Below are positions 1-64,000 of a stretch of DNA of 64,000 bases, in pieces. The stretch's first letter is position 1. Each line of letters starts with the position of its first letter. The DNA is taken from positions 74,501-138,500 of the forward strand of contig JAVLUZ010000608.1 of NCBI GenBank assembly GCA_036768485.1, read 5' to 3'. The position numbers and the translations under genes were made by a program. This stretch comes from Mermis nigrescens (Eukaryota > Nematoda > Enoplea > Mermithida > Mermithidae). The notes under the pieces are model-generated. The model was given only the letters and a program-made list of their open reading frames with translations, was not told the DNA's origin and did no database searches.

Positions 1-930
1 AAAAAAATAAAAAATTCACTAAAAAATTTGACTTTGCATATTTGTGTAAAGTGCAACATATGTAAAAAATGAAAACTCAATGAATTTCTGACAGATTGTT
101 TTATGACTCTATATTTGCACTAAAAATTGCTGCTCAGTTTCGATGTTAGGCAAAAAAATTGACAACAAAATGAGTTTTTTGAGATAGATTGCGCAAAACT
201 GTTTAGTTTATGTTCAACTTTTCACAGAAAGGGTATTGCAATTTTTATTAAACTTTACACGTAGGTTGGGGGCATGTGTAGATGTAATCGCTATAAATAT
301 TTTTAGTGCTTCTCAAAAATTGACTGCATGGGCTAAATTTATGTTGCAAAAAATTTAAAAATTAAGCAAAAATCTGATTTTACACATTTGTGTAAAGTGC
401 AACAAGCGGGTAAAAATTATAATTCTACAAATTTATGAAAGATTATGTATGACTCTATATTCGCATCAAAAATTGCTGCTTGGTATCAAATGATACACAA
501 ACTGTTCAACTTCGTATAGAAAGGGTATCACAATTTTCATCAAACTTTACACATATATTGGGGACATGTGCGCACATATGCACAGCAAATATTTTTAGTG
601 CTTCTCAAAGATTGACTGACTGGGCACGATTAGTGTAAAAAAAATTTAAGAAATACCCCAGAAATTTACTTTACACATTTGTGTAAAGCGCATAAAATGC
701 GAAAAGATTCTAATTTTAAATTTTTCTTATTAAGCACATATTGTACTATGGTCAAACCAAGTTTTACTGCTCTGTCATTAGTGTAACGGTAGAAAACTGA
801 GTTTATACAAAAGTACAAGAATTTCGTAAAAATAACCAAATTTTCAAACTTTGGATTACTGTAGCTCGATGAATATTCATTTTTATGAAAAATGAATGTC
901 GCAATGATTCTTAGCTCAAAAACTGACTCG
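1..930. repeat. Degenerate tandem repeat, units about 300-350 bp
   Basis: Three successive units can be aligned by eye, starting near 31, 377 and 668. Each begins with a short palindromic core, TTTACACATTTGTGTAAAG or a close variant. The first two then run through similar landmarks (GACTCTATATT, AAATTGCTGCT, AAAGGGTAT, AAACTTTACAC, TTTTTAGTGCTTCTCAAA). The third unit is less well preserved. The array probably continues left of the window. No coding frame is convincing. The TTTACAC/GTGTAAAG core recurs in the body of the large elements further right, but unit length and remaining sequence differ, so the families are kept apart. Confidence 0.7.
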
Positions 931-1999
931 TATATCAAATTTTCAGAGAAACTTTTCCTTCAGCTTATCATGACTTTGGTCGACCCTCTCGGAAATCGTG
1001 TCTTAAAAATTTCGGTTTTAATTGATTATGTAGTGCACGAGTGCACGATAAAAGTTTCGTTCGGCTGAGATCGAACCCCATACCTTTGCCAAAGGCAGGC
1101 GTCTTAGTCACACACGGACTTCGGGGTGGGGGCTTGAGGGATTGCTAACACTCCCAAAATCTGAAAGAACCTGCAAAAATCTATTAACCCCAGAAGTGAA
1201 TTTTTGGCTTTTCTGGGATGTTTGCAGACTTTGATCTTCCAGAATTTGGCTGCTGCCCATATATTGTCTTAACGCCTTGACCACCAGCGGAAACCGGCCC
1301 CGTTGTTCAAAATATTAGTGTATTGTCCAAACGTGACGGGTGGTAAGGAAGCAGTCGCTTCTTTCGGTTTACGGTGATTGATTGAATTGTTGATGCTTTC
1401 GAATCACGAATTATTTAAAAAGTCTCAAGAATTTTGAAATAGACTGTAACAATACTGATAAAAACATGAAAATAAAAAATGCTAAAATATTGTTGAAAAA
1501 CGATATTAATATCGTTAACGATATTTTTTGAGGTCGTCGTTTTCTTTAACGAAACGTTATTTTTTCTGGAAAAATATTGTTGAAGAAAGCGATATTTTTT
1601 CACTAACGATAACAATGCTAGACAGTAGCCAAATTCTGGGCGAGGTGTGAGTGGTGTAAAAACGACAAGAAATCGCAAAATATGAAAAATTCAATTCTAC
1701 GGGTCTATCGATTTTTTCGGAGTCTATTGGGTTCTCAAGGGAGGGCGGGTCTAAACCACCCTAACTCCCCACTCCCATGAGTAATCACAACTTCAGGTAA
1801 TTTTCGTTGTGGAGTGAGATCTCTAGAACACTTAAATTTGTTTCACACAGCTTTGGCATAACCTTTAAGAACTATAGCCGACAGTTAGTTAGAAAATTGC
1901 GATAATTGCATTGATGACCTGATATATAATCATCGTAAATCGTCGGAATATTGTCGATAAAAATTCTTGAAATTCATGCTTAAAGTTACGTTAAGCAGA
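931..1999. other. Gene-free stretch with fragments of old repeats
   Basis: No credible exon is seen. At 1238-1262 and 1618-1640 are two oppositely oriented fragments of the dispersed GGCAGCAGCCAAATTCTGG repeat, also found near 8796. Between them, 1480-1620 is rich in CGATATT/AATATCG words that could fold. A tRNA-like sequence in this interval is listed separately. The rest is unassigned AT-rich DNA. Confidence 0.5.
1058..1128 (-). pseudogene. tRNA-like sequence (Ala-type anticodon loop), degenerate
   Basis: On the - strand a B-box-like GGTTCGATCTC follows an anticodon-type hairpin: stem TGCCT/AGGTA, with one wobble pair, around loop TTGGCAA. This would place GGC (alanine) at the anticodon. 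The D arm lacks the usual GG, the variable region is too short and the acceptor ends do not pair, so it cannot be a normal tRNA. It is either a decayed tRNA gene or the tRNA-derived head of a SINE. The call rests on motif reading only. Confidence 0.4.
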
Positions 2000-2245
2000 C
2001 TACGGATGGACAAATGGTTAATTTTCTCGATAAAACAATGCAAAATTAATGACTGAAAACGGACGAAAAAAAGCATATGTAATTTTTTGATCAGATTACT
2101 CACAATTGACTATAAAAATGTCAATTATAACAGTTTTGTCCTATTCTAACATTAGTTATTTTCTAATTTTAAAAGCTATTTTGGCCCTGAAAATTTTTAA
2201 TCTAGACCCTATCCAGCCAGACAGAGCTCACCGACCGGCCATGCT
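2000..2245 (+). repeat. Dispersed repeat, copy 1
   Basis: This is distantly similar to 4990-5240 and, inverted, to 6360-6575. Shared landmarks are TTTTCTCGATAAAACAATGCAAAAT, read here in parts, AAAGCTATTTT, and the right end ACCGACCGGCCATGCTGT. It has no open frame. It is probably a non-autonomous element, but its ends cannot be set precisely because all three copies are diverged. Confidence 0.4.
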
Positions 2246-2754
2246 GTATCATCTTTGATAGATAATTAGTAAACATCGATATTATTTGTTGCGCAATGCC
2301 TAGCATCGTATAATGCAACAAACAAATTGAGCCCTCAAAATTCCTCCAGCAAGACGCACCAGGTGTAGGAAAGACAAAAAACAATTTAGAAAATTTTATT
2401 ACAAAAAGTAAAATAATATGTATGAACAAATTGAAAATATTTTTTTATTCTTAAAATAGGATAAATTAGAATAAAATAATAAACACCTACCACGTTGGGG
2501 TCACAGGTTCTAGCTGAACCACCAGAAAGGCGATAAAGATGAAATTTTCGGCGGAAAATAAGGTGAACATAAGGCTAATAAAGGTCAAAAATTGGAAAAT
2601 TTTCTTGCAAAAGTTGTTGAATTGAACAATTAAGTGCCGATGAAAGTTGTTTTTATGCAATTATAACGTATTTAGCAATTTTTAAGGCCAGTTTGGGTCA
2701 AAAAAGCACTTTGGTTGACTTTCACAGGTTGTGCTGTACTGTGCGACAAACATC
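2246..2754. other. Gene-free AT-rich stretch
   Basis: No exon, RNA gene or clear repeat boundary is seen. CTGAACCACCAGAA at 2515 recurs in similar form near 9604, which suggests an old dispersed repeat. Confidence 0.4.
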
Positions 2755-2965
2755 AAAAACTGGTTTTAAAAATGGCGGTATAGCTGGAAAACACCATTTT
2801 TTAACGTTTCTCATCGAGCACATCCATTAGCATCAAAATATTGCGAGAAAAACAAAAGGATTTCAATAAATTAAATTCTGGGGTATTTTGGTTTCTTGGG
2901 GGTTCGGCCTTCTGGGGGTGTATACCCCGGAACCCCCTCTCCCAACGCCTACGTTTGGTAGGTAT
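2755..2965 (+). mobile_element. GTGGGCAGC-family MITE, truncated copy
   Basis: This matches the 3' three quarters of the full-length element at 26046-26312: TTAAAAATGGCGGTATAGCTGG, read in parts, ACACCATTTTT, AACGTTTCTCATCGAGCA, ATTCTGGGGTATTTTGG, and the G-runs before a terminal GCCTACGTTTGG. The 5' GTGGGCAGC end is missing. It is non-coding. Confidence 0.65.
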
Positions 2966-3254
2966 GCGGAACTTTGAAATAGTACGTACATACCTAATGA
3001 TTTAATTAAAAGCGGACAAGTTTGTCTGAAGTTTACTCTATTGTTCAATTTTAGCCAGCCGGACCACAAATACATAGCTCACAGTCCATCCACGATTTAG
3101 ACTGAAGTCCAGTTGAAACAAAAATCTAAGATGAGCCGGTCCAATTCGACCAAATTTTAATTCTAATTTCGAAATGAGATGATGGCTGAATCGAAAGGAT
3201 TTTGTGTTGAGAAATAGCTCAAATGATAGAGGTCAATTTTCAAGCTATAAGCGC
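2966..3254. other. Gene-free stretch
   Basis: Nothing recognisable lies between the MITE fragment and the Tc1 relic. Confidence 0.35.
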
Positions 3255-3770
3255 TAAACTTAAGGAAATACTTGCGTTCTAGAGAATTCTATCCAAAAAG
3301 TAAACGTCTTGGTCAAGTATTTGTGATTCTTTCTGCAATCTCATTCGTTTTTTGAACATTTTTGCTCGTAAAGTGCCCTTGGAAATTATGCCCTGAGGTT
3401 CCTCTTTCATTATTAGCCAAATATTCTTAATAGGATTGAGATCCTAGGACTGTGGATGTCACAATGATGAAGGCATTTAGTTCCCCAGAAAATACGCCAC
3501 AGTGGGTTTTGCCTTCTATTTAGATCATCAACCTGCTAGAAAAAAATGTCCTGGATGAATTTTCTAAGGCAGTCACCAAAGAAGAAATCAAGTGCTCATC
3601 AATTAAGTAAATATATGAAGTGGTGTAAATTTTGGGTCAGAAGGAAAGAAAACTAAATCGCAACACCATGGGCAACAAGTATACTTCAAACCATTACGGA
3701 CACTCCATTCTCCTCTCTGTTCGACGCTTACGGCAAGGCAGTTGTTTTTTTATTTTTTGTCTGAATGTCT
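3255..3770 (-). pseudogene. Tc1-like transposase relic (C-terminal half)
   Basis: Translating the - strand around 3385-3470 gives, with one internal stop, HPQS-stop-DLNPIKNIW followed by LIMKEE. This is the motif that precedes the last catalytic acidic residue in Tc1-family DDE transposases (consensus PQSPDLNPIENxW). Upstream on the same strand, at about 3700, SVMV-stop-SILVAHGVAI resembles the family's SVMVWG block. Stops and frame changes break the reading throughout, so the element is long dead. No terminal inverted repeats were found. Transposase would have acted in the nucleus by cut and paste at TA sites. Confidence 0.6.
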
Positions 3771-4429
3771 GCAGACAAAATCTCTTAATTTTAAAGTAAA
3801 ATACTCAAATTTTGACTTCTCGGAAAAGGAAGCCTTTCAATCGAAAAAAGTCAAACAAACGAAACTTCGAGCAAAAAAAACAAGTTTTTTCTGCTCATCG
3901 TAATCACAAAGACTTAGTATGAAAATCCGATCGTAGGGCAAAGATGCCGACTAATTGTCTGCTTCGAAACCAATGGTCCACTATCAATAAACAATTTAAC
4001 CTGCATGTCAGGAGCGACCAGTAATCCATTTTTCAGTCTTTTTATCAAGGTCGCTTTAGATCGCATCGTTCTTTAGTAAACAATTTAGAAGACCGCCCCA
4101 GGTCGAAGAAGATCATTAAAGGGATCGTTCTCTTCGTGTTCCTTAAGCTTGTTTTGTGTGACACATCAACTTATATTGAAACATCTGGCTATCATTCTTT
4201 TGAATAATTTGGTATCATTGAACATATGCACGATTTTTGATCAAAAGCCCAGTAAAATGGACCGGAATTAAGCTGTAATTTATAAGCTAGCAGTGAACAA
4301 AATAAAAAAACGACTAAACTTTATGAAATTTGCTGAAAAATTGATCTAGAAATTTATGCAACATTAAATTTGGGCCTTTTATTTTTCCAATTAAAAGTGC
4401 TTTGAAAACCCGATTGATTTTGGAGTATA
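3771..4429. other. Gene-free stretch between transposase relics
   Basis: This may include decayed transposase sequence, but no motif could be read in any frame. Confidence 0.3.
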
Positions 4430-4800
4430 TATACAGTCGTTTTAGTCTGCTTCAACTACCGCCATCCACATTTTCCTCTGGATTGCCTCAACAGGGCGCC
4501 CTTCCCAATGGTCATCCTCAATGCTTTCTTCTCCATCTCTAAATCGCTTGACCCAGTCATAAAATTGTTGTTCTTTTAGGAACACTGTCTCCGTAAACTT
4601 TTTTCAGAGCGATCGAAATGTCCTTCGAATTCCATCTGAGGTTGACCAAGAATTTAATGTTTGCCCGAATTTTAAAATTTCGACTTTTCCCTAGTTGCAC
4701 AAAGTATGATAATGATAAACGATTACTAATTGGCCATACGCTGAGAAAATTGAAATCTTGCAGGTTTACACAGTAAAGGCTCAGCTTTGTAAACATATAA
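4430..4800 (-). pseudogene. mariner-like transposase relic (N-terminal part)
   Basis: The - strand frame opening near 4796 gives RWNSKDISIALKKVYGDSVP. After a one-base shift near 4564 it continues with YDWVKRFRDGEESIEDDHWE and GRPVEAI. This is the helix-turn-helix and WVKRF.DG...DD...GRP arrangement of mariner transposases, as in the family's ALKEVYG..P...T and GRP linker. It ends in a stop near 4447. It reads as mariner, while the relic at 3255-3770 reads as Tc1, so they are listed as two elements, though one badly rearranged element is not excluded. Confidence 0.7.
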
Positions 4801-4989
4801 TTTGCTTAATTCAATTTTGTTCCTATCCAGAAGTTATAGGTACATTCGGGGAACTTTTTGATCATTCCTCGTATATGCGCGGATGTCAATATTTTTTTAC
4901 ATAATTACCATCATGTTGTTGCCATTCACCCATTGCACACCGGAATGCATAAGTAAATATACCTAATCCTAATCAGACAAGCACGTGGG

Positions 4990-5240
4990 GAAATTTCGTT
5001 AGCCTATAGTCTAGACCCCAAAGTGGAAAAATCGGAAATTTTCAGAGAAAAACGATGCAAAATAAAAGCAAAAAGCGTTGAAATTCAAAATTTTCTCTGA
5101 AAGTGCCTAAAATTGACCAGATGTTCTAGATTATGGTATTTACACTGTCTTAAAGCTATTTTAGCACTTAAACCAGTTCTGACGTCTTTTTACTCAAAAA
5201 ATCTTAATGCTTGGGCCCAGACCGACCATGCTGTGCACAG
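4990..5240 (+). repeat. Dispersed repeat, copy 2
   Basis: This is the same family as 2000-2245, sharing AAAGCTATTTTAGCACTTA, the CAGAGAAAAACGATGCAAAA region and the end GACCGACCATGCTGTG. The inverted copy at 6360-6575 is the closest relative, with shared AGCACTT and GACGTC landmarks. It is non-coding. Confidence 0.45.
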
Positions 5241-6359
5241 GTCAGCCAGAGAGGTCGGTCAATGATCATGATTTTCGCAGGCTCATCAAGTTAGTTAGGG
5301 GAATAGTTCGATAGTCATTGACATAATTTCTTCACCAAACAACATCATTTTGACATAGACCAAACAAATTCATATTAAAAGTTATAACTCGCAAAATCAC
5401 ATAAACAAGAAAATTGAATCGATATGCATGATAATAAAGGGAATCCATGAAAAATGGGAAAATCTATTTGCTTTAAAAAATTATATATAATTTTGAATAG
5501 CGCGTAGAAGAAAAAGTTACATCTTTTATCCGCTTCGTAAAATCGATTCATCATCTGCAACGAAAAAGTAAAAAACCAAATTGATATTTAAGGAAACTGA
5601 GAATGAAATCAAAACCAAATAAAAAATCCACAAAAGCATCATATCCTGAGAATTCAGATGCTTAATCATCTACATGCTTATCTTCTAAGACCACTTGAAC
5701 TTCGGATAATATTGAACTGTGCCCTCCACGCTATCTTCAAATATAAAAATCAAATGCTGGGAATACTGTATAATAAGAAATTTAAAAAACAAACAAACTG
5801 ATTAATCAAATTATAGAATTTATGTAGACTAACGCAAAATTATACGAATAATCTTGATAATTCAAATATTTATTGGAAATTTGAGATTCTAGCTTTTATT
5901 CTTACATATCTTTCATTTAGAGAATTAAAATTTTTCTCGTGATTTTATACAAACTAAGTTTTTTTCTTAAATTCAACATATACTTGTCGAATAAAAAACC
6001 TTTTTTCGAAGTTTTCAGCACTGTAAATTTGCATTAGAATGTGTGAGATACCCGATAATGATAATAATTCGAAGAAATTGTTTAGCATATATTATTGCAG
6101 ATCATTTGTAAATAAATTTTACCGAAGGTAAAAACCCGATGCGAATCCGGTATTTCCGGATCATCCAATAAATTGATGAAACTGGGTTCAGCGGATAATC
6201 TGGCACAAAGCTGCTTGCGATTCACTTAAAAATTGATTATCATGCAATACAGCGTTTAATGAAGCAAATGTCGGATTCGGCAAAAGAAGAAGCAAAACCA
6301 TTTCGATACTCATCTTGTGTATTCGTGGGTTCATACGATGGACTCGGAAAAACAGGCCG
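5241..6359. other. Gene-free stretch
   Basis: This is AT-rich sequence without a supported exon. The segment 6120-6350 is less AT-rich and has short open frames, but none extends past 60 residues or resembles a family I know. Confidence 0.4.
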
Positions 6360-6575
6360 GAGTAGAAAAAAGTTTGACGTCAAAATGACCTCAAAAACTG
6401 GTATAAGTGCTAAAACAGCGTAAAAACTTTGTTAGTCTAACAGTTTCGAATTAAATTTCAAGCACTTTTGGACAAAATTTTCGATTTTTAACCATCGATG
6501 CATTTTTGCCTTATTTTCTCGAGAGAACTTTCTTTATGCAATTCCGGGGTCTAGCAGGAGGAGCGTAGAGAGTTG
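6360..6575 (-). repeat. Dispersed repeat, copy 3 (inverted)
   Basis: Read on the - strand it parallels 4990-5240: CTCGAGAAAATAAGGC, ATGCATCG, GAAAATTTTGTCC, AGTGCTT, then TTAGCACTTATACCAG and GACGTCAA. The right part runs into C-rich sequence and a fragment near 6660 (CACCTGGCTGCTG) of the GGCAGCAGCC repeat. Confidence 0.4.
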
Positions 6576-7425
6576 GGAGTTAGAGTCCCTGAAAATCCGC
6601 CAGACTACCCCCTACAGTACCCGAAGTGATTTTTCGGTCTGTTTTTTGGTATCTTTGCCGATTTTACACCACCTGGCTGCTGTTTCCACAGGGTGTTTTG
6701 TTTTGGGGGTGTGTTTCAATAAATAAACGTTTATTTAATAATTATTGATATAAGTATTATCATTTAAATAATATTTAAATGAAGAAATAATAAGTAATTT
6801 ATTTTAAAATCGATTAACCCTCAACTATGTGTTTGCATCAACTAAGGCTATTTTACTATATTTCAACAATAACCTTGAATGTATCTTTACGTTAGCCTTA
6901 CTGTTTTTAATTTCAATATCCATTGGTCTGCTGGTGGACTTGAACCCAACGTACGAATATATCATTTTAATATTGCGTAAAATTTCGTCGTCATTGCTGC
7001 CGTCGAACGAGACATAGTCGATTGTTTTGCCTGTTTCCTCATCTCTGTGTCGTCCCAGTGAACCGCTGACACAGCCAAAATAAATGAAATTAAATCAAAA
7101 TAAATACGAGTAGATAGTAAATAAGAATAATTAATAATACTGAGGCATTAGAAATTTCGTGTTTTGCAATTTGAACTTTATTACATGAAACTTTTTGAAG
7201 AAAACATAGTTTTTTGTGCATTTGGCCCTTTGCTTAAAATTTTTTTGTCTTTATCGGAGGTCTGCTAAACCTTAGTTGCACACGAGTAGTATGGCTGGTC
7301 TGGATCGGTGGTGAGTCGAAAATAGTTACTTAGCTCAGCTTGAATAAGACAAAAACTTGGTCCAAATATTCACTTAGAGCATAAGTGACCTAATCGTACA
7401 TTAAACCCGGGCTCCATTTCAATAT
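6576..7425. other. Gene-free stretch
   Basis: No convincing exon is present. A 62-residue hydrophobic frame at 6829-7017 has no family resemblance and no splice context, so it is not called. Confidence 0.4.
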
Positions 7426-7590
7426 CTTTAGGCTTGAGCCAGGCTCAAAGCTGACTGCAATGTTTAAATAGGCGTGGCTAATTTTGAGCCTGGCTTAAGC
7501 CTAGCTTGAGCCTGGCTTAAGCCAGGCTTAAACCTGGCCACGTGCGCTTGAAGATAGAAGTCAGAAGTCAGATTTAAGTCTGGCTTAAGC
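7426..7590. repeat. Minisatellite built on GAGCCTGGCTTAAGCC
   Basis: At least six tandem variants of the 10-16 bp words GAGCCTGGCTTAAGCC, GAGCCAGGCTCAAAG and AAGCCAGGCTTAAACC are seen. The unit contains the palindromes GCTTAAGC and GCCTGGCTTAAGCCAGGC, so the tract can fold on either strand. It is non-coding. Confidence 0.75.
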
Positions 7591-8299
7591 CTCCTGAAGT
7601 CTGAAATTTTCTACAGTATGTAGCTAATTTTATGCGCTACTGCAAAGAAATTGAATTTTTGTCTATTTTAGCTCGATTTTCGTCTTAATTTCCTTGAATT
7701 CAAACAAAAAAACAAACATGATTCTGGATGGATCCAGCAAATATTTATTGTGCAATGGAATAATAATTCAAGTGACTTTTTCTCAGATTTGCAAAAAGTT
7801 TTATACGTTTTACTCTTAGCTTGACGTCTGGCTGACAAAAGTAAGATTAAGAGCAATAGAGAAGCAGTGATTTTCTTCATAGCCGGCCAATTTTTTCAAA
7901 TTTTCCAGCAGCCGAGTTTTTTTCAATTAAACCTTGTTTAATAAGATTCAGAGGTCACGTGCTGTTTTAAATATGAATTTTTCGCAGAAAATTTCCTGCT
8001 CAGACATAGTTCTAAACAACGTCAACAAAGAACGCAATTCCTTGCAAAAGGAACAGTTTTCAGGATTTTAGCAGTTCCTAAAAACTTAAGAATCGATAAG
8101 ACTCCGGGCAACTTTTTCTTAAAGATTTTTCAATTTTATCTGTGAATTTTTGGTAATGATAGATAGAACACGACGAGAAACGTTAACACCACAATGCTCT
8201 TCGTATCATTAAGTTTTCAACACTTTTCCGATTTCTGGATAAATTTGAACTACCTCTTACAAAGAAGTTCGACTTTGGATTTAATTTAATTTATTTTGC
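7591..8299. other. Gene-free stretch
   Basis: No exon or RNA is recognised. A - strand frame at 7668-7880 starts with a hydrophobic run but has no other support. Confidence 0.35.
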
Positions 8300-8785
8300 C
8301 CCAATTTACCAAAATCATGAATCTGCTACTGTTTCGCTCGCTTACATATGACAAGAACAATTTGAGGGGACATGGGGGCAGGGGCGGCCACCTCTCTGTC
8401 ATCAGAAATTTTATAAGCGCAATGAAGAATAGACGTGTATTTTTTATGATTTTAGCCATTTTTATTTTATTTTTTTTAAATTTAGATAATACTCATAAAT
8501 CAAATTTACTGGCTTTCTTGTCGATATAAAAACCTTATTTTTACGTCAGGAGAGTAATTTGTGTAGAGAACAAGGATTTTTTTAATTCTTGCCAATTTTT
8601 TCTGCGCTACATGCCGATTTTCGCACTATTTCTGCGAGTTTTTCTTACTTTCAAAAATTTACTTTTTTCAGATCACGAGTGATTTTGTTTATGAAAAGAC
8701 TGCAAAAAACTGCTATTTTAAGCAAAATTGACAAATTTTAAGACAACTTCCGACACCATCATTAGGTAAATCTGGGGTTGCGCTC
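8300..8785 (+). repeat. Dispersed repeat shared with 37560-37990
   Basis: Both copies run in the same orientation through the same landmarks: AATCTGCYRCTGTTT, GCGCAATRRAG, TTTTAGCCATTTTTTAT, the GCGCTTTGTGCAC-like stretch, AAGACKGCRAARAA, TACTTTAAGC-like, and GACAACTTCCGACACCATCA against CCAACTTTTGACGCTATCA. Here CAGGGGCGGCC (from 8379) resembles a hAT MITE end. No coding frame is conserved between the copies, so this is a non-coding mobile repeat. Confidence 0.6.
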
Positions 8786-8789
8786 ATAT

Positions 8790-8969
8790 GTACATGGGCA
8801 GCAGCCAAATTCTGGGGGGGGTCAAAACATACAAAAGCCAAAAAATGCCAAAAATTTAATTTAGAGTTTATCAATTTTTGCGAGGGTTTTTAAATTCTGG
8901 GGGTCAAAAGTCAACCCCACGCCTACGCGTGATTTTGCCCACTGTCCGAAAAATTTTGATCTGCCACTG
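8790..8969. mobile_element. MITE fragment ending GCCACTG, abutting a coding exon
   Basis: It starts with GGGCAGCAGCCAAATTCTGG, seen also near 1245 and 1620, and ends GATCTGCCACTG at 8969, the typical terminus of hAT-type MITEs in this window (compare CACTG at 13975 and 54055). The sequence just right of it is a clean coding frame read leftwards. The element therefore appears to cut or border that exon. No target duplication was found. Confidence 0.5.
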
Positions 8970-9256
8970 ACTCATGATCTCGATAAGTAATTTGAACTTG
9001 CCAAAAAACTCGGGCAGCAAAAAGGTACGAACGCAGCCGTATAATTCGGAACCTTGTACGAAATACAAAGGTTCGTCGGTGCACTCAAAGCCGTCTAGTA
9101 TTGTAGAATCTGGCCCACCCGGATAATCCCACTCGGCTGAGTCTCTAAAATTGCACGATTTATACCGAAATTTTTCGATTGTGTCCGGCGGCGATTCTTT
9201 GACTACTACGTCAAAGATGCCAAGCGGATAGTCGCCCAAGGCTACGTCCCATTCGA
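8970..9256 (-). CDS. Unidentified exon, about 95 residues
   Basis: On the - strand a frame with good codon-level texture runs from a plausible 3' splice site (TTTTTGTTCCGATAG at 9271-9257) to the border of a MITE at 8969. It contains WDVALGDYPLGIFDVVVKE, then FRYKSCNF, a WDYPGGPD turn, GFECTDEPLYFVQGSELYGC and a final hydrophobic FKLLIEIM. Three cysteines and many aromatics suggest an extracellular or luminal domain. I do not recognise the family. There is no good methionine start. A weak donor (GTCAGT) lies inside the last codons, otherwise the frame is cut by the MITE. No partner exon was identified nearby, so this may be a real internal exon or a gene fragment. Confidence 0.5.
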
Positions 9257-11677
9257 CTATCGGAACAAAAATTGAACGAAAAATAAAATGAAAAAATTTG
9301 AGTAAAATTAAAAGATAATTTGAGTCAAAAGTAATAAACTTCGAGAAAGAAACAAAAAATAAAAAAGTTCAATTTTTTAATCACAAAACAATTGTAAAAA
9401 GATTCGGAAAATAAAAAATAAATAAGAAAATAAAACACATCAAGTACACTTGAATTTTTAGTGATCAATTACATGGGGAAAAAATGGGCAACGACGTTTT
9501 GGATCGATTCCCTGTAAACAAAGCTCCTGTTCTTAGGTCGCAATTATACGTATTTCTGAGTTGGGGGCTTGAACGCCAACTCTGCTGAACTCTCGTGAAA
9601 TGCTGCTGAACCGCCAGAACTTCAGATTTTTCAAAAAGTATAGAAAAATAACGTCTCGGGCTTAATTCAGCAATTTTTGGCCAAAACCTTGCTTATTTTT
9701 TCAATTTTTATATTTCTGAATATTTTTATTTTCTAAAATAATGCATAGTCAGGAACCTTAAAATCAATTTACATGACGAATCCGTCGTTTTTAAGCCCAA
9801 GACAGCAATTTGGAAAAAAGATTTTGGGCAGTTCACACAGAATTTCCGTGCTGATAACGTGTGCGAGTATGATGAGATGCGCGCAGATATATTATAATAT
9901 AAACTATATAAATGATCGTGTATGGCAAAGAATCGATATTCAAAAATATTTAATGAGTGTCCCAAAAGCTGGCACGATTTCCGGCGAATTTATATTTTCA
10001 TTTCAGAGGTCGAGTTCAGCGCCGTCAGAAGGGTCCAAAAAATTGTGCTCTAGACACATGTAGCCAACGCTTTAAAATTCATATTTTTAGAACTGTTATT
10101 AGTTAGAGTAGAAAACAAGTTAAAAATCAGATATTAAGCGATGTAAAAAGGCAATGGATATATTTTACTCGCCTTTTGCCAGTTCCTTAATATTTGTGCA
10201 GAAATTATGCATAATTTGGATTGAAATGCGCAAAAATACTGCCACTTCGCATGGCTAAGAAATGGGGGTTTAGAGGCTGCAAAAATGCTTAAAGCTGACC
10301 AAAAACTGTCAATTAACATAGTTTTAACGCCATTTTACTTTGACGCAATTTCGCCAAAAACCTCAATGTTTGACCCCTCCCCCAGAACGGCTGATCCCAC
10401 AGACCGTCTACGGTGAACATCTTTGTTTTGAGTTTATATCCCAAAACCCAACCGACCTTTCCTTCTCCATAATTGGGTTTTTGGCGGTTTTTTCGTCATT
10501 TTCAAGACTTTTCCCTCCTCACAGACCCCCTAAAATTTGATTTCTGCCCAAGTATGCTTCTTACCTGTCAATGGATTAATACCGCCTTTTGGTACAGTAT
10601 TCCAGTTGGTGACAATCGAATCGCAAATTTCCCACATTTCTTTGTCTGTCAAAAAATTTATGTACACGTAATACAAAAGACTTTTTGTGAATGAAAATAG
10701 AAATCGCATGGTTCATCATGACGATTTTACGCACAAAAATGACTAGTTATTAACTAAATTGTTAAAAAATTTGGAAATAAGCTCAATGTATAATATATAA
10801 CACGATGTTTTGTCAAAAAATTGTGAAAAAACAGATTTCCGCTCAGAAAGGAGTCTGATAATAGTTTGCTCTTAAAATATTTTTCAGAAAATAATGTGGG
10901 AATTCATTGTTACGGACTATCTCAAACGCCCAAAAAGTGAAATGGCGCACGTTTTTTCGTTGGAAAAAAAATGAAAAATTGCTTTGTCGTAATCGTTGCA
11001 GATTAGCATTTCTTTAACACTCATTTCATGCAGCATGCTCAAATATTCCGCAGGAACAAAATAAAACTTTCTTTAAAGCTGACGGAGTTTTTTGAAAGCT
11101 GTGGTCAATATTCCGGCAGAATTTGTTCAGAATCTCTTTGTCCTTTTCTCAATATAAACTTTTGCGATTTCCAAACAGAATTTTATTCTATTTTTACCTT
11201 AATCGTAATCCCATTTTCATTCTTATTTTCCTTAATTCAAAACGTTGATTGGCATTGTAGTCGAGTTTCGCTTTTTTCTAGAGATAAGATAGCCTTTTCT
11301 TTAAATGACTAATTACTACATTTTTTACTACTTTATATGCATTCAAAACAAGGCATCATTTGATTTTTGCGATAAAAGCGCTATCTTGTGTAAAGGTATT
11401 GCTACGAGTATCAACTAAGTTTGGAGTAGTAGAATTCCGTTGTGAAATTAAATGAATTAATATTACAAGGACAACCTAGTAAGGTATTACATTTGATCAC
11501 AGGAGTTTTTATTTTTTCATTTATTCTCTAGGTAAATCATTATTCTCAATATTTATACATTGCTTTTCAAGAAAAATAATTATACGAAAATTTGTTTCAA
11601 TTAATTCTTTTGAAAAAGTATCTTAAAATCAAATACTATTAGAACGGAGAATTTAAGAGTACAATCAGCACATAATT
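9257..11677. other. Gene-free stretch
   Basis: No supported exon is seen. CTGAACCGCCAGAA near 9604 echoes a repeat at 2515. Short open frames on both strands (up to 96 residues, for example 9773-10063 and 11028-11312) have no family resemblance or paired splice sites and are taken as chance. Confidence 0.4.
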
Positions 11678-12450
11678 TATTTATTACAAAACAGATAAAT
11701 TAGAGCGTTTCGCTGAAACTTTTAAAATTATGACATTTATCTCTATAGGAGAAATTTTTCATTACAAAAATAAAGAATTAAATAGTTTTCTCTGAAAAGT
11801 ACTACGAGCATCTGTTTTATAATTGCTATTTTGAAATCTCATTTATTATGAAACTTATGAATGAGAACTTTTTTGAAACTTTTTTGTAAAATAATTACTC
11901 AGCCAGCTTGAATTTTAGAAATGTGAAGGAAATAATGACAGAAATTAAAAAATTAACAATTCGTCTATAAAATAATACGAATGACGATTTATAATTATCT
12001 TTTAAAATCTTATTTATTACAAAAGTAACGAATAAATTTGCGCGTTCCGATGATATTTTAACTTGTATCAATTTTTCAGTCAGCCTGACCCTTAGAACGA
12101 ATCTTTCATTGAAGGAATAAAATAATAAAATACTTTTGTTCATGAAATTATATGAATACGTATTTTATGATTAATTTTTTCGAATCTTATTTATTACAAA
12201 ACTAGTAAATTAGCGCTTTTTGCGGTAATTTTTCCTTGAAATAATTTATCAGTCTGATCGTTATCTGTTTGAAAAAACTTTTTATTGCAAAAATGAATAC
12301 TTGACTGTATATTTTTGTCCGTAAAATATTAGAGTACGAGTTTTGTAATTAATTTTTCAAAATTTTATTGCACAGCTAAAGAATTAGCGCGTTTTGATGA
12401 AATTGTTTCTTGAAATAATTACTCAATTAATGCGACCTTGTATATTAGCT
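11678..12450. repeat. Tandem array of about 170-bp units
   Basis: TTTATTAC or a close variant, followed by AAAA..TAAATTAG(A)GCG, recurs at about 11678, 11841, 12011, 12189 and 12362, spacing 163-178 bp. Each unit later carries TGAAATAATT-CTCAG and a TTTTATAATT block. Units are diverged (many substitutions by eye), so this is an old array. The length is close to that of many animal satellites. Confidence 0.65.
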
Positions 12451-13305
12451 TGCTTACTCTATTCCACCTTTAATATCTTTTTAAAGTTTTACAAAATTAA
12501 ATGAGGCATACCAGCTGCACCAGAATAACCTTTCAATGAAACCATTTTTGCAATATCTCTGTCCGTGATAGACGTAAAGTTGTTGTCTGTACGTTGTACG
12601 ATACAACCTTAATTGAGAAAAATATTGAATCACCATCATTCGTCCATCAATTCATTCGATTACGTCATATTACTAAAATACAAATTCATGATAATTCAAA
12701 AAACAATTAAATTGTGAAAAATATTGAGATTGTCGCACGCATATTTTAAACCTCAAGTTGTCAAATACGTAGCTGGTTATTTGTAGTTTTGGTCAGTCGT
12801 TATAATAAACTGATAAATGTTTAGCCAGTCATTCCAATTTCAGAACCATTCGATTTTTCTACAAAATATTTATCACATATTTCTGAATTATTTATTAAAT
12901 AACGTTCCGAAATATAAACTTTGCTGAATGAGGAGAAACTACTCCGATTTTCGAATCATAGGTGACTAGATTTTTTAAATAAAGTCCTTCACATCACTTC
13001 GTTTAGTTATAATGAGTTTTAATTAATTTAGTTGCCATTTATCGTAAATTTATTATTTTTTGTGCCTATTCGCGCAATATATATTGTAGATATTATAAAT
13101 GAAAAAATCGATTCCTACTAGAAAAGTGCATCTCACGGCCGCTTTCGTCCCCGTAGCAACCGTATCCATATTTGTTGTTGATAATTAAGAGAATTTGCTC
13201 GTGCGGGTGTTCATCGAATAATGAGCAAGAAGGCCTATGAAGAAAAATTTTTTCGTAAGCGCAGAGCTTTACTCCAACTTTTCTTCAAACCATTAAAACT
13301 ATTAA
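12451..13305. other. Gene-free stretch
   Basis: This is AT-rich DNA without a recognised feature, ending where the TCATAGG-type element copy F begins. Confidence 0.4.
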
Positions 13306-13574
13306 ACATAGGTAGCGCGTTAGCGCGTAAAAATAATATATAATATACCAACATACCAATACCAATACTCGGGTTACCCTAAAAAGTGACTCCCCCTATA
13401 GCTGTAAGGGCGCACATCTAGGAAGTGCGATTTTTTTAAAGATAGATAATAAGAAAATTCGCTTCCCAATTTTTTTTATATTAGTTTACACTCAATTTCT
13501 AGGTAGTGATTAGCGTGTAAAGTATACACGAAAAATCCAAATCTCTGTCAATTGCTTGCGGGGGCCAATTTTTT

Positions 13575-14072
13575 CAAATGTTGCCCATACTTGTAGGCAC
13601 ACGTGGGCGTGTGGGGGTGGTAAGGTTTGGGGGTATGCACCCCCAGAAGTTGGAATACCCCCAGAAATCAAAATACCCTCCAGGAAATTTTTTTTTGCTT
13701 TTTTGGCGATTTTTTGATGCCATTGGATAGTGCTCAATTAGAAACGTTGAAAAATGGTGTTTTTCGCCAAACGATCACTTGTAAGCAGGGGCGGATTTAA
13801 GTGGGGCGGGGAGGGGCGCCCGCCCCCCCCTATTGGCCCGAAATAGTGCGCAAAATTAAGGATTTTTGAGCGATTTTCGGATTAAAACAGCTAATTTTTC
13901 CGCCCAAGTCGGGGTTCCGCCCCCCCCCCTTTAGGGGTATGCCCCCCCTTTTGGAAAATCCTGGATACGCCACTGATTTTAAGACCACTTTTTGACCTTT
14001 AAAAATTTTTTTACCTTCCCCCAGAAATTTTCTTACCCCCTCCCCCGAATTTTGGTGCTGCCCACCTCTGCT
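13575..14072 (-). mobile_element. GTGGGCAGC-family MITE nested in copy F
   Basis: Read on the - strand it follows the full-length element at 26046-26312 from GTGGGCAGCACCAAAATTC (14072) to the terminal CACGTGGGCG end near 13600. It is itself split by the 190-bp hAT-like insertion at 13786-13975. It is non-coding. Confidence 0.75.
13786..13975. mobile_element. hAT-like MITE nested in the MITE
   Basis: It starts CAGGGGCGGAT and ends ATACGCCACTG, with very C-rich and G-rich interior. Flanking octamers CTTGTAAG and ATTTTAAG agree at 6 of 8 positions and fall where the host MITE reads ...CTTTTAAG..., which supports a duplicated 8-bp target as made by hAT transposases. It has no coding capacity. 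Confidence 0.7.
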
Positions 14073-14577
14073 TGTAGATTACGAATCCGTACTAAAAATT
14101 TTTCTACACCGGTCGGCTCTTGTCCTACAGTTAGACGAACGTTGAATTTAAATTTTTTCCAATTCAGCGCCTGTAAACAACTCATTCAGGCTCTTTTAAT
14201 TTTTTGAAATTCGAAGTGGGTCTTGATCTACAGTATGCTAAGAGTAATCAACTGGGGTGAAAAAAACAACTTTTTGTCGGTTTTTGACTGCCCACTTCTC
14301 TGCTTATAAGTTGCCAGCTTCAGAATATAAAAAAGTAGATTTCAGTGGCTGAACCTGTAATTTGGCAGTGTTTGTATAAAGTTAAAATGGAATTATTTAT
14401 TGGAGCTTGTAGTTTACACTCAGAGGTGGACTAAAAACACGTTTTACCTCTTTTTTAATTTGCCACAGCAATGCGAAAATCGAAGTATACTCTGCAGCCT
14501 CTGAAAAAAGAGTGTGTATTCTCAAAACCTTGATTTGCTGGTTCACTAACAGAAGAGCTTAAGAAGAAACTTTGATG

Positions 14578-14862
14578 TTATGAATCTTTCGATTTGTTGC
14601 TTATCAATATCGCTTTTTTAAAGACAGATAGACAATATTGAATAATCACTAATATGCGTCGCATCTTATTTGCTATATTAGGATCCTGCAGATAAATTTT
14701 CTTCTGCATTTCATCGTCATCTATCAAATTTTCCTTACTCATAATTCGTATTGTCATTCTCAATATCCTTACTTGCCTTGTACATTTTAGCTCTAATTGT
14801 TTATGCACGTTCTTAGTCCTTGTCAATAGCGCTCTAGCTGCGTTGTCCAAGTTCGATGGCAC
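14578..14862 (-). other. Orphan frame inside the tail loop of copy F
   Basis: A 94-residue frame (start ATG at 14862) lies between the inverted arms of the tail module. It is rich in Lys, Arg, Ile and Asp, opens MPSNLDNAARALLTRTKNVH and has an acidic DDDEM patch. I do not recognise it, there is no signal or membrane segment, and its loop position suggests captured sequence or chance. Other copies of the element do not carry it. Confidence 0.25.
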
Positions 14863-15066
14863 TTAAAGGTAAAAATCCGCAACGTTTGTCCTTTTTTACT
14901 TTAAATTGATCACTTTTACTTGGATAAGACACTGTTTTTCTTCTGCAGGCCGCAGAATGCACTTCGACTTTTGCTTTTCTTAGAGAAAGTCTCATTTTTA
15001 GCTTTTTCCTAAGATTTTTGCATGCATAAGTGACTTTTCCCTAGTTCCCATCTTTTACATCCTCAA

Positions 15067-16017
15067 TCAGATAGCGCGATAACGCTACCTATAATATACT
15101 TGGCCACCTTTTTTCTTATTCGTTGATTACAGCGAGTGTGAATTTTGTGTCCCCTCCTCACAGCAACAACGGCACACACCTGGGAGGTGCGGTTTTTTGA
15201 TCGATTGATAATTAAAAAACTCGATCTTAATTTTTTGAAATTTGTTGACACTCAATACCGAGTTAGCAATGAGTGTGTAAAGTGTAACCGTAAAATCAAA
15301 TAATTTGCGGAGGGCCAATTTTTTTTAAATGTTGCCTTTGAGTTTAGTTATTACACATAAGTGTAAAGTATACGTGTTTTTTACTCTTTACGTGTCCCAC
15401 AGCTTTACTGACTCAATTTTGGTTTCTGTGCAGTCGAGTCAGTTTTCTATAATGTAGAGGGTTACATTATCTAAAAATCAATTTTTTTTTGCTTTTTACC
15501 CAATTTTTCTTGATCTGTGATCGTTTTAGTGCAAAGGGTTCGAGACGAAGAAAGAAATTTCTCCAGCTACTCCGCTTAGTAGGCGGAACATGCTGATTAT
15601 GCTAAAAATGTGCCCTTGAGCTAAGCATTACACATTCTAGTTTATTTTATTTCTGTACACCTAATATTGCATTATTAGCGCAAGTGTAAAGTTTACACTG
15701 AGAAGCACTTTTCAGCCCAGAGCATTAGGTATGGTCATTCTATTTTAAAAAATGATCTTCGTAACATCAGAATAACGAATCTGGCATTTAAACTTTTCTA
15801 TAGCCGGAAATCGTTGAGCTGTGAAGAGGTGAGGTTTGAATTATGCACATGTTTGCTAAAGCCAATATTTAACTCCGTATTGCATTTTTGTTGATCAGTT
15901 TTTTATTTTATAGATTTTTGACTCATCTTTAATCATTTTTATTTGCAAACATGCTCTGTTTTGAAGGTTATCTGGAATGAGAAACATGTTTTAAAATACT
16001 ACCTGCAAATTACTTCA
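15067..16017 (+). mobile_element. TCATAGG element, truncated copy E
   Basis: It begins TCAGATAGCGCGATAACGCTA between A and T inside the right tail arm of copy F. The CCTATAATATACTTGG block follows, then CCTCCTCACAGCAACAACGGC and GGAGGTGCGGTTTTTT, parallel to the head of copy A. The GTGTAAAG-rich body follows to about 15720. No tail module is present before copy A starts at 16018, so it is truncated. Confidence 0.6.
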
Positions 16018-18732
16018 TCATAGGTAGCGCGTTAGCGCGTACCTATAATATACTTGGGTACCCCCAACACCTGGGCACCCCCTACAGCTATAACGGGACA
16101 CTTCTGGAAGGTGCGGTTTTTTTTAAAGAAAGATAATAAAAAAATTCGCTGCCCGTGTTTTTTGTTTTTCTTGAAACTCAAAATTAACTGTGTAAAGAAG
16201 GTGTAAAGTTTTTGTGTAACGTTATAACATAGGACAAATTTTGGGACCTTTTTACTGCGGCATGTGGACAACTGAGTTTTGATGACTCGAAGGATTGAAC
16301 AGAATAGGATAATAGAGGGATGAATTCTACAGATGACCCTTTTTTTGTTTTTTGAAATTCGCATTATTTATCGAACGGCAGTGTAAAGAGTGCGAAAATC
16401 TGGGGGTGAAAAAGCACTTTTTGGTCGAGTTTTCAACCTTCCTATGTCCGATACTAACTCCGGTTATTAGGTTTTTAAAATGTTTTCTGACAGAAATGTA
16501 GAGCGGATCAAGGGCTACATTCTGCATATAAGCAAAGTCTTGTATGCTCTATGGTGAGTTAGATCCTGGGGTTTAAAGTTTACACTCTAGTGGATGGTGT
16601 AAAAAAACGGATTTTAACTAAGATTTCTCTGCCAAATTTTTCCGCTTATGAGTCAGTGCAAATCGAAGACAGCATTAATAAAGTGCCTTACAGGGGCTAA
16701 ACATCGCAGCAAACCGCATTTAAAAAAACGCAATATTGAGTTATTTATGGGGGTGTAAAGTTCGAAATCAGAGGTAAAAAATGGGCTAAAAAACACGTTT
16801 TTTCCGAAGTTTGATTGATAAATCATGCCAAATAATTTTTGCAACAGAATTTTGGCACACAGGAATGTACTACGATTTAAAAGCTACAAATTGTACCAAA
16901 CCGAATTTCTTTAAACTCAATGGGGAGTTCGGTACGGAATTTTAAAGTTTACAGTGTTTTAAATGATGGAAAATACGTTTTTGTTGCGTTTTTTGTTCGC
17001 CACTTTCTCCGTCCAGAAGTCGGGATAAGTCTAATAGAATAAAAATAAAGTGCTTTATATCGGGTGCATGTCAAAGCAAATTGTCTATACATTAATATTT
17101 AGCGAGTGTAAAGTCAAAAATTTGGAGTTTTAAATGCGTTTCTGTCTTGTTTTTTCTGCCTGCTTCTCCGGTTACGAGTCAGGGACACGTTTATCAAGTC
17201 TAGAAATGGACCAGGAATCAAATTTGATATGCCAGTCTGGCGCATATGTTTACACTCTACGGTGTTGTAAAGTAGTTTACACCAATTGTTAGTTTGCCCA
17301 TAGAACATTATGTTGACTTAATTTTTTCATAAATATTAATCGTAATATCGGAACAATATCAAAATTACGAATCTGACTAAAATCTTCTTTACACTAGGTG
17401 TTTACATGAAGTTTACACTACATATATATTTATCTTCGTTTTTGAGCATTCCTGAAACCTAATTTTTTCTTGGAGCCTAGAAGGTTTCAAAGGATCAAAT
17501 GTGAGACGTCACGTAGGCGCGTTTGTTTACATCCAACAGTGATGTAAAGTAGTTTACATTCATTGTTTATATGTCCTCAGACCATTGTAGAGACATAATT
17601 TTTTCATGAATGTTGATCATAATATCCGAGTAATTTTTGACACTGCATGTTAGCCTTTGTTCTAGAGCATTGCAAAAATCGAAATTTTTTCCTGAGATAT
17701 AAAAATTTACAGGGAATGAAATATATACGTCAATTGGGCGCGCTTGCTTACACTCAGCAGTATTGCAAAGTGGTTTAAACCTAATGTTTATTGTCTTTAA
17801 AACATTATGGAGACTCATTTTTCCATAAATGTTGAAAGAAATATCGGAGCAATATCAAAATTACGAATCCGACTAAAATATTCTTTACGCTATGTGTTTG
17901 TGTAAAGTTTACGTTACGTGTTAACCCTAATTCGATAGACTTGCAGAGACTTTGTAACTGAAGTCAAGAAATTTTCAAGGATTCATATGTGAGACATCAA
18001 TTAAGTGAGTTTGTTTACCCTCAAAAGTAATCTAAAGTGATTTAAAAATTATGTTCAAGTGTCCTTAGATCATTGAAGAGATGTAATTTTGTCTTAAATG
18101 GGTTGCATTAAAGTTAAATCTTTCTTAGCCGTGTTTATAATATGTTACACAAAATCTTGCACATGGAGAGCTATCGTTTAATTGATGTAAATTGCCTGCA
18201 AAAGTGGTTTAAAATGAACCAGCAATCACACTACTGTGCACAGAAGTCGACAAAGATATACAGCTTTATTGTAATCATGTACATTAATAAGCCGTAAACT
18301 GTTAGTATTCTCTACACCTAGTAGTTGTGTAAAGTTTGCACTATTCATTTGTTGTTAATATGTAGTCTATACTACAAATTTATTTTACTACCAAATCAAA
18401 GCGTTAGTGTTCCTTACATTTGATATTTGCGTGAAGTTTTTGAATTTTTGCCGAAAATCTTTGCCTTCTAATTTACCAACATCCCGCCTTTTCCATTTTC
18501 TTGAAGTTTAAAATCTTTTATAATTCTCTCATAATTTAATGGTAGGTTTTAACTTTAAGTTTCTCTTGGTTTACAACTCTCGCTTAGCAAGCTCATTTTT
18601 CAAAACTTTTTCATAGTGATCAGATTAGTTGCGTTTAGTTTGGAATTGGTGGACGGTCGTTATTTTATTACTCGGCTTAAATAAACCAAGTGACTATCTT
18701 TTGATTATTTTCTTCATCGCAAATTCAAACAC

Positions 18733-18803
18733 CCAATTTTCAATTTGAAAATTGACCAAAATTGATCCAATTTTCAATTTGAAAATTGAAAATTGGGTGT
18801 TTT
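18733..18803. repeat. Palindromic repeat in copy A
   Basis: CCAATTTTCAATTTGAAAATTG is a near-perfect palindrome. It occurs twice here, with a partial third at the right. The matching place in copy D (41836-41925) has three units, the clearest length difference between the two copies. Confidence 0.8.
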
Positions 18804-19107
18804 CAATTTCAAAAGTCACAACACATTGTGCTTGTGTATTGATTGAGTTAGGATTTGCAATGTGAATTCGTTGGTTAAATTTTTGTGCTTGATTATAAGT
18901 GAACTGCACATTAAGAAGAAATAACTTAATGCAGTTTCAATTTGAAAATGGATGGTGTCAATAAGGTTGTCTTGTTTAAAAAGGATAATGCTGATGTTAA
19001 GAACAATATTGTTTTCCGCGTTCTTGGACTGTTGTCATTATTGTGGCATGTTACTGATTGTGTTTACTGACTGATGTACTGAAATCACGCTAATTAAAAG
19101 TAGTGTA

Positions 19108-19872
19108 CTAGCAAAGAAAAATGCTCCGATGGAACAAAAAAGATGAATATACTTGGAATTGTGGATTATTATGGATGTAAAAGGAGGGGACTAGGAAAAA
19201 TCTACCTAAAGTCGGAAAATCTGCTAAAAATCACACTTTCTCTAAGCAACGCAAAAAATCGATGTATATTCTGCGGCCTCTAAAAAAGTGTCTTTTTTAA
19301 ATAATGTTCGAAGTTTCAGATAAGAGTGTATAAACGAAATCTATCAAGGTTACTTTTTTAAATTGCTGGCACCTGATTGATATGTAGAAAAGTAAGAGGT
19401 ATTGTATTTAAAGTTGTTTTGTTTTATGAGCATTATAGCAAGCAAAGCAGGAGCCGATTGATCAGTGCACACAATCGTTTCGGGCATGCTAGTGTATCTA
19501 CATTAAGTCTGTTTCAAGTCAACTTACGTGTTTCCTACTGTTTTTAACCAACCATGTCTTCAATTGTCTTCGATGTTTGCTATTTCATTCAATTGGCTTG
19601 GAAGACTGTTAGTTTACTTAATATCATTTCCCATAGCTACTGCATAGCTAACGTGCTGCTGTTTCAATCATTGTTATGGTTGAATATTTATTTTAATCTG
19701 TTGGCCGCAGAATATACATCAATTTTTGCGTTGCTTAGAGAAAGTGTGATTTTTAGCAGATGTTCCGACTTTAGGTAGATTTTTCCTAGTCCCCTCCTTT
19801 TACATCCATAATAATCCACAATTCCAAGTATATTCATCTTTTTTGTTCCATCGGAGCATTTTTCTTTGCTAG
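19108..19872. repeat. Tail module of copy A: inverted repeat with loop
   Basis: Arms of about 175 bp (19108-19285 and 19697-19872) are inverted copies. The left starts CTAGCAAAGAAAAATGCTCC and the right ends with its complement. TA lies on both outer sides. Inside the arms, AATATACTTGG is also present in the head of the element. The loop (about 400 bp) has no coding frame of note. Confidence 0.8.
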
Positions 19873-20359
19873 TAATAATAATAATTCTTATGTGCGGTCT
19901 TTATCAAACCGATACCAATATTTTTTCTTGTTGAAATCTATGCAAATTTATGTATGTCCATTTTTGTGATGTATGCGGCCCATAAATTTTCTTAAATTAT
20001 TTTCATTTGCTGACGCGTCGACCGGATTGTTTATTTGCGGCCGGAATCGTTCATGTTGTCTTGCTCGACTACTAATTTTTGTTGCTTTCTCGTTCATTGT
20101 TCATTTGCATGCGATTTTTGGCAGCCATCATCGCGTTGCTCTACACACTGATGTATTTTTTGCCCCACGCCTGGCTTTCGCTTGCCGTTTCTGTCGATGC
20201 AGGATTTTACTTTAATTAGGTTAATAAGGTCACTGGCGTAAATTTTTACTCAATAAATTTCTGACTACCGTAATCTTTCTTTCAATGTCCACACTTGAGA
20301 TTGAAGCTTTATACTGTTGAAGAAAAATAAAGACTATTGCTCTTTATCTTTGCTTAAGC
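19873..20359. other. Gene-free stretch
   Basis: It contains an 80-residue frame (19973-20215) of mixed composition with no family match; otherwise nothing recognised. Confidence 0.35.
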
Positions 20360-21444
20360 AAGCTCTAGATTTAAGAGTCAGTTTCTGTAAGGACCACCTT
20401 GACCTTACGTAAGTAAAAAAATAATTTTTCTTAATTTTAACATATATTACACAAATTTTTACGCTTATTCCGAATCTGAAAACCGTTTTACACAAAAATA
20501 ATTTTTTGCTGACTTATAGGGGTGTAAAGTGTGAAAAATCGGAATATGTGCCGAATTTCATATGTTGATTAATATTTTCCAGAATAATTAACATTTTTTA
20601 ATGCAGTTTTTTAAACTACAGAAGATCAAAAAGGCTTCACAAAAAGTAAAAAAAGTTTGTTTACCGGATCATCCCACGGGATACAGCAGTCAATAAAAGT
20701 CAAAAATATGAATTTTTGCACTTGCAACAGTTTTACTTTTTTAGCCATAAATCCAGAGTGGTCATACAGAATCGAACCTTATTTCATCACAATATGTGCC
20801 ACCTATGTACCCATTTTTGTGTAAAAAATGTAGGATATGTGATGGATAGTTATTGACCACTTTCGACAAACGTGAAATTAACTCATGTGTTCAAATTTCA
20901 AAAATGATACATTTGTGCTATAAAAAATTTAACGTTTCGATCTATAACTCCAGAACTGTAGAACATTGTGTGACTGCATTATACCACAGCTTGTACCATC
21001 TATGTGCCTAAGTGCTTGCAAAAGATCATGCGTATACCTTAAGTGGTTGTTGACTATTTCTGACAAACGGTAATTCAACATAATTGGTCAAAGTCGAAAA
21101 AATCATACATGTGTGGAACAAATAACTTTCCTTTTGGAGCTGTAATCCGGAAAATAAAATTCATCTTGTAGCCACATTACACCACAATTTGCACTATCTA
21201 TTTGCCTAATTATATGCAAAAATCCATCCATATGTGCTTGATATTTATTGACCATTTTCTGGAAACGTAAACTTAAATCCATTGTTCAAAATCGAAGAAA
21301 TCACACATTTGTGCTTAGAATAATTTTGCTTTTGAAATTATGCAATAATACACATTCGCATTGATGGGAGAGGTGGATTTGGGTAGAACCCTTTCCCTGG
21401 TACCTTGGAGTTGGATCTCATAATCCTGGGACCACACGTGGGCA

Positions 21445-21600
21445 GCACCAAAATTCTGGGGGGGGGTTGCAAGATTTTTCAAAGGTCAAAAAATGGCCTT
21501 AAAATGGTGGTATGGCAAAAAGACACCATTTTTTAACGTTTCGCATCAAGCAATATCCATCGGCATCAAAAAATTGCGAAAAAAATTCAAAAATGGATTT
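21445..21600 (+). mobile_element. GTGGGCAGC-family MITE, 5' part, at the start of the foldback core
   Basis: CACGTGGGCAGCACCAAAATTCTGG followed by GGTCAAAAAATGG, ACACCATTTTTTAACGTTTC and GGCATCAAAAAATTGCG matches the left 60% of 26046-26312. It abuts the coding remnant at about 21600. It could have removed the gene's upstream part by insertion. Confidence 0.65.
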
Positions 21601-22764
21601 CACTCAGCCAATACGTTGTCATCTATGATGAGTATATCACAAGTCACTGGAATAACTGTGAAAAGGTGGGATTTTAGTGACCCACAATCTGGAAAAAGGT
21701 GATTGTGACCGTGCTGCAGCTGTTATAAAACGGAAAATAAAGCTATTCATTGATGCAAATCATAAATGCACCACAGCAGAAGAATTTATCAACTGCATTC
21801 CATCATATGGTGGTGTGAAAGGAAGCTCAGTCATCTATGGCACTGTGGTGCAAGGAAGAAAGAGTGCTGCTAAAATGAACAACATTAACTTTTTGAACAA
21901 TTTCGTGTTTGAAAATGATGAGATTCGAGCATGGAAATCTTATCAAATTGGATATGGAGCCACCATTCCAAAAAGCTCGTGGTTTGTAAGAGATGGAACA
22001 TCATCATTTAATGTGAATAGTATCATACATCAAGGAAAACAGCCAGGAGAAATTGATCCCAGGACTATCTGGCAACCCATCCTAGAAGAGCCCATGACAA
22101 GGGACCAGTCAACAGCAACATTTGTGCCAGTTTTACCAGAAGAAGAGAGCTCAGCAAGATCCTTGCAACTGTTTACTTGTACTGTTCCTGGTTGCATGAA
22201 ATCATTTCAAAGACATCGATCCCTTGAAAATCACATGGAGTTAGCAAATCACCAGTTTCAGCCCTAGCGACTGACATTGAGTGATGCAGCTATTACAACG
22301 TACAAGAAACAAATAGAAAATTGGCAGCTAATGCCCCGGCTTCCAAGTCTAAATGAAGTTTTGCAGCAATTCTGGGAGATGTACGCAGATGATGATTCAA
22401 TCCAAAGATTACCAACTGGCTGGGCTTTAAGGCAAAAAAGATCTTGTAAAGCATTCACAGAAAACCAGCGCCAATATTTGCTTAAAAAATTTGATCATGG
22501 GATTGAGACTCGAAGAAAGTGCGATCCAAGGAAGACTGCAACTGAAATGCGAAGATTGCCCCAATTCAAGCAATCTGAGTTTTTATCATGGCAGCAAATT
22601 GCAGGATTTTGGTCGCGGGAAGCACGAAAAAGATAAGCAATTGTCCCAACTGAAACTGATGAAGATGACTGCTTAGAAGATTTTTTCCAACCAGACCAAA
22701 ATGTAGATGATGAGGCAGATGATGTTGAAGACACATTGATTCATTCAGAATGTTTTGACAATTG
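21600..22764 (+). pseudogene. Broken C2H2 zinc-finger gene of a repetitive animal family
   Basis: The readable order is: VTGITVKRWDFSDPQSGK in one frame, then GDCDRAAAVIKRKIKLF in the next, a one-base shift in the A-run at about 21694. Then come a GGVKGSS block, LNNF.FE...RAWKSYQIG, a C2H2 finger (FTCTVPGCMKSFQRH..LENH), and after TAG (22265) LPTGWALRQKR and FTENQRQYLLKKFDHGIETR...DP..TATEM...LSWQQIAGFWSRE. After TAA (22634) an acidic tail runs to a stop at 22762. From memory, multi-copy uncharacterised proteins of cnidarians and fish share this WDFS.PQ.GK / C2H2 / GWAL / F.....YL...F..G / DP / QI..F.SR layout. The function is unknown. One frameshift and two nonsense codons mean it is not expressed as one protein. 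Confidence 0.7.
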
Positions 22765-24120
22765 AATTTTGACGATATATAACATATTCCTTTATGTTAG
22801 GATTTTCTACAGGTAAAAATAATAAATAAATATAATCCAACATATATGTATGAATTTTTGCATGCAATTAGGCAAATAGATAGTGCGTGCGAACCGTGGC
22901 GTAGTATGGTCACCAGATAGAGTTTACTTCTCGTTAGAAATAGAAAATAAAATTATTTGAAACAAAAGCATGCATTTTTTCACTTTGACCAATCAGGTTA
23001 AGTTCACACTTGTGAAATATGGCTGATAGATAAGTACGTAACATATGCAGATGATTTTTTGTGTACAATCAGGGACATATATGGTAGAGACTGTGGTGTA
23101 ATGCGCTTAAAAGATGTGTCCTAATTCTTCAGTTACAGAGTCGAAAGAAATTTTTTGAAGCACCAAGGTGTGACTTTTTGATTTTGACCAATGGAGCTAA
23201 GTTTACTTTGTCCACAAATGGTCAATAAATATCAAACATATATGGATGGATTTTTGCATATAATTAGGCAAATAGATAGTGCTAATTGTGGTGTAATGTG
23301 GCCACAAGATGAATTTTATTTTCCGAATTACAGCTCCAAAAGGAAAGTTATTTGTACCACACATGTATGATTTTTTTGACTTTGACCAATTGAGTTCAAT
23401 TACCGTTTGTCAGAAATGGTCACCAACCACTTAAGGTATACGCATGATCTTTTGCAAACACTTAGGCACATAGATGGTTCAAGCTGTGGTATAATGCGGT
23501 CGCACAATGTTTTACAGTTCTGGAGTTATAGATCGAAACGTTAAATTTTTATAGCACAAATGTATCATTTTTCAAATTTTGAAACATGAGTTAATTTCAC
23601 GTTTGTCAAAAGTGGTCAATAACTATCCATCACATATCCTACATTTTTTAAACAGAAACGGATACATAGGTGGCACATGTTGTGGTGAAATAAGTTTTGA
23701 TTCTGTATGACCACTCTGGACTTATGGCTAAAAAAGTAAAAATGTTTCGAGTGCAAAAATTCATATTTTTGACTTTTATTGACTGCTGTATCCCGTGTGA
23801 TGATCCGGTAAACAAGCTTTTTATACTTTTTGTAAAGCCCATTCAATCTTCTGTAATTTAAAAAAACTGCATTAAAAAATGTTAATTATTCTGGAAAATA
23901 TTAATCAACATATGAAATTCGGCACATATTCCGATTTTTCACATTTTACACCCATATAAGTCAGCAAAAAGTCATTTTTGTGTAAAATGGTTTTCAGATT
24001 CGGAATCAGCGTAAAAAGTTGTGGTGTTAAAATAAAGAAAAATTATTTTTTTACTTACGTAAGTCACTATTACAGCAAGGTGATTCTCACAGACATTGAC
24101 TCTTAAGTTTCCTCGAGCTT

Positions 24121-24273
24121 TTCTGGTTTGAAATACATTATGAAAATATTTACGCTAATTTTTAAATCTATCCAACGGGGACTTTTGCGTAGGTTTTTCC
24201 TCTGATTAAGGATAGTTAGATTGCCTTTTTTGTAATGATAATGCAGTGTTTAAGAACAAATTCATGCTGAGAA
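24121..24273. other. Short spacer
   Basis: This lies between the foldback element and the solo tail module. Nothing is recognised. Confidence 0.3.
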
Positions 24274-24409
24274 AAAGCAAGAAAAAATGCTCTGATGGAG
24301 CAAAAAAGGTGAATATAAATGGATTCTTTATTGTTGAGGATGCAAAAGGAGGGGACTAGGGAAAATTTCCCTATACGCGCAAAAGCCGTAAGAAAGCGCT
24401 GAACAGTTA

Positions 24410-24956
24410 TAGTCTGTTTCATTTATCCGAGAGCTTTTTCAGTAAATGTTTTCGGAGGTTACAGTAACCCCTTATTTCTTATTTACTGTAAGTCACTAGA
24501 TCTCACTTTAGCTACGTAGCAAAGAAGGGTTTTTCAATAACATTTTCGCGGCATAATTTATTCTCGTCTTCCAGCAGATCAATTAACTTACTGATAAAAA
24601 TCGCTTATTCATCTTATCCTGAGTCGACACTTCAAACACAATCGACCAAGATGTTAAGAAACGTTGCGAACTCCCGCATAGCTCAGTGGTAAAACCTCTT
24701 GCTTGTAGTCGAAGCAACCCGGGTTCGATTCCAGCCGATAGCTTTTTGTTTAGCGCACTTACTGTAGTATGTCCCAGCACTGATTAAATGCCTAAATCAA
24801 ATTTATTTGGGCGTATTAGTGCATTAAACATGGAAGAATTCTAGCCACTCGCCCTCACTGAGCTGATCTGCCGAAGTACAGTAATTCGTCTTGTTTAGCT
24901 TACTGTAGCCCTTAAAAGAATTGACTAAAAAGCTCTCGAATAAATGAAACAGACTA
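24410..24956. mobile_element. TAGTCTG-family MITE, long version
   Basis: It starts TAGTCTGTTTCATTTA and ends TAAATGAAACAGACTA, flanked by TA on both sides. Inverted arms continue inward (CGAGAGCTTTTT / AAAAAGCTCTCG). The uninterrupted right arm of the host inverted repeat supplies the empty site: CAGTT.GAC there against CAGT-TA-[element]-TA-GAC here. A TA target duplication and short TIRs suggest Tc1/mariner-type mobilisation. It holds a tRNA-like sequence. Confidence 0.8.
24668..24741 (+). pseudogene. tRNA-like sequence inside the MITE
   Basis: It has an A-box-like TAGCTCAGTGG, an anticodon-type hairpin TGCTT/AAGCA around GTAGTCG, and a perfect B box GGTTCGATTCC. Loop position 34-36 would be AGT (Thr). 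The acceptor ends do not pair (TCCCGCA against CCGATAG), the D stem is broken and the T stem is weak. It is more likely a tRNA-derived fragment or dead tRNA than an active gene, although the internal promoter boxes are intact. Confidence 0.45.
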
Positions 24957-25387
24957 TAGACTTCCTCCAAACAACGCAAAAAACGAAGTATATATGTACC
25001 TCGGCGCCTGTGAAAAATCAAGTTTCAGCCACAAAATTTTCACTGTTTCGCAAAGAACAATTGAAAAGCTTTCATGTTTGCTGAACAGTTGATTTATAAT
25101 TTATTTCACTAAACCTTACCTTCCACAATACTCTGATGAAAACAAGATTATCGGAGTGAACTTTACACCTCCAGGCCAACTCAATCCAGTCTATAGAAAC
25201 AAGCATAAGCCACAGAATATACTTCGATTTTTGCGTTGTTTGGAGGAAGTCGAACTGTTTAGCACATTCTTAAGGCTTTTGCATGTATATGGAAATTTTC
25301 TCTAGCTTCCTCCTTTTAGATCCTTAAGAATAAAAAAATCCAAGTATATTCACCTGTTTTGCTCCATCGGAGCATTTTTCTTGCTAG

Positions 25388-25448
25388 TAATGTATGTTAC
25401 AAAGTATATTTGTCCTTTTTGCTCCATCGGAACATTTTTCCTTGCTAG
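25388..25448. repeat. Duplicated 60-bp end of the tail module
   Basis: GTATATT...GCTCCATCGGAACATTTTTC and CTTGCTAG repeat the last 60 bp of the module (25327-25387) in direct orientation with TA at each joint, so the terminus was doubled. Confidence 0.6.
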
Positions 25449-26045
25449 TAATAAGTATTAATTATGTATGAACATCCAATTATTAAATGTAAAGCATTAG
25501 AATTCTGGAAGGTCAGGCCCAAAAAAACATTTATTAAGTGTGTTAATTAAAAAACGATTGACACACGTTCCGGTCTGTACTCGTTCTTTCTAAAACTTTA
25601 AAAAGTAAATTTCGAAAAAAAAACAAGTAAAGAAATCGAATAAATTCAACAAAATATAATTAGGACATAAGTATTCGGCGCGTAGGGCCGAAGATATAAG
25701 TCTCAGGCAGATGTGACTGGAGGCCTTAGTAACCGACTGCTCTTCCTGTATTTGTACATTTGACAATGCATTGAACACGTACAGAGTAACAAAACTATGC
25801 AGAATTAATGTTTGTACGTGATTCAGAAATCGTAAAGATTCATGACAACCTTCTCCGATACAAATCCGATTTGGCACAAAAATATGGCTCCAATTCTAAG
25901 CCGCATTAATAATTACGTATAGTACCTAAATAATAGATAATTATAAAAAAGCGCTGGAAAAATTTGAAATCTCACGATTAACGACGGCCAAAAATTATAA
26001 CAGTGAGTGTGTGCGTGTTGTACAGAAAGAGGCAGCTAGTTACAG
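25449..26045. other. Gene-free stretch
   Basis: A 95-residue - strand frame (25590-25877) has scattered Cys and His but no recognisable domain. It is probably chance. Confidence 0.35.
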
Positions 26046-26312
26046 TTATATGTGGGCAGCACCGAAATTCGGGGGAGGGTGAGAATGAAAAATATTCAAA
26101 GGTCAAAAAATGGTCTTAAAAGTGGTCGTATGGCTAAAAAACACCATTTTCGACGTTTCTCATCGAGCACTATCCATCCAATGGCATCAAAAAATCGCTA
26201 AAAAGCAAAAAAATCTCAAAAATTGAATTCTGGGGGTATTCTGATTTCTGGGGGTATTCCAACTTCTGAGAGTTGCATACCCCCGAAACACCCCCCCATA
26301 CGCCCACGTATG
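26046..26312 (+). mobile_element. GTGGGCAGC-family MITE, full-length reference copy
   Basis: It is 267 bp with imperfect termini TTATATGTGGGC and GCCCACGTATG. GTTACAG is repeated on both sides (26039-26045, 26313-26319), and the octamers AGTTACAG/GGTTACAG agree at 7 of 8. It has G-runs left and a C-run right. At least seven other copies or fragments are in the window (2755, 13575, 21445, 34850, 35200, 36495, 43217). It is non-coding. The 7-8 bp duplication fits hAT-type mobilisation. Confidence 0.75.
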
Positions 26313-31382
<5,070 letters not shown>

Positions 31383-33859
31383 TCATAGGTAGCACGTTAG
31401 CGTGTACCTATAATATACTTGGGTACCCCTAACACCTGTGCACCCCCCTACAGCTATGACAGGACACATCTAGAAGATGCGGTTGTTTTTAAAATATAGA
31501 TAATAAAAAAATTCGCTGCCCATTTCTTTTTGTTTTTCTTGAAACTCAAAACTGGCTGTGTAAAGAAGGTGTAAAGTTTTTGTGTAACGTTTAACATGGG
31601 ATAAATTTTGGGAGGTTTTTTAGGTGGCATGTGGACAACTCAGTATTGACTCCTCAAATAAATTAATGGCACAGATTTTTAGAGGAAGGGATGCTCCAAA
31701 TTAAGCTTTTTTTGTTTTTTTGAAATTCGTATTAGTTCTCGAATGGGAGTGTAAAGAGTGCGAAAATCTGGGGGTGAAAAAGCACATTTAGGTCGAGTTT
31801 TCAACTCGTTTATGTCTGATAATAACTCCGGTTATGAGTTTTTAAAAATGTTTTCCGACAGAAATGTAGAGCGGATCAAGGGCTACAATCTGCTTACAAG
31901 CAGACTTTTCTACGCTCAATAGGGAGTTAGGTCCTGGGGTTTAAAGTTTACACTCTAGTCGATGGTGTAATAAACAGATTTTAACTAAGAATTCTCTGCC
32001 AGCTTTTTCCGCTTATGAGTCGGGCTAAAATGAGTATAACAGTAATCAAACAGCTTCTAGGGGCTACACGTCGCAACAAACTACGTTCAAAAAAACGCAA
32101 CATTGAGTTATTTATGGGGGTGTAAAGTTTGAAATCAGACGTGAAAAATTGGCGAAAAAAACACGTTTTTTCCCCAATTTTGATTGGTAAATCATATCAA
32201 ATAATTTTTGCAACAAAATTTTTGCACATAGAAACATACTAAGACTCCAAAGCTACAAACTGTACCAAACCGAATTTCTTTACACTCAATGGGGAATACG
32301 TTACGGATTTTTAAAGTTTACAATGTTCTGAATGATGGAAAATATGTCTTTGTTTGGGTTTTGTTCGCCACTTTCTCCTTTCAGAAGTCAGGATAGGTCC
32401 AATAGAATAAAAATAAAGTGCCTGGGGTGTATGTCATAGCGAATCGCGTATGTCTAAACCAATATTAAGCGAGTGTAAAGTTAAGAATGGGGTGCTTTAA
32501 ACAGGTTTCTGTCTTGTTCCTTTCTGCCAGCTTCTCCGGTTATGAGTCAGGGACATGATTCTCAAGTCTGTAAATGAACCTGAAACCAAATTCGATACGC
32601 AATTTTGGCGCGTATGTTTACAATCAACAGTTCAGTAAAGTGGTTTAAACCAATGTTAATTTATCCTTACGACATTATGGAGACTTACTATTTTCATAAA
32701 AGTTGGTCGTAATATCGAAGCAATATTAAAATTAGGATTCTGACTAAAATCTTTTTTACACTAGGTGTTAACATATCGTTTACACTACATATTAACATTC
32801 GTTTTAGAGCCTTGCGGAAACCTAATTTTTTCCTTATGACTAGAAATTTTTAAGGAATCAAGTGTGAGAAGTCGGTAAGACACATTTTTCTACACAACAG
32901 CGGTGTAAACTGTTTTACACCTAATGATAATTTGTCATCAGACCATTGTTGAGACGTGATGTCTTTATAAATGTTGATTGTAATATCCGCGTAATATCAG
33001 GTTTACGAATCCGACTAAAATCTTCTGTGCATTCTGTTTATGTAAGTAAACACTGCATATGAACTTTTGACCTAGAGCCTTGCAAAAACATAATATTTTT
33101 CTTGAATTCAAAAGAACAATAAATCAAGTGTGAGATGCCAGTTGGGCGCGTTTGTTTACAATGACGCTTTTCAAAAAGTGGTCTTATAACGATTAGAACA
33201 TACGTTTTGGCTTACTGTTGATGCTACAGTCTTATGTATTTCATGTAATTCTGTGCATGATAATCAAATTTCAGCTCATTATCAAGTGACCACAGATGTG
33301 ATTGAAAATTGCCTACAGTAATATAGTTTTGAAAAGTAAACATTCATGTGTCATGTAATTGTTAAGTACAATATTATTATTATTGCTTCAGCTAAAGTCA
33401 CTTCAGTTTTTTGAGTACAGTGATTCAAAAATTGTTATTCATGCATGTTGCTCCGCATTCATAATGGTTTGCTTTAGACATTGTTATAAGTGATAGGACG
33501 ACTTTTTTACACGTTATAACATAGCGGTACCACTGAAATACGCTAGCGGGGGGTCTCTATACTACTGCGTTATAATACATGTGTAAATTTATCATAAATG
33601 CTTTGATCCGCAGGTAATTGATTTTTCGTTCTTTGACTTGTTGAATAAGCTTAATTACTGTACGTAGTGTTAATGCGGGTATTGATTGAGTGAGTTGAGC
33701 GAATGCGAATGGAATATTGCGACTACTGCTTCTCATGCAACTTTCTCGCAGCCTTCAAGGCTAAAATTGGTCTACAAAATTTTCCTACTGCAAGAGATAA
33801 AGAATTAAGCGCTACTAGGTAGAGATGAAAAGTCGTGGCCCGACAACCCGACCCGATCA

Positions 33860-34060
33860 GGGCTGGCAAAAACCCAGATTTGAAAATTTCGCGTTTTTGG
33901 GTTTTTGGGGTTTTCGTGGGTGTATGGGGTTTTTCGTGGGTGTTTGGGGTTTTTGATGGGTTTTTGGGGGTTTTTGGTGGGTTTTTCCTGATATAGGTAC
34001 ATCAGACTTGACTGTTTACATACCTACACTTAAAAATATTGACTCGGCTGACTTTGTGAC
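33860..34060. repeat. GGGTTTTTGG repeat, shared with 56215
   Basis: GGGCTGGCAAAAACCCAG begins a run of imperfect GGGTTTTTGG/GGTTTTCGTGG units ending GGGTTTTTCCTGATA. The same order, including GTCTACATAC...ACATTGACTCGGCT after it, occurs at 56215-56360. It is a dispersed element that contains a minisatellite. Confidence 0.65.
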
Positions 34061-34849
34061 ATACCTAGCCAAGAAATAATGTTGCCACTTGAACGACGCA
34101 TGCATTTTACTTGGAAATGCGTGTTTCTTAGGTCCATTAGCCAGTGCATTGCTGCGGGCAGTCAACTTTATCGGACTAAATAAGAGTCAGCGAGAAGTAA
34201 AATGACAAAACGTGAGATTATTTGTTGAAGTTGCATCATGGTCGAAGTAAGCAACGATCATAAGTGATAAGTGAATTCCAGCTTGAGCACAGAAAATAAT
34301 GCTGCTTCGAACTTCAGCTAAATAATATAGCAAACGCGCGGAGTCGGAATATAATTCATACACAATGCAAGTATAAATTGCTAAGATGGAAGCAGTACCT
34401 AATGACATTCGCTACAACACTGACAAAGATAGGAATAGCTACTATTTTTTGCTAACAAAAAGTTGGGTACTAGCAAGAAAAAATGCTCCGATGGAACAAA
34501 AAAAGGTAGAATATACTTGGAACAAAGAATTATCAAGGACGTAAAAGGAGGGGACTAGAAAAAGCTACTATCTACAAATGTCACAAAATTTGCTAAAACT
34601 CAGAAATTCCCTGAACAAAGAAAAAATGAAAGTAAGTAAATCAAAGAAAAAACCTACCTGTGCCTAAAACTGCAAGATCTGCTAAAAATCAGACTTTTTC
34701 TAAGCAACGCGAAAATCGAAGTATATTCTGCGGCCTGCAGAAGAAAGCAGCATCCTGTCGAACAAAGATAAAACATTGGGCTAGATAACTGAACCACTCA
34801 CTCTGCAAAAGCAGATATCGCCATAGCTGAGCAGCGCCATGTTGCAATA

Positions 34850-34950
34850 TTTTTCTGGGTTAAAAAATAGTAATTATGGTATGTTGGAAAAACGCAATTT
34901 TCGACGTTTCTGATCGAACACTGGTGCATACCCCTATCCTCCCATGCCTA
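34850..34950 (+). mobile_element. GTGGGCAGC-family MITE fragment
   Basis: AAAAACGCAATTTTCGACGTTTCTGATCG, read in parts, and the end CATACCCCTATCCTCCCATGCC match the middle and right end of 26046-26312. The central part is missing. Confidence 0.5.
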
Positions 34951-35199
34951 ATGGTTATCAGTTTACATGGGCAGGAATGAAATCCGGGTGGTCTCGTGGA
35001 ATTAAACGCCAGAAGAGTACTGAATGGACGCGTGTATTATATAGAAATCACAGTCTTTCGTTGCGGTATCGCAAATAATCATAGGATATAACTTTTTGTA
35101 ATATTTATCTAGCCACGATATCGAATAAATTAACGTTGCAAGTGATTAGCAAAAACCCAGACTTGAGATTTATTTTATAAGCTTTATTTTAAGCATTGG

Positions 35200-35465
35200 A
35201 CACCATACCTAGACGTAGGGGTTTGGGGAGTATGCACCCCAAGGCAAAAAACCCAACAAGAAAACGCAAATACCCAACAATACCTCCAGAATTCAATTTT
35301 TTAAATCTTTCTGCTCTTTTTGGGTTTTTTTTGGTAGGTACCAATAGATAGAGCTCGACAAGAAACGTTCAAAAATGGTGTTTTCTTCGCCATAGCACTA
35401 TTTTTAAGGCCAATATTCCAATTTGAAAACCCCCCTTAGAATTTTGGAACCGCCCACTGTGTGGT
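35200..35465 (-). mobile_element. GTGGGCAGC-family MITE in the loop of the copy C tail
   Basis: This is a - strand copy: AGTGGGCGGTTCCAAAATTC at the right, AACGTT and CACCATTTTTGAACG inside, and a G/C-rich end with CCTAGACGTAGGGG at the left. It is diverged but near full length. Confidence 0.6.
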
Positions 35466-35760
35466 GGACAATATGAGAAGGTTAACCTATTTTTCAGAGG
35501 CTGCAGAATATACTTCGATTTTTGCGTTGCTTAGAAAAGTCTGATTTTTAGCAGATCTTGCAGTTTTAGGCACAGGTAGGTTTTTTCTGTGATTTACTTA
35601 CTTTCATTTTTTCTTTGTTTAGGAAATTTCTGAGTTTTAGCAAATTTTGTGACATTTGTAGATAGGAGGTTTTTCTAGTCCCCTCCTTTTACGTCCTTGA
35701 TAATTCTTTGTTCCAAGTATATTCTACCTTTTTTGTTCCATGGAGCATTTTTTCTTGCTA

Positions 35761-36494
<734 letters not shown>

Positions 36495-36720
36495 AAATTT
36501 GTTGCAAGATTTGTCAAAGGTCAAAAATTGCCTTAAAAATCATTGTATGACGGGAAAAATACCATTTTGCAACGTTTCTCATCGAGTACTATCCATTGGC
36601 ATCAAACCATTGCGAAAAAAACAAAGAAATTTTCAAAAATTGAATTCTGGGGAGGGGTATTTTGGTTTCGGAGTGAATATCCCCAAACCCGCATGCCCAC
36701 TTATGATTGTAACATGTTGT
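36495..36720 (+). mobile_element. GTGGGCAGC-family MITE, 5' truncated
   Basis: It reads AAGGTCAAAAATTGCC, ACGTTTCTCATCGAG, ATTGGCATCAAA, AATTCTGGGG and a terminal GCATGCCCACTTATG. It lacks the GTGGGCAGC end. Confidence 0.65.
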
Positions 36721-37559
36721 CAAAAACTATTACGGACATTTATAGAATTATTTAAAAAATCAGAATCACATTTTGAGTTACACATATTAAAAAAGAATAT
36801 GAAGTGCAGAGTAATGATCAAAATCAGACTAATTCGACTCAGAATGTCAGGATATTTTATTAATAAAATTCTCTAATAAAAAATGGTTGCCAAAATGACC
36901 ACGTTTTTAGCAACAGGCGTTAAATGAAACGTCGAGTAACTTGAAAATCATCATATTTTCAAATCTGTGACTTGTGAGTCGATGCGGCAATGTATTTTCC
37001 TATCTTTGTTCGCAGGTACGTTTATACATTTGATCCATCATTCGGCATGTGAAATGTTGTTGAGGTATATAGGTATTGTAGGAGGCTTTTGTAAGAAAAA
37101 CGAAAAAAATATAATGGCAACTTATAGACGTTAAGGAAGTTAATGTGCTTGAAATTGTCCAATTTAAAATCATTTTGTTTTAAAATGACAAATTTTTTCT
37201 TATTCAACTCCTTTAAGAAGTATCCACAAATTTAATTCAGTCATTAAAAAACATTGTAATGACAACTAAATTTTTGACTTGCTGCTCAGTAATTTAGTTC
37301 TTCGTTTTTCACAAGGGCTAACAAATTTTATTTGAGACAAGAAAAAACCGCGTGATTTTAGTTTAAACCTGTTCAAATTGAAAATTTCACAGTACATTAC
37401 GTTTCTTATAAATGTCTATTTCTCTGAAATTTCAATAAAATGCATTAATAATGTGTCGAAGTAATACATTGGCAGCCAAAAATTATTGGGGTCCGATAGG
37501 GCAAAATCGAGAAAAATAGCACCAGAAATTCAATTCTAGGTGGTCTATCGGATTTGTCC
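36721..37559. other. Gene-free stretch
   Basis: No recognised feature. Confidence 0.4.
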
Positions 37560-37990
37560 TAATTTACAAAAATCCTGAATCTGCCGCTGTTTTGCTCACA
37601 TGCAATGGTAGATTTATCATTAAAAAATGATTAGGCGCAATAGAGGTAATGCGTATTTTTCGCTTAAGCCATTTTTTATCATGATTTTTAAAATTTACGG
37701 ACTCTCGAGCCTCTCAAAAATCTTATTTTTGTAAAAAAATAGTTTATTGACAAAACAAAGATTTTTTAATTATTTAAATGATTAAATCGAGTATTTCTTT
37801 AGCGCTTTGTGCACTAATTCTGCGCGTTTTTTGCATGAAACTCTTGAAAACTTCCAACTCTTTTCGAATCACAAATAATACTGTCTATCAAAAGACGGCG
37901 AAGAAAGGTTACTTTAAGCGAAACGGACAAATTTTTTTGCCAACTTTTGACGCTATCAGGAAAATTTGTTGTTCCGTGTACAGCATGAGT
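37560..37990 (+). repeat. Dispersed repeat shared with 8300-8785
   Basis: This is the second copy of the repeat described at 8300-8785. Here a frame of 89 residues (37778-38047) happens to be open, but the other copy has no equivalent frame, so it is not treated as a gene. Confidence 0.6.
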
Positions 37991-38224
37991 ACTTCGGGGG
38001 CATGCGTCAGGTGGAGGAATTTTACAAAAAGTGCTTTTTTAGGTTAAAAACAATGAAAACATGTCATAAAAATAAAAGTGAACAAATAATACTAAAAAAA
38101 TATGCATATCGCGCGAAGCGCCGGAAATTTGAGACTTTTGAGTGAAAAATGAGATAAAATTGTGTAAAAGGCACACTTTTTACAATTTTTACAGAAAATC
38201 GACAATTCTGGAGTGGAGGTCGCA
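37991..38224. other. Short gene-free stretch
   Basis: TCGCGCGAAGCGCCGG at 38108 is the GC-rich palindrome that also recurs at 53330-55900, so a relic of that hAT-like family is possible here. Confidence 0.35.
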
Positions 38225-38873
38225 ACCATCCTACGGGGGGGTGGGGGGTTGGTTAGCCTGGCCAGTGTTCGATCGCTTGCGCGAGCCGAACCAATACTCA
38301 ACCAAAAAACAAAGTGCGACACTTCATTTAGAGATGAAGCAACAAACCAACGGGTTTGAGCGCAAAATGAAGGGCAAACCCAACCCGTAAATCCTATTAA
38401 TGAAAAAGATAGGGAGAAAGAAATAGCATGATAAGCATATGTAACCACACATGGAGCCTAGGAGAAACGGGAGAAACGGCGAAAACATGATAAGCGTAGG
38501 TAACCACACTCGGAGCCTGGGAAAAACGGGAGAAACGACAAAACACCCGGAGCAGGAGAAACGTGAGAAATGGCGAAATTATGATAAGCATAGGTGAAAC
38601 GCGAGAAACGGTGAAACCATTGATGGGAGAAACGTTGCCCTCAGGAGAAACGTTTCTCCCGGGAGAAACGTTTCTTTCACCAGGGGAAATTTTGATGGGA
38701 GAAACGTTTCTCCCACCGGGTAACACTAGTAGGATTTACGGGTTGGTCAAAAAGTTAAGAGCTAAACATATTTTGGAACTTAATGAGCGTGTAATTGCCG
38801 CCTCACCTAAAATACTCCCACTTAACAAAGAGGCCCTGGCGGCCCAAAGGGATCTCCGTGGGACGTCTGGACA
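38225..38873 (+). repeat. SINE-like copy 1, split by a TIR element
   Basis: It shares with 44660-44900: CGATCGCTTGCGCGAGCCGAAC, read in parts, ACTCAACCAAAAA, AGAGATGAAGCA, TTTGAGCGCAAAA, then after the insertion AGAGCTAAA, GAGCGTGTAATTGCCGCCTCA and CCCAAAGGGATCTCCGT. The order of the last block differs from the other copy. GC content is well above background. It has no coding frame. Confidence 0.6.
38380..38746. mobile_element. TIR element with palindromic minisatellite
   Basis: Perfect 17-bp inverted ends CCAACCCGTAAATCCTA / TAGGATTTACGGGTTGG interrupt the SINE-like repeat. Similar 17-18 bp of host sequence (GCAAAATGAAGGGCAAA / TCAAAAAGTTAAGAGCTAAA) lie on both sides, suggesting a long target duplication. 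The interior is built of GGAGAAACG words, several as the palindrome GGAGAAACGTTTCTCC. Confidence 0.65.
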
Positions 38874-39122
38874 CAGGGCCGTGCTTAGAGGTTTAGCGGC
38901 CCTGGGCGAAACTTATTTTGGCGGCCCCCATAATTTTTAAAACTGGTATTATAGGCATCATAATTATCACTTATGTATATCCTTTACATATGTACCTATA
39001 TGATCGCAGTTAGCATCTTACTGTAGATTTACTAACAAAATATTGTGCTACATTATTTTTAGTAGGTATCGTATGTTTTTTCTCAAATAATTTACCTATT
39101 TTGTGAATGATGACGTGCTTTA

Positions 39123-42100
39123 TCATAGGTAGCGCGTTAGCGCGTACCTATAATATACTTGGGTACCCCCAACACCTGGGCACCCCCTACAGCTATAACG
39201 GGACACTTCTGGAAGGTGCGGTTTTTTTTAAAAGAAAGATAATAAAAAAATTCGCTGCCCGTGTTTTTTTGTTTTTCTTGAAACTCAAAATTGACTGTGT
39301 AAAGAAGGTGTAAAGTTTTTGTGTAACGTTATAACATAGGACAAATTTTGGGACCTTTTTACTGCGGCATGTGGACAACTGAGTATTGATGACTCGAAGG
39401 ATTGAACAGAATAGGATAATAGAGGGATGAATTCTACAGATGACCCTTTTTTGTTTTTTGAAATTCGCATTATTTATTGAACGGCAGTGTGAAGAGTGCG
39501 AAAATCTGGGGGTGAAAAAGCACTTTTTGGTCGAGTTTTCAACCTTCCTATGTCCGATACTAACTCCGGTTATGAGGTTTTTAAAATGTTTTCTGACAGA
39601 AATGTAGAGCGGATCAAGGGCTACATTCTGCATATAAGCAAAGTCTTGTATGCTCTATGGTGAGTTAGATCCTGGGGTTTAAAGTTTACACTCTAGTGGA
39701 TGGTGTAAAAAAACGGATTTTAACTAAGATTTCTCTGCCAAATTTTTCCGCTTATGAGTCAGTGCAAATCGAAGACAGCTTTAATAGAGTGCCTCACAGG
39801 GGCTAAACATCGCAGCAAACCGCATTTAAAAAACGCAATATTGAGTTATTTATGGGGGTGTAAAGTTCGAAATCAGAGGTAAAAAATGGGCTAAAAAACA
39901 CGTTTTTTCCGAAGTTTGATTGATAAATCATGCCAAATAATTTTTGCAACAGAATTTTGGCACACAGGAATGTACTACGATTTAAAAGCTACAAATTGTA
40001 CCAAACCGAATTTCTTTAAACTCAATGGGGAGTTCGGTACGGAATTTTAAAGTTTACAGTGTTCTAAATGATGGAAAATACGTTTTTGTTGCGTTTTTTG
40101 TTCGCCACTTTCTCCGTCCAGAAGTCGGGATAAGTCTAATAGAATAAAAATAAAGTGCTTTATATCGGGTGCATGTCAAAGCAAATTGTCTATACATTAA
40201 TATTTAGCGAGTGTAAAGTCAAAAATTTGGAGTTTTAAATGCGTTTCTGTCTTGTTTTTTCTGCCTGCTTCTCCGGTTACGAGTCAGGGACACGTTTATC
40301 AAGTCTAGAAATGGACCAGGAATCAAATTTGATATGTCAGTCTGGCGCATATGTTTACACTCTACGGTGTTGTAAAGTAGTTTACACCAATTGTTAGTTT
40401 GCCCATAGAACATTATGTAGACTTAATTTTTTCATAAATATTAATCGTTATATCGGAACAATATCAAAATTACGAATCTGACTAAAATCTTCTTTACACT
40501 AGGTGTTTACATGAAGTTTACACTACATATATATTTATCTTCGTTTTTGAGCATTCCTGAAACCTAATTTTTTCTTGAAGCCTAGAAGTTTTCAAAGGAT
40601 CAAATGTGAGACGTCACGTAGGCGCGTTTGTTTACATCCAACAGTGATGTAAAGAAGTTTACATTCATTGTTTATATGTCCTCAGACCATTGTAGAGACA
40701 TAATTTTTTCATGAATGTTGATCATAATATCCGAGTAATTTTTTACACTGCATGTTAGCCTTTGTTCTAGAGCATTGCAAAAATCGAAATTTTTTCCTGA
40801 GATATAAAAATTTACAGGGAATGAAATATATACGTCAATTGGGCGCGCTTGCTTACACTCAGCAGTATTGCAAAGTGGTTTAAACCTAATGTTTATTGTC
40901 TTTAAAACATTATGGAGACTCATTTTTCCATAAATGTTGAAAGAAATATCGGAGCAATATCAAAATTACGAATCCGACTAAAATATTCTTTACGCTATGT
41001 GTTTGTGTAAAGTTTACGTTACGTGTTAACCCTAATTCGATAGACTTGCAGAGACTTTGTAACTGAAGTCAAGAAATTTTCAAGGATTCATATGTGAGAC
41101 ATCAATTAAGTGAGTTTGTTTACCCTCAAAAGTAATCTAAAGTGATTTAAAAATTATGTTCAAGTGTCCTTAGATCATTGAAGAGATGTAATTTTGTCTT
41201 AAATGGGTTGCATTAAAGTTAAATCTTTCTTAGCCGTGTTTATAATATGTTACACAAAATCTTGCACATGGAGAGCTATCGTTTAATTGATGTAAATTGC
41301 CTGCAAAAAGTGGTTTAAAATGAACCAGCAATCACACTACTGTGCACAGAAGTCGACAAAGATATACAGCTTTATTGTAATCATGTACATTAATAAGCCG
41401 TAAACTGTTAGTATTCTCTACACCTAGTAGTTGTGTAAAGTTTGCACTATTCATTTGTTGTTAATATGTAGTCTATACTACAAATTTATTTAACTACCAA
41501 ATCAAAGCGTTAGTGTTCCTTACATTTGATATTTGCGTGAAGTTTTTGAATTTTTGCCGAAAATCTTTGCCTTCTAATTTACCAACATCCCGCCTTTTCC
41601 ATTTTCTTGAAGTTTAAAATCTTTTATAATTCTCTCATAATTTAATGGTAGGTTTTAACTTTAAGTTTCTCTTGGTTTACAACTCTCGCTTAGCAAGCTC
41701 ATTTTTCAAAACTTTTTCATAGTGATCAGATTAGTTGCGTTTAGTTTGGAATTGGTGGACGGTCGTTATTTTATTACTCGGCTTAAATAAACCAAGTGAC
41801 TATCTTTTGATTATTTTCTTCATCGCAAATTCAAACACCCAATTTTCAATTTGAAAATTGACCCAATTTTCAATTTGAAAATTGATCCAATTTTCAATTT
41901 GAAAATTGAAAATTGGGTGTTTTCAATTTCAAAAGTCACAACACATTGTGCTTGTGTATTGATTGAGTGAGGATTTGCAATGTGAATTCGTTGGTTAAAT
42001 TTTTGTGCTTGATTATAAGTGAACTGCACATTAAGAAGAAATAACTTAATGCAGTTTTAATTTGAAAATGGATGGTGTCAATAAGGTTGTCTTGTTTAAA

Positions 42101-42989
42101 AAGGATAATGCTGATGTTAAGAACAATATTGTTTTCCGCGTTCTTGGACTGTTGTCATTATTGTGGCGTGTTACTGATTGTGTTTACTGACTGATGTACT
42201 GAAATCACGCTAATTAAAAGTAGTGTACTAGCAAAGAAAAATGCTCCGATGGAACAAAAAAGATGAATATACTTGGAATTGTGGATTATTATGGATGTAA
42301 AAGGAGGGGACTAGGAAAAATCTACCTAAAGTCGGAAAATCTGCTAAAAATCACACTTTCTCTAAGCAACGCAAAAAATCGATGTATATTCTGCGGCCTC
42401 TAAAAAAGTGTCTTTTTTAAATAATGTTCGAAGTTTCAGATAAGAGTGTATAAACGAAATCTATCAAGGTTACTTTTTTAAATTGCTGGCACCTGATTGA
42501 TAGAAAAGTAAGAGGTATTGTATTTAAAGTTGTTTTGCTTTATGAGCATTATAGCAAGCAAAGCAGGAGCCGATTGATTAGTGCACACAATCGTTTCGGG
42601 CATGCTAGTGTATCTACATTAAGTCTGTTTCAAGTCAACTTACGTGTTTCCTACTGTTTTTAACCAACCATGTCTTCAATTGTCTTCGATGTTTGCTATT
42701 TCATTCAATTGGCTTGGAAGACTGTTAGTTTACTTAATATCATTTCCCATAGCTACTGCATAGCTAACGTGCTGCTGTTTCAATCATTGTTATGGTTGAA
42801 TATTTATTTTAATCTGTTGGCCGCAGAATATACATCGATTTTTTGCGTTGCTTAGAGAAAGTGTGATTTTTAGCAGATTTTCCGACTTTAGGTAGATTTT
42901 TCCTAGTCCCCTCCTTTTACATCCATAATAATCCACAATTCCAAGTATATTCATCTTTTTTGTTCCATCGGAGCATTTTTCTTTGCTAG
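39123..42989 (+). mobile_element. TCATAGG...CTAG element, copy D
   Basis: It is 3.87 kb and nearly identical to copy A along its whole length, with scattered single-base differences and one extra palindrome unit. It is inserted between A (39122) and T (42990), the T being the last base of a stop codon of the hAT gene read on the - strand. The tail module is at 42228-42989. Near identity with different flanks shows that this family moved recently. Confidence 0.8.
41836..41925. repeat. Palindromic repeat in copy D
   Basis: Three units of CAATTTTCAATTTGAAAATTG, against two and a partial in copy A. Confidence 0.8.
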
Positions 42990-43215
42990 TTACAAAATAA
43001 CTTGCCTAGCTTTCTGAGCGGCAAACTGGTTAATCAATTGCAAAAAATCTAACGAAGATGATAAATTCTTTTCAATCGAAATAATCGCTAGTGCACTTAG
43101 ACGAGAATCAGTCATAGTTGACCGCAAATATGTCTTTATTAATTTCAGTCCCGAGAAGGAACGTTTTGCTGAGGCCACAGCAATAGGTATTGTAAGTAAA
43201 ATTCTGAAATCAATT
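42990..43215 (-). pseudogene. hAT transposase, C-terminal dimerisation domain
   Basis: The - strand frame ends at a TAA whose complement begins at 42990. It reads ILLTIPIAVASAKRSFSGLK, then LIKTYLRSTM, RLSALAIISIEK and a final DFLQLINQFA. This is the hAT C-terminal dimerisation domain (family pattern SAERSFS.LK.IK..LR..M...RLS.LA...IE), with E of the SAERSFS motif replaced by K. A TTTCAG lies just upstream (43212-43217), but the upstream sequence is a MITE, so the catalytic region is gone from here. It is not functional. Confidence 0.8.
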
Positions 43216-43216
43216 A

Positions 43217-43312
43217 TTTCTTAGCCATACCATCATTTTTAAGACCATTTTTCGACCTCTAAAAAACCTTGCACCTACCCCCCCCGGATTTTGTTGCTGC
43301 CCACATATGCTG
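43217..43312 (-). mobile_element. GTGGGCAGC-family MITE, 5' part
   Basis: On the - strand: ATGTGGGCAGCAACAAAATCC, a G-run, AGGTCGAAAAATGGTCTTAA and ATGATGGTATGGCTAAG. It joins the hAT coding remnant within a few bases. Confidence 0.65.
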
Positions 43313-44234
43313 CGAGTCTTAGGTGGCGCGGTCAAGCGTTCCCTGTGGGACGGGACAGAGTCCCTACAAATTTTGTAAAAAAGCATTTTAATGTCAAATA
43401 ATAACGTTAAAATTTTCGCAAAAACGGCCGAATTTCGGTCCTGAATGGAGCCCAAAAACACTCAAAATTGATGAACTCTTACATCTCACAAAACTTCTGA
43501 GCTGAAATGCGTTTTTCGACCTCTGCTAATTACATAGCGCAGCAACGGGTCGCTGCCAACAAGATATAGAAAAATGTATAAATTGAAGTTTTTGTTCTTA
43601 CCCTTTTCAGGCTCATTTGTGGCCTTCTTATTAAGAAGATGCAGTTCAGAAAACAGGAAATGCACAAAAACATAAGAAAATTTGGCCATTTCTTTCATTC
43701 AAAATAGGATTGTGTCCTTGTAAAGAAAGACAAAGAAGCAAAGAATAGACAAACTGGGACACAATCATTTTCGCACTTTTAGTTTTATGCTCAACAAGCA
43801 TGCGCGCTTTCATTCAATGAACAAATAGTGCATTAAATTACTAGTGATGTGAAGTGCTAGATTATTTCAGCTGATTCAAGCTTTTAAATTCATTTGATCT
43901 ATGGATCGGTGCAAAGCGCCGGAAAATTTTGACATTTTAGCCTTTTCGAACTCAATTTTCTGGACACACATTATTGCAACAGAAAAACCAACAATATGTC
44001 TGAAAAATGAGAACAAGTATAGCTCAGTCAGCGTTCTCTTAAATGCAAGTAAAGATTTTTAACTGACTGTGTTTGCATTAGAACGTCGAAAAATCGATCC
44101 TTTTGAACGTATGTATCGAATTATTGTAAGAGGGCCGCAAAAAATGAATTCTATACGGCATGCACTACAACTTTTTTAGCTGCCCATAATTTTAGCGGCC
44201 CTGTGCGGCCGCACAGTTCGCACCCCTAGGCACG

Positions 44235-45373
44235 GCTATGTACAGGCCCGAGGGCCCGCTACTGATCAGTGCTCCGTTGCTTATGTTAGCCGAACAAGTG
44301 CTCGTAGAAAGATGCGATCGGCAGATTTTTACGTTTCATGACCACCTGGAACAAAAAAAGTACGGGTTAACCGAATCGATCGATTAATCGCTTGCAGCGC
44401 CGTTGAATAGGACGGCCTTAGCTGCAATGCAGATCTGATGCAACACTAAGAGAACGCTGGACTCGATCGATTGATGTGCATGATGCAACCAAGAGAGCGC
44501 ATTGGGCTTGATCGATTGGTGCATGATTGTCTGATGAGCATGGCTCGTCATCAGCAATATTGCCTGGTGGAGTAAATACCCCGTCATAGGCGTTTTAACC
44601 GTAGTTCCTGGTCGTGAAACTGCCGACCGCAGTTACACCACCCTCCCTTTAAAAAGGACTCTTCGGGCGAGCGTCCCAAAGAGATCTCCGTAGGACCTCC
44701 ATTGTAGAGTCCTTCTGGGCCGCTTGAGTGCTGCTACTGGCCAATAATCGGTCGCTTGCGCGAGCCGAACAAGCGCTCAACCAAAAAGAAATTGCACCCC
44801 TCCATCTAGAGATGAAGCATAAAACCTACAGCTTTGAGCGCAAAAAGAAGAGCTAAAAATAGCTCGGAGGTCGATGAGCGTGTAAGTGCCGCCTCAACTA
44901 TGGCTATAGTTGCACGACCTGAACTCTGGTTCAAATCCTACGACGGGACGTTCCCTCATCAGACACCATGCCAATGACGAGCCTCGATGGGCTATAGCCT
45001 CACGCTCATCCGGTATTTCTGCACGCCAATAGGTTGAGCCATTTATTTGCGTTCCCTTGGCTGCAGCGAATCGGCCTGCAGCATCTTATTGACGGTGCTG
45101 CAATCGCATAATTGATATTTATCATTAACCCGTGGGTTTTATGTTCCAAGTGGTCATAGAAGTTACTTAATTTCATTTTTGTTTGAGCCCTAATTCGGCT
45201 TGCGAAAGCAGCCGAACACTGATTAGTGGTGGTGAGCCTTCGGGCCTGCCCAGTTTGCAGAACAAAAACGGTTCAAACTTTGCATATTTTGCTAAAACAA
45301 GGATTCCGTTAAGCAACAGGACAGGAAATCGGTTGTCTTCCTTCCTCCATGGACGAACTTATCCCTAATGATC
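44235..45373 (+). repeat. GC-richer SINE-like region
   Basis: 44660-44900 repeats the blocks of the copy at 38225-38873. Partial echoes (AGCCGAACAAGTGCTC at 44290, GCAGCCGAACACTGATTAG at 45208) suggest further fragments. 44880-44960 holds a tRNA-like stretch. 44960-45060 reads like a SINE body with no frame. Origin from a tRNA-headed SINE is inferred; no poly(A) or target duplication was found. Confidence 0.45.
44896..44950 (+). pseudogene. tRNA-like internal promoter sequence
   Basis: ACTATGGCTATAGTTGCACG followed by a perfect B box GGTTCAAATCC about 20 bp later resembles RNA polymerase III A and B boxes. The cloverleaf cannot be completed. It is taken as the promoter part of a SINE. Confidence 0.35.
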
Positions 45374-45466
45374 TATAGTCCAATTCATTTGACTCTAAGG
45401 TTTTGAAAAAATTTAAAGTACCTACAAAAGTGATTTAAACCAACAGTATAGTAGTGATATCTGTAA
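45374..45466 (+). mobile_element. TAGTCTG-family MITE, 5' fragment
   Basis: TATAGTCCAATTCATTTGACTC, read in parts, TAAGGTTTTGAAAAAA and AAAGTGATTTAAACCAACAG match the left half of 46888-47107. The right half is absent. Confidence 0.6.
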
Positions 45467-46057
45467 GTTTTGACCGTCCTTCCGTCGGTATTTAAATACC
45501 TTGTAGCTCTACCTAGACGGCGGGCCTGCGCGGGCTTACCTAAGTACCTAGGCTACACTTAGCGCTCGTCAGGTTGCTAGGGCGAGACGCCAGAGTCAAC
45601 CAAACGACCCTCAAGACTTACGGCCTCGATCTCCTCGGCCCTAATATTGCTGACCGCTCTTCCGCGGAGGATTTCGGCAGCTACATACGCCCTAGATTCC
45701 AAACACAACAATACTTATGTAACCCCGGATGATACACGCGAGGTCAGTTGACCTTTTCCCGTCCGAAACTCCGGAAAATCTCAAGTTGATATTTAACTTA
45801 TTTTCGCGGGAGTATATCAATCGCGAAAGATTTTGGTTCCTAATTGATCTCTAAACATTGAATACAACAACAGCAAAGAGCTCTAGACCGGGCAGTCATC
45901 TTACATAAAAATTATGTAATAATTTTTATGATTTTTGATGATGAAAAGGAGGATTGAATTTTCGATAAAAGAAAATACTCTAAAACAATCACCTGAATAT
46001 TTAAAATCCAAATAAAAGTCGGATGGTCCCACGTTGAGGTACTGCCTGCGATTTGTG
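45467..46057. other. Gene-free, GC-richer stretch
   Basis: 45480-45780 is distinctly less AT-rich (CGGGCCTGCGCGGGC, GCGAGACGCC), but no open frame, RNA fold or family was recognised. Confidence 0.35.
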
Positions 46058-46279
46058 TATAGTCTGTTTCATTTACTTTGAGGTTGTTGAAAAAGTCAAG
46101 TGACTACAAAAGTCTTTAAACTAATACAAATAATATGATATTCTACAGTATGTCGAGTAACAGGAGACGCATGCCAGGTTTAACCCGCATTACTGCATCA
46201 AAACTTTAAACCGCTTCTGTAGCCTAATTCTTGTGAAAAAATTTCTATGAAATCGCAAAGTTAAATGAAACAGACTATA
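46058..46279. mobile_element. TAGTCTG-family MITE, complete
   Basis: It is 222 bp, with TA-TAGTCTGTTTCATTTA at the left and TTAAATGAAACAGACTA-TA at the right. The inner pair AAAGTCTTTAAAC / TTTAAACCGCTTCTGTAGCC is also inverted. It is non-coding, with a TA duplication. Confidence 0.8.
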
Positions 46280-46887
46280 ATCTCTAGGCAGTATTTGCTA
46301 GATTTTATGTACACTAAAATAAAAACAAAATAAACTCAATAAGCCAAATTAAGCTGTACACGGCGGAAGCCAACAACAAGAATGAATAAGGATCGAAGAT
46401 TCGAGAGCCTATTACGCTACGTAAATATTGATATAAGAATTATGATTTTAAACAGCTAAAGATTTAGATACGTATGTAGTTTGAATTAACCAATTAAATT
46501 TAGATAAAGGCGTGCTCAATACAATATTGATTTTTTCCGATCTCAACTAGTGTTGTAAAAGATATCTTTATCTTTATCTATTTAGTAAGATAATGATAAA
46601 GATATCTTTATCTTTATCTTGACGATTTCTTTATTTTATCTATCTTTATCTTTATCTTTTGGAAAAATCACAGGCCATCTTTATCTTTATCTTTATCTTT
46701 TTGATATGAATTTATCTTGCTAAAAAAGATAAAGTATATTCATAAGTTAGCACATAATCCAAAATGCAGGTTTGACGTGAAATGCATTTAGACGCATTCA
46801 AGTTTTACTGTTATCCAAGAAAAGAAAGGAAAGCGATTGTTTAAATCCCTACGGCGTGCGGCCCTAACTAATGCCTGTATATCGACC

Positions 46888-47107
46888 TATAGTCCGTTTC
46901 ATTTAACTTTAAGGTTTTGAAAAAAGTTTAAAATACCTATAAAAGTGGTTTAAACTAAAGTATAGTTGTAATATTCTACAGTATATCGAGTTATGATGAG
47001 ACGCGCTGCTATTGCCAACTGCATCAAAAGTTTAAACTACTTTTGTAGCCTAATTAATGCAGATTAAATTCAAAAGAAAACCGCAAAGTTAAATGGAACA
47101 GACTTTA
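46888..47107. mobile_element. TAGTCTG-family MITE, complete
   Basis: It starts TATAGTCCGTTTCATTTAAC and ends AAGTTAAATGGAACAGACTTTA. The centre has the family sequence ATTCTACAGTATATCGAGTTA. It is nested in the element 46548-47885. Confidence 0.75.
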
Positions 47108-47283
47108 AATAAGCGGGAGTGATACCGATCTAAGCGGGAGTACTACTACTAGCACCCATGTTAATCTGAGTCCAAGCCTAGGAAAAGAGAGAAATTTTAA
47201 AAAATCAATAACTGGTTGTACCGGCGCACAGAGCAGGGTTTTGATGCTTGTGAAAAGAGAAGTGAATTGCTGTCAGCCAGTAC

Positions 47284-47511
47284 TATAGTCTGGTTCATTT
47301 AACTTTGAGGTTTTTGAAAAAGTTTGAAGCGGTTACAAAAGTGTTCTAAAGTAATACAATAAATATGATATATTACAGTATGTTGAGTCATATAGAGATG
47401 TGTGCTTGTTTTGAGCCGCATTACTGCATCAACAATTTAAACCGCCTTTGTAGCCTGATTCTTGTGGAAAATTTCAGAAGAAAACCGCAAAGTTAAATGA
47501 AACAGACTATA
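47284..47511. mobile_element. TAGTCTG-family MITE, complete
   Basis: It starts TATAGTCTGGTTCATTTAAC and ends AGTTAAATGAAACAGACTATA. The centre is ATTACAGTATGTTGAGTCAT. A short AGT triplet run follows. It is nested in 46548-47885. Confidence 0.8.
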
Positions 47512-47893
47512 GTAGTAGTAGTAGTACGTGGATCAGTCCGATATCGCGGGTAAACCCCCAAACTTACATTTATGTGTGCTTAATGCCTTTCATCTCCTTG
47601 ACCTCAGGCGTAAAAGTTAGGGGCGTAAAAGTTAGGGCATTCAGTTGGCTGCTTTGCATCACCAACTCTCGTTTATTGCACTTCAAATACATCATTCTCC
47701 TAGGTCCAGGCAACCATATTTACACCTTATCTTTATTTTTATCCTTATCTTTTTGGTTCTTTTATCTTGCGAATGATCTTTATCTTTCTTAATTTTTTAT
47801 CTTTATCTTTATCTTCCAGATTTTAAAATTTCAACTTTATCTTTATCTTTTATCTTGCAAAAAATCCTTATCTTTCACAACACTAATCTCAAC

Positions 47894-49280
47894 ACAGGCT
47901 TAACAGAATAGCGGCTATGTCGCCTATGTTTTTAATGTGAAAGTGTATTAGGATAGGGGATGAATCTGCAGGCTTAGCTCACGTTCCCTCCTCTAAGGAA
48001 CGTACGTGACTTCGCTAAGGGGACCAATAGATGCGAGGTAGGCGGATCGCCTCGCTTTCTCGAGGGACGGTCTTCCGGTCCGGAAACGAAAATTCGTAAC
48101 TTTTTCGGCTGAAGCCCTATTCAGAAGTAACAATCGGCGTCGTTCGCAGTGCTCCTATTCCACAGACTATTTTATATCTTATCTCAGGGGCCGAGATATG
48201 GGCTGATCCCGCTTATAAGACAACCGGGTGAGACAAACTGATAAATTTACTTACAATTTAATATGTAAATGATATTCAGTCCAAGAATATTGTTGACGAA
48301 TGGAATAAGAAAAGATGTTGTACAGCGGATATCTTTTATCAAATCAAAAACGAGAAAAAATGATAGCACTGCCGAATTCTGAGCAAACACCAAGGAACTG
48401 AAGCCGTTTTGTAGATTAAACCGTTTTTTATATTTTTTTCAGATAATGGAAGCTTTAATTCTTTTTTGCTCTCCAGATTTTCCGTTTTTGCTTTGTAGTG
48501 GAATTAAGGCCGGTCGTGGGATTTTACATGCACGTTTCCGTGTTGTATCTATTACATGTTGGCGGATGGCAGATGAATTTCGATTGTTATATCATTTGCA
48601 TGTTAGTATTTTAGACACGTGTGCGTAGCTGACCTTATGAACTTATGCCCTTTACCTTATGAAGCGCAAGTAGTTTCACACCTTGCGTCGGCATGTTCTA
48701 TTAATCCACATGGTTCTACTTTCTTACAGCGGCGCCTCTCATTTGTAGCTCGCTTGCTCTTTTTACGGCTGGTCGTTTGCAAGTGACTAGCCACAGTATC
48801 GCTTCATAATAAGGATACAAAAGCTCAAGTAGTTCTGGCTTGTGACACCCTCAAGGGAAACTGGGTCATGTTTCTCGGTTAATCTGTCGCGACTTAATCT
48901 GCACTTGAAAATATATTTTATATTCTCGTTATTTTTTCTGTGCTAACTCGATTTCGTTCGTTCCCAGCACTCATTTAAGCTTTTCGCTCTTCCTTTGATG
49001 TTGGCTCAGCAGACGATTCCTTACATATTAAACGATATACTACACTAAATATTAAATTCGCATAAACTCGCTTTACACGCCTGAACATTGAAGTATGGTA
49101 CCTATCGTTGTCGATCATTGATGTATCTTAAATATACCTACATATATTTATATACTCGTTCATAAAATAACGTAGTTTTGATCATGCGCGCAATATTTTC
49201 GCTGATATTTGTATTAAAGAAACGAAACATTTAAATATTTTTTGAAAGAATTATAAAGTTTTATACAGACCATAATTCGT
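47894..49280. other. Gene-free stretch
   Basis: 47940-48240 is GC-richer (TCCCTCCTCTAAGGAACG, GGACGGTCTTCCGGTCC), and CGTTCC...GGAACG words could fold, but nothing is recognised. 48240-49280 is AT-rich with short chance frames only. Confidence 0.35.
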
Positions 49281-49284
49281 ATCT

Positions 49285-50325
49285 GACAGCCCGACCGATC
49301 GGCAAAATCGGGAAAATCGCCGATAATAATCGGCAAAATCAGCGATATCGCCGATTTTTGGCCGCGATTTTCCCGATTTTATTCGGTGATTCTCCCGATT
49401 TTTCGGCAAAATTGGGAGAATCGGAAAAATTGCAACAAAATCGGCGATGTCGTCGATTTTCCGATTTGAATCGGCATAATCGCCGACCAGAATCGGGGAC
49501 ATAGAACTCGTTTCTATTTCTCCCGATAATCGCAAGAATCCTACATGATGAAGGGGCACACGGGGCTTATTTATGTGTGTGTCGCAAAAAAATTATGTAA
49601 TCAGGTGCGTGCAGTTAATGCGCTTTGCTGGTGCGTTAAACTAAGTAATATATTACAAAAACCGCGTCTAAATTTCTTTTTATTCTACGCAACTGGGTAC
49701 ACAATTGTTATAGGCTAGTCACAAAAGGCGGCGTCGTTTGATGAACGGCTCCATTTACCACTTCTTAGTATTAGCGGACCACCTTCTTTTAATAGTTCGT
49801 CGAATTTTTTGGCAAAATGTGGAAATACTTAAAAAAGCTTTAATGATCATGCAAACGCATCTGAGGGACGAGAGAATGATAATGACCATGTTTTTCACGA
49901 ACTGCAAAAATAATTCGCGTTTGTTTGCGTTTTTTTCTGAGTCGCTTTCAGTAATTTGTAGCTTAGATACAACTGCAGAATTTCGGACAAACATTCACTG
50001 TCCATCGTGACTGCTAAATACAAAATGTACCTAGTAGGAACTGCAGAGCATTCCTTTCATTTTTGCCCAGTTTTGTCTATGATACATATCTGGGATATGC
50101 AAAATCGGGGGCGAAATCGGCCGGAATAGCCCACTAAAACGGGTATAATCGGCTATGTTAACAAAGAAAATCGGTAGAATCGCCGATTCTGCCGATATTT
50201 CCGACTACTTTGCCGATTTTAATACCAAAATCGGGAAAATCGCTCGACTAAAATCGGCAGAATCGCCGATTTTGCCGATTTTGCCGATCAAAATCGGGAT
50301 AATCGGCGACATCGCCGATTTTTAC
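49285..50325. mobile_element. Probable foldback element with GATTTTGCCGATT arms
   Basis: Two clusters (49285-49520 and 50100-50325) consist of the words AATCGGC, CGATTTTGCCGATTTT and AATCGGGAAAATCG in both orientations. Between them is about 580 bp of ordinary sequence with a 90-residue frame (49738-50010) and an antisense 79-residue frame, neither recognised. The paired clusters resemble inverted arms made of simple units. Ends and target duplication could not be set. Confidence 0.5.
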
Positions 50326-51118
50326 TTCTAAATAGGACTTAACGAGCCGATTTCTCTGCAGCCACGAAAAACTTCCATAGCTTCGCGAATATTGCGTCTT
50401 TTTCGAAACAGTAAAAAATAGCAAACTCGAAAACGCGAGTTGCGTGAAGAGACACTTATGTAGGTACATATCCTTCAGTACATCGAGTTATGGTGTGACG
50501 CTTGCTATAGCCAAAGCGCATTACTGCATAAAAAGTTTAAACCCGTTTTTGTAGCCTGATCTAATGCGGATTATATTCAAAAGAAAACCTCAGAAACAGA
50601 CTAAACATACTTCGTCAGGCAATGAAGAAATCATTTGTTACATTGCAGTACTAAGAACATTCGGCCAGCTAGCGATTTACAATTTTATCTTTGGGGCATA
50701 CCTACTTTTATCACTTCCGTGATTTTGTCTAGTCGCTGTTTTATCATGTATTTGTGTTTTATCAAATTTCGTGTATTTTTCTGGATAATAAAGATTTTCT
50801 TGTCTTGTCCAAGTAGTAGGTACAACTAGGATATACTAGACACGCCTATCGATTTTATGTCCAGATTTGCTAATGTGCACTGACTTTTGAATGCATATGA
50901 TTTTATTTAATTTATATTTTGTTTACAATATAGTATAAAAATGCAAAACGTTATTATTTTCGCGCATTTATCTCACATTTGAGTACTGTGTACTGTAATG
51001 AGGTCAGAATACTAAAAAGAAGGCCGAGCCAAGCTCTCCACTCCATCACTCCGACCTGCTTATCGTTGCCTGCGGAGGCGAATATCAAAAATTACAAAAA
51101 GTCTATTGCGCCGTAATT
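50326..51118. other. Upstream flank of SRPRA
   Basis: 50466-50606 is the 3' half of a TAGTCTG MITE (TACATCGAGTTATG, AAAGTTTAAACCCG, TTTGTAGCCTGAT, CAGACTA). From 50607 to 51118 no repeat is recognised. The transcription start must lie in or left of this stretch, but no TATA or initiator stands out in AT-rich DNA. Confidence 0.45.
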
Positions 51119-51235
51119 ATGATTGATTTATTCGCAATCTTTAGCCGGGGTGGGTTCGTTTTGTGGTATTTTCAAGGTACAGCTGACGCTCTTACTACGT
51201 CAGTCAATCATTTAGTGCGGGACGTTTTTCTGCAG
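51119..51235 (+). CDS. SRPRA: SRP receptor subunit alpha, exon 1 (SRX domain start)
   Basis: This exon encodes the first 39 residues, from MIDLFAIFSRGGFVLWYFQG to HLVRDVFLQ. It matches the start of animal SRP receptor alpha (family: MLDFF.IFSKGG.VLW.FQG, ending near a similar FLQ). The reading frame is closed by a donor CAG|GTAGGC at 51236, phase 0. The start ATG is the first of the recognisable protein. SRPRA binds the SRP-ribosome complex at the ER membrane; its N-terminal SRX domain docks onto SRPRB. Intron 1 runs 51236-59620 and is mostly mobile DNA. Assignment is by protein pattern and by continuity with three further exons. Confidence 0.9.
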
Positions 51236-51522
51236 GTAGGCCTATCTCAAAAGTTTTATCCTTTCGTAAAAACCGTTTTTCACTTTCTAAGAGTTTTGTG
51301 AACCAAGAGTTCGACATGTGGAAAATGTTTTGGGCGCTTGACCGAAAGTGAATAGGTACCTAGCTTATTTCGTCCCATACTTGCCCAGGGCTGATGAAAA
51401 CCCAGAGGAGTAACTTCAGAATACGGTACTTTCAGAATACTAAAAAATGAACTTCAGAAGAGCGGGTTTTTCGCTCATTATTCAGAACATGTTGAAAGAA
51501 AGCGCGGAAAAAATTTCATCCG

Positions 51523-52015
51523 GGCATTCGTGTAGCTGGTTCACATATGTATTAACATAGTCATATTATAAGAGCGTATGTGTGCGGTCGATAGCATCTG
51601 AGGAAACGAGAGAAAGTTGCTGGCAGTCGGATTCGAAACTTGGACCCCTTGCTCTAATGTCCAGAACCATAACCAATCGACTAACGCTGATTAATTTCGA
51701 TAAAGATTGCAAGCTATTCGTGATGTTTTGCTGGTTTACCAGCTGATTAGGCTTAGGCTTAGTATCATGGACTGACCAAAATGTTGGTGCCAGCGTCTCG
51801 TCGCATCCCATTACTCAGGCTTATTTTAAACGCTGGCACCAATATTTTGGTTAGTCACATGAATCTACTGGAAAAATCTGATGACTGCCTTATTTGTTCT
51901 CGACTTGACTCAAATCAAACCAGTTAGGTGGCAGCTTTCACCGGATAATACTTGCTGTATACGTACTTATAACGTGGCTATCTTAATACATATGTGAACC
52001 AGCTACACCAATGCC
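51523..52015. mobile_element. hAT-like MITE in SRPRA intron 1
   Basis: Inverted ends GGCATTCGTGTAGCTGG and CCAGCTACACCAATGCC extend inward through TTCACATATGTATTAA. A perfect 8-bp duplication, TTCATCCG, lies at 51515-51522 and 52016-52023. Inside is a second hairpin of about 25 bp (51770-51860, GACCAAAATGTTGGTGCCAGCG and its near-complement). It is non-coding and contains a tRNA-like sequence. Confidence 0.85.
51617..51688 (-). pseudogene. tRNA-like sequence in the intronic MITE
   Basis: The - strand gives an A-box-like TAGTCGATTGGTTATGG, a TTCTGGACATTAGAGCA stretch where the anticodon arm would be, and a B-box-like AGTTTCGAATCC. Stems are incomplete. It is probably a tRNA-derived module mobilised by the MITE. 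Confidence 0.35.
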
Positions 52016-52140
52016 TTCATCCGTCTATGATCAATATTACAATTAACAAAAGCTATGGGTTTCGTTAATCAGCCTCTTCTCGACCTAAAGTATTTGAAGA
52101 TTCAAACAGCTGAATACAGAATCACACGTAGATACCCGAT

Positions 52141-52253
52141 GTACGTCGACCTAAGCATCTATACATCGACCTAAGCATCTATACATCGACTTAAGCATCT
52201 ATATATTGACCTAAGCATCTATACATCGACCTAAGCATCTATATACATCGACC
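52141..52253. repeat. 20-bp minisatellite, left part
   Basis: About five and a half units of ATACATCGACCTAAGCATCT with single-base variants. The array is interrupted by the element 52254-54926 and resumes after it. Confidence 0.9.
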
Positions 52254-52828
52254 TAGTGATCGACCGGGGCGACTTTTTTGGCTGGGGCCGGGGCGGTACC
52301 GGGGCTGAAAAAAATCCCCGGCCCCGGCCGGGGCCGGGGCCGGGAGCTGGCCGGGGTAAGACAAGGAAATAACGAGCGACTGCTCCATTCAGTAGTAAAT
52401 GGCAAGCGCAAAGTTAGGTGCGCCTTTTCATATCAAGTTTTATTACTATTTATGTCACAAGAAACAAATTTAGTCCAGTGTTTCATTGTTTGAATCATCA
52501 ATAAAGTCTATTGCTGCGTTTAGCACACTCTATATCATTTAAATCTTCGCTACTGCTACTGGTGCTGTAGCGATTGGATGCAATAGGTATTAGATGTAAT
52601 AAATGAGACATCACACATCCCCATAAGAAGGGGAGGGTCACTGTCAGACGATTTTTGGTGAAAACCTTTCGAATTTTTTGAACTTAATTTTCAGTATGGC
52701 AAAAGTGTACCTACCTATTAGAATTTCACGAAGTGATTCATTATTTTAGAATGTGAACTAGAGTAAATAGATAAACTATCAGTATAAAACATGCATGTAA
52801 TCGCTTAAAATTTTGTGAGGGTCTCTCA

Positions 52829-53053
52829 GTATACATGTAACGGCTGGAAATCTAGGGTAGGGGCCCCTCGCCATTTTTAGAAGGAGGGGGTTAGCGGCTA
52901 GATCAAAAATGGTAAAAACACATAAAAATAGCCAAAAAAGCGCAGGTTTTCGCCAAAAAATGGGGAGGGTGGTCAAATGTTTTCTGACTTTCAAGGGAGT
53001 TCGGGGCTTCAGAGCATGGATGGGGAATGGCCCAAACCCCTGTCACATGTATA
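52829..53053. mobile_element. CATACATGTAA-family MITE, copy 1
   Basis: TATACATGTAACGGCTGG at the left and CACATGTATA at the right. Flanking octamers TCTCTCAG/TTTCTCGG match at 6 of 8. The interior GGGGCCCCTCGCCATTTTTAG, read in parts, is the inverted relative of 63450-63670. A C/G-rich stretch follows at 53060-53125. Confidence 0.65.
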
Positions 53054-53149
53054 TTTCTCGGCCATTTTCAGGGGAAGGGGGTAAGCGGCTCCATTTTTGC
53101 AGCCGCTTACCCCCCCCGAAAATCTTTAAAATGATAGAATTTGCAATAA

Positions 53150-53268
53150 GGAATTCTACACCTTTTTACAGTTTTTGTTCTTCAATAATCTTTGTACATG
53201 TACAAAGGCGGTCCTGAAACGTCTTTATACATTAGCAAAAATCCTCGCCAAATACAAAAAGACTGTGC
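53150..53268. mobile_element. Right-end fragment of the GTACATGTAC-family hAT MITE
   Basis: CAGTTTTTGTTCTTC, ATCTTTGTACATGTACAAAG and CGCCAAATACAAAAAGACTG parallel the last 110 bp of 55277-56035. The rest of this copy is missing. Confidence 0.5.
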
Positions 53269-53319
53269 TTCTAAATGTGATAATTCGGCCTAAATTTAGT
53301 TGATAATATTAGTTGGGCG

Positions 53320-54132
53320 CGAAGTGCCGAAATTTTTATGAGCTTCTGATGGAATTCACACATAAAACTCGACTGAGAAAGCTAAAACAACTTGTACTAT
53401 AAAATCAGAAATATTACAAAAATTGTAATATGCGAATTAAATCTTGTAATAAGCAACACTGCGCTTAGAATGGAAAAATGGAAAAATGTAAAATATTCAG
53501 AAACCCAAAAATTAGCCAAATACACTACTAAAGGTCGAAAAACCTAGTTCTACCACACTGAAATCGTTACTGTACCATATTAAAGTATGCAAAAACTTGC
53601 ATGTACAAAACAGTGTTTTTTTTGTATTCGCCAAAGATTTTTCTCGATGTACAAAGACTTTTCAGGACTATCTTTGTACATGTACAAAGATTTTTGGGAA
53701 GATTAAAACTGTAAAAAGGTGCGAAATTCCAAAATTTTTCCGGCGCTTCGCTCCGATATGAAAAATTGTCTGTCCTATATATCTTTAGAATGGCAAAATT
53801 TGTATTTAGAATAGAAAAATGTCAAATTTCTAGGCGCTTCGTGCCGTTTTGAGACAATTTTAGTAATTTTTGGTGTTAGAAACCCAGAAATTAGCTAAAA
53901 TATACAATCAAAAGTCAAAAGACCCTGTTTTACCACACTAAAATCGCTACTGTACCATATTATAGTAACCAAAAATTTGTGTGTACAAAATGTACAAAGA
54001 CTTTTGGGGACCATCTTTGTACATGCACAAACGGACCGTGTACAAAAAAACACTGGTACAAAATCTACAAAGACATTTGGGTACCATCTTTGTTCATGTA
54101 TATACAAAGGTACATTGTACAAATAAACACTG
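53320..54132. mobile_element. GTACATGTAC-family MITE, outer copy
   Basis: The body has GGGCGCGAAGTGCCGAAA, AAACCCAAAAATTAGCC, TACCACACTGAAATCG and TGTACCATATTA, continuing after the nested element with TCTACAAAGACATTTGGG and ending GTACAAATAAACACTG at 54132. It was interrupted by another member of the same family at 53611-54055. Its left end is not clear. Confidence 0.6.
53611..54055. mobile_element. GTACATGTAC-family hAT MITE, nested copy
   Basis: It is 445 bp, from CAGTGTTTTTTTTGTATTCG to GTGTACAAAAAAACACTG. The perfect 8-bp duplication GTACAAAA lies at 53603-53610 and 54056-54063. Joining the flanks restores the family sequence GTACAAAATCTACAAAGAC, so it jumped into a relative. It contains CGGCGCTTCGCTCCG and several TTTGTACATGTACAAAG palindromes. 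CAGTG ends and the 8-bp duplication indicate hAT. Confidence 0.85.
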
Positions 54133-54834
54133 TCACATACTGATAGTATGCAAAAATATTTATGTTTAAAAATATATTTAAATAATATAGCTACAAAAAT
54201 TTGTTAGCTCATACAAAGACCTTTTCGGAGATCTTTGTACAAGCACAAGAAGCTCGCACAACAAAATAGAGTCGGCTAATAATAGTCCACCACTCAATTT
54301 TCTGGTCCTCCAATTTGGGATTTCATCCCTCCTTCAACTCTGGATCTTAGGAAACTATTTGAGACATATTTAGTTTATTGGATCGGATGCGATTCTGCAG
54401 CATAGTTTACATTCGCCTATAATTAACCTCCGTCCTTATAACTATTACACAAGAAACGCGTTTTGTAGCACGCGGTTCCCATTCAATTAAATGTAAAAGT
54501 GTTTTTTGTAAAAATAGTTTGTTGAAAACGTACAATTTCCAACTAGAAATAGAACGTATTTGTCAACTCTAAATCTTTTAGCCATAGCTATGAATGAATG
54601 AGTTAAAAGTAGCATTTAGTTTAAATAAGCTAAGTGGAGGAATCGAAAACATGCAGATTTTCCTAAACATTTATTCAGTAAAAGCTAATTTATACACAGT
54701 AGCAAAGTTATAACAAGGACTAAGTAAGTATACATATGGTCTAATGAGTACAGTTCTCAAAATTAACACCTGCTCATTGATAAATAAGTGCCAGTATCAC
54801 AGCCTGTACAAAATACGAATTACACTAAATTTTT
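54133..54834. other. Interior of the larger hAT-like element
   Basis: AT-rich, with one isolated GATCTTTGTACAAGCAC fragment near 54229. Nothing else is recognised. Confidence 0.35.
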
Positions 54835-54926
54835 CCCCGGCCCCGGCCATTTTTTGACCTTGCCCCGGCCGGGGCCGGGGATGCTTAAAAATGGCCGAGG
54901 ATTGCCGGGGCCCTGGTCGATCACTA

Positions 54927-55010
54927 CATCGACCTAAGCATCTATTCTATACATCGACCTAAGCATCTATACATCGACATAAGCGGGAGCGACCTCGACC
55001 TAAGCAGCTT
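54927..55010. repeat. 20-bp minisatellite, right part
   Basis: Units of CATCGACCTAAGCATCTATA continue after the element, becoming irregular (ACATAAGCGGGAGCGACC) by 55000. Confidence 0.85.
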
Positions 55011-55276
55011 TAAACACCTTTTCAGATATACTAAGCCTAAGCCTATGTATAATAGAAGCAGAAACTTAGATTTTCGTATATCTTATCAAATAAAACCGAA
55101 AAAACATGGAAAACAATATGAAAATTTTTTAAAGGTTTTTCAAATTTCAAACAGCTTTCCGCGCCTTTTTTCTTTTTTCTCCTTCATTGCTATGCTTCCT
55201 TCCGTAATTTCAGCCCATATTATTTATTTCTGACAAATGTGTAAGTCCTTGGATCGAGCCGTTTAATCGTCCCACC

Positions 55277-56035
55277 CAGTGTTTTTTTGTACAAGGTCCG
55301 TTTGTACATGTACAAAGATGGTCACCAAAAGTCTTTGTACATTTTGCACATGCAAATTTTTGTGTACTATAATATAGTACAGTAGCGATTTTAGTGTGGT
55401 AAAACAGGGTTTTCGATCTTAGGTAGTGTATTTTAGCTAATTTCTGGGTTTATGACGCTAAAAATTACTAAAAATTATCTGAAAACGGCGCGAAGCGCCG
55501 AAAAATATTGACATTTTTCTATTCTAAATGCAAATTCTGCCATTTTAAAGATATATAGGACAAATAATTTATCAGTTCGGCGCGAAGCGCCGAAAATTTT
55601 GGGAATTTTACACCTTTTTACAGTTTTTGTCTTCCTAAAAATCTTTGTACATTTTGTACACACAAAATTTTTGGGTACTATAATATGGTACAGCAGCGAT
55701 TTTAGTATCGTAAAAACAGAGTTCTTCGACTTTTCGTAGTGTGTTTTAGCTAATTTCTGGGTCTCTAAGGGCAAAAATCACTAAGAATCGTCTTAAAACG
55801 GCGCGAAGCGCCGAAAAATTTGACATTTTTACTTTTGAAATGCAATTTCTGCCATTATAAAGATATATAGAACACACAATTACTCATTTCGGCGCGAAAC
55901 GCCGAAATTTTTTCGAATTATAGACCTTTTTTGCAATTTTTGTCTTCCCAAAAATCTTTGTACATGTACAAAGACGGTCCCGAAAAGTCTTTGTACATCG
56001 GGAAAAATCTTTGCCGAATACAAAAAAAAACCGTG
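55277..56035. mobile_element. GTACATGTAC-family hAT MITE, complete 759-bp copy
   Basis: Left end CAGTGTTTTTTTGTACAAGG, right end AATACAAAAAAAAACCGTG. The 8-bp duplication GTCCCACC is perfect (55269-55276, 56036-56043). Within, two half-units each have TACTATAATATGGTACAG-type, GCGATTTTAGT, TTTCTGGGT and GGCGCGAAGCGCCG palindromes (55488, 55578, 55799, 55890), so the element is internally duplicated. It is non-coding. Confidence 0.85.
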
Positions 56036-56214
56036 GTCCCACCCAACACTCAAATCGAGAGTTGCCTGCAAAGCAACTTTGCAAGTATGTCTCAGATTTT
56101 CACCAAATTTTTTTTTCTGCGCTTCAATTCATCATGTTCTACCATTTTGGCAAAAAATTTTTGGCATTTCTATATTCGTTTTGCTCCTTTTCTAAAAGTT
56201 CCATATTCTTAAGT

Positions 56215-56360
56215 TTAGCCAAACCCAGATTTGAAAATTTTGCGTTTTGGGTTTTTGATGGGTTTTTGGTCGGTTTTTGGGGGTTTTTGGTGGGTTTTTC
56301 CTGATACACACCAGAGTTGTCTACATACACTTATAAACATTGACTCGGCTTTCTTTGTGA
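56215..56360. repeat. GGGTTTTTGG repeat, copy 2
   Basis: AAACCCAGATTTGAAAATTT then GGGTTTTTGATGGGTTTTTGG units and TTTTTCCTGATACA, followed by TACATACACTTATAAACATTG and GACTCGGCT, the same order as at 33860-34060. Confidence 0.65.
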
Positions 56361-56493
56361 CATATAAAGGACCCAACATGAAAAATAGGACAAGTTCAAA
56401 ACAAAGCTTTATTCGACTGTCGCTGTGCTGATCAGTGATCACATATCCCTATAGTCACAATCATCAGTATCCATCATGGTTAAATCGCAAGAC

Positions 56494-57906
56494 CAAAGTT
56501 GGCCGGGCATGGTTTTTTGATTTTTTCTTTTTTTGGGTTTTTTTTATGGTGCGAAAAATCGGCTGGTTTTTCGGTTTTTTGTTTTTTTATGCTTTTTTGA
56601 ATTTAAGTAAACAAACGACCTCCTTCCTACTAACGTGAGACGTTGTTATCACCCACATCAGGGTTGGAAAAAAAGTAAAGTTTGAAAATTTCCGAAATTT
56701 TGGTTTTTTTATGGTTTTCTAATGGTTTTTTAATGGTTTTAATGGTTTTTTATGGCGGGCATGAGTTTCCTAACCAATTATTCAGGAAAAATAGCAAAAG
56801 TCAGCAATTTCAACTTTATTGAAATTGCCAAACCCGACGTTTTAGTTGAATCGAGGTCGGCTTCAGCGGCTTCTCTAACGTCGCTAAGAACTTCGTCATC
56901 GGATAAGATTAGGGCCGTATTCAGGGGGCGGGGCGGCCCCCTCCCGGAAATGAAAAATAATTCTTGAAACACAAGGGTCCCCAGAGAAAAAATGAAAAAT
57001 TCTCAAAGTAGGTCTAAAACACCACTAAAACAGGTTTTCAGCGTGCTTTTGAGCTAGTAAACTCAGAATTTTCCTAAGCTTCGCGCCTGATTTATCGTTT
57101 ATGAATAGTTTTTGTCTTCTAGCCCGCCCAAAACAGCTCAAATTTGAGTTAGACATGTAGAACATGTCAGATTTTTAGGCGAATCATTCATTTTCTGTAT
57201 TGTTTTTTTTGTAAATGACAAAGATTAATTACAAAGACAAAAGATAGGAAATTATTCGTCGATTGAATGATGAGAAATCAGTCGTGTAGATTGTTTAAGC
57301 AATAGATTTATTTAATATGAGTATAGAACAGAGTGAAAAAATTTTGAAATTTTTTCCATTGCATAGAAGCTCGTTGAGATATGCTCAAAGATGCCTTTAT
57401 TTTTGCCCGTCTCCTAATGGTTCTTGAGATATTTGACCTCAACATTTTCGGCCCTTGCCCGAAATGAAATCCTGGATATTGGCCTGGATAAGATAATCAC
57501 GTCCGGTGGTGAAGCACCCATTTCATTATTGCTGCTGCTAGCCATGAAAAATTAAGTGCTATAAAATGAAATAAATCTTTGTTAATCGCACATGTGCAAA
57601 ACAAACGAACAGCACAGTTCAGTAAGCAAACAAAGTCAGCTGAAGGCAAGACGATTCACTTCAGTTCACGATTTTGAACGCCAATAACAATCATCAACAA
57701 CGTCCAAACGAAAGAACGATAATATTTATAAACGATAACGAACGAACGAAACGATACTAAGAGTGTTTACAAATGATGAAATAAGCATCCTGCAACATTT
57801 TTTAATATCGATTCTAAAAAGGCAAAAAAACCAAAAATCAGGCCGATTTTCAAACCATAAAAACAAAAAAACCAAAAAAACAAAAAACCAAGCCCGGCCA
57901 ACCCTG
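56494..57906. mobile_element. GTTGGCCGGGC TIR element
   Basis: The left end AAAGTTGGCCGGGCATGG, followed by GGTTTTTTG units and AAAAATCGGCTGGTTTTTCGG, is the inverted counterpart of the right end CCGATTTTCAAACC...AAGCCCGGCCAACCCTG. The arms match over roughly 110 bp. It overlaps, rather than nests with, the element 56659-58476. A fragment CAGGGGGCGGGGCGGCC at 56922 suggests a further insertion. Confidence 0.6.
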
Positions 57907-58476
57907 AACAACATACAGCAGGTACCATGCAGAGGTAATAACAACGCACACATGAAAAACGCTGGTTGTGTTTTTATTCCCTTCCTTATAATTCGTTTTA
58001 TACTTAACAGCAACTTCGACTGAATTATATATAAAACTAGTGATTTAATGGCCGCTATCACTGACGTCGGTTCGCCTGTATCCGTTTTTATATCGGAATT
58101 GCAGAAAATCACAACATTTGAATTGTGAAAGAATTTTTAGTGTGGATTTGAATAAAATCTAAAATCGTTTTATTCTATATCATTCTGCAAATATTTTTAT
58201 AAAACAATTTTATTCTAAAATGAGCTTGCTGAGCGAGAGTTGTAAACTAAGCTTAGCAAGCTCAATTTACAAAACTATTCTTTCATGATCAGTCGCTTCT
58301 ACAATTTTATTCTAATTAAATTTAACTGTATTTTGTGATACTGATGTTTTTCGTGTTTTATTGAAAAACATGCAGAAAAAAATCACGGAAAAACCATGAA
58401 AGAACTTTGAAAAACCATTAAAAATCCATAAAAAACCAAAAAATTTTTTTTTCAAATTTTGGTTTTTCCAACCCTG
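56659..58476. mobile_element. CAGGGTTGG...CCAACCCTG TIR element
   Basis: Left CAGGGTTGGAAAAA with TTTTTTATGGTTTTCTAATGG units; right CCATTAAAAATCC.TAAAAAACC and TTTTTCCAACCCTG, inverted over about 100 bp. It is related to the neighbour at its outermost bases. No 8-bp duplication was found. No protein is recognised between the arms. Confidence 0.6.
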
Positions 58477-58668
58477 TTTCGGACTGTATCAGTGTTCAGT
58501 GAATTTCTCAATTTTGAATGGACAAAACAAAGGTTGAAAAATTTCGTTTCGATGAGGCCGTTGAAACTGCCAACGTAAATACCTATATAATGAGTATAAA
58601 AGTTAGACATCAAACATTGGAAAATTACACTACACATGAAACGTACAATAATAGATATGTACGTATGT

Positions 58669-58855
<187 letters not shown>

Positions 58856-59620
58856 TCAGGTCATGCCAGCCCTTCACTTGCCTAGATATTGACGAAAATA
58901 GCTAGACTGATTGCATTGGATGACTAGTATTTCCTGCTATTTGAATTGTCTCTTTAAAGAAATCGGTAAAAGATCTTTCTTTTCCATTATTTCATTTCGT
59001 AGAGCAATTAAGTAGGTTTAGGCACATACATAAGAGTGCGGAGGATGGAAAACGTTTTGCAGGAGAGGGCGAGGTGAACCCTCAGGGATAAAGTAAAAAA
59101 TAAAACGATCTTTTATTCGTAATCAGAAACAGAAAGCACATAAAATCCTTAATACCCAAACGGTATTTTGGTTCATTTATCATCTATTCCATCTTTTGCC
59201 GCAGTCTTACCATACACGATGTTTGGTGGGGGATTTCATCCCACCAGAAAAATGTTTACCCTCTTTAGAACAATTTTTTCAACCCCGAAGAATTTCCGAT
59301 TCTTTGAAAGTTTCTAAAAATTTCATAAGAATTTGTAGCAAAGGTGTTTCTAAGCTATCTATTTGCTCAAAAGCGTCAAATTTTCGGCGCTCAACGCCGT
59401 ATACTCATTTCTGGACTTTATTTTGTTCAATTTGTTCACTTTTTCTGCTTTTTTCGGATTTTTTAAAAATGTTTTTATTCTCTAGATAAGTAATGCTAGA
59501 AACGCCGAAAAGCGATGTTTTTGACGCATACACGTCATTTTTTGGCCCAAGAAAGACTTTTATAAACCCCCTTAAATTCGCATAGCATGCGTGTCTGAGA
59601 CTCACTGTGAATTGTTTCAG
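58856..59620. other. End of SRPRA intron 1
   Basis: No mobile element could be bounded. GGTGGGGGATTTCATCCCACC at 59224 is a short hairpin. The intron ends with a good acceptor, GTGAATTGTTTCAG, at 59620. Confidence 0.5.
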
Positions 59621-59704
59621 GAACTTAGCGGCAACGATGTCTATAAATACAAGAACGTTACGATGAAGTTTAAGCTCGATAATGAATTCGAGCTTATTTA
59701 CTTA
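59621..59704 (+). CDS. SRPRA: SRP receptor subunit alpha, exon 2
   Basis: It encodes 28 residues in phase 0 between TTTCAG (59615-59620) and the donor GTAAGC (59705). It contains KNVTMKFKLDNEFELIYL, which aligns with the family's LKYKLDNQFELVFVV strand of the SRX domain. It joins exon 1 directly after FLQ, where family members have a short variable loop. With exon 3 it rebuilds the ELIYL-VLYQ junction. Intron 2 is 59705-60832. Confidence 0.9.
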
Positions 59705-60239
59705 GTAAGCGAGGCGTATTGATTTCCCATTATCAGTAGGTTGTCACTAAGATTATCTAATTAAACTTTTTACAGGTTATTTTCGATAATAAGCCTTCTT
59801 TAAATTACACATGACTTTAATCGCAAATGGCATTTGAATTGATTAAAATAGTGGTCAAACTGGTTTTAATAAGCTTAAACCTCGTTTTGCTGCTCGAATT
59901 TCTGTTCTGTTGACATTTGTATTTTAAACAACTTTCTTAGTTCTAATTTTGAAGCATTCTGATAAATTTTGGAAAAATAAGTCAAAAATCTGGAAAAGAA
60001 TTAGTCTTAAAATTAATTAAATTGTGCGTAGATAAATTTATATAATTCGAAATAAATTTTATTCAAAAAATTAAATTCGTCAAAAACGGACAAAATTTCT
60101 TAAATCTGAATTTTATAAGGTTTCAAAATTAACGATAAAGGCTTAAATACCGAAAAATCGTAATTAAATTAGCAAGAAATGAAAAAAATTGAAAGCTGAT
60201 AAAAATTATGAAAAATTGAGTAAAAAGTACGTTAACGTA

Positions 60240-60420
60240 CTAATTCAGTGCGGGCATTTTTACTGCTTTTGGCCTCAAAAATGGTGTAAAAATGTTCTGT
60301 CAGCTCTAAATCGCCGGAAAGTACCTGTCCGGCTCACCCTTCAGCAGGGGGTAATACTCTCCTTATCCCCTATGTGCAAATATGGGCGGGGATCTCTATC
60401 CCCTGTTACATGTATGTTTG
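60240..60420 (+). repeat. Intronic repeat, copy 1 (intron 2)
   Basis: Shared with 62200-62360: TGCTTTTGGCCTCAAAAATG, CAGCT.TAAATCGCCGGA, AGTACCTGTCCGGCTCACCC-like, TTCAG..GGGTAATAC and a final TATGTGCA.ATATGG. Two introns of one gene thus hold the same mobile repeat in the same orientation. Confidence 0.65.
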
Positions 60421-60832
60421 TAACTCACTCATCTTTAAGACTGCTCCTTTCTTATAAAAATACATTCTTACTAACAATAGATTTTGCACCTTTCTACGGT
60501 ATATATATGTATATATGTATTTTTTATTTTAATTTTAAATTTTTTACTGTAATCCTTCTTTTGTTTTTATCCTTGTATCGCTTTTTGCAATTTCTTCGTT
60601 TTTTCTATTAAAACTTTTAATTAAAGGTTTTTATTTCGAATTCATTTATGTAGTCTTTCGTAACTTTCTTCTGATTTTTGAATCGAATTTTTCTATTATA
60701 TTTTTTCAAAATTTTCTTTAGCCTTTTGTAACTTTTTCGCCTCTCAATTTCTAATAAATAGTTTTTCTAAATTTCTTAAATTAAAATGTTTATTTTTTTC
60801 TCTCGGCAGCATGTTTTAAAATCTTTTTTCAG

Positions 60833-61060
60833 GTACTTTACCAAAATATTGTTCAATTGGCGTACGTCGACAAATTATTGGACGACGTCCGTCTGAAATT
60901 CAGGGACGAATACAAAAACGTTCTAGTCGATCGTCGTTTCATGTATTCGACATACGGTACGAATTATTTTGACCAGTTCAGCGGGCCATTCGAGCGAATG
61001 CTTTTTGACGCCCAGCGATCGGGCCAAATCGCTCCGCCCAAAATGATGCGCAATTTTCAA
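60833..61060 (+). CDS. SRPRA: SRP receptor subunit alpha, exon 3
   Basis: It encodes 76 residues, starting VLYQNIVQLAYVDKLLDDVR and FRDEYKNVL, and ending PPKMMRNFQ. The acceptor TTTTTTCAG is at 60824-60832 and the donor GTAGGT at 61061, both phase 0. The pattern VDKL.DDV...FRD.Y is diagnostic for the SRX domain of SRP receptor alpha. The middle is richer in Tyr and Phe than the family members I know. Exons 1-3 (143 residues) complete the SRX domain that binds SRPRB at the ER membrane. Confidence 0.92.
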
Positions 61061-61754
61061 GTAGGTTTTTAAAATCGAATTAATTTTAAATTATTAGATT
61101 CGATCAGATCGTCTTAAATTGATCATCTTCAAATTAATCCAGAAAAAATCAAAATAAACTGTGAATTTGGGCGCTTAAAGAAGTCCAAAATATATGTAAG
61201 TATTTGGGCTTAAGTTTCGGAGTCGAACTTCAAGTGCTGAATTTTATACTCCGCTCTGCATTCGCTGACCATATTTATAGGCCTTTTTCGTACAGTAATA
61301 GCCCGGCCTAAAATTTTGACCCTAATAGCTTTCGGGTCTAAATTTTGGGTCGGGGTTATATTTTTAGCCAGAAGCTGGGTTAAATAATTAAATTTGGGTG
61401 AAAATTCGGAAGTCGCGTTCTAAAGATGCTCAGACACGTCTTAGCTCGAAATTTTGGAATAAGGGGGCTAGTCAGTCAGTTTTATTGCGCGGCAAATGAC
61501 GTTCCACTTTGATCAAAAATGGAAAAAGAACACCTGAAAGTGTCTCAAAAACTCAATTTTGTGCCGAAAATCCGGGTGGAGTGGGCTAAAAATATAAAAT
61601 ATTTGGGAGGTGTGGATCTTCATCATCCTTGTTATATGTGCGTGTGGTGGGCAGACAAGCATAACATGTGAATTCTGGAAAGGATGAATCCCAAAGTGCA
61701 TTCTTAGGCCTTAAAAGTGGTGGGTATCGTATTTGATCTTGGGCTGGGGCGGTT

Positions 61755-61860
61755 TTACCCCCTTCTCCTAGAAAAATTTTCAACCCCCTTAGAAAAATTC
61801 TCACCCCCTGCTAAAAATTTTCACATACTGCAAAGAATTTTTCACCCCCTATCATTGGCG
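61755..61860. repeat. CACCCCCTxxTAGAAAAATTTT minisatellite
   Basis: Four imperfect units of about 25 bp: ACCCCCTTCTCCTAGAAAAA, AACCCCCTTAGAAAAATTCT, CACCCCCTGCTAAAAATTTT, then a diverged unit and CACCCCCTATC. Confidence 0.7.
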
Positions 61861-62199
61861 ATTTTTTAAAAGTTTCCGAAAATTTTCTAAAAATTTTGTA
61901 GGATAGAGTACGGTGGTGGGCATAGGTGCACAAGGTCAGGGTCGGGGGGGGGGGTGAAATCTCAAAAATCCAAGGCAGTAAATTAAAGGTTCACGATTTT
62001 TTTGCTGTTTTAACGATCGAAATGGTCAAAATAGCCTTTAAAACCTTTTTTCGTGGTAATATCGGATTTTAAAAGCATTTTTAGTCCATTTCGACTGCAT
62101 TATACATATCACTTTTATTTTTGAAAAATGCAAACAATTTTCAAATTCGGACGTTTTTTGAGTACAAAGTAAAGTACTTAAACGTTCTAGTCTGGCGCG

Positions 62200-62360
62200 A
62201 AGCGTTGGAAAAATTTTTACTTTTTTGCTGCTTTTGACCTCAAAAATGATGCGGATACCGCTCCATCAGCTGAAAATCGCCGGACAGTATCCTGGCTGAC
62301 CCTTCAGGGAGGTTAATACATTCATTATGTGCATGTATGGTGGTGGGGCTTTAAAAACTA
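62200..62360 (+). repeat. Intronic repeat, copy 2 (intron 3)
   Basis: This is the second copy of the repeat described at 60240-60420, slightly more diverged. GCGCGAAGCGTTGGAAA just left of it recalls the GGCGCGAAGCGCCG palindromes of intron 1. Confidence 0.65.
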
Positions 62361-62491
62361 CATACCTTAAATTTGCCAAATTTTGGGTCAAAATCCGATT
62401 TTGGCCCGAAAAATTTAGCATTTTGTGCTAAAATATGCCAAATTTTTAACTAATTTGACCAATTCTTATTACATTTCCGCATATTACGAAG

Positions 62492-62829
62492 GACTCGTCG
62501 AAGTCCCAAAAAACCGTAGCTTCGATGCTAGTGGCTCCCAAGCCGACCGTCAAACAAGCCCAACAACAAAAGGCGTCCAAGGAGACCCCATCGATGGCCC
62601 CCTCGCTGCCAAAAGTTCAGAATAACGCCGAAGCGACGCAATGCTTGGTCAACAACGGAAAAATCGATAAATTGGTCAAATTTAAGCAAGACGACGTCAC
62701 AATGGTCAACGGCAATCATAGCTGCCCCGCTGAAGCCAACATTAATTGCGCGGTCGACGACGAAATGATGAAAAAACGGGCCGAATTGTTCAAAAAACAA
62801 ACGCAGGCGAAAAGTAGCAAGTTGCCAAC
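62492..62829 (+). CDS. SRPRA: SRP receptor subunit alpha, exon 4 (linker), 3' partial gene
   Basis: The frame continues from exon 3 (RNFQ) with DSSKSQKTVASMLVAPKP, aligning with the family's F.DSEKAKKPVRSMIETRG. It then encodes a low-complexity, Gln-, Lys- and Ser-rich linker and ends with DDEMMKKRAELFKKQ, similar to the basic EELIRRKREEFIQKH helix. The donor GTGAGA at 62830 leaves two bases of a split codon. Reading through gives a TGA two codons later, so the donor is needed. The NG GTPase domain is not in the window. Length is 112 codons plus two bases. Confidence 0.85.
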
Positions 62830-63449
62830 GTGAGAAATTTTGTTAGAACATTTTATATTTTAAATTTTAAATTTTAAAATCAACTCATTTTTTGCCTAAA
62901 TTCGAATAAAAAAATTTTTTAACCCATTTATTTTTATTTTTTTATTCAATTTTTAACGTATTTGCGATGGAATATTTTCAGTCAAATTTGGCTCTAATTC
63001 TGTCATTAATGCTTCTATAAAATATCGCTTCGTCGATTTATCGCGTAAATTCTGACGAAGAGGCTTGATTTTCCTGTCGGTAAATCTAAAAGGAATTTCG
63101 TTAAAAAAATCGTTTATTGTTTAATCGATTTTTCCGAAATTTTTTTCGGACAATTTTGAGTTTTCGCTCGCGAAAGATTGATTTTGCCCTATGATCGTAT
63201 TATTGTACAATTTTTCAAGAAGTTCTCGTTTTTATTCACTTATGTTCATGCATACCTCACTTTTACTTTTGTCTTTTGTTTTATTTTACTATTTACTTTT
63301 ATAATTTTGTCGTCGATTCATTTTATTTTCATTTTTCTTCATTTTTTCTACAGTTTTCTTTCATTTTTTATTTTAAATGCTTCGAATTTGTTTTCTGGTC
63401 TGGGAGGTATTTAGATTCAGGCTAAGCTATAATACCAGTCCGTCATGCC
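62830..63449. other. SRPRA intron 4, left part
   Basis: AT-rich. No exon encoding the next part of SRPRA was recognised. Confidence 0.5.
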
Positions 63450-63670
63450 CATACATGTAAGAGGGTGGGAATGGGGGCCCCACCCAAAGTCGTTCGTCCC
63501 CCCATCCCCCAAAGCCAGAATATTTTTGACCCTCATCCCGATTTGTGGAAAAATTGACCGTTTTTGGGCTTTTTTTGGCCGTTTTTGGCCAAAAATTGGA
63601 GATTTAAAAATTTTTTGAAAATGGCCGGGTACCCCCTTCCCCAACTTTCTAGCCGTTACATGTATATACG
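63450..63670. mobile_element. CATACATGTAA-family MITE, copy 2, intact
   Basis: It is 221 bp, with left CATACATGTAAGAGGG and right CCGTTACATGTATATACG. The perfect 8-bp duplication GTCATGCC lies at 63442-63449 and 63671-63678. It has a GC-rich left interior and a GGCCGTTTTTGGCC palindrome near 63578. It is non-coding. The duplication length fits hAT. Confidence 0.85.
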
Positions 63671-63678
63671 GTCATGCC

Positions 63679-64000
63679 GATTTATTTTTATTAATTTTTT
63701 ATTTTGTTTTGTTCATTTTTGTATTATTATTTTTTGTCATTCATTTTCATTTTTGTATTATTTTTTATTTCCCTTATAAATTTTCGTTATATATGTATGT
63801 ACATGTTTTTAGTTGTATAGAATTTAGAAAAAGTTGTAATACCTACTTAATTTTCCGATTAATTAATTTACGTAACAACTTTTTTTGTAATAAGATAACT
63901 GTCGCTGTTTAAACCGTGCTAAAAATTCTCAGCAATTGATGACTTGGAACTATTCGAAATATCGAAAAAGCGCCGAAAAATCGGCGATATGGGGACGAAA
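63679..64000. other. Gene-free end of window
   Basis: AT-rich DNA with T-runs. The last 50 bases hold GAAAAAGCGCCGAAAAATCG and a CGATAT repeat. No exon is recognised. It probably lies within SRPRA intron 4. Confidence 0.4.

Follow-up and report, generated by a model that had tools for sequence, protein, structure and literature searches.

Introduction

Canonical Helitrons are recognised by a 5' TC, a 3' CTRR preceded at a distance of 10-12 nt by a short hairpin, and insertion at an A^T site that leaves no target duplication; autonomous members encode Rep (HUH, two tyrosines) and a Pif1 helicase. How the 3' end of a Helitron is marked, and how its second strand is synthesised, are still poorly understood.

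Described Helitrons and their relatives are taken here from the accessible portions of published reports (PMC4067079, PMC5148889, PMC4778049, PMC4344730, PMC5714489 and PMC6544945). According to these, Hel-2 (BmHel-2 / OnMITE01) is non-autonomous, with a 5' TC, a 3' CTAG and A/T flanks, and carries a 3' hairpin, a 5' inverted repeat and subterminal inverted repeats (PMC4344730). Helraiser / Helibat1 runs from TC to CTAG, inserts at AT and has a palindrome near its 3' end (PMC4778049). Among DINE-1 / HINE and the Helentrons, non-coding elements with subterminal inverted repeats and a 3' stem-loop are described (PMC4067079).

Terminal signals of this kind are found in four elements, here called copies A to D, in a stretch of 64,000 nt from Mermis nigrescens (GCA_036768485.1, contig JAVLUZ010000608.1, forward strand, 74,501-138,500). 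This whole stretch is referred to below as the window, and coordinates are positions within it. It is highly probable that the four copies are non-autonomous TC...CTAG Helitrons, inserted at A^T by rolling-circle transposition with a Rep/helicase acting in trans. Their right end, present as a pair of mirrored arms, looks like a new structural variant of the Helitron end.

Results

An earlier note on this DNA had placed four units in the window, each starting TCATAGG, ending GCTAG, preceded by A and followed by T. Direct reading of the termini returned this arrangement in four of four: copies A (16018..19872), B (27910..31138), C (31383..35761) and D (39123..42989), all on the forward strand. 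Copy A, whose ends and flanks were both read, is a complete non-autonomous element. Copy B lies inside a (TA)n run and copy C between two such runs, the left of which is common to B (runs at 27673-27910, 31139-31383 and 35762-35957). A and D are 98.7% identical across the whole unit and have different flanks; in their 5' part, B and C are 85% and 82% identical to A, respectively. The body, described earlier as a satellite-like array, does contain a real array, although it covers the body in part: about 17201-18100 in A and 29138-29882 in B. In A (17201..18100, forward strand) its diverged units are 70-74% alike and emerge as self-matches of 17201-17612 with 17700-18100 and of 17217-17352 with 17494-17629. 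No stop-to-stop frame overlapping the four copies exceeds 153 aa. Searches of the window with Rfam at gathering scores and with ARAGORN gave no match and no tRNA, and a 26-base piece of the left end had no match in viral_contigs.

Diverged pieces of the family accompany these copies, all on the forward strand. A copy designated E (13307..15066; left end at 38 bits) appears to have had its right end cut at the start of the next left end. The latter belongs to a further diverged copy, F (15067..15181; 23 bits, with A before it), and seems to lie nested within the right arm of E. A relative designated G (24276..25387) has an outer right end reaching 25387 and an inner inverted right end at 24276-24327; the profile found no left end for it. 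Directly 3' of G stands a second, tandem right end (25389..25448).

The terminal signals of copy A begin with a 5' hairpin (16020..16046, forward strand) with the stem ATAGGTA.CGCG / CGCGTACCTAT and an energy of -15.8 kcal/mol. Shuffled sequences reached so low an energy in 0 of 200 trials for A, 4 for B, 0 for C and 1 for D. The hairpin is followed by a 5' subterminal motif, AATATACTTGG (16047..16057), whose exact inverse, CCAAGTATATT, forms the 3' subterminal motif (19824..19834), both given on the forward strand. Counted from the 3' end, the latter occupies nt 39-49 in A, C and D and nt 39-50 in B. The resulting subterminal inverted repeat is exact, 11-12 nt long, and begins at distances of 30 nt and 39 nt from the 5' and 3' ends, respectively; shuffles equalled it once in 500 for A and never in 500 for B, C and D. 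Closer to the 3' end, A carries the small hairpin TGTTCC-ATC-GGAGCA (19844..19858, forward strand), a 6-bp stem with a 3-nt loop; in both A and D it stands 14 nt from the end, and TTTTTCTTTGCTAG lies 3' of it. Taken alone, the energy of this hairpin is within chance (matched by 21-22 of 200 shuffles for A and D), and in B and C it is weaker, another fold being best there. A counterpart is present in the right ends beside Rep genes described below.

The right end occurs twice in each of copies A to D, as an inner inverted arm, a loop and an outer arm, with arms of 170-270 bp and loops of 420-760. The small 3' hairpin is located within each arm; the suggestion that the long inverted repeat had replaced it finds no support. 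In A the inner arm (19108..19278, reverse strand) is separated by a loop (19279..19702) from the outer arm (19703..19872, forward strand), which ends in CTAG; 168 of 170 aligned bases are identical, with one gap. The inner, reverse-strand and outer, forward-strand arms of the other copies are at 30323..30506 and 30955..31138 in B (181/184 identical), 34470..34736 and 35498..35761 in C (96.3% over 269; 165/169 identical), and 42228..42398 and 42819..42989 in D (100% over 172; also 170/170). Arms are therefore 97.6-100% identical within a window copy, as against 80.8-90.6% between A, B and C.

A wider comparison of A-type arms took in 21 copies (19 fetched from the genome, A and D), two pairs of which represent the same insertion. 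Differences between arms are mostly confined to one of the two, as is expected of changes arising after insertion. L018 and L021, by comparison, have a private change in common, and it is present in both arms. When 19 loops were compared with that of L019, the loop of L014 matched it fully on the other strand, at 97%, and the loop of L010 showed a partial opposite-strand match in addition. The loop of an element inserted at locus L061 is likewise inverted with respect to A and B. The flipped loops of L014 and of this element indicate that the arms exchange sequence. The L061 element matches A or D in its left 130-155 bases or so and its last 900 or so alone; the body of family elements is replaceable.

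The copies belong to a large family in a genome whose assembly comprises 524 Mb in 860 contigs. A query with the first 200 bases of A produced 1827 first-look candidates; 40 of these were scored, all at 99-100%, and 20 of the 40 were fetched. A left end was present in 20 of 20, and an inner inverted right end together with an outer one in 19. Nineteen start TCATAGG, the exception being L018 with ACATAGG, and lengths range from 2777 to 3932. The L017 element breaks off at its base 2250, where it abuts another copy missing the initial 33 bases; the fetched stretch stops ahead of any right end. Identical flanks were seen in L015/L020 and in L022/L023, each pair being counted once. L010/L003 contains a head-to-tail junction of two copies, CTAG being followed directly by TCATAGG.

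Flanks were counted with the four window copies and the L061 element taken in, and with L020, L023 and the tandem L010 left out. The element is preceded by A in 20 of 22 cases and followed by T in 17 of the 20 with a readable right flank. CTAG closes 16 of 21 copies, the four in the window included, and the other five differ from it by one base. L016 ends in CCAG, whereas L018 and L021 end in CTAC and L019 and L025 in CTAT, the register of the last base in these four being extrapolated from the profile. As the last G is the base swapped in four of the five exceptions, 3' cleavage may occasionally fall one base off.

An empty site, which the earlier note had proposed looking for, was found at one pair of loci. 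At the filled site in L061, GATATTGATGTA is followed by the element and then by TATC, while in the uninterrupted paralogue, L060, GATATTGATGTA runs directly into TATC. The A and T are split exactly, with no base gained and none lost, and hence without duplication. L061/L060 is the one two-sided empty site. Its target is a Helitron Rep gene, in which TA stood on both sides before insertion. One-sided junctions at L049 and L044 fit A^T at two other places of Rep coding sequence.

The further claim that these elements make no target duplication is not borne out by all four window copies: A has no flank repeat, D is flanked by TTA at either end, and B and C, placed in TA runs, are uninformative. 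Target duplications in other copies, which the earlier note had named as a refutation, receive a divided answer. Among 17 copies outside TA runs with both flanks readable, a repeat of 3-4 bases spans the element in six (L011, L014, L021, L022, L024 and D; types TTA/TTA, TAA/TAA and TACA/TACA), and 11 have no repeat of at least three bases. Random re-pairing of left and right flanks gave a mean of 1.7 repeats and reached six in 50 of 20000 trials, so that the observed number is above chance and speaks against the Helitron reading. The natural frequency of such repeats is 4.3% at 4380 A^T sites of the window and 5.0% at the 2819 AT-rich ones. Either locally repeated targets are preferred, or short duplications are made in some insertions; the former would fit the insertions in TA runs.

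Turning to possible sources of transposition proteins, the Rep family PF14214 has 32 matches in the same genome and none in any of 14 control genomes. One Rep lineage takes in L059, L060, L061, L062 and others, and its pattern YITTY, read by eye, probably represents the two catalytic tyrosines. L062 also has a PIF1 helicase match above the Pfam cut-off (82.8 bits), and L061, in which the gene is interrupted, a Pif1 2B match just below it (22.4 bits). A mirrored right end lies 3' of Rep at three of the four lineage loci that were read at length, in a sequence other than that of A to D. Its arms are 99.4% identical over 179 in L060, 96.5% over 312 in L059, where each arm holds two tandem right ends, and 94.2% over 173 in L061 with L066. 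Between L059, L060 and L061 the arms are 72-81% alike, and their comparison with A to D gave no blastn match at E 1e-4. The outer ends in these three loci read GAGCATTTTTCCA(A)CTAG, followed by T; the inner CTAG of L061 reads CAAG. The fourth locus, L062, has no mirrored end with CTAG and is missed by the mirrored-end profile; it has a 105-bp inverted repeat without CTAG. Neither L060 nor L059 goes on to match the part of Rep that comes next, so that the mirrored end there could belong to a neighbour.

Different as the arms are, a stretch next to the inner CTAG, T..C.ACTTTT, is similar across copies A to C, the L061 element and L059-L061. When one end type is set against the other, 10-12 of 16 positions of this stretch agree. 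In a simple simulation the chance of this was 0.007 to 0.0002 per pair, for pairs that are non-independent and a stretch chosen after looking.

Two Rep loci of another type, L063 and L064 (9.9 and 9.0 kb), showed neither an inverted repeat at E 1e-5 nor A-type ends; L063 encodes a Rep/PIF1 protein of 1932 aa. The Rep/helicase relative with the very same ends as A to D, which according to the earlier note would settle the class, did not turn up: no such element with the same TCATAGG and right (R) ends was found. Motif and hairpin scans of L059, L060 and L065 gave no left end of the Rep-bearing elements.

Discussion

The ends, the A^T empty site without duplication and the head-to-tail junction together support well the assignment of copies A to D to the Helitrons. 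The class is further supported by the dispersed copies and by Rep loci whose right end is of the same kind. The proposal of a non-autonomous Helitron-like family was thus borne out by the empty site, the junction, the many independent sites and the Rep loci. We infer that a Rep drives the family in trans. On the opposing side stand the flank repeats, the five of 21 copies that do not close exactly in CTAG, and the searches that gave neither a Rep/helicase element with the same ends nor the left ends of the Rep-bearing elements. The same side includes L062, where no mirrored CTAG end was seen, the possible neighbour origin of the mirrored end in L060 and L059, and L061 with its helicase match below the cut-off, its inner CAAG and its interrupted gene. 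The small hairpin, whose energy alone is within chance, and the arm differences of A-type copies, mostly confined to one arm, also count here.

What the mirrored right end does is a more delicate matter. Since the right end is an inverted duplicate, its terminal CTAG would pair with the inner CTAG on a single strand. The paired CTAGs would then sit at the foot of a stem of at least 170 bp. With such a stem, 3' cleavage would take place at the foot and the stem itself could act as a strong termination signal, and either folding of a single-strand intermediate or recombination between the arms would keep these alike. We put this combination forward tentatively, its probability falling somewhat below even. 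Termination at the stem foot is the most likely role, an idle duplicate being about as likely.

An idle duplicate would be a chance ancestral inverted duplication, without function and kept alike through ordinary gene conversion and inversion. This account, too, comes somewhat short of probable. Sequence exchange between nearby inverted repeats is general, and the flipped loops are evidence of it here. Against a functionless end, the same design is common to Rep-bearing loci whose arms lack a blastn match to A to D, and the likeness of the inner-CTAG stretch in both end types suggests constraint.

Termination at the stem foot may also be extended to a fuller role, in which the mirrored end would be a working part that folds, terminates strand displacement and starts second-strand synthesis, folding and repair keeping the arms identical. 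In rolling-circle plasmids, single-strand origins start second-strand synthesis. If repeated folding and repair of a single strand keep the arms identical, then arm identity would record a single-stranded intermediate. We regard this fuller role as unlikely.

Placement of copies A to D among Helentron/Helitron2-type, DINE-1-like elements, instead of canonical Helitrons, is a less probable reading still. Subterminal inverted repeats, a 5' hairpin and internal tandem repeats are, in the accessible portions of these reports, as in DINE-1 and Helitron2 (PMC4067079, PMC5148889). Moreover, a protein search with the Rep frame of L060 returned four proteins, one of which (P0004, 29% identical to the L060 Rep) carries an OTU domain (PF02338), a domain attributed to Helentrons in the part of the literature available (PMC4067079). 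However, TC, CTAG and A^T are canonical signals, as opposed to the TT site of Helentrons, and another of the proteins (P0003, from Parnassius mnemosyne; 32% identical across 31% of the query) is listed with Rep and PIF1 domains and no endonuclease. The subterminal inverted repeats themselves do not demand a Helentron, as the lepidopteran Hel-2 Helitrons unite them with TC/CTAG and A/T flanks in the portion of the report consulted (PMC4344730).

Least probable is that a separate, TA-flanked MITE (CTAGCAAAG...CTTTGCTAG, with TA duplication) makes up the long inverted repeat, having landed in an older repeat that was then amplified otherwise. In favour of this, the arms are symmetrical, and TA stands before the inner arm and after the outer end in A, B and C. 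Against it, the outer flank is other than TA in D, L011, L012, L013, L022 and L028, 19 of the 20 fetched copies combine the inverted repeat with one and the same 5' end, and the L061 empty site shows one insertion event for the whole unit. L060 and L059, moreover, are arranged in this way although their arm sequence differs and TA does not precede the inner CTAG. Flanks, co-mobility and empty site thus led us to reject such a MITE at the right end.

Read as canonical Helitrons, the non-coding copies, together with Rep-bearing loci that have a long mirrored right end, offer a natural test of hairpin-dependent termination. The same lineage offers a natural test of single-stranded intermediates. 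The long mirrored right end is also a strong signature by which further Helitrons of this kind may be detected.

Comparison with known systems places the four copies close to several of them. The Hel-2 consensus, at about 250 bp, is shorter than A to D, and the accessible portion of its description mentions no inverted duplicate of the right end (PMC4344730). Helraiser, in the corresponding portion, has a palindrome of 19 bp that stands 11 nt from the end, whereas the hairpin of A, 15 nt long, stands 14 nt from the end and inside a long inverted repeat; the precise head-to-tail joined ends of Helraiser circles have their like in L010/L003 (PMC4778049). Internal tandem repeats occur in some DINE-1 / HINE and Helentrons, as in A to D, but the available account gives Helentrons a TT insertion site and T-rich ends in place of A^T, TC and CTAG (PMC4067079). 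FoHeli, a Helitron2 of Fusarium oxysporum, has an asymmetric inverted repeat with its 3' copy 38-51 nt from the end, as in A to D. Two FoHeli groups start TCAG but end ATTTT instead of CTAG, and no long mirrored right end is mentioned in the portion of the report at hand (PMC5148889). Among the literature matches listed, taken at the level of titles and abstract starts and with subscription papers mostly outside coverage, there was no description of a Helitron right end as an inverted duplicate. The earlier note's suggestion of an undescribed system is therefore better narrowed to a structural variant, the terminal signals matching those of published Helitrons such as Hel-2 in the accessible part of its report (PMC4344730). 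Most end signals of A to D are already known; what looks new is a right end built as a long mirror-image pair.

Insertion sites

Microsatellites of (TA)n or similar AT composition repeatedly adjoin insertions, both in the window (27673-27910, 31139-31383 and 35762-35957) and in L017, L018, L027 and L059, which are stretches fetched from the same genome. Taken with the short repeats that flank some copies on both sides, this recurrence suggests that locally repeated AT-rich sites are preferred.

Members of the non-autonomous family have inserted three times, each time at a different position, into coding sequences for Rep that belong to a separate Helitron lineage (L044, 3021; L049, 2384; L061, 29-3827; coordinates of fetched stretches are internal to each). 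This number may exceed chance expectation and, if so, may reflect either the targeting of related elements or dense regions common to both.

Tandem right ends and a possible link between end types

Two right ends stand in direct tandem in the non-coding family (window 25330-25448) as well as in each arm of L059, a Rep-bearing locus whose mirrored right end is of other sequence. L059 additionally carries a diverged right end of the type found in copies A and D (3801-3859, minus strand, 28.7 bits), with the Rep frame to one side of it and the other-type mirrored end to its other side; it is possibly a link between the two end types. At L061, a locus of the same lineage, a 50-base fragment resembling the family left end (6426-6475, 39.8 bits) is flanked by a Rep match and a helicase match.

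Other features of the window

Within the loop of relative G, a diverged family piece, a stretch judged by eye to be tRNA-like (24668-24745) lies close to a nested inverted repeat; ARAGORN called no tRNA for this stretch. Two neighbouring open frames, one of 201 aa and the other of 122 aa with a single stop codon between them (21662-22636), show by eye a candidate C2H2-like zinc-finger pattern. The stretch 38412-38675 holds tandem units and a self-complementary 18-bp repeat, GGGAGAAACGTTTCTCCC.

A second Helitron type

An inverted repeat was sought in 9.9 kb of L063 and none was found. The genome that hosts the family contains a second Helitron type at this locus: a 1932-aa open frame (3607-9402, minus strand) in which a Helitron Rep domain and a PIF1 helicase domain are both present.
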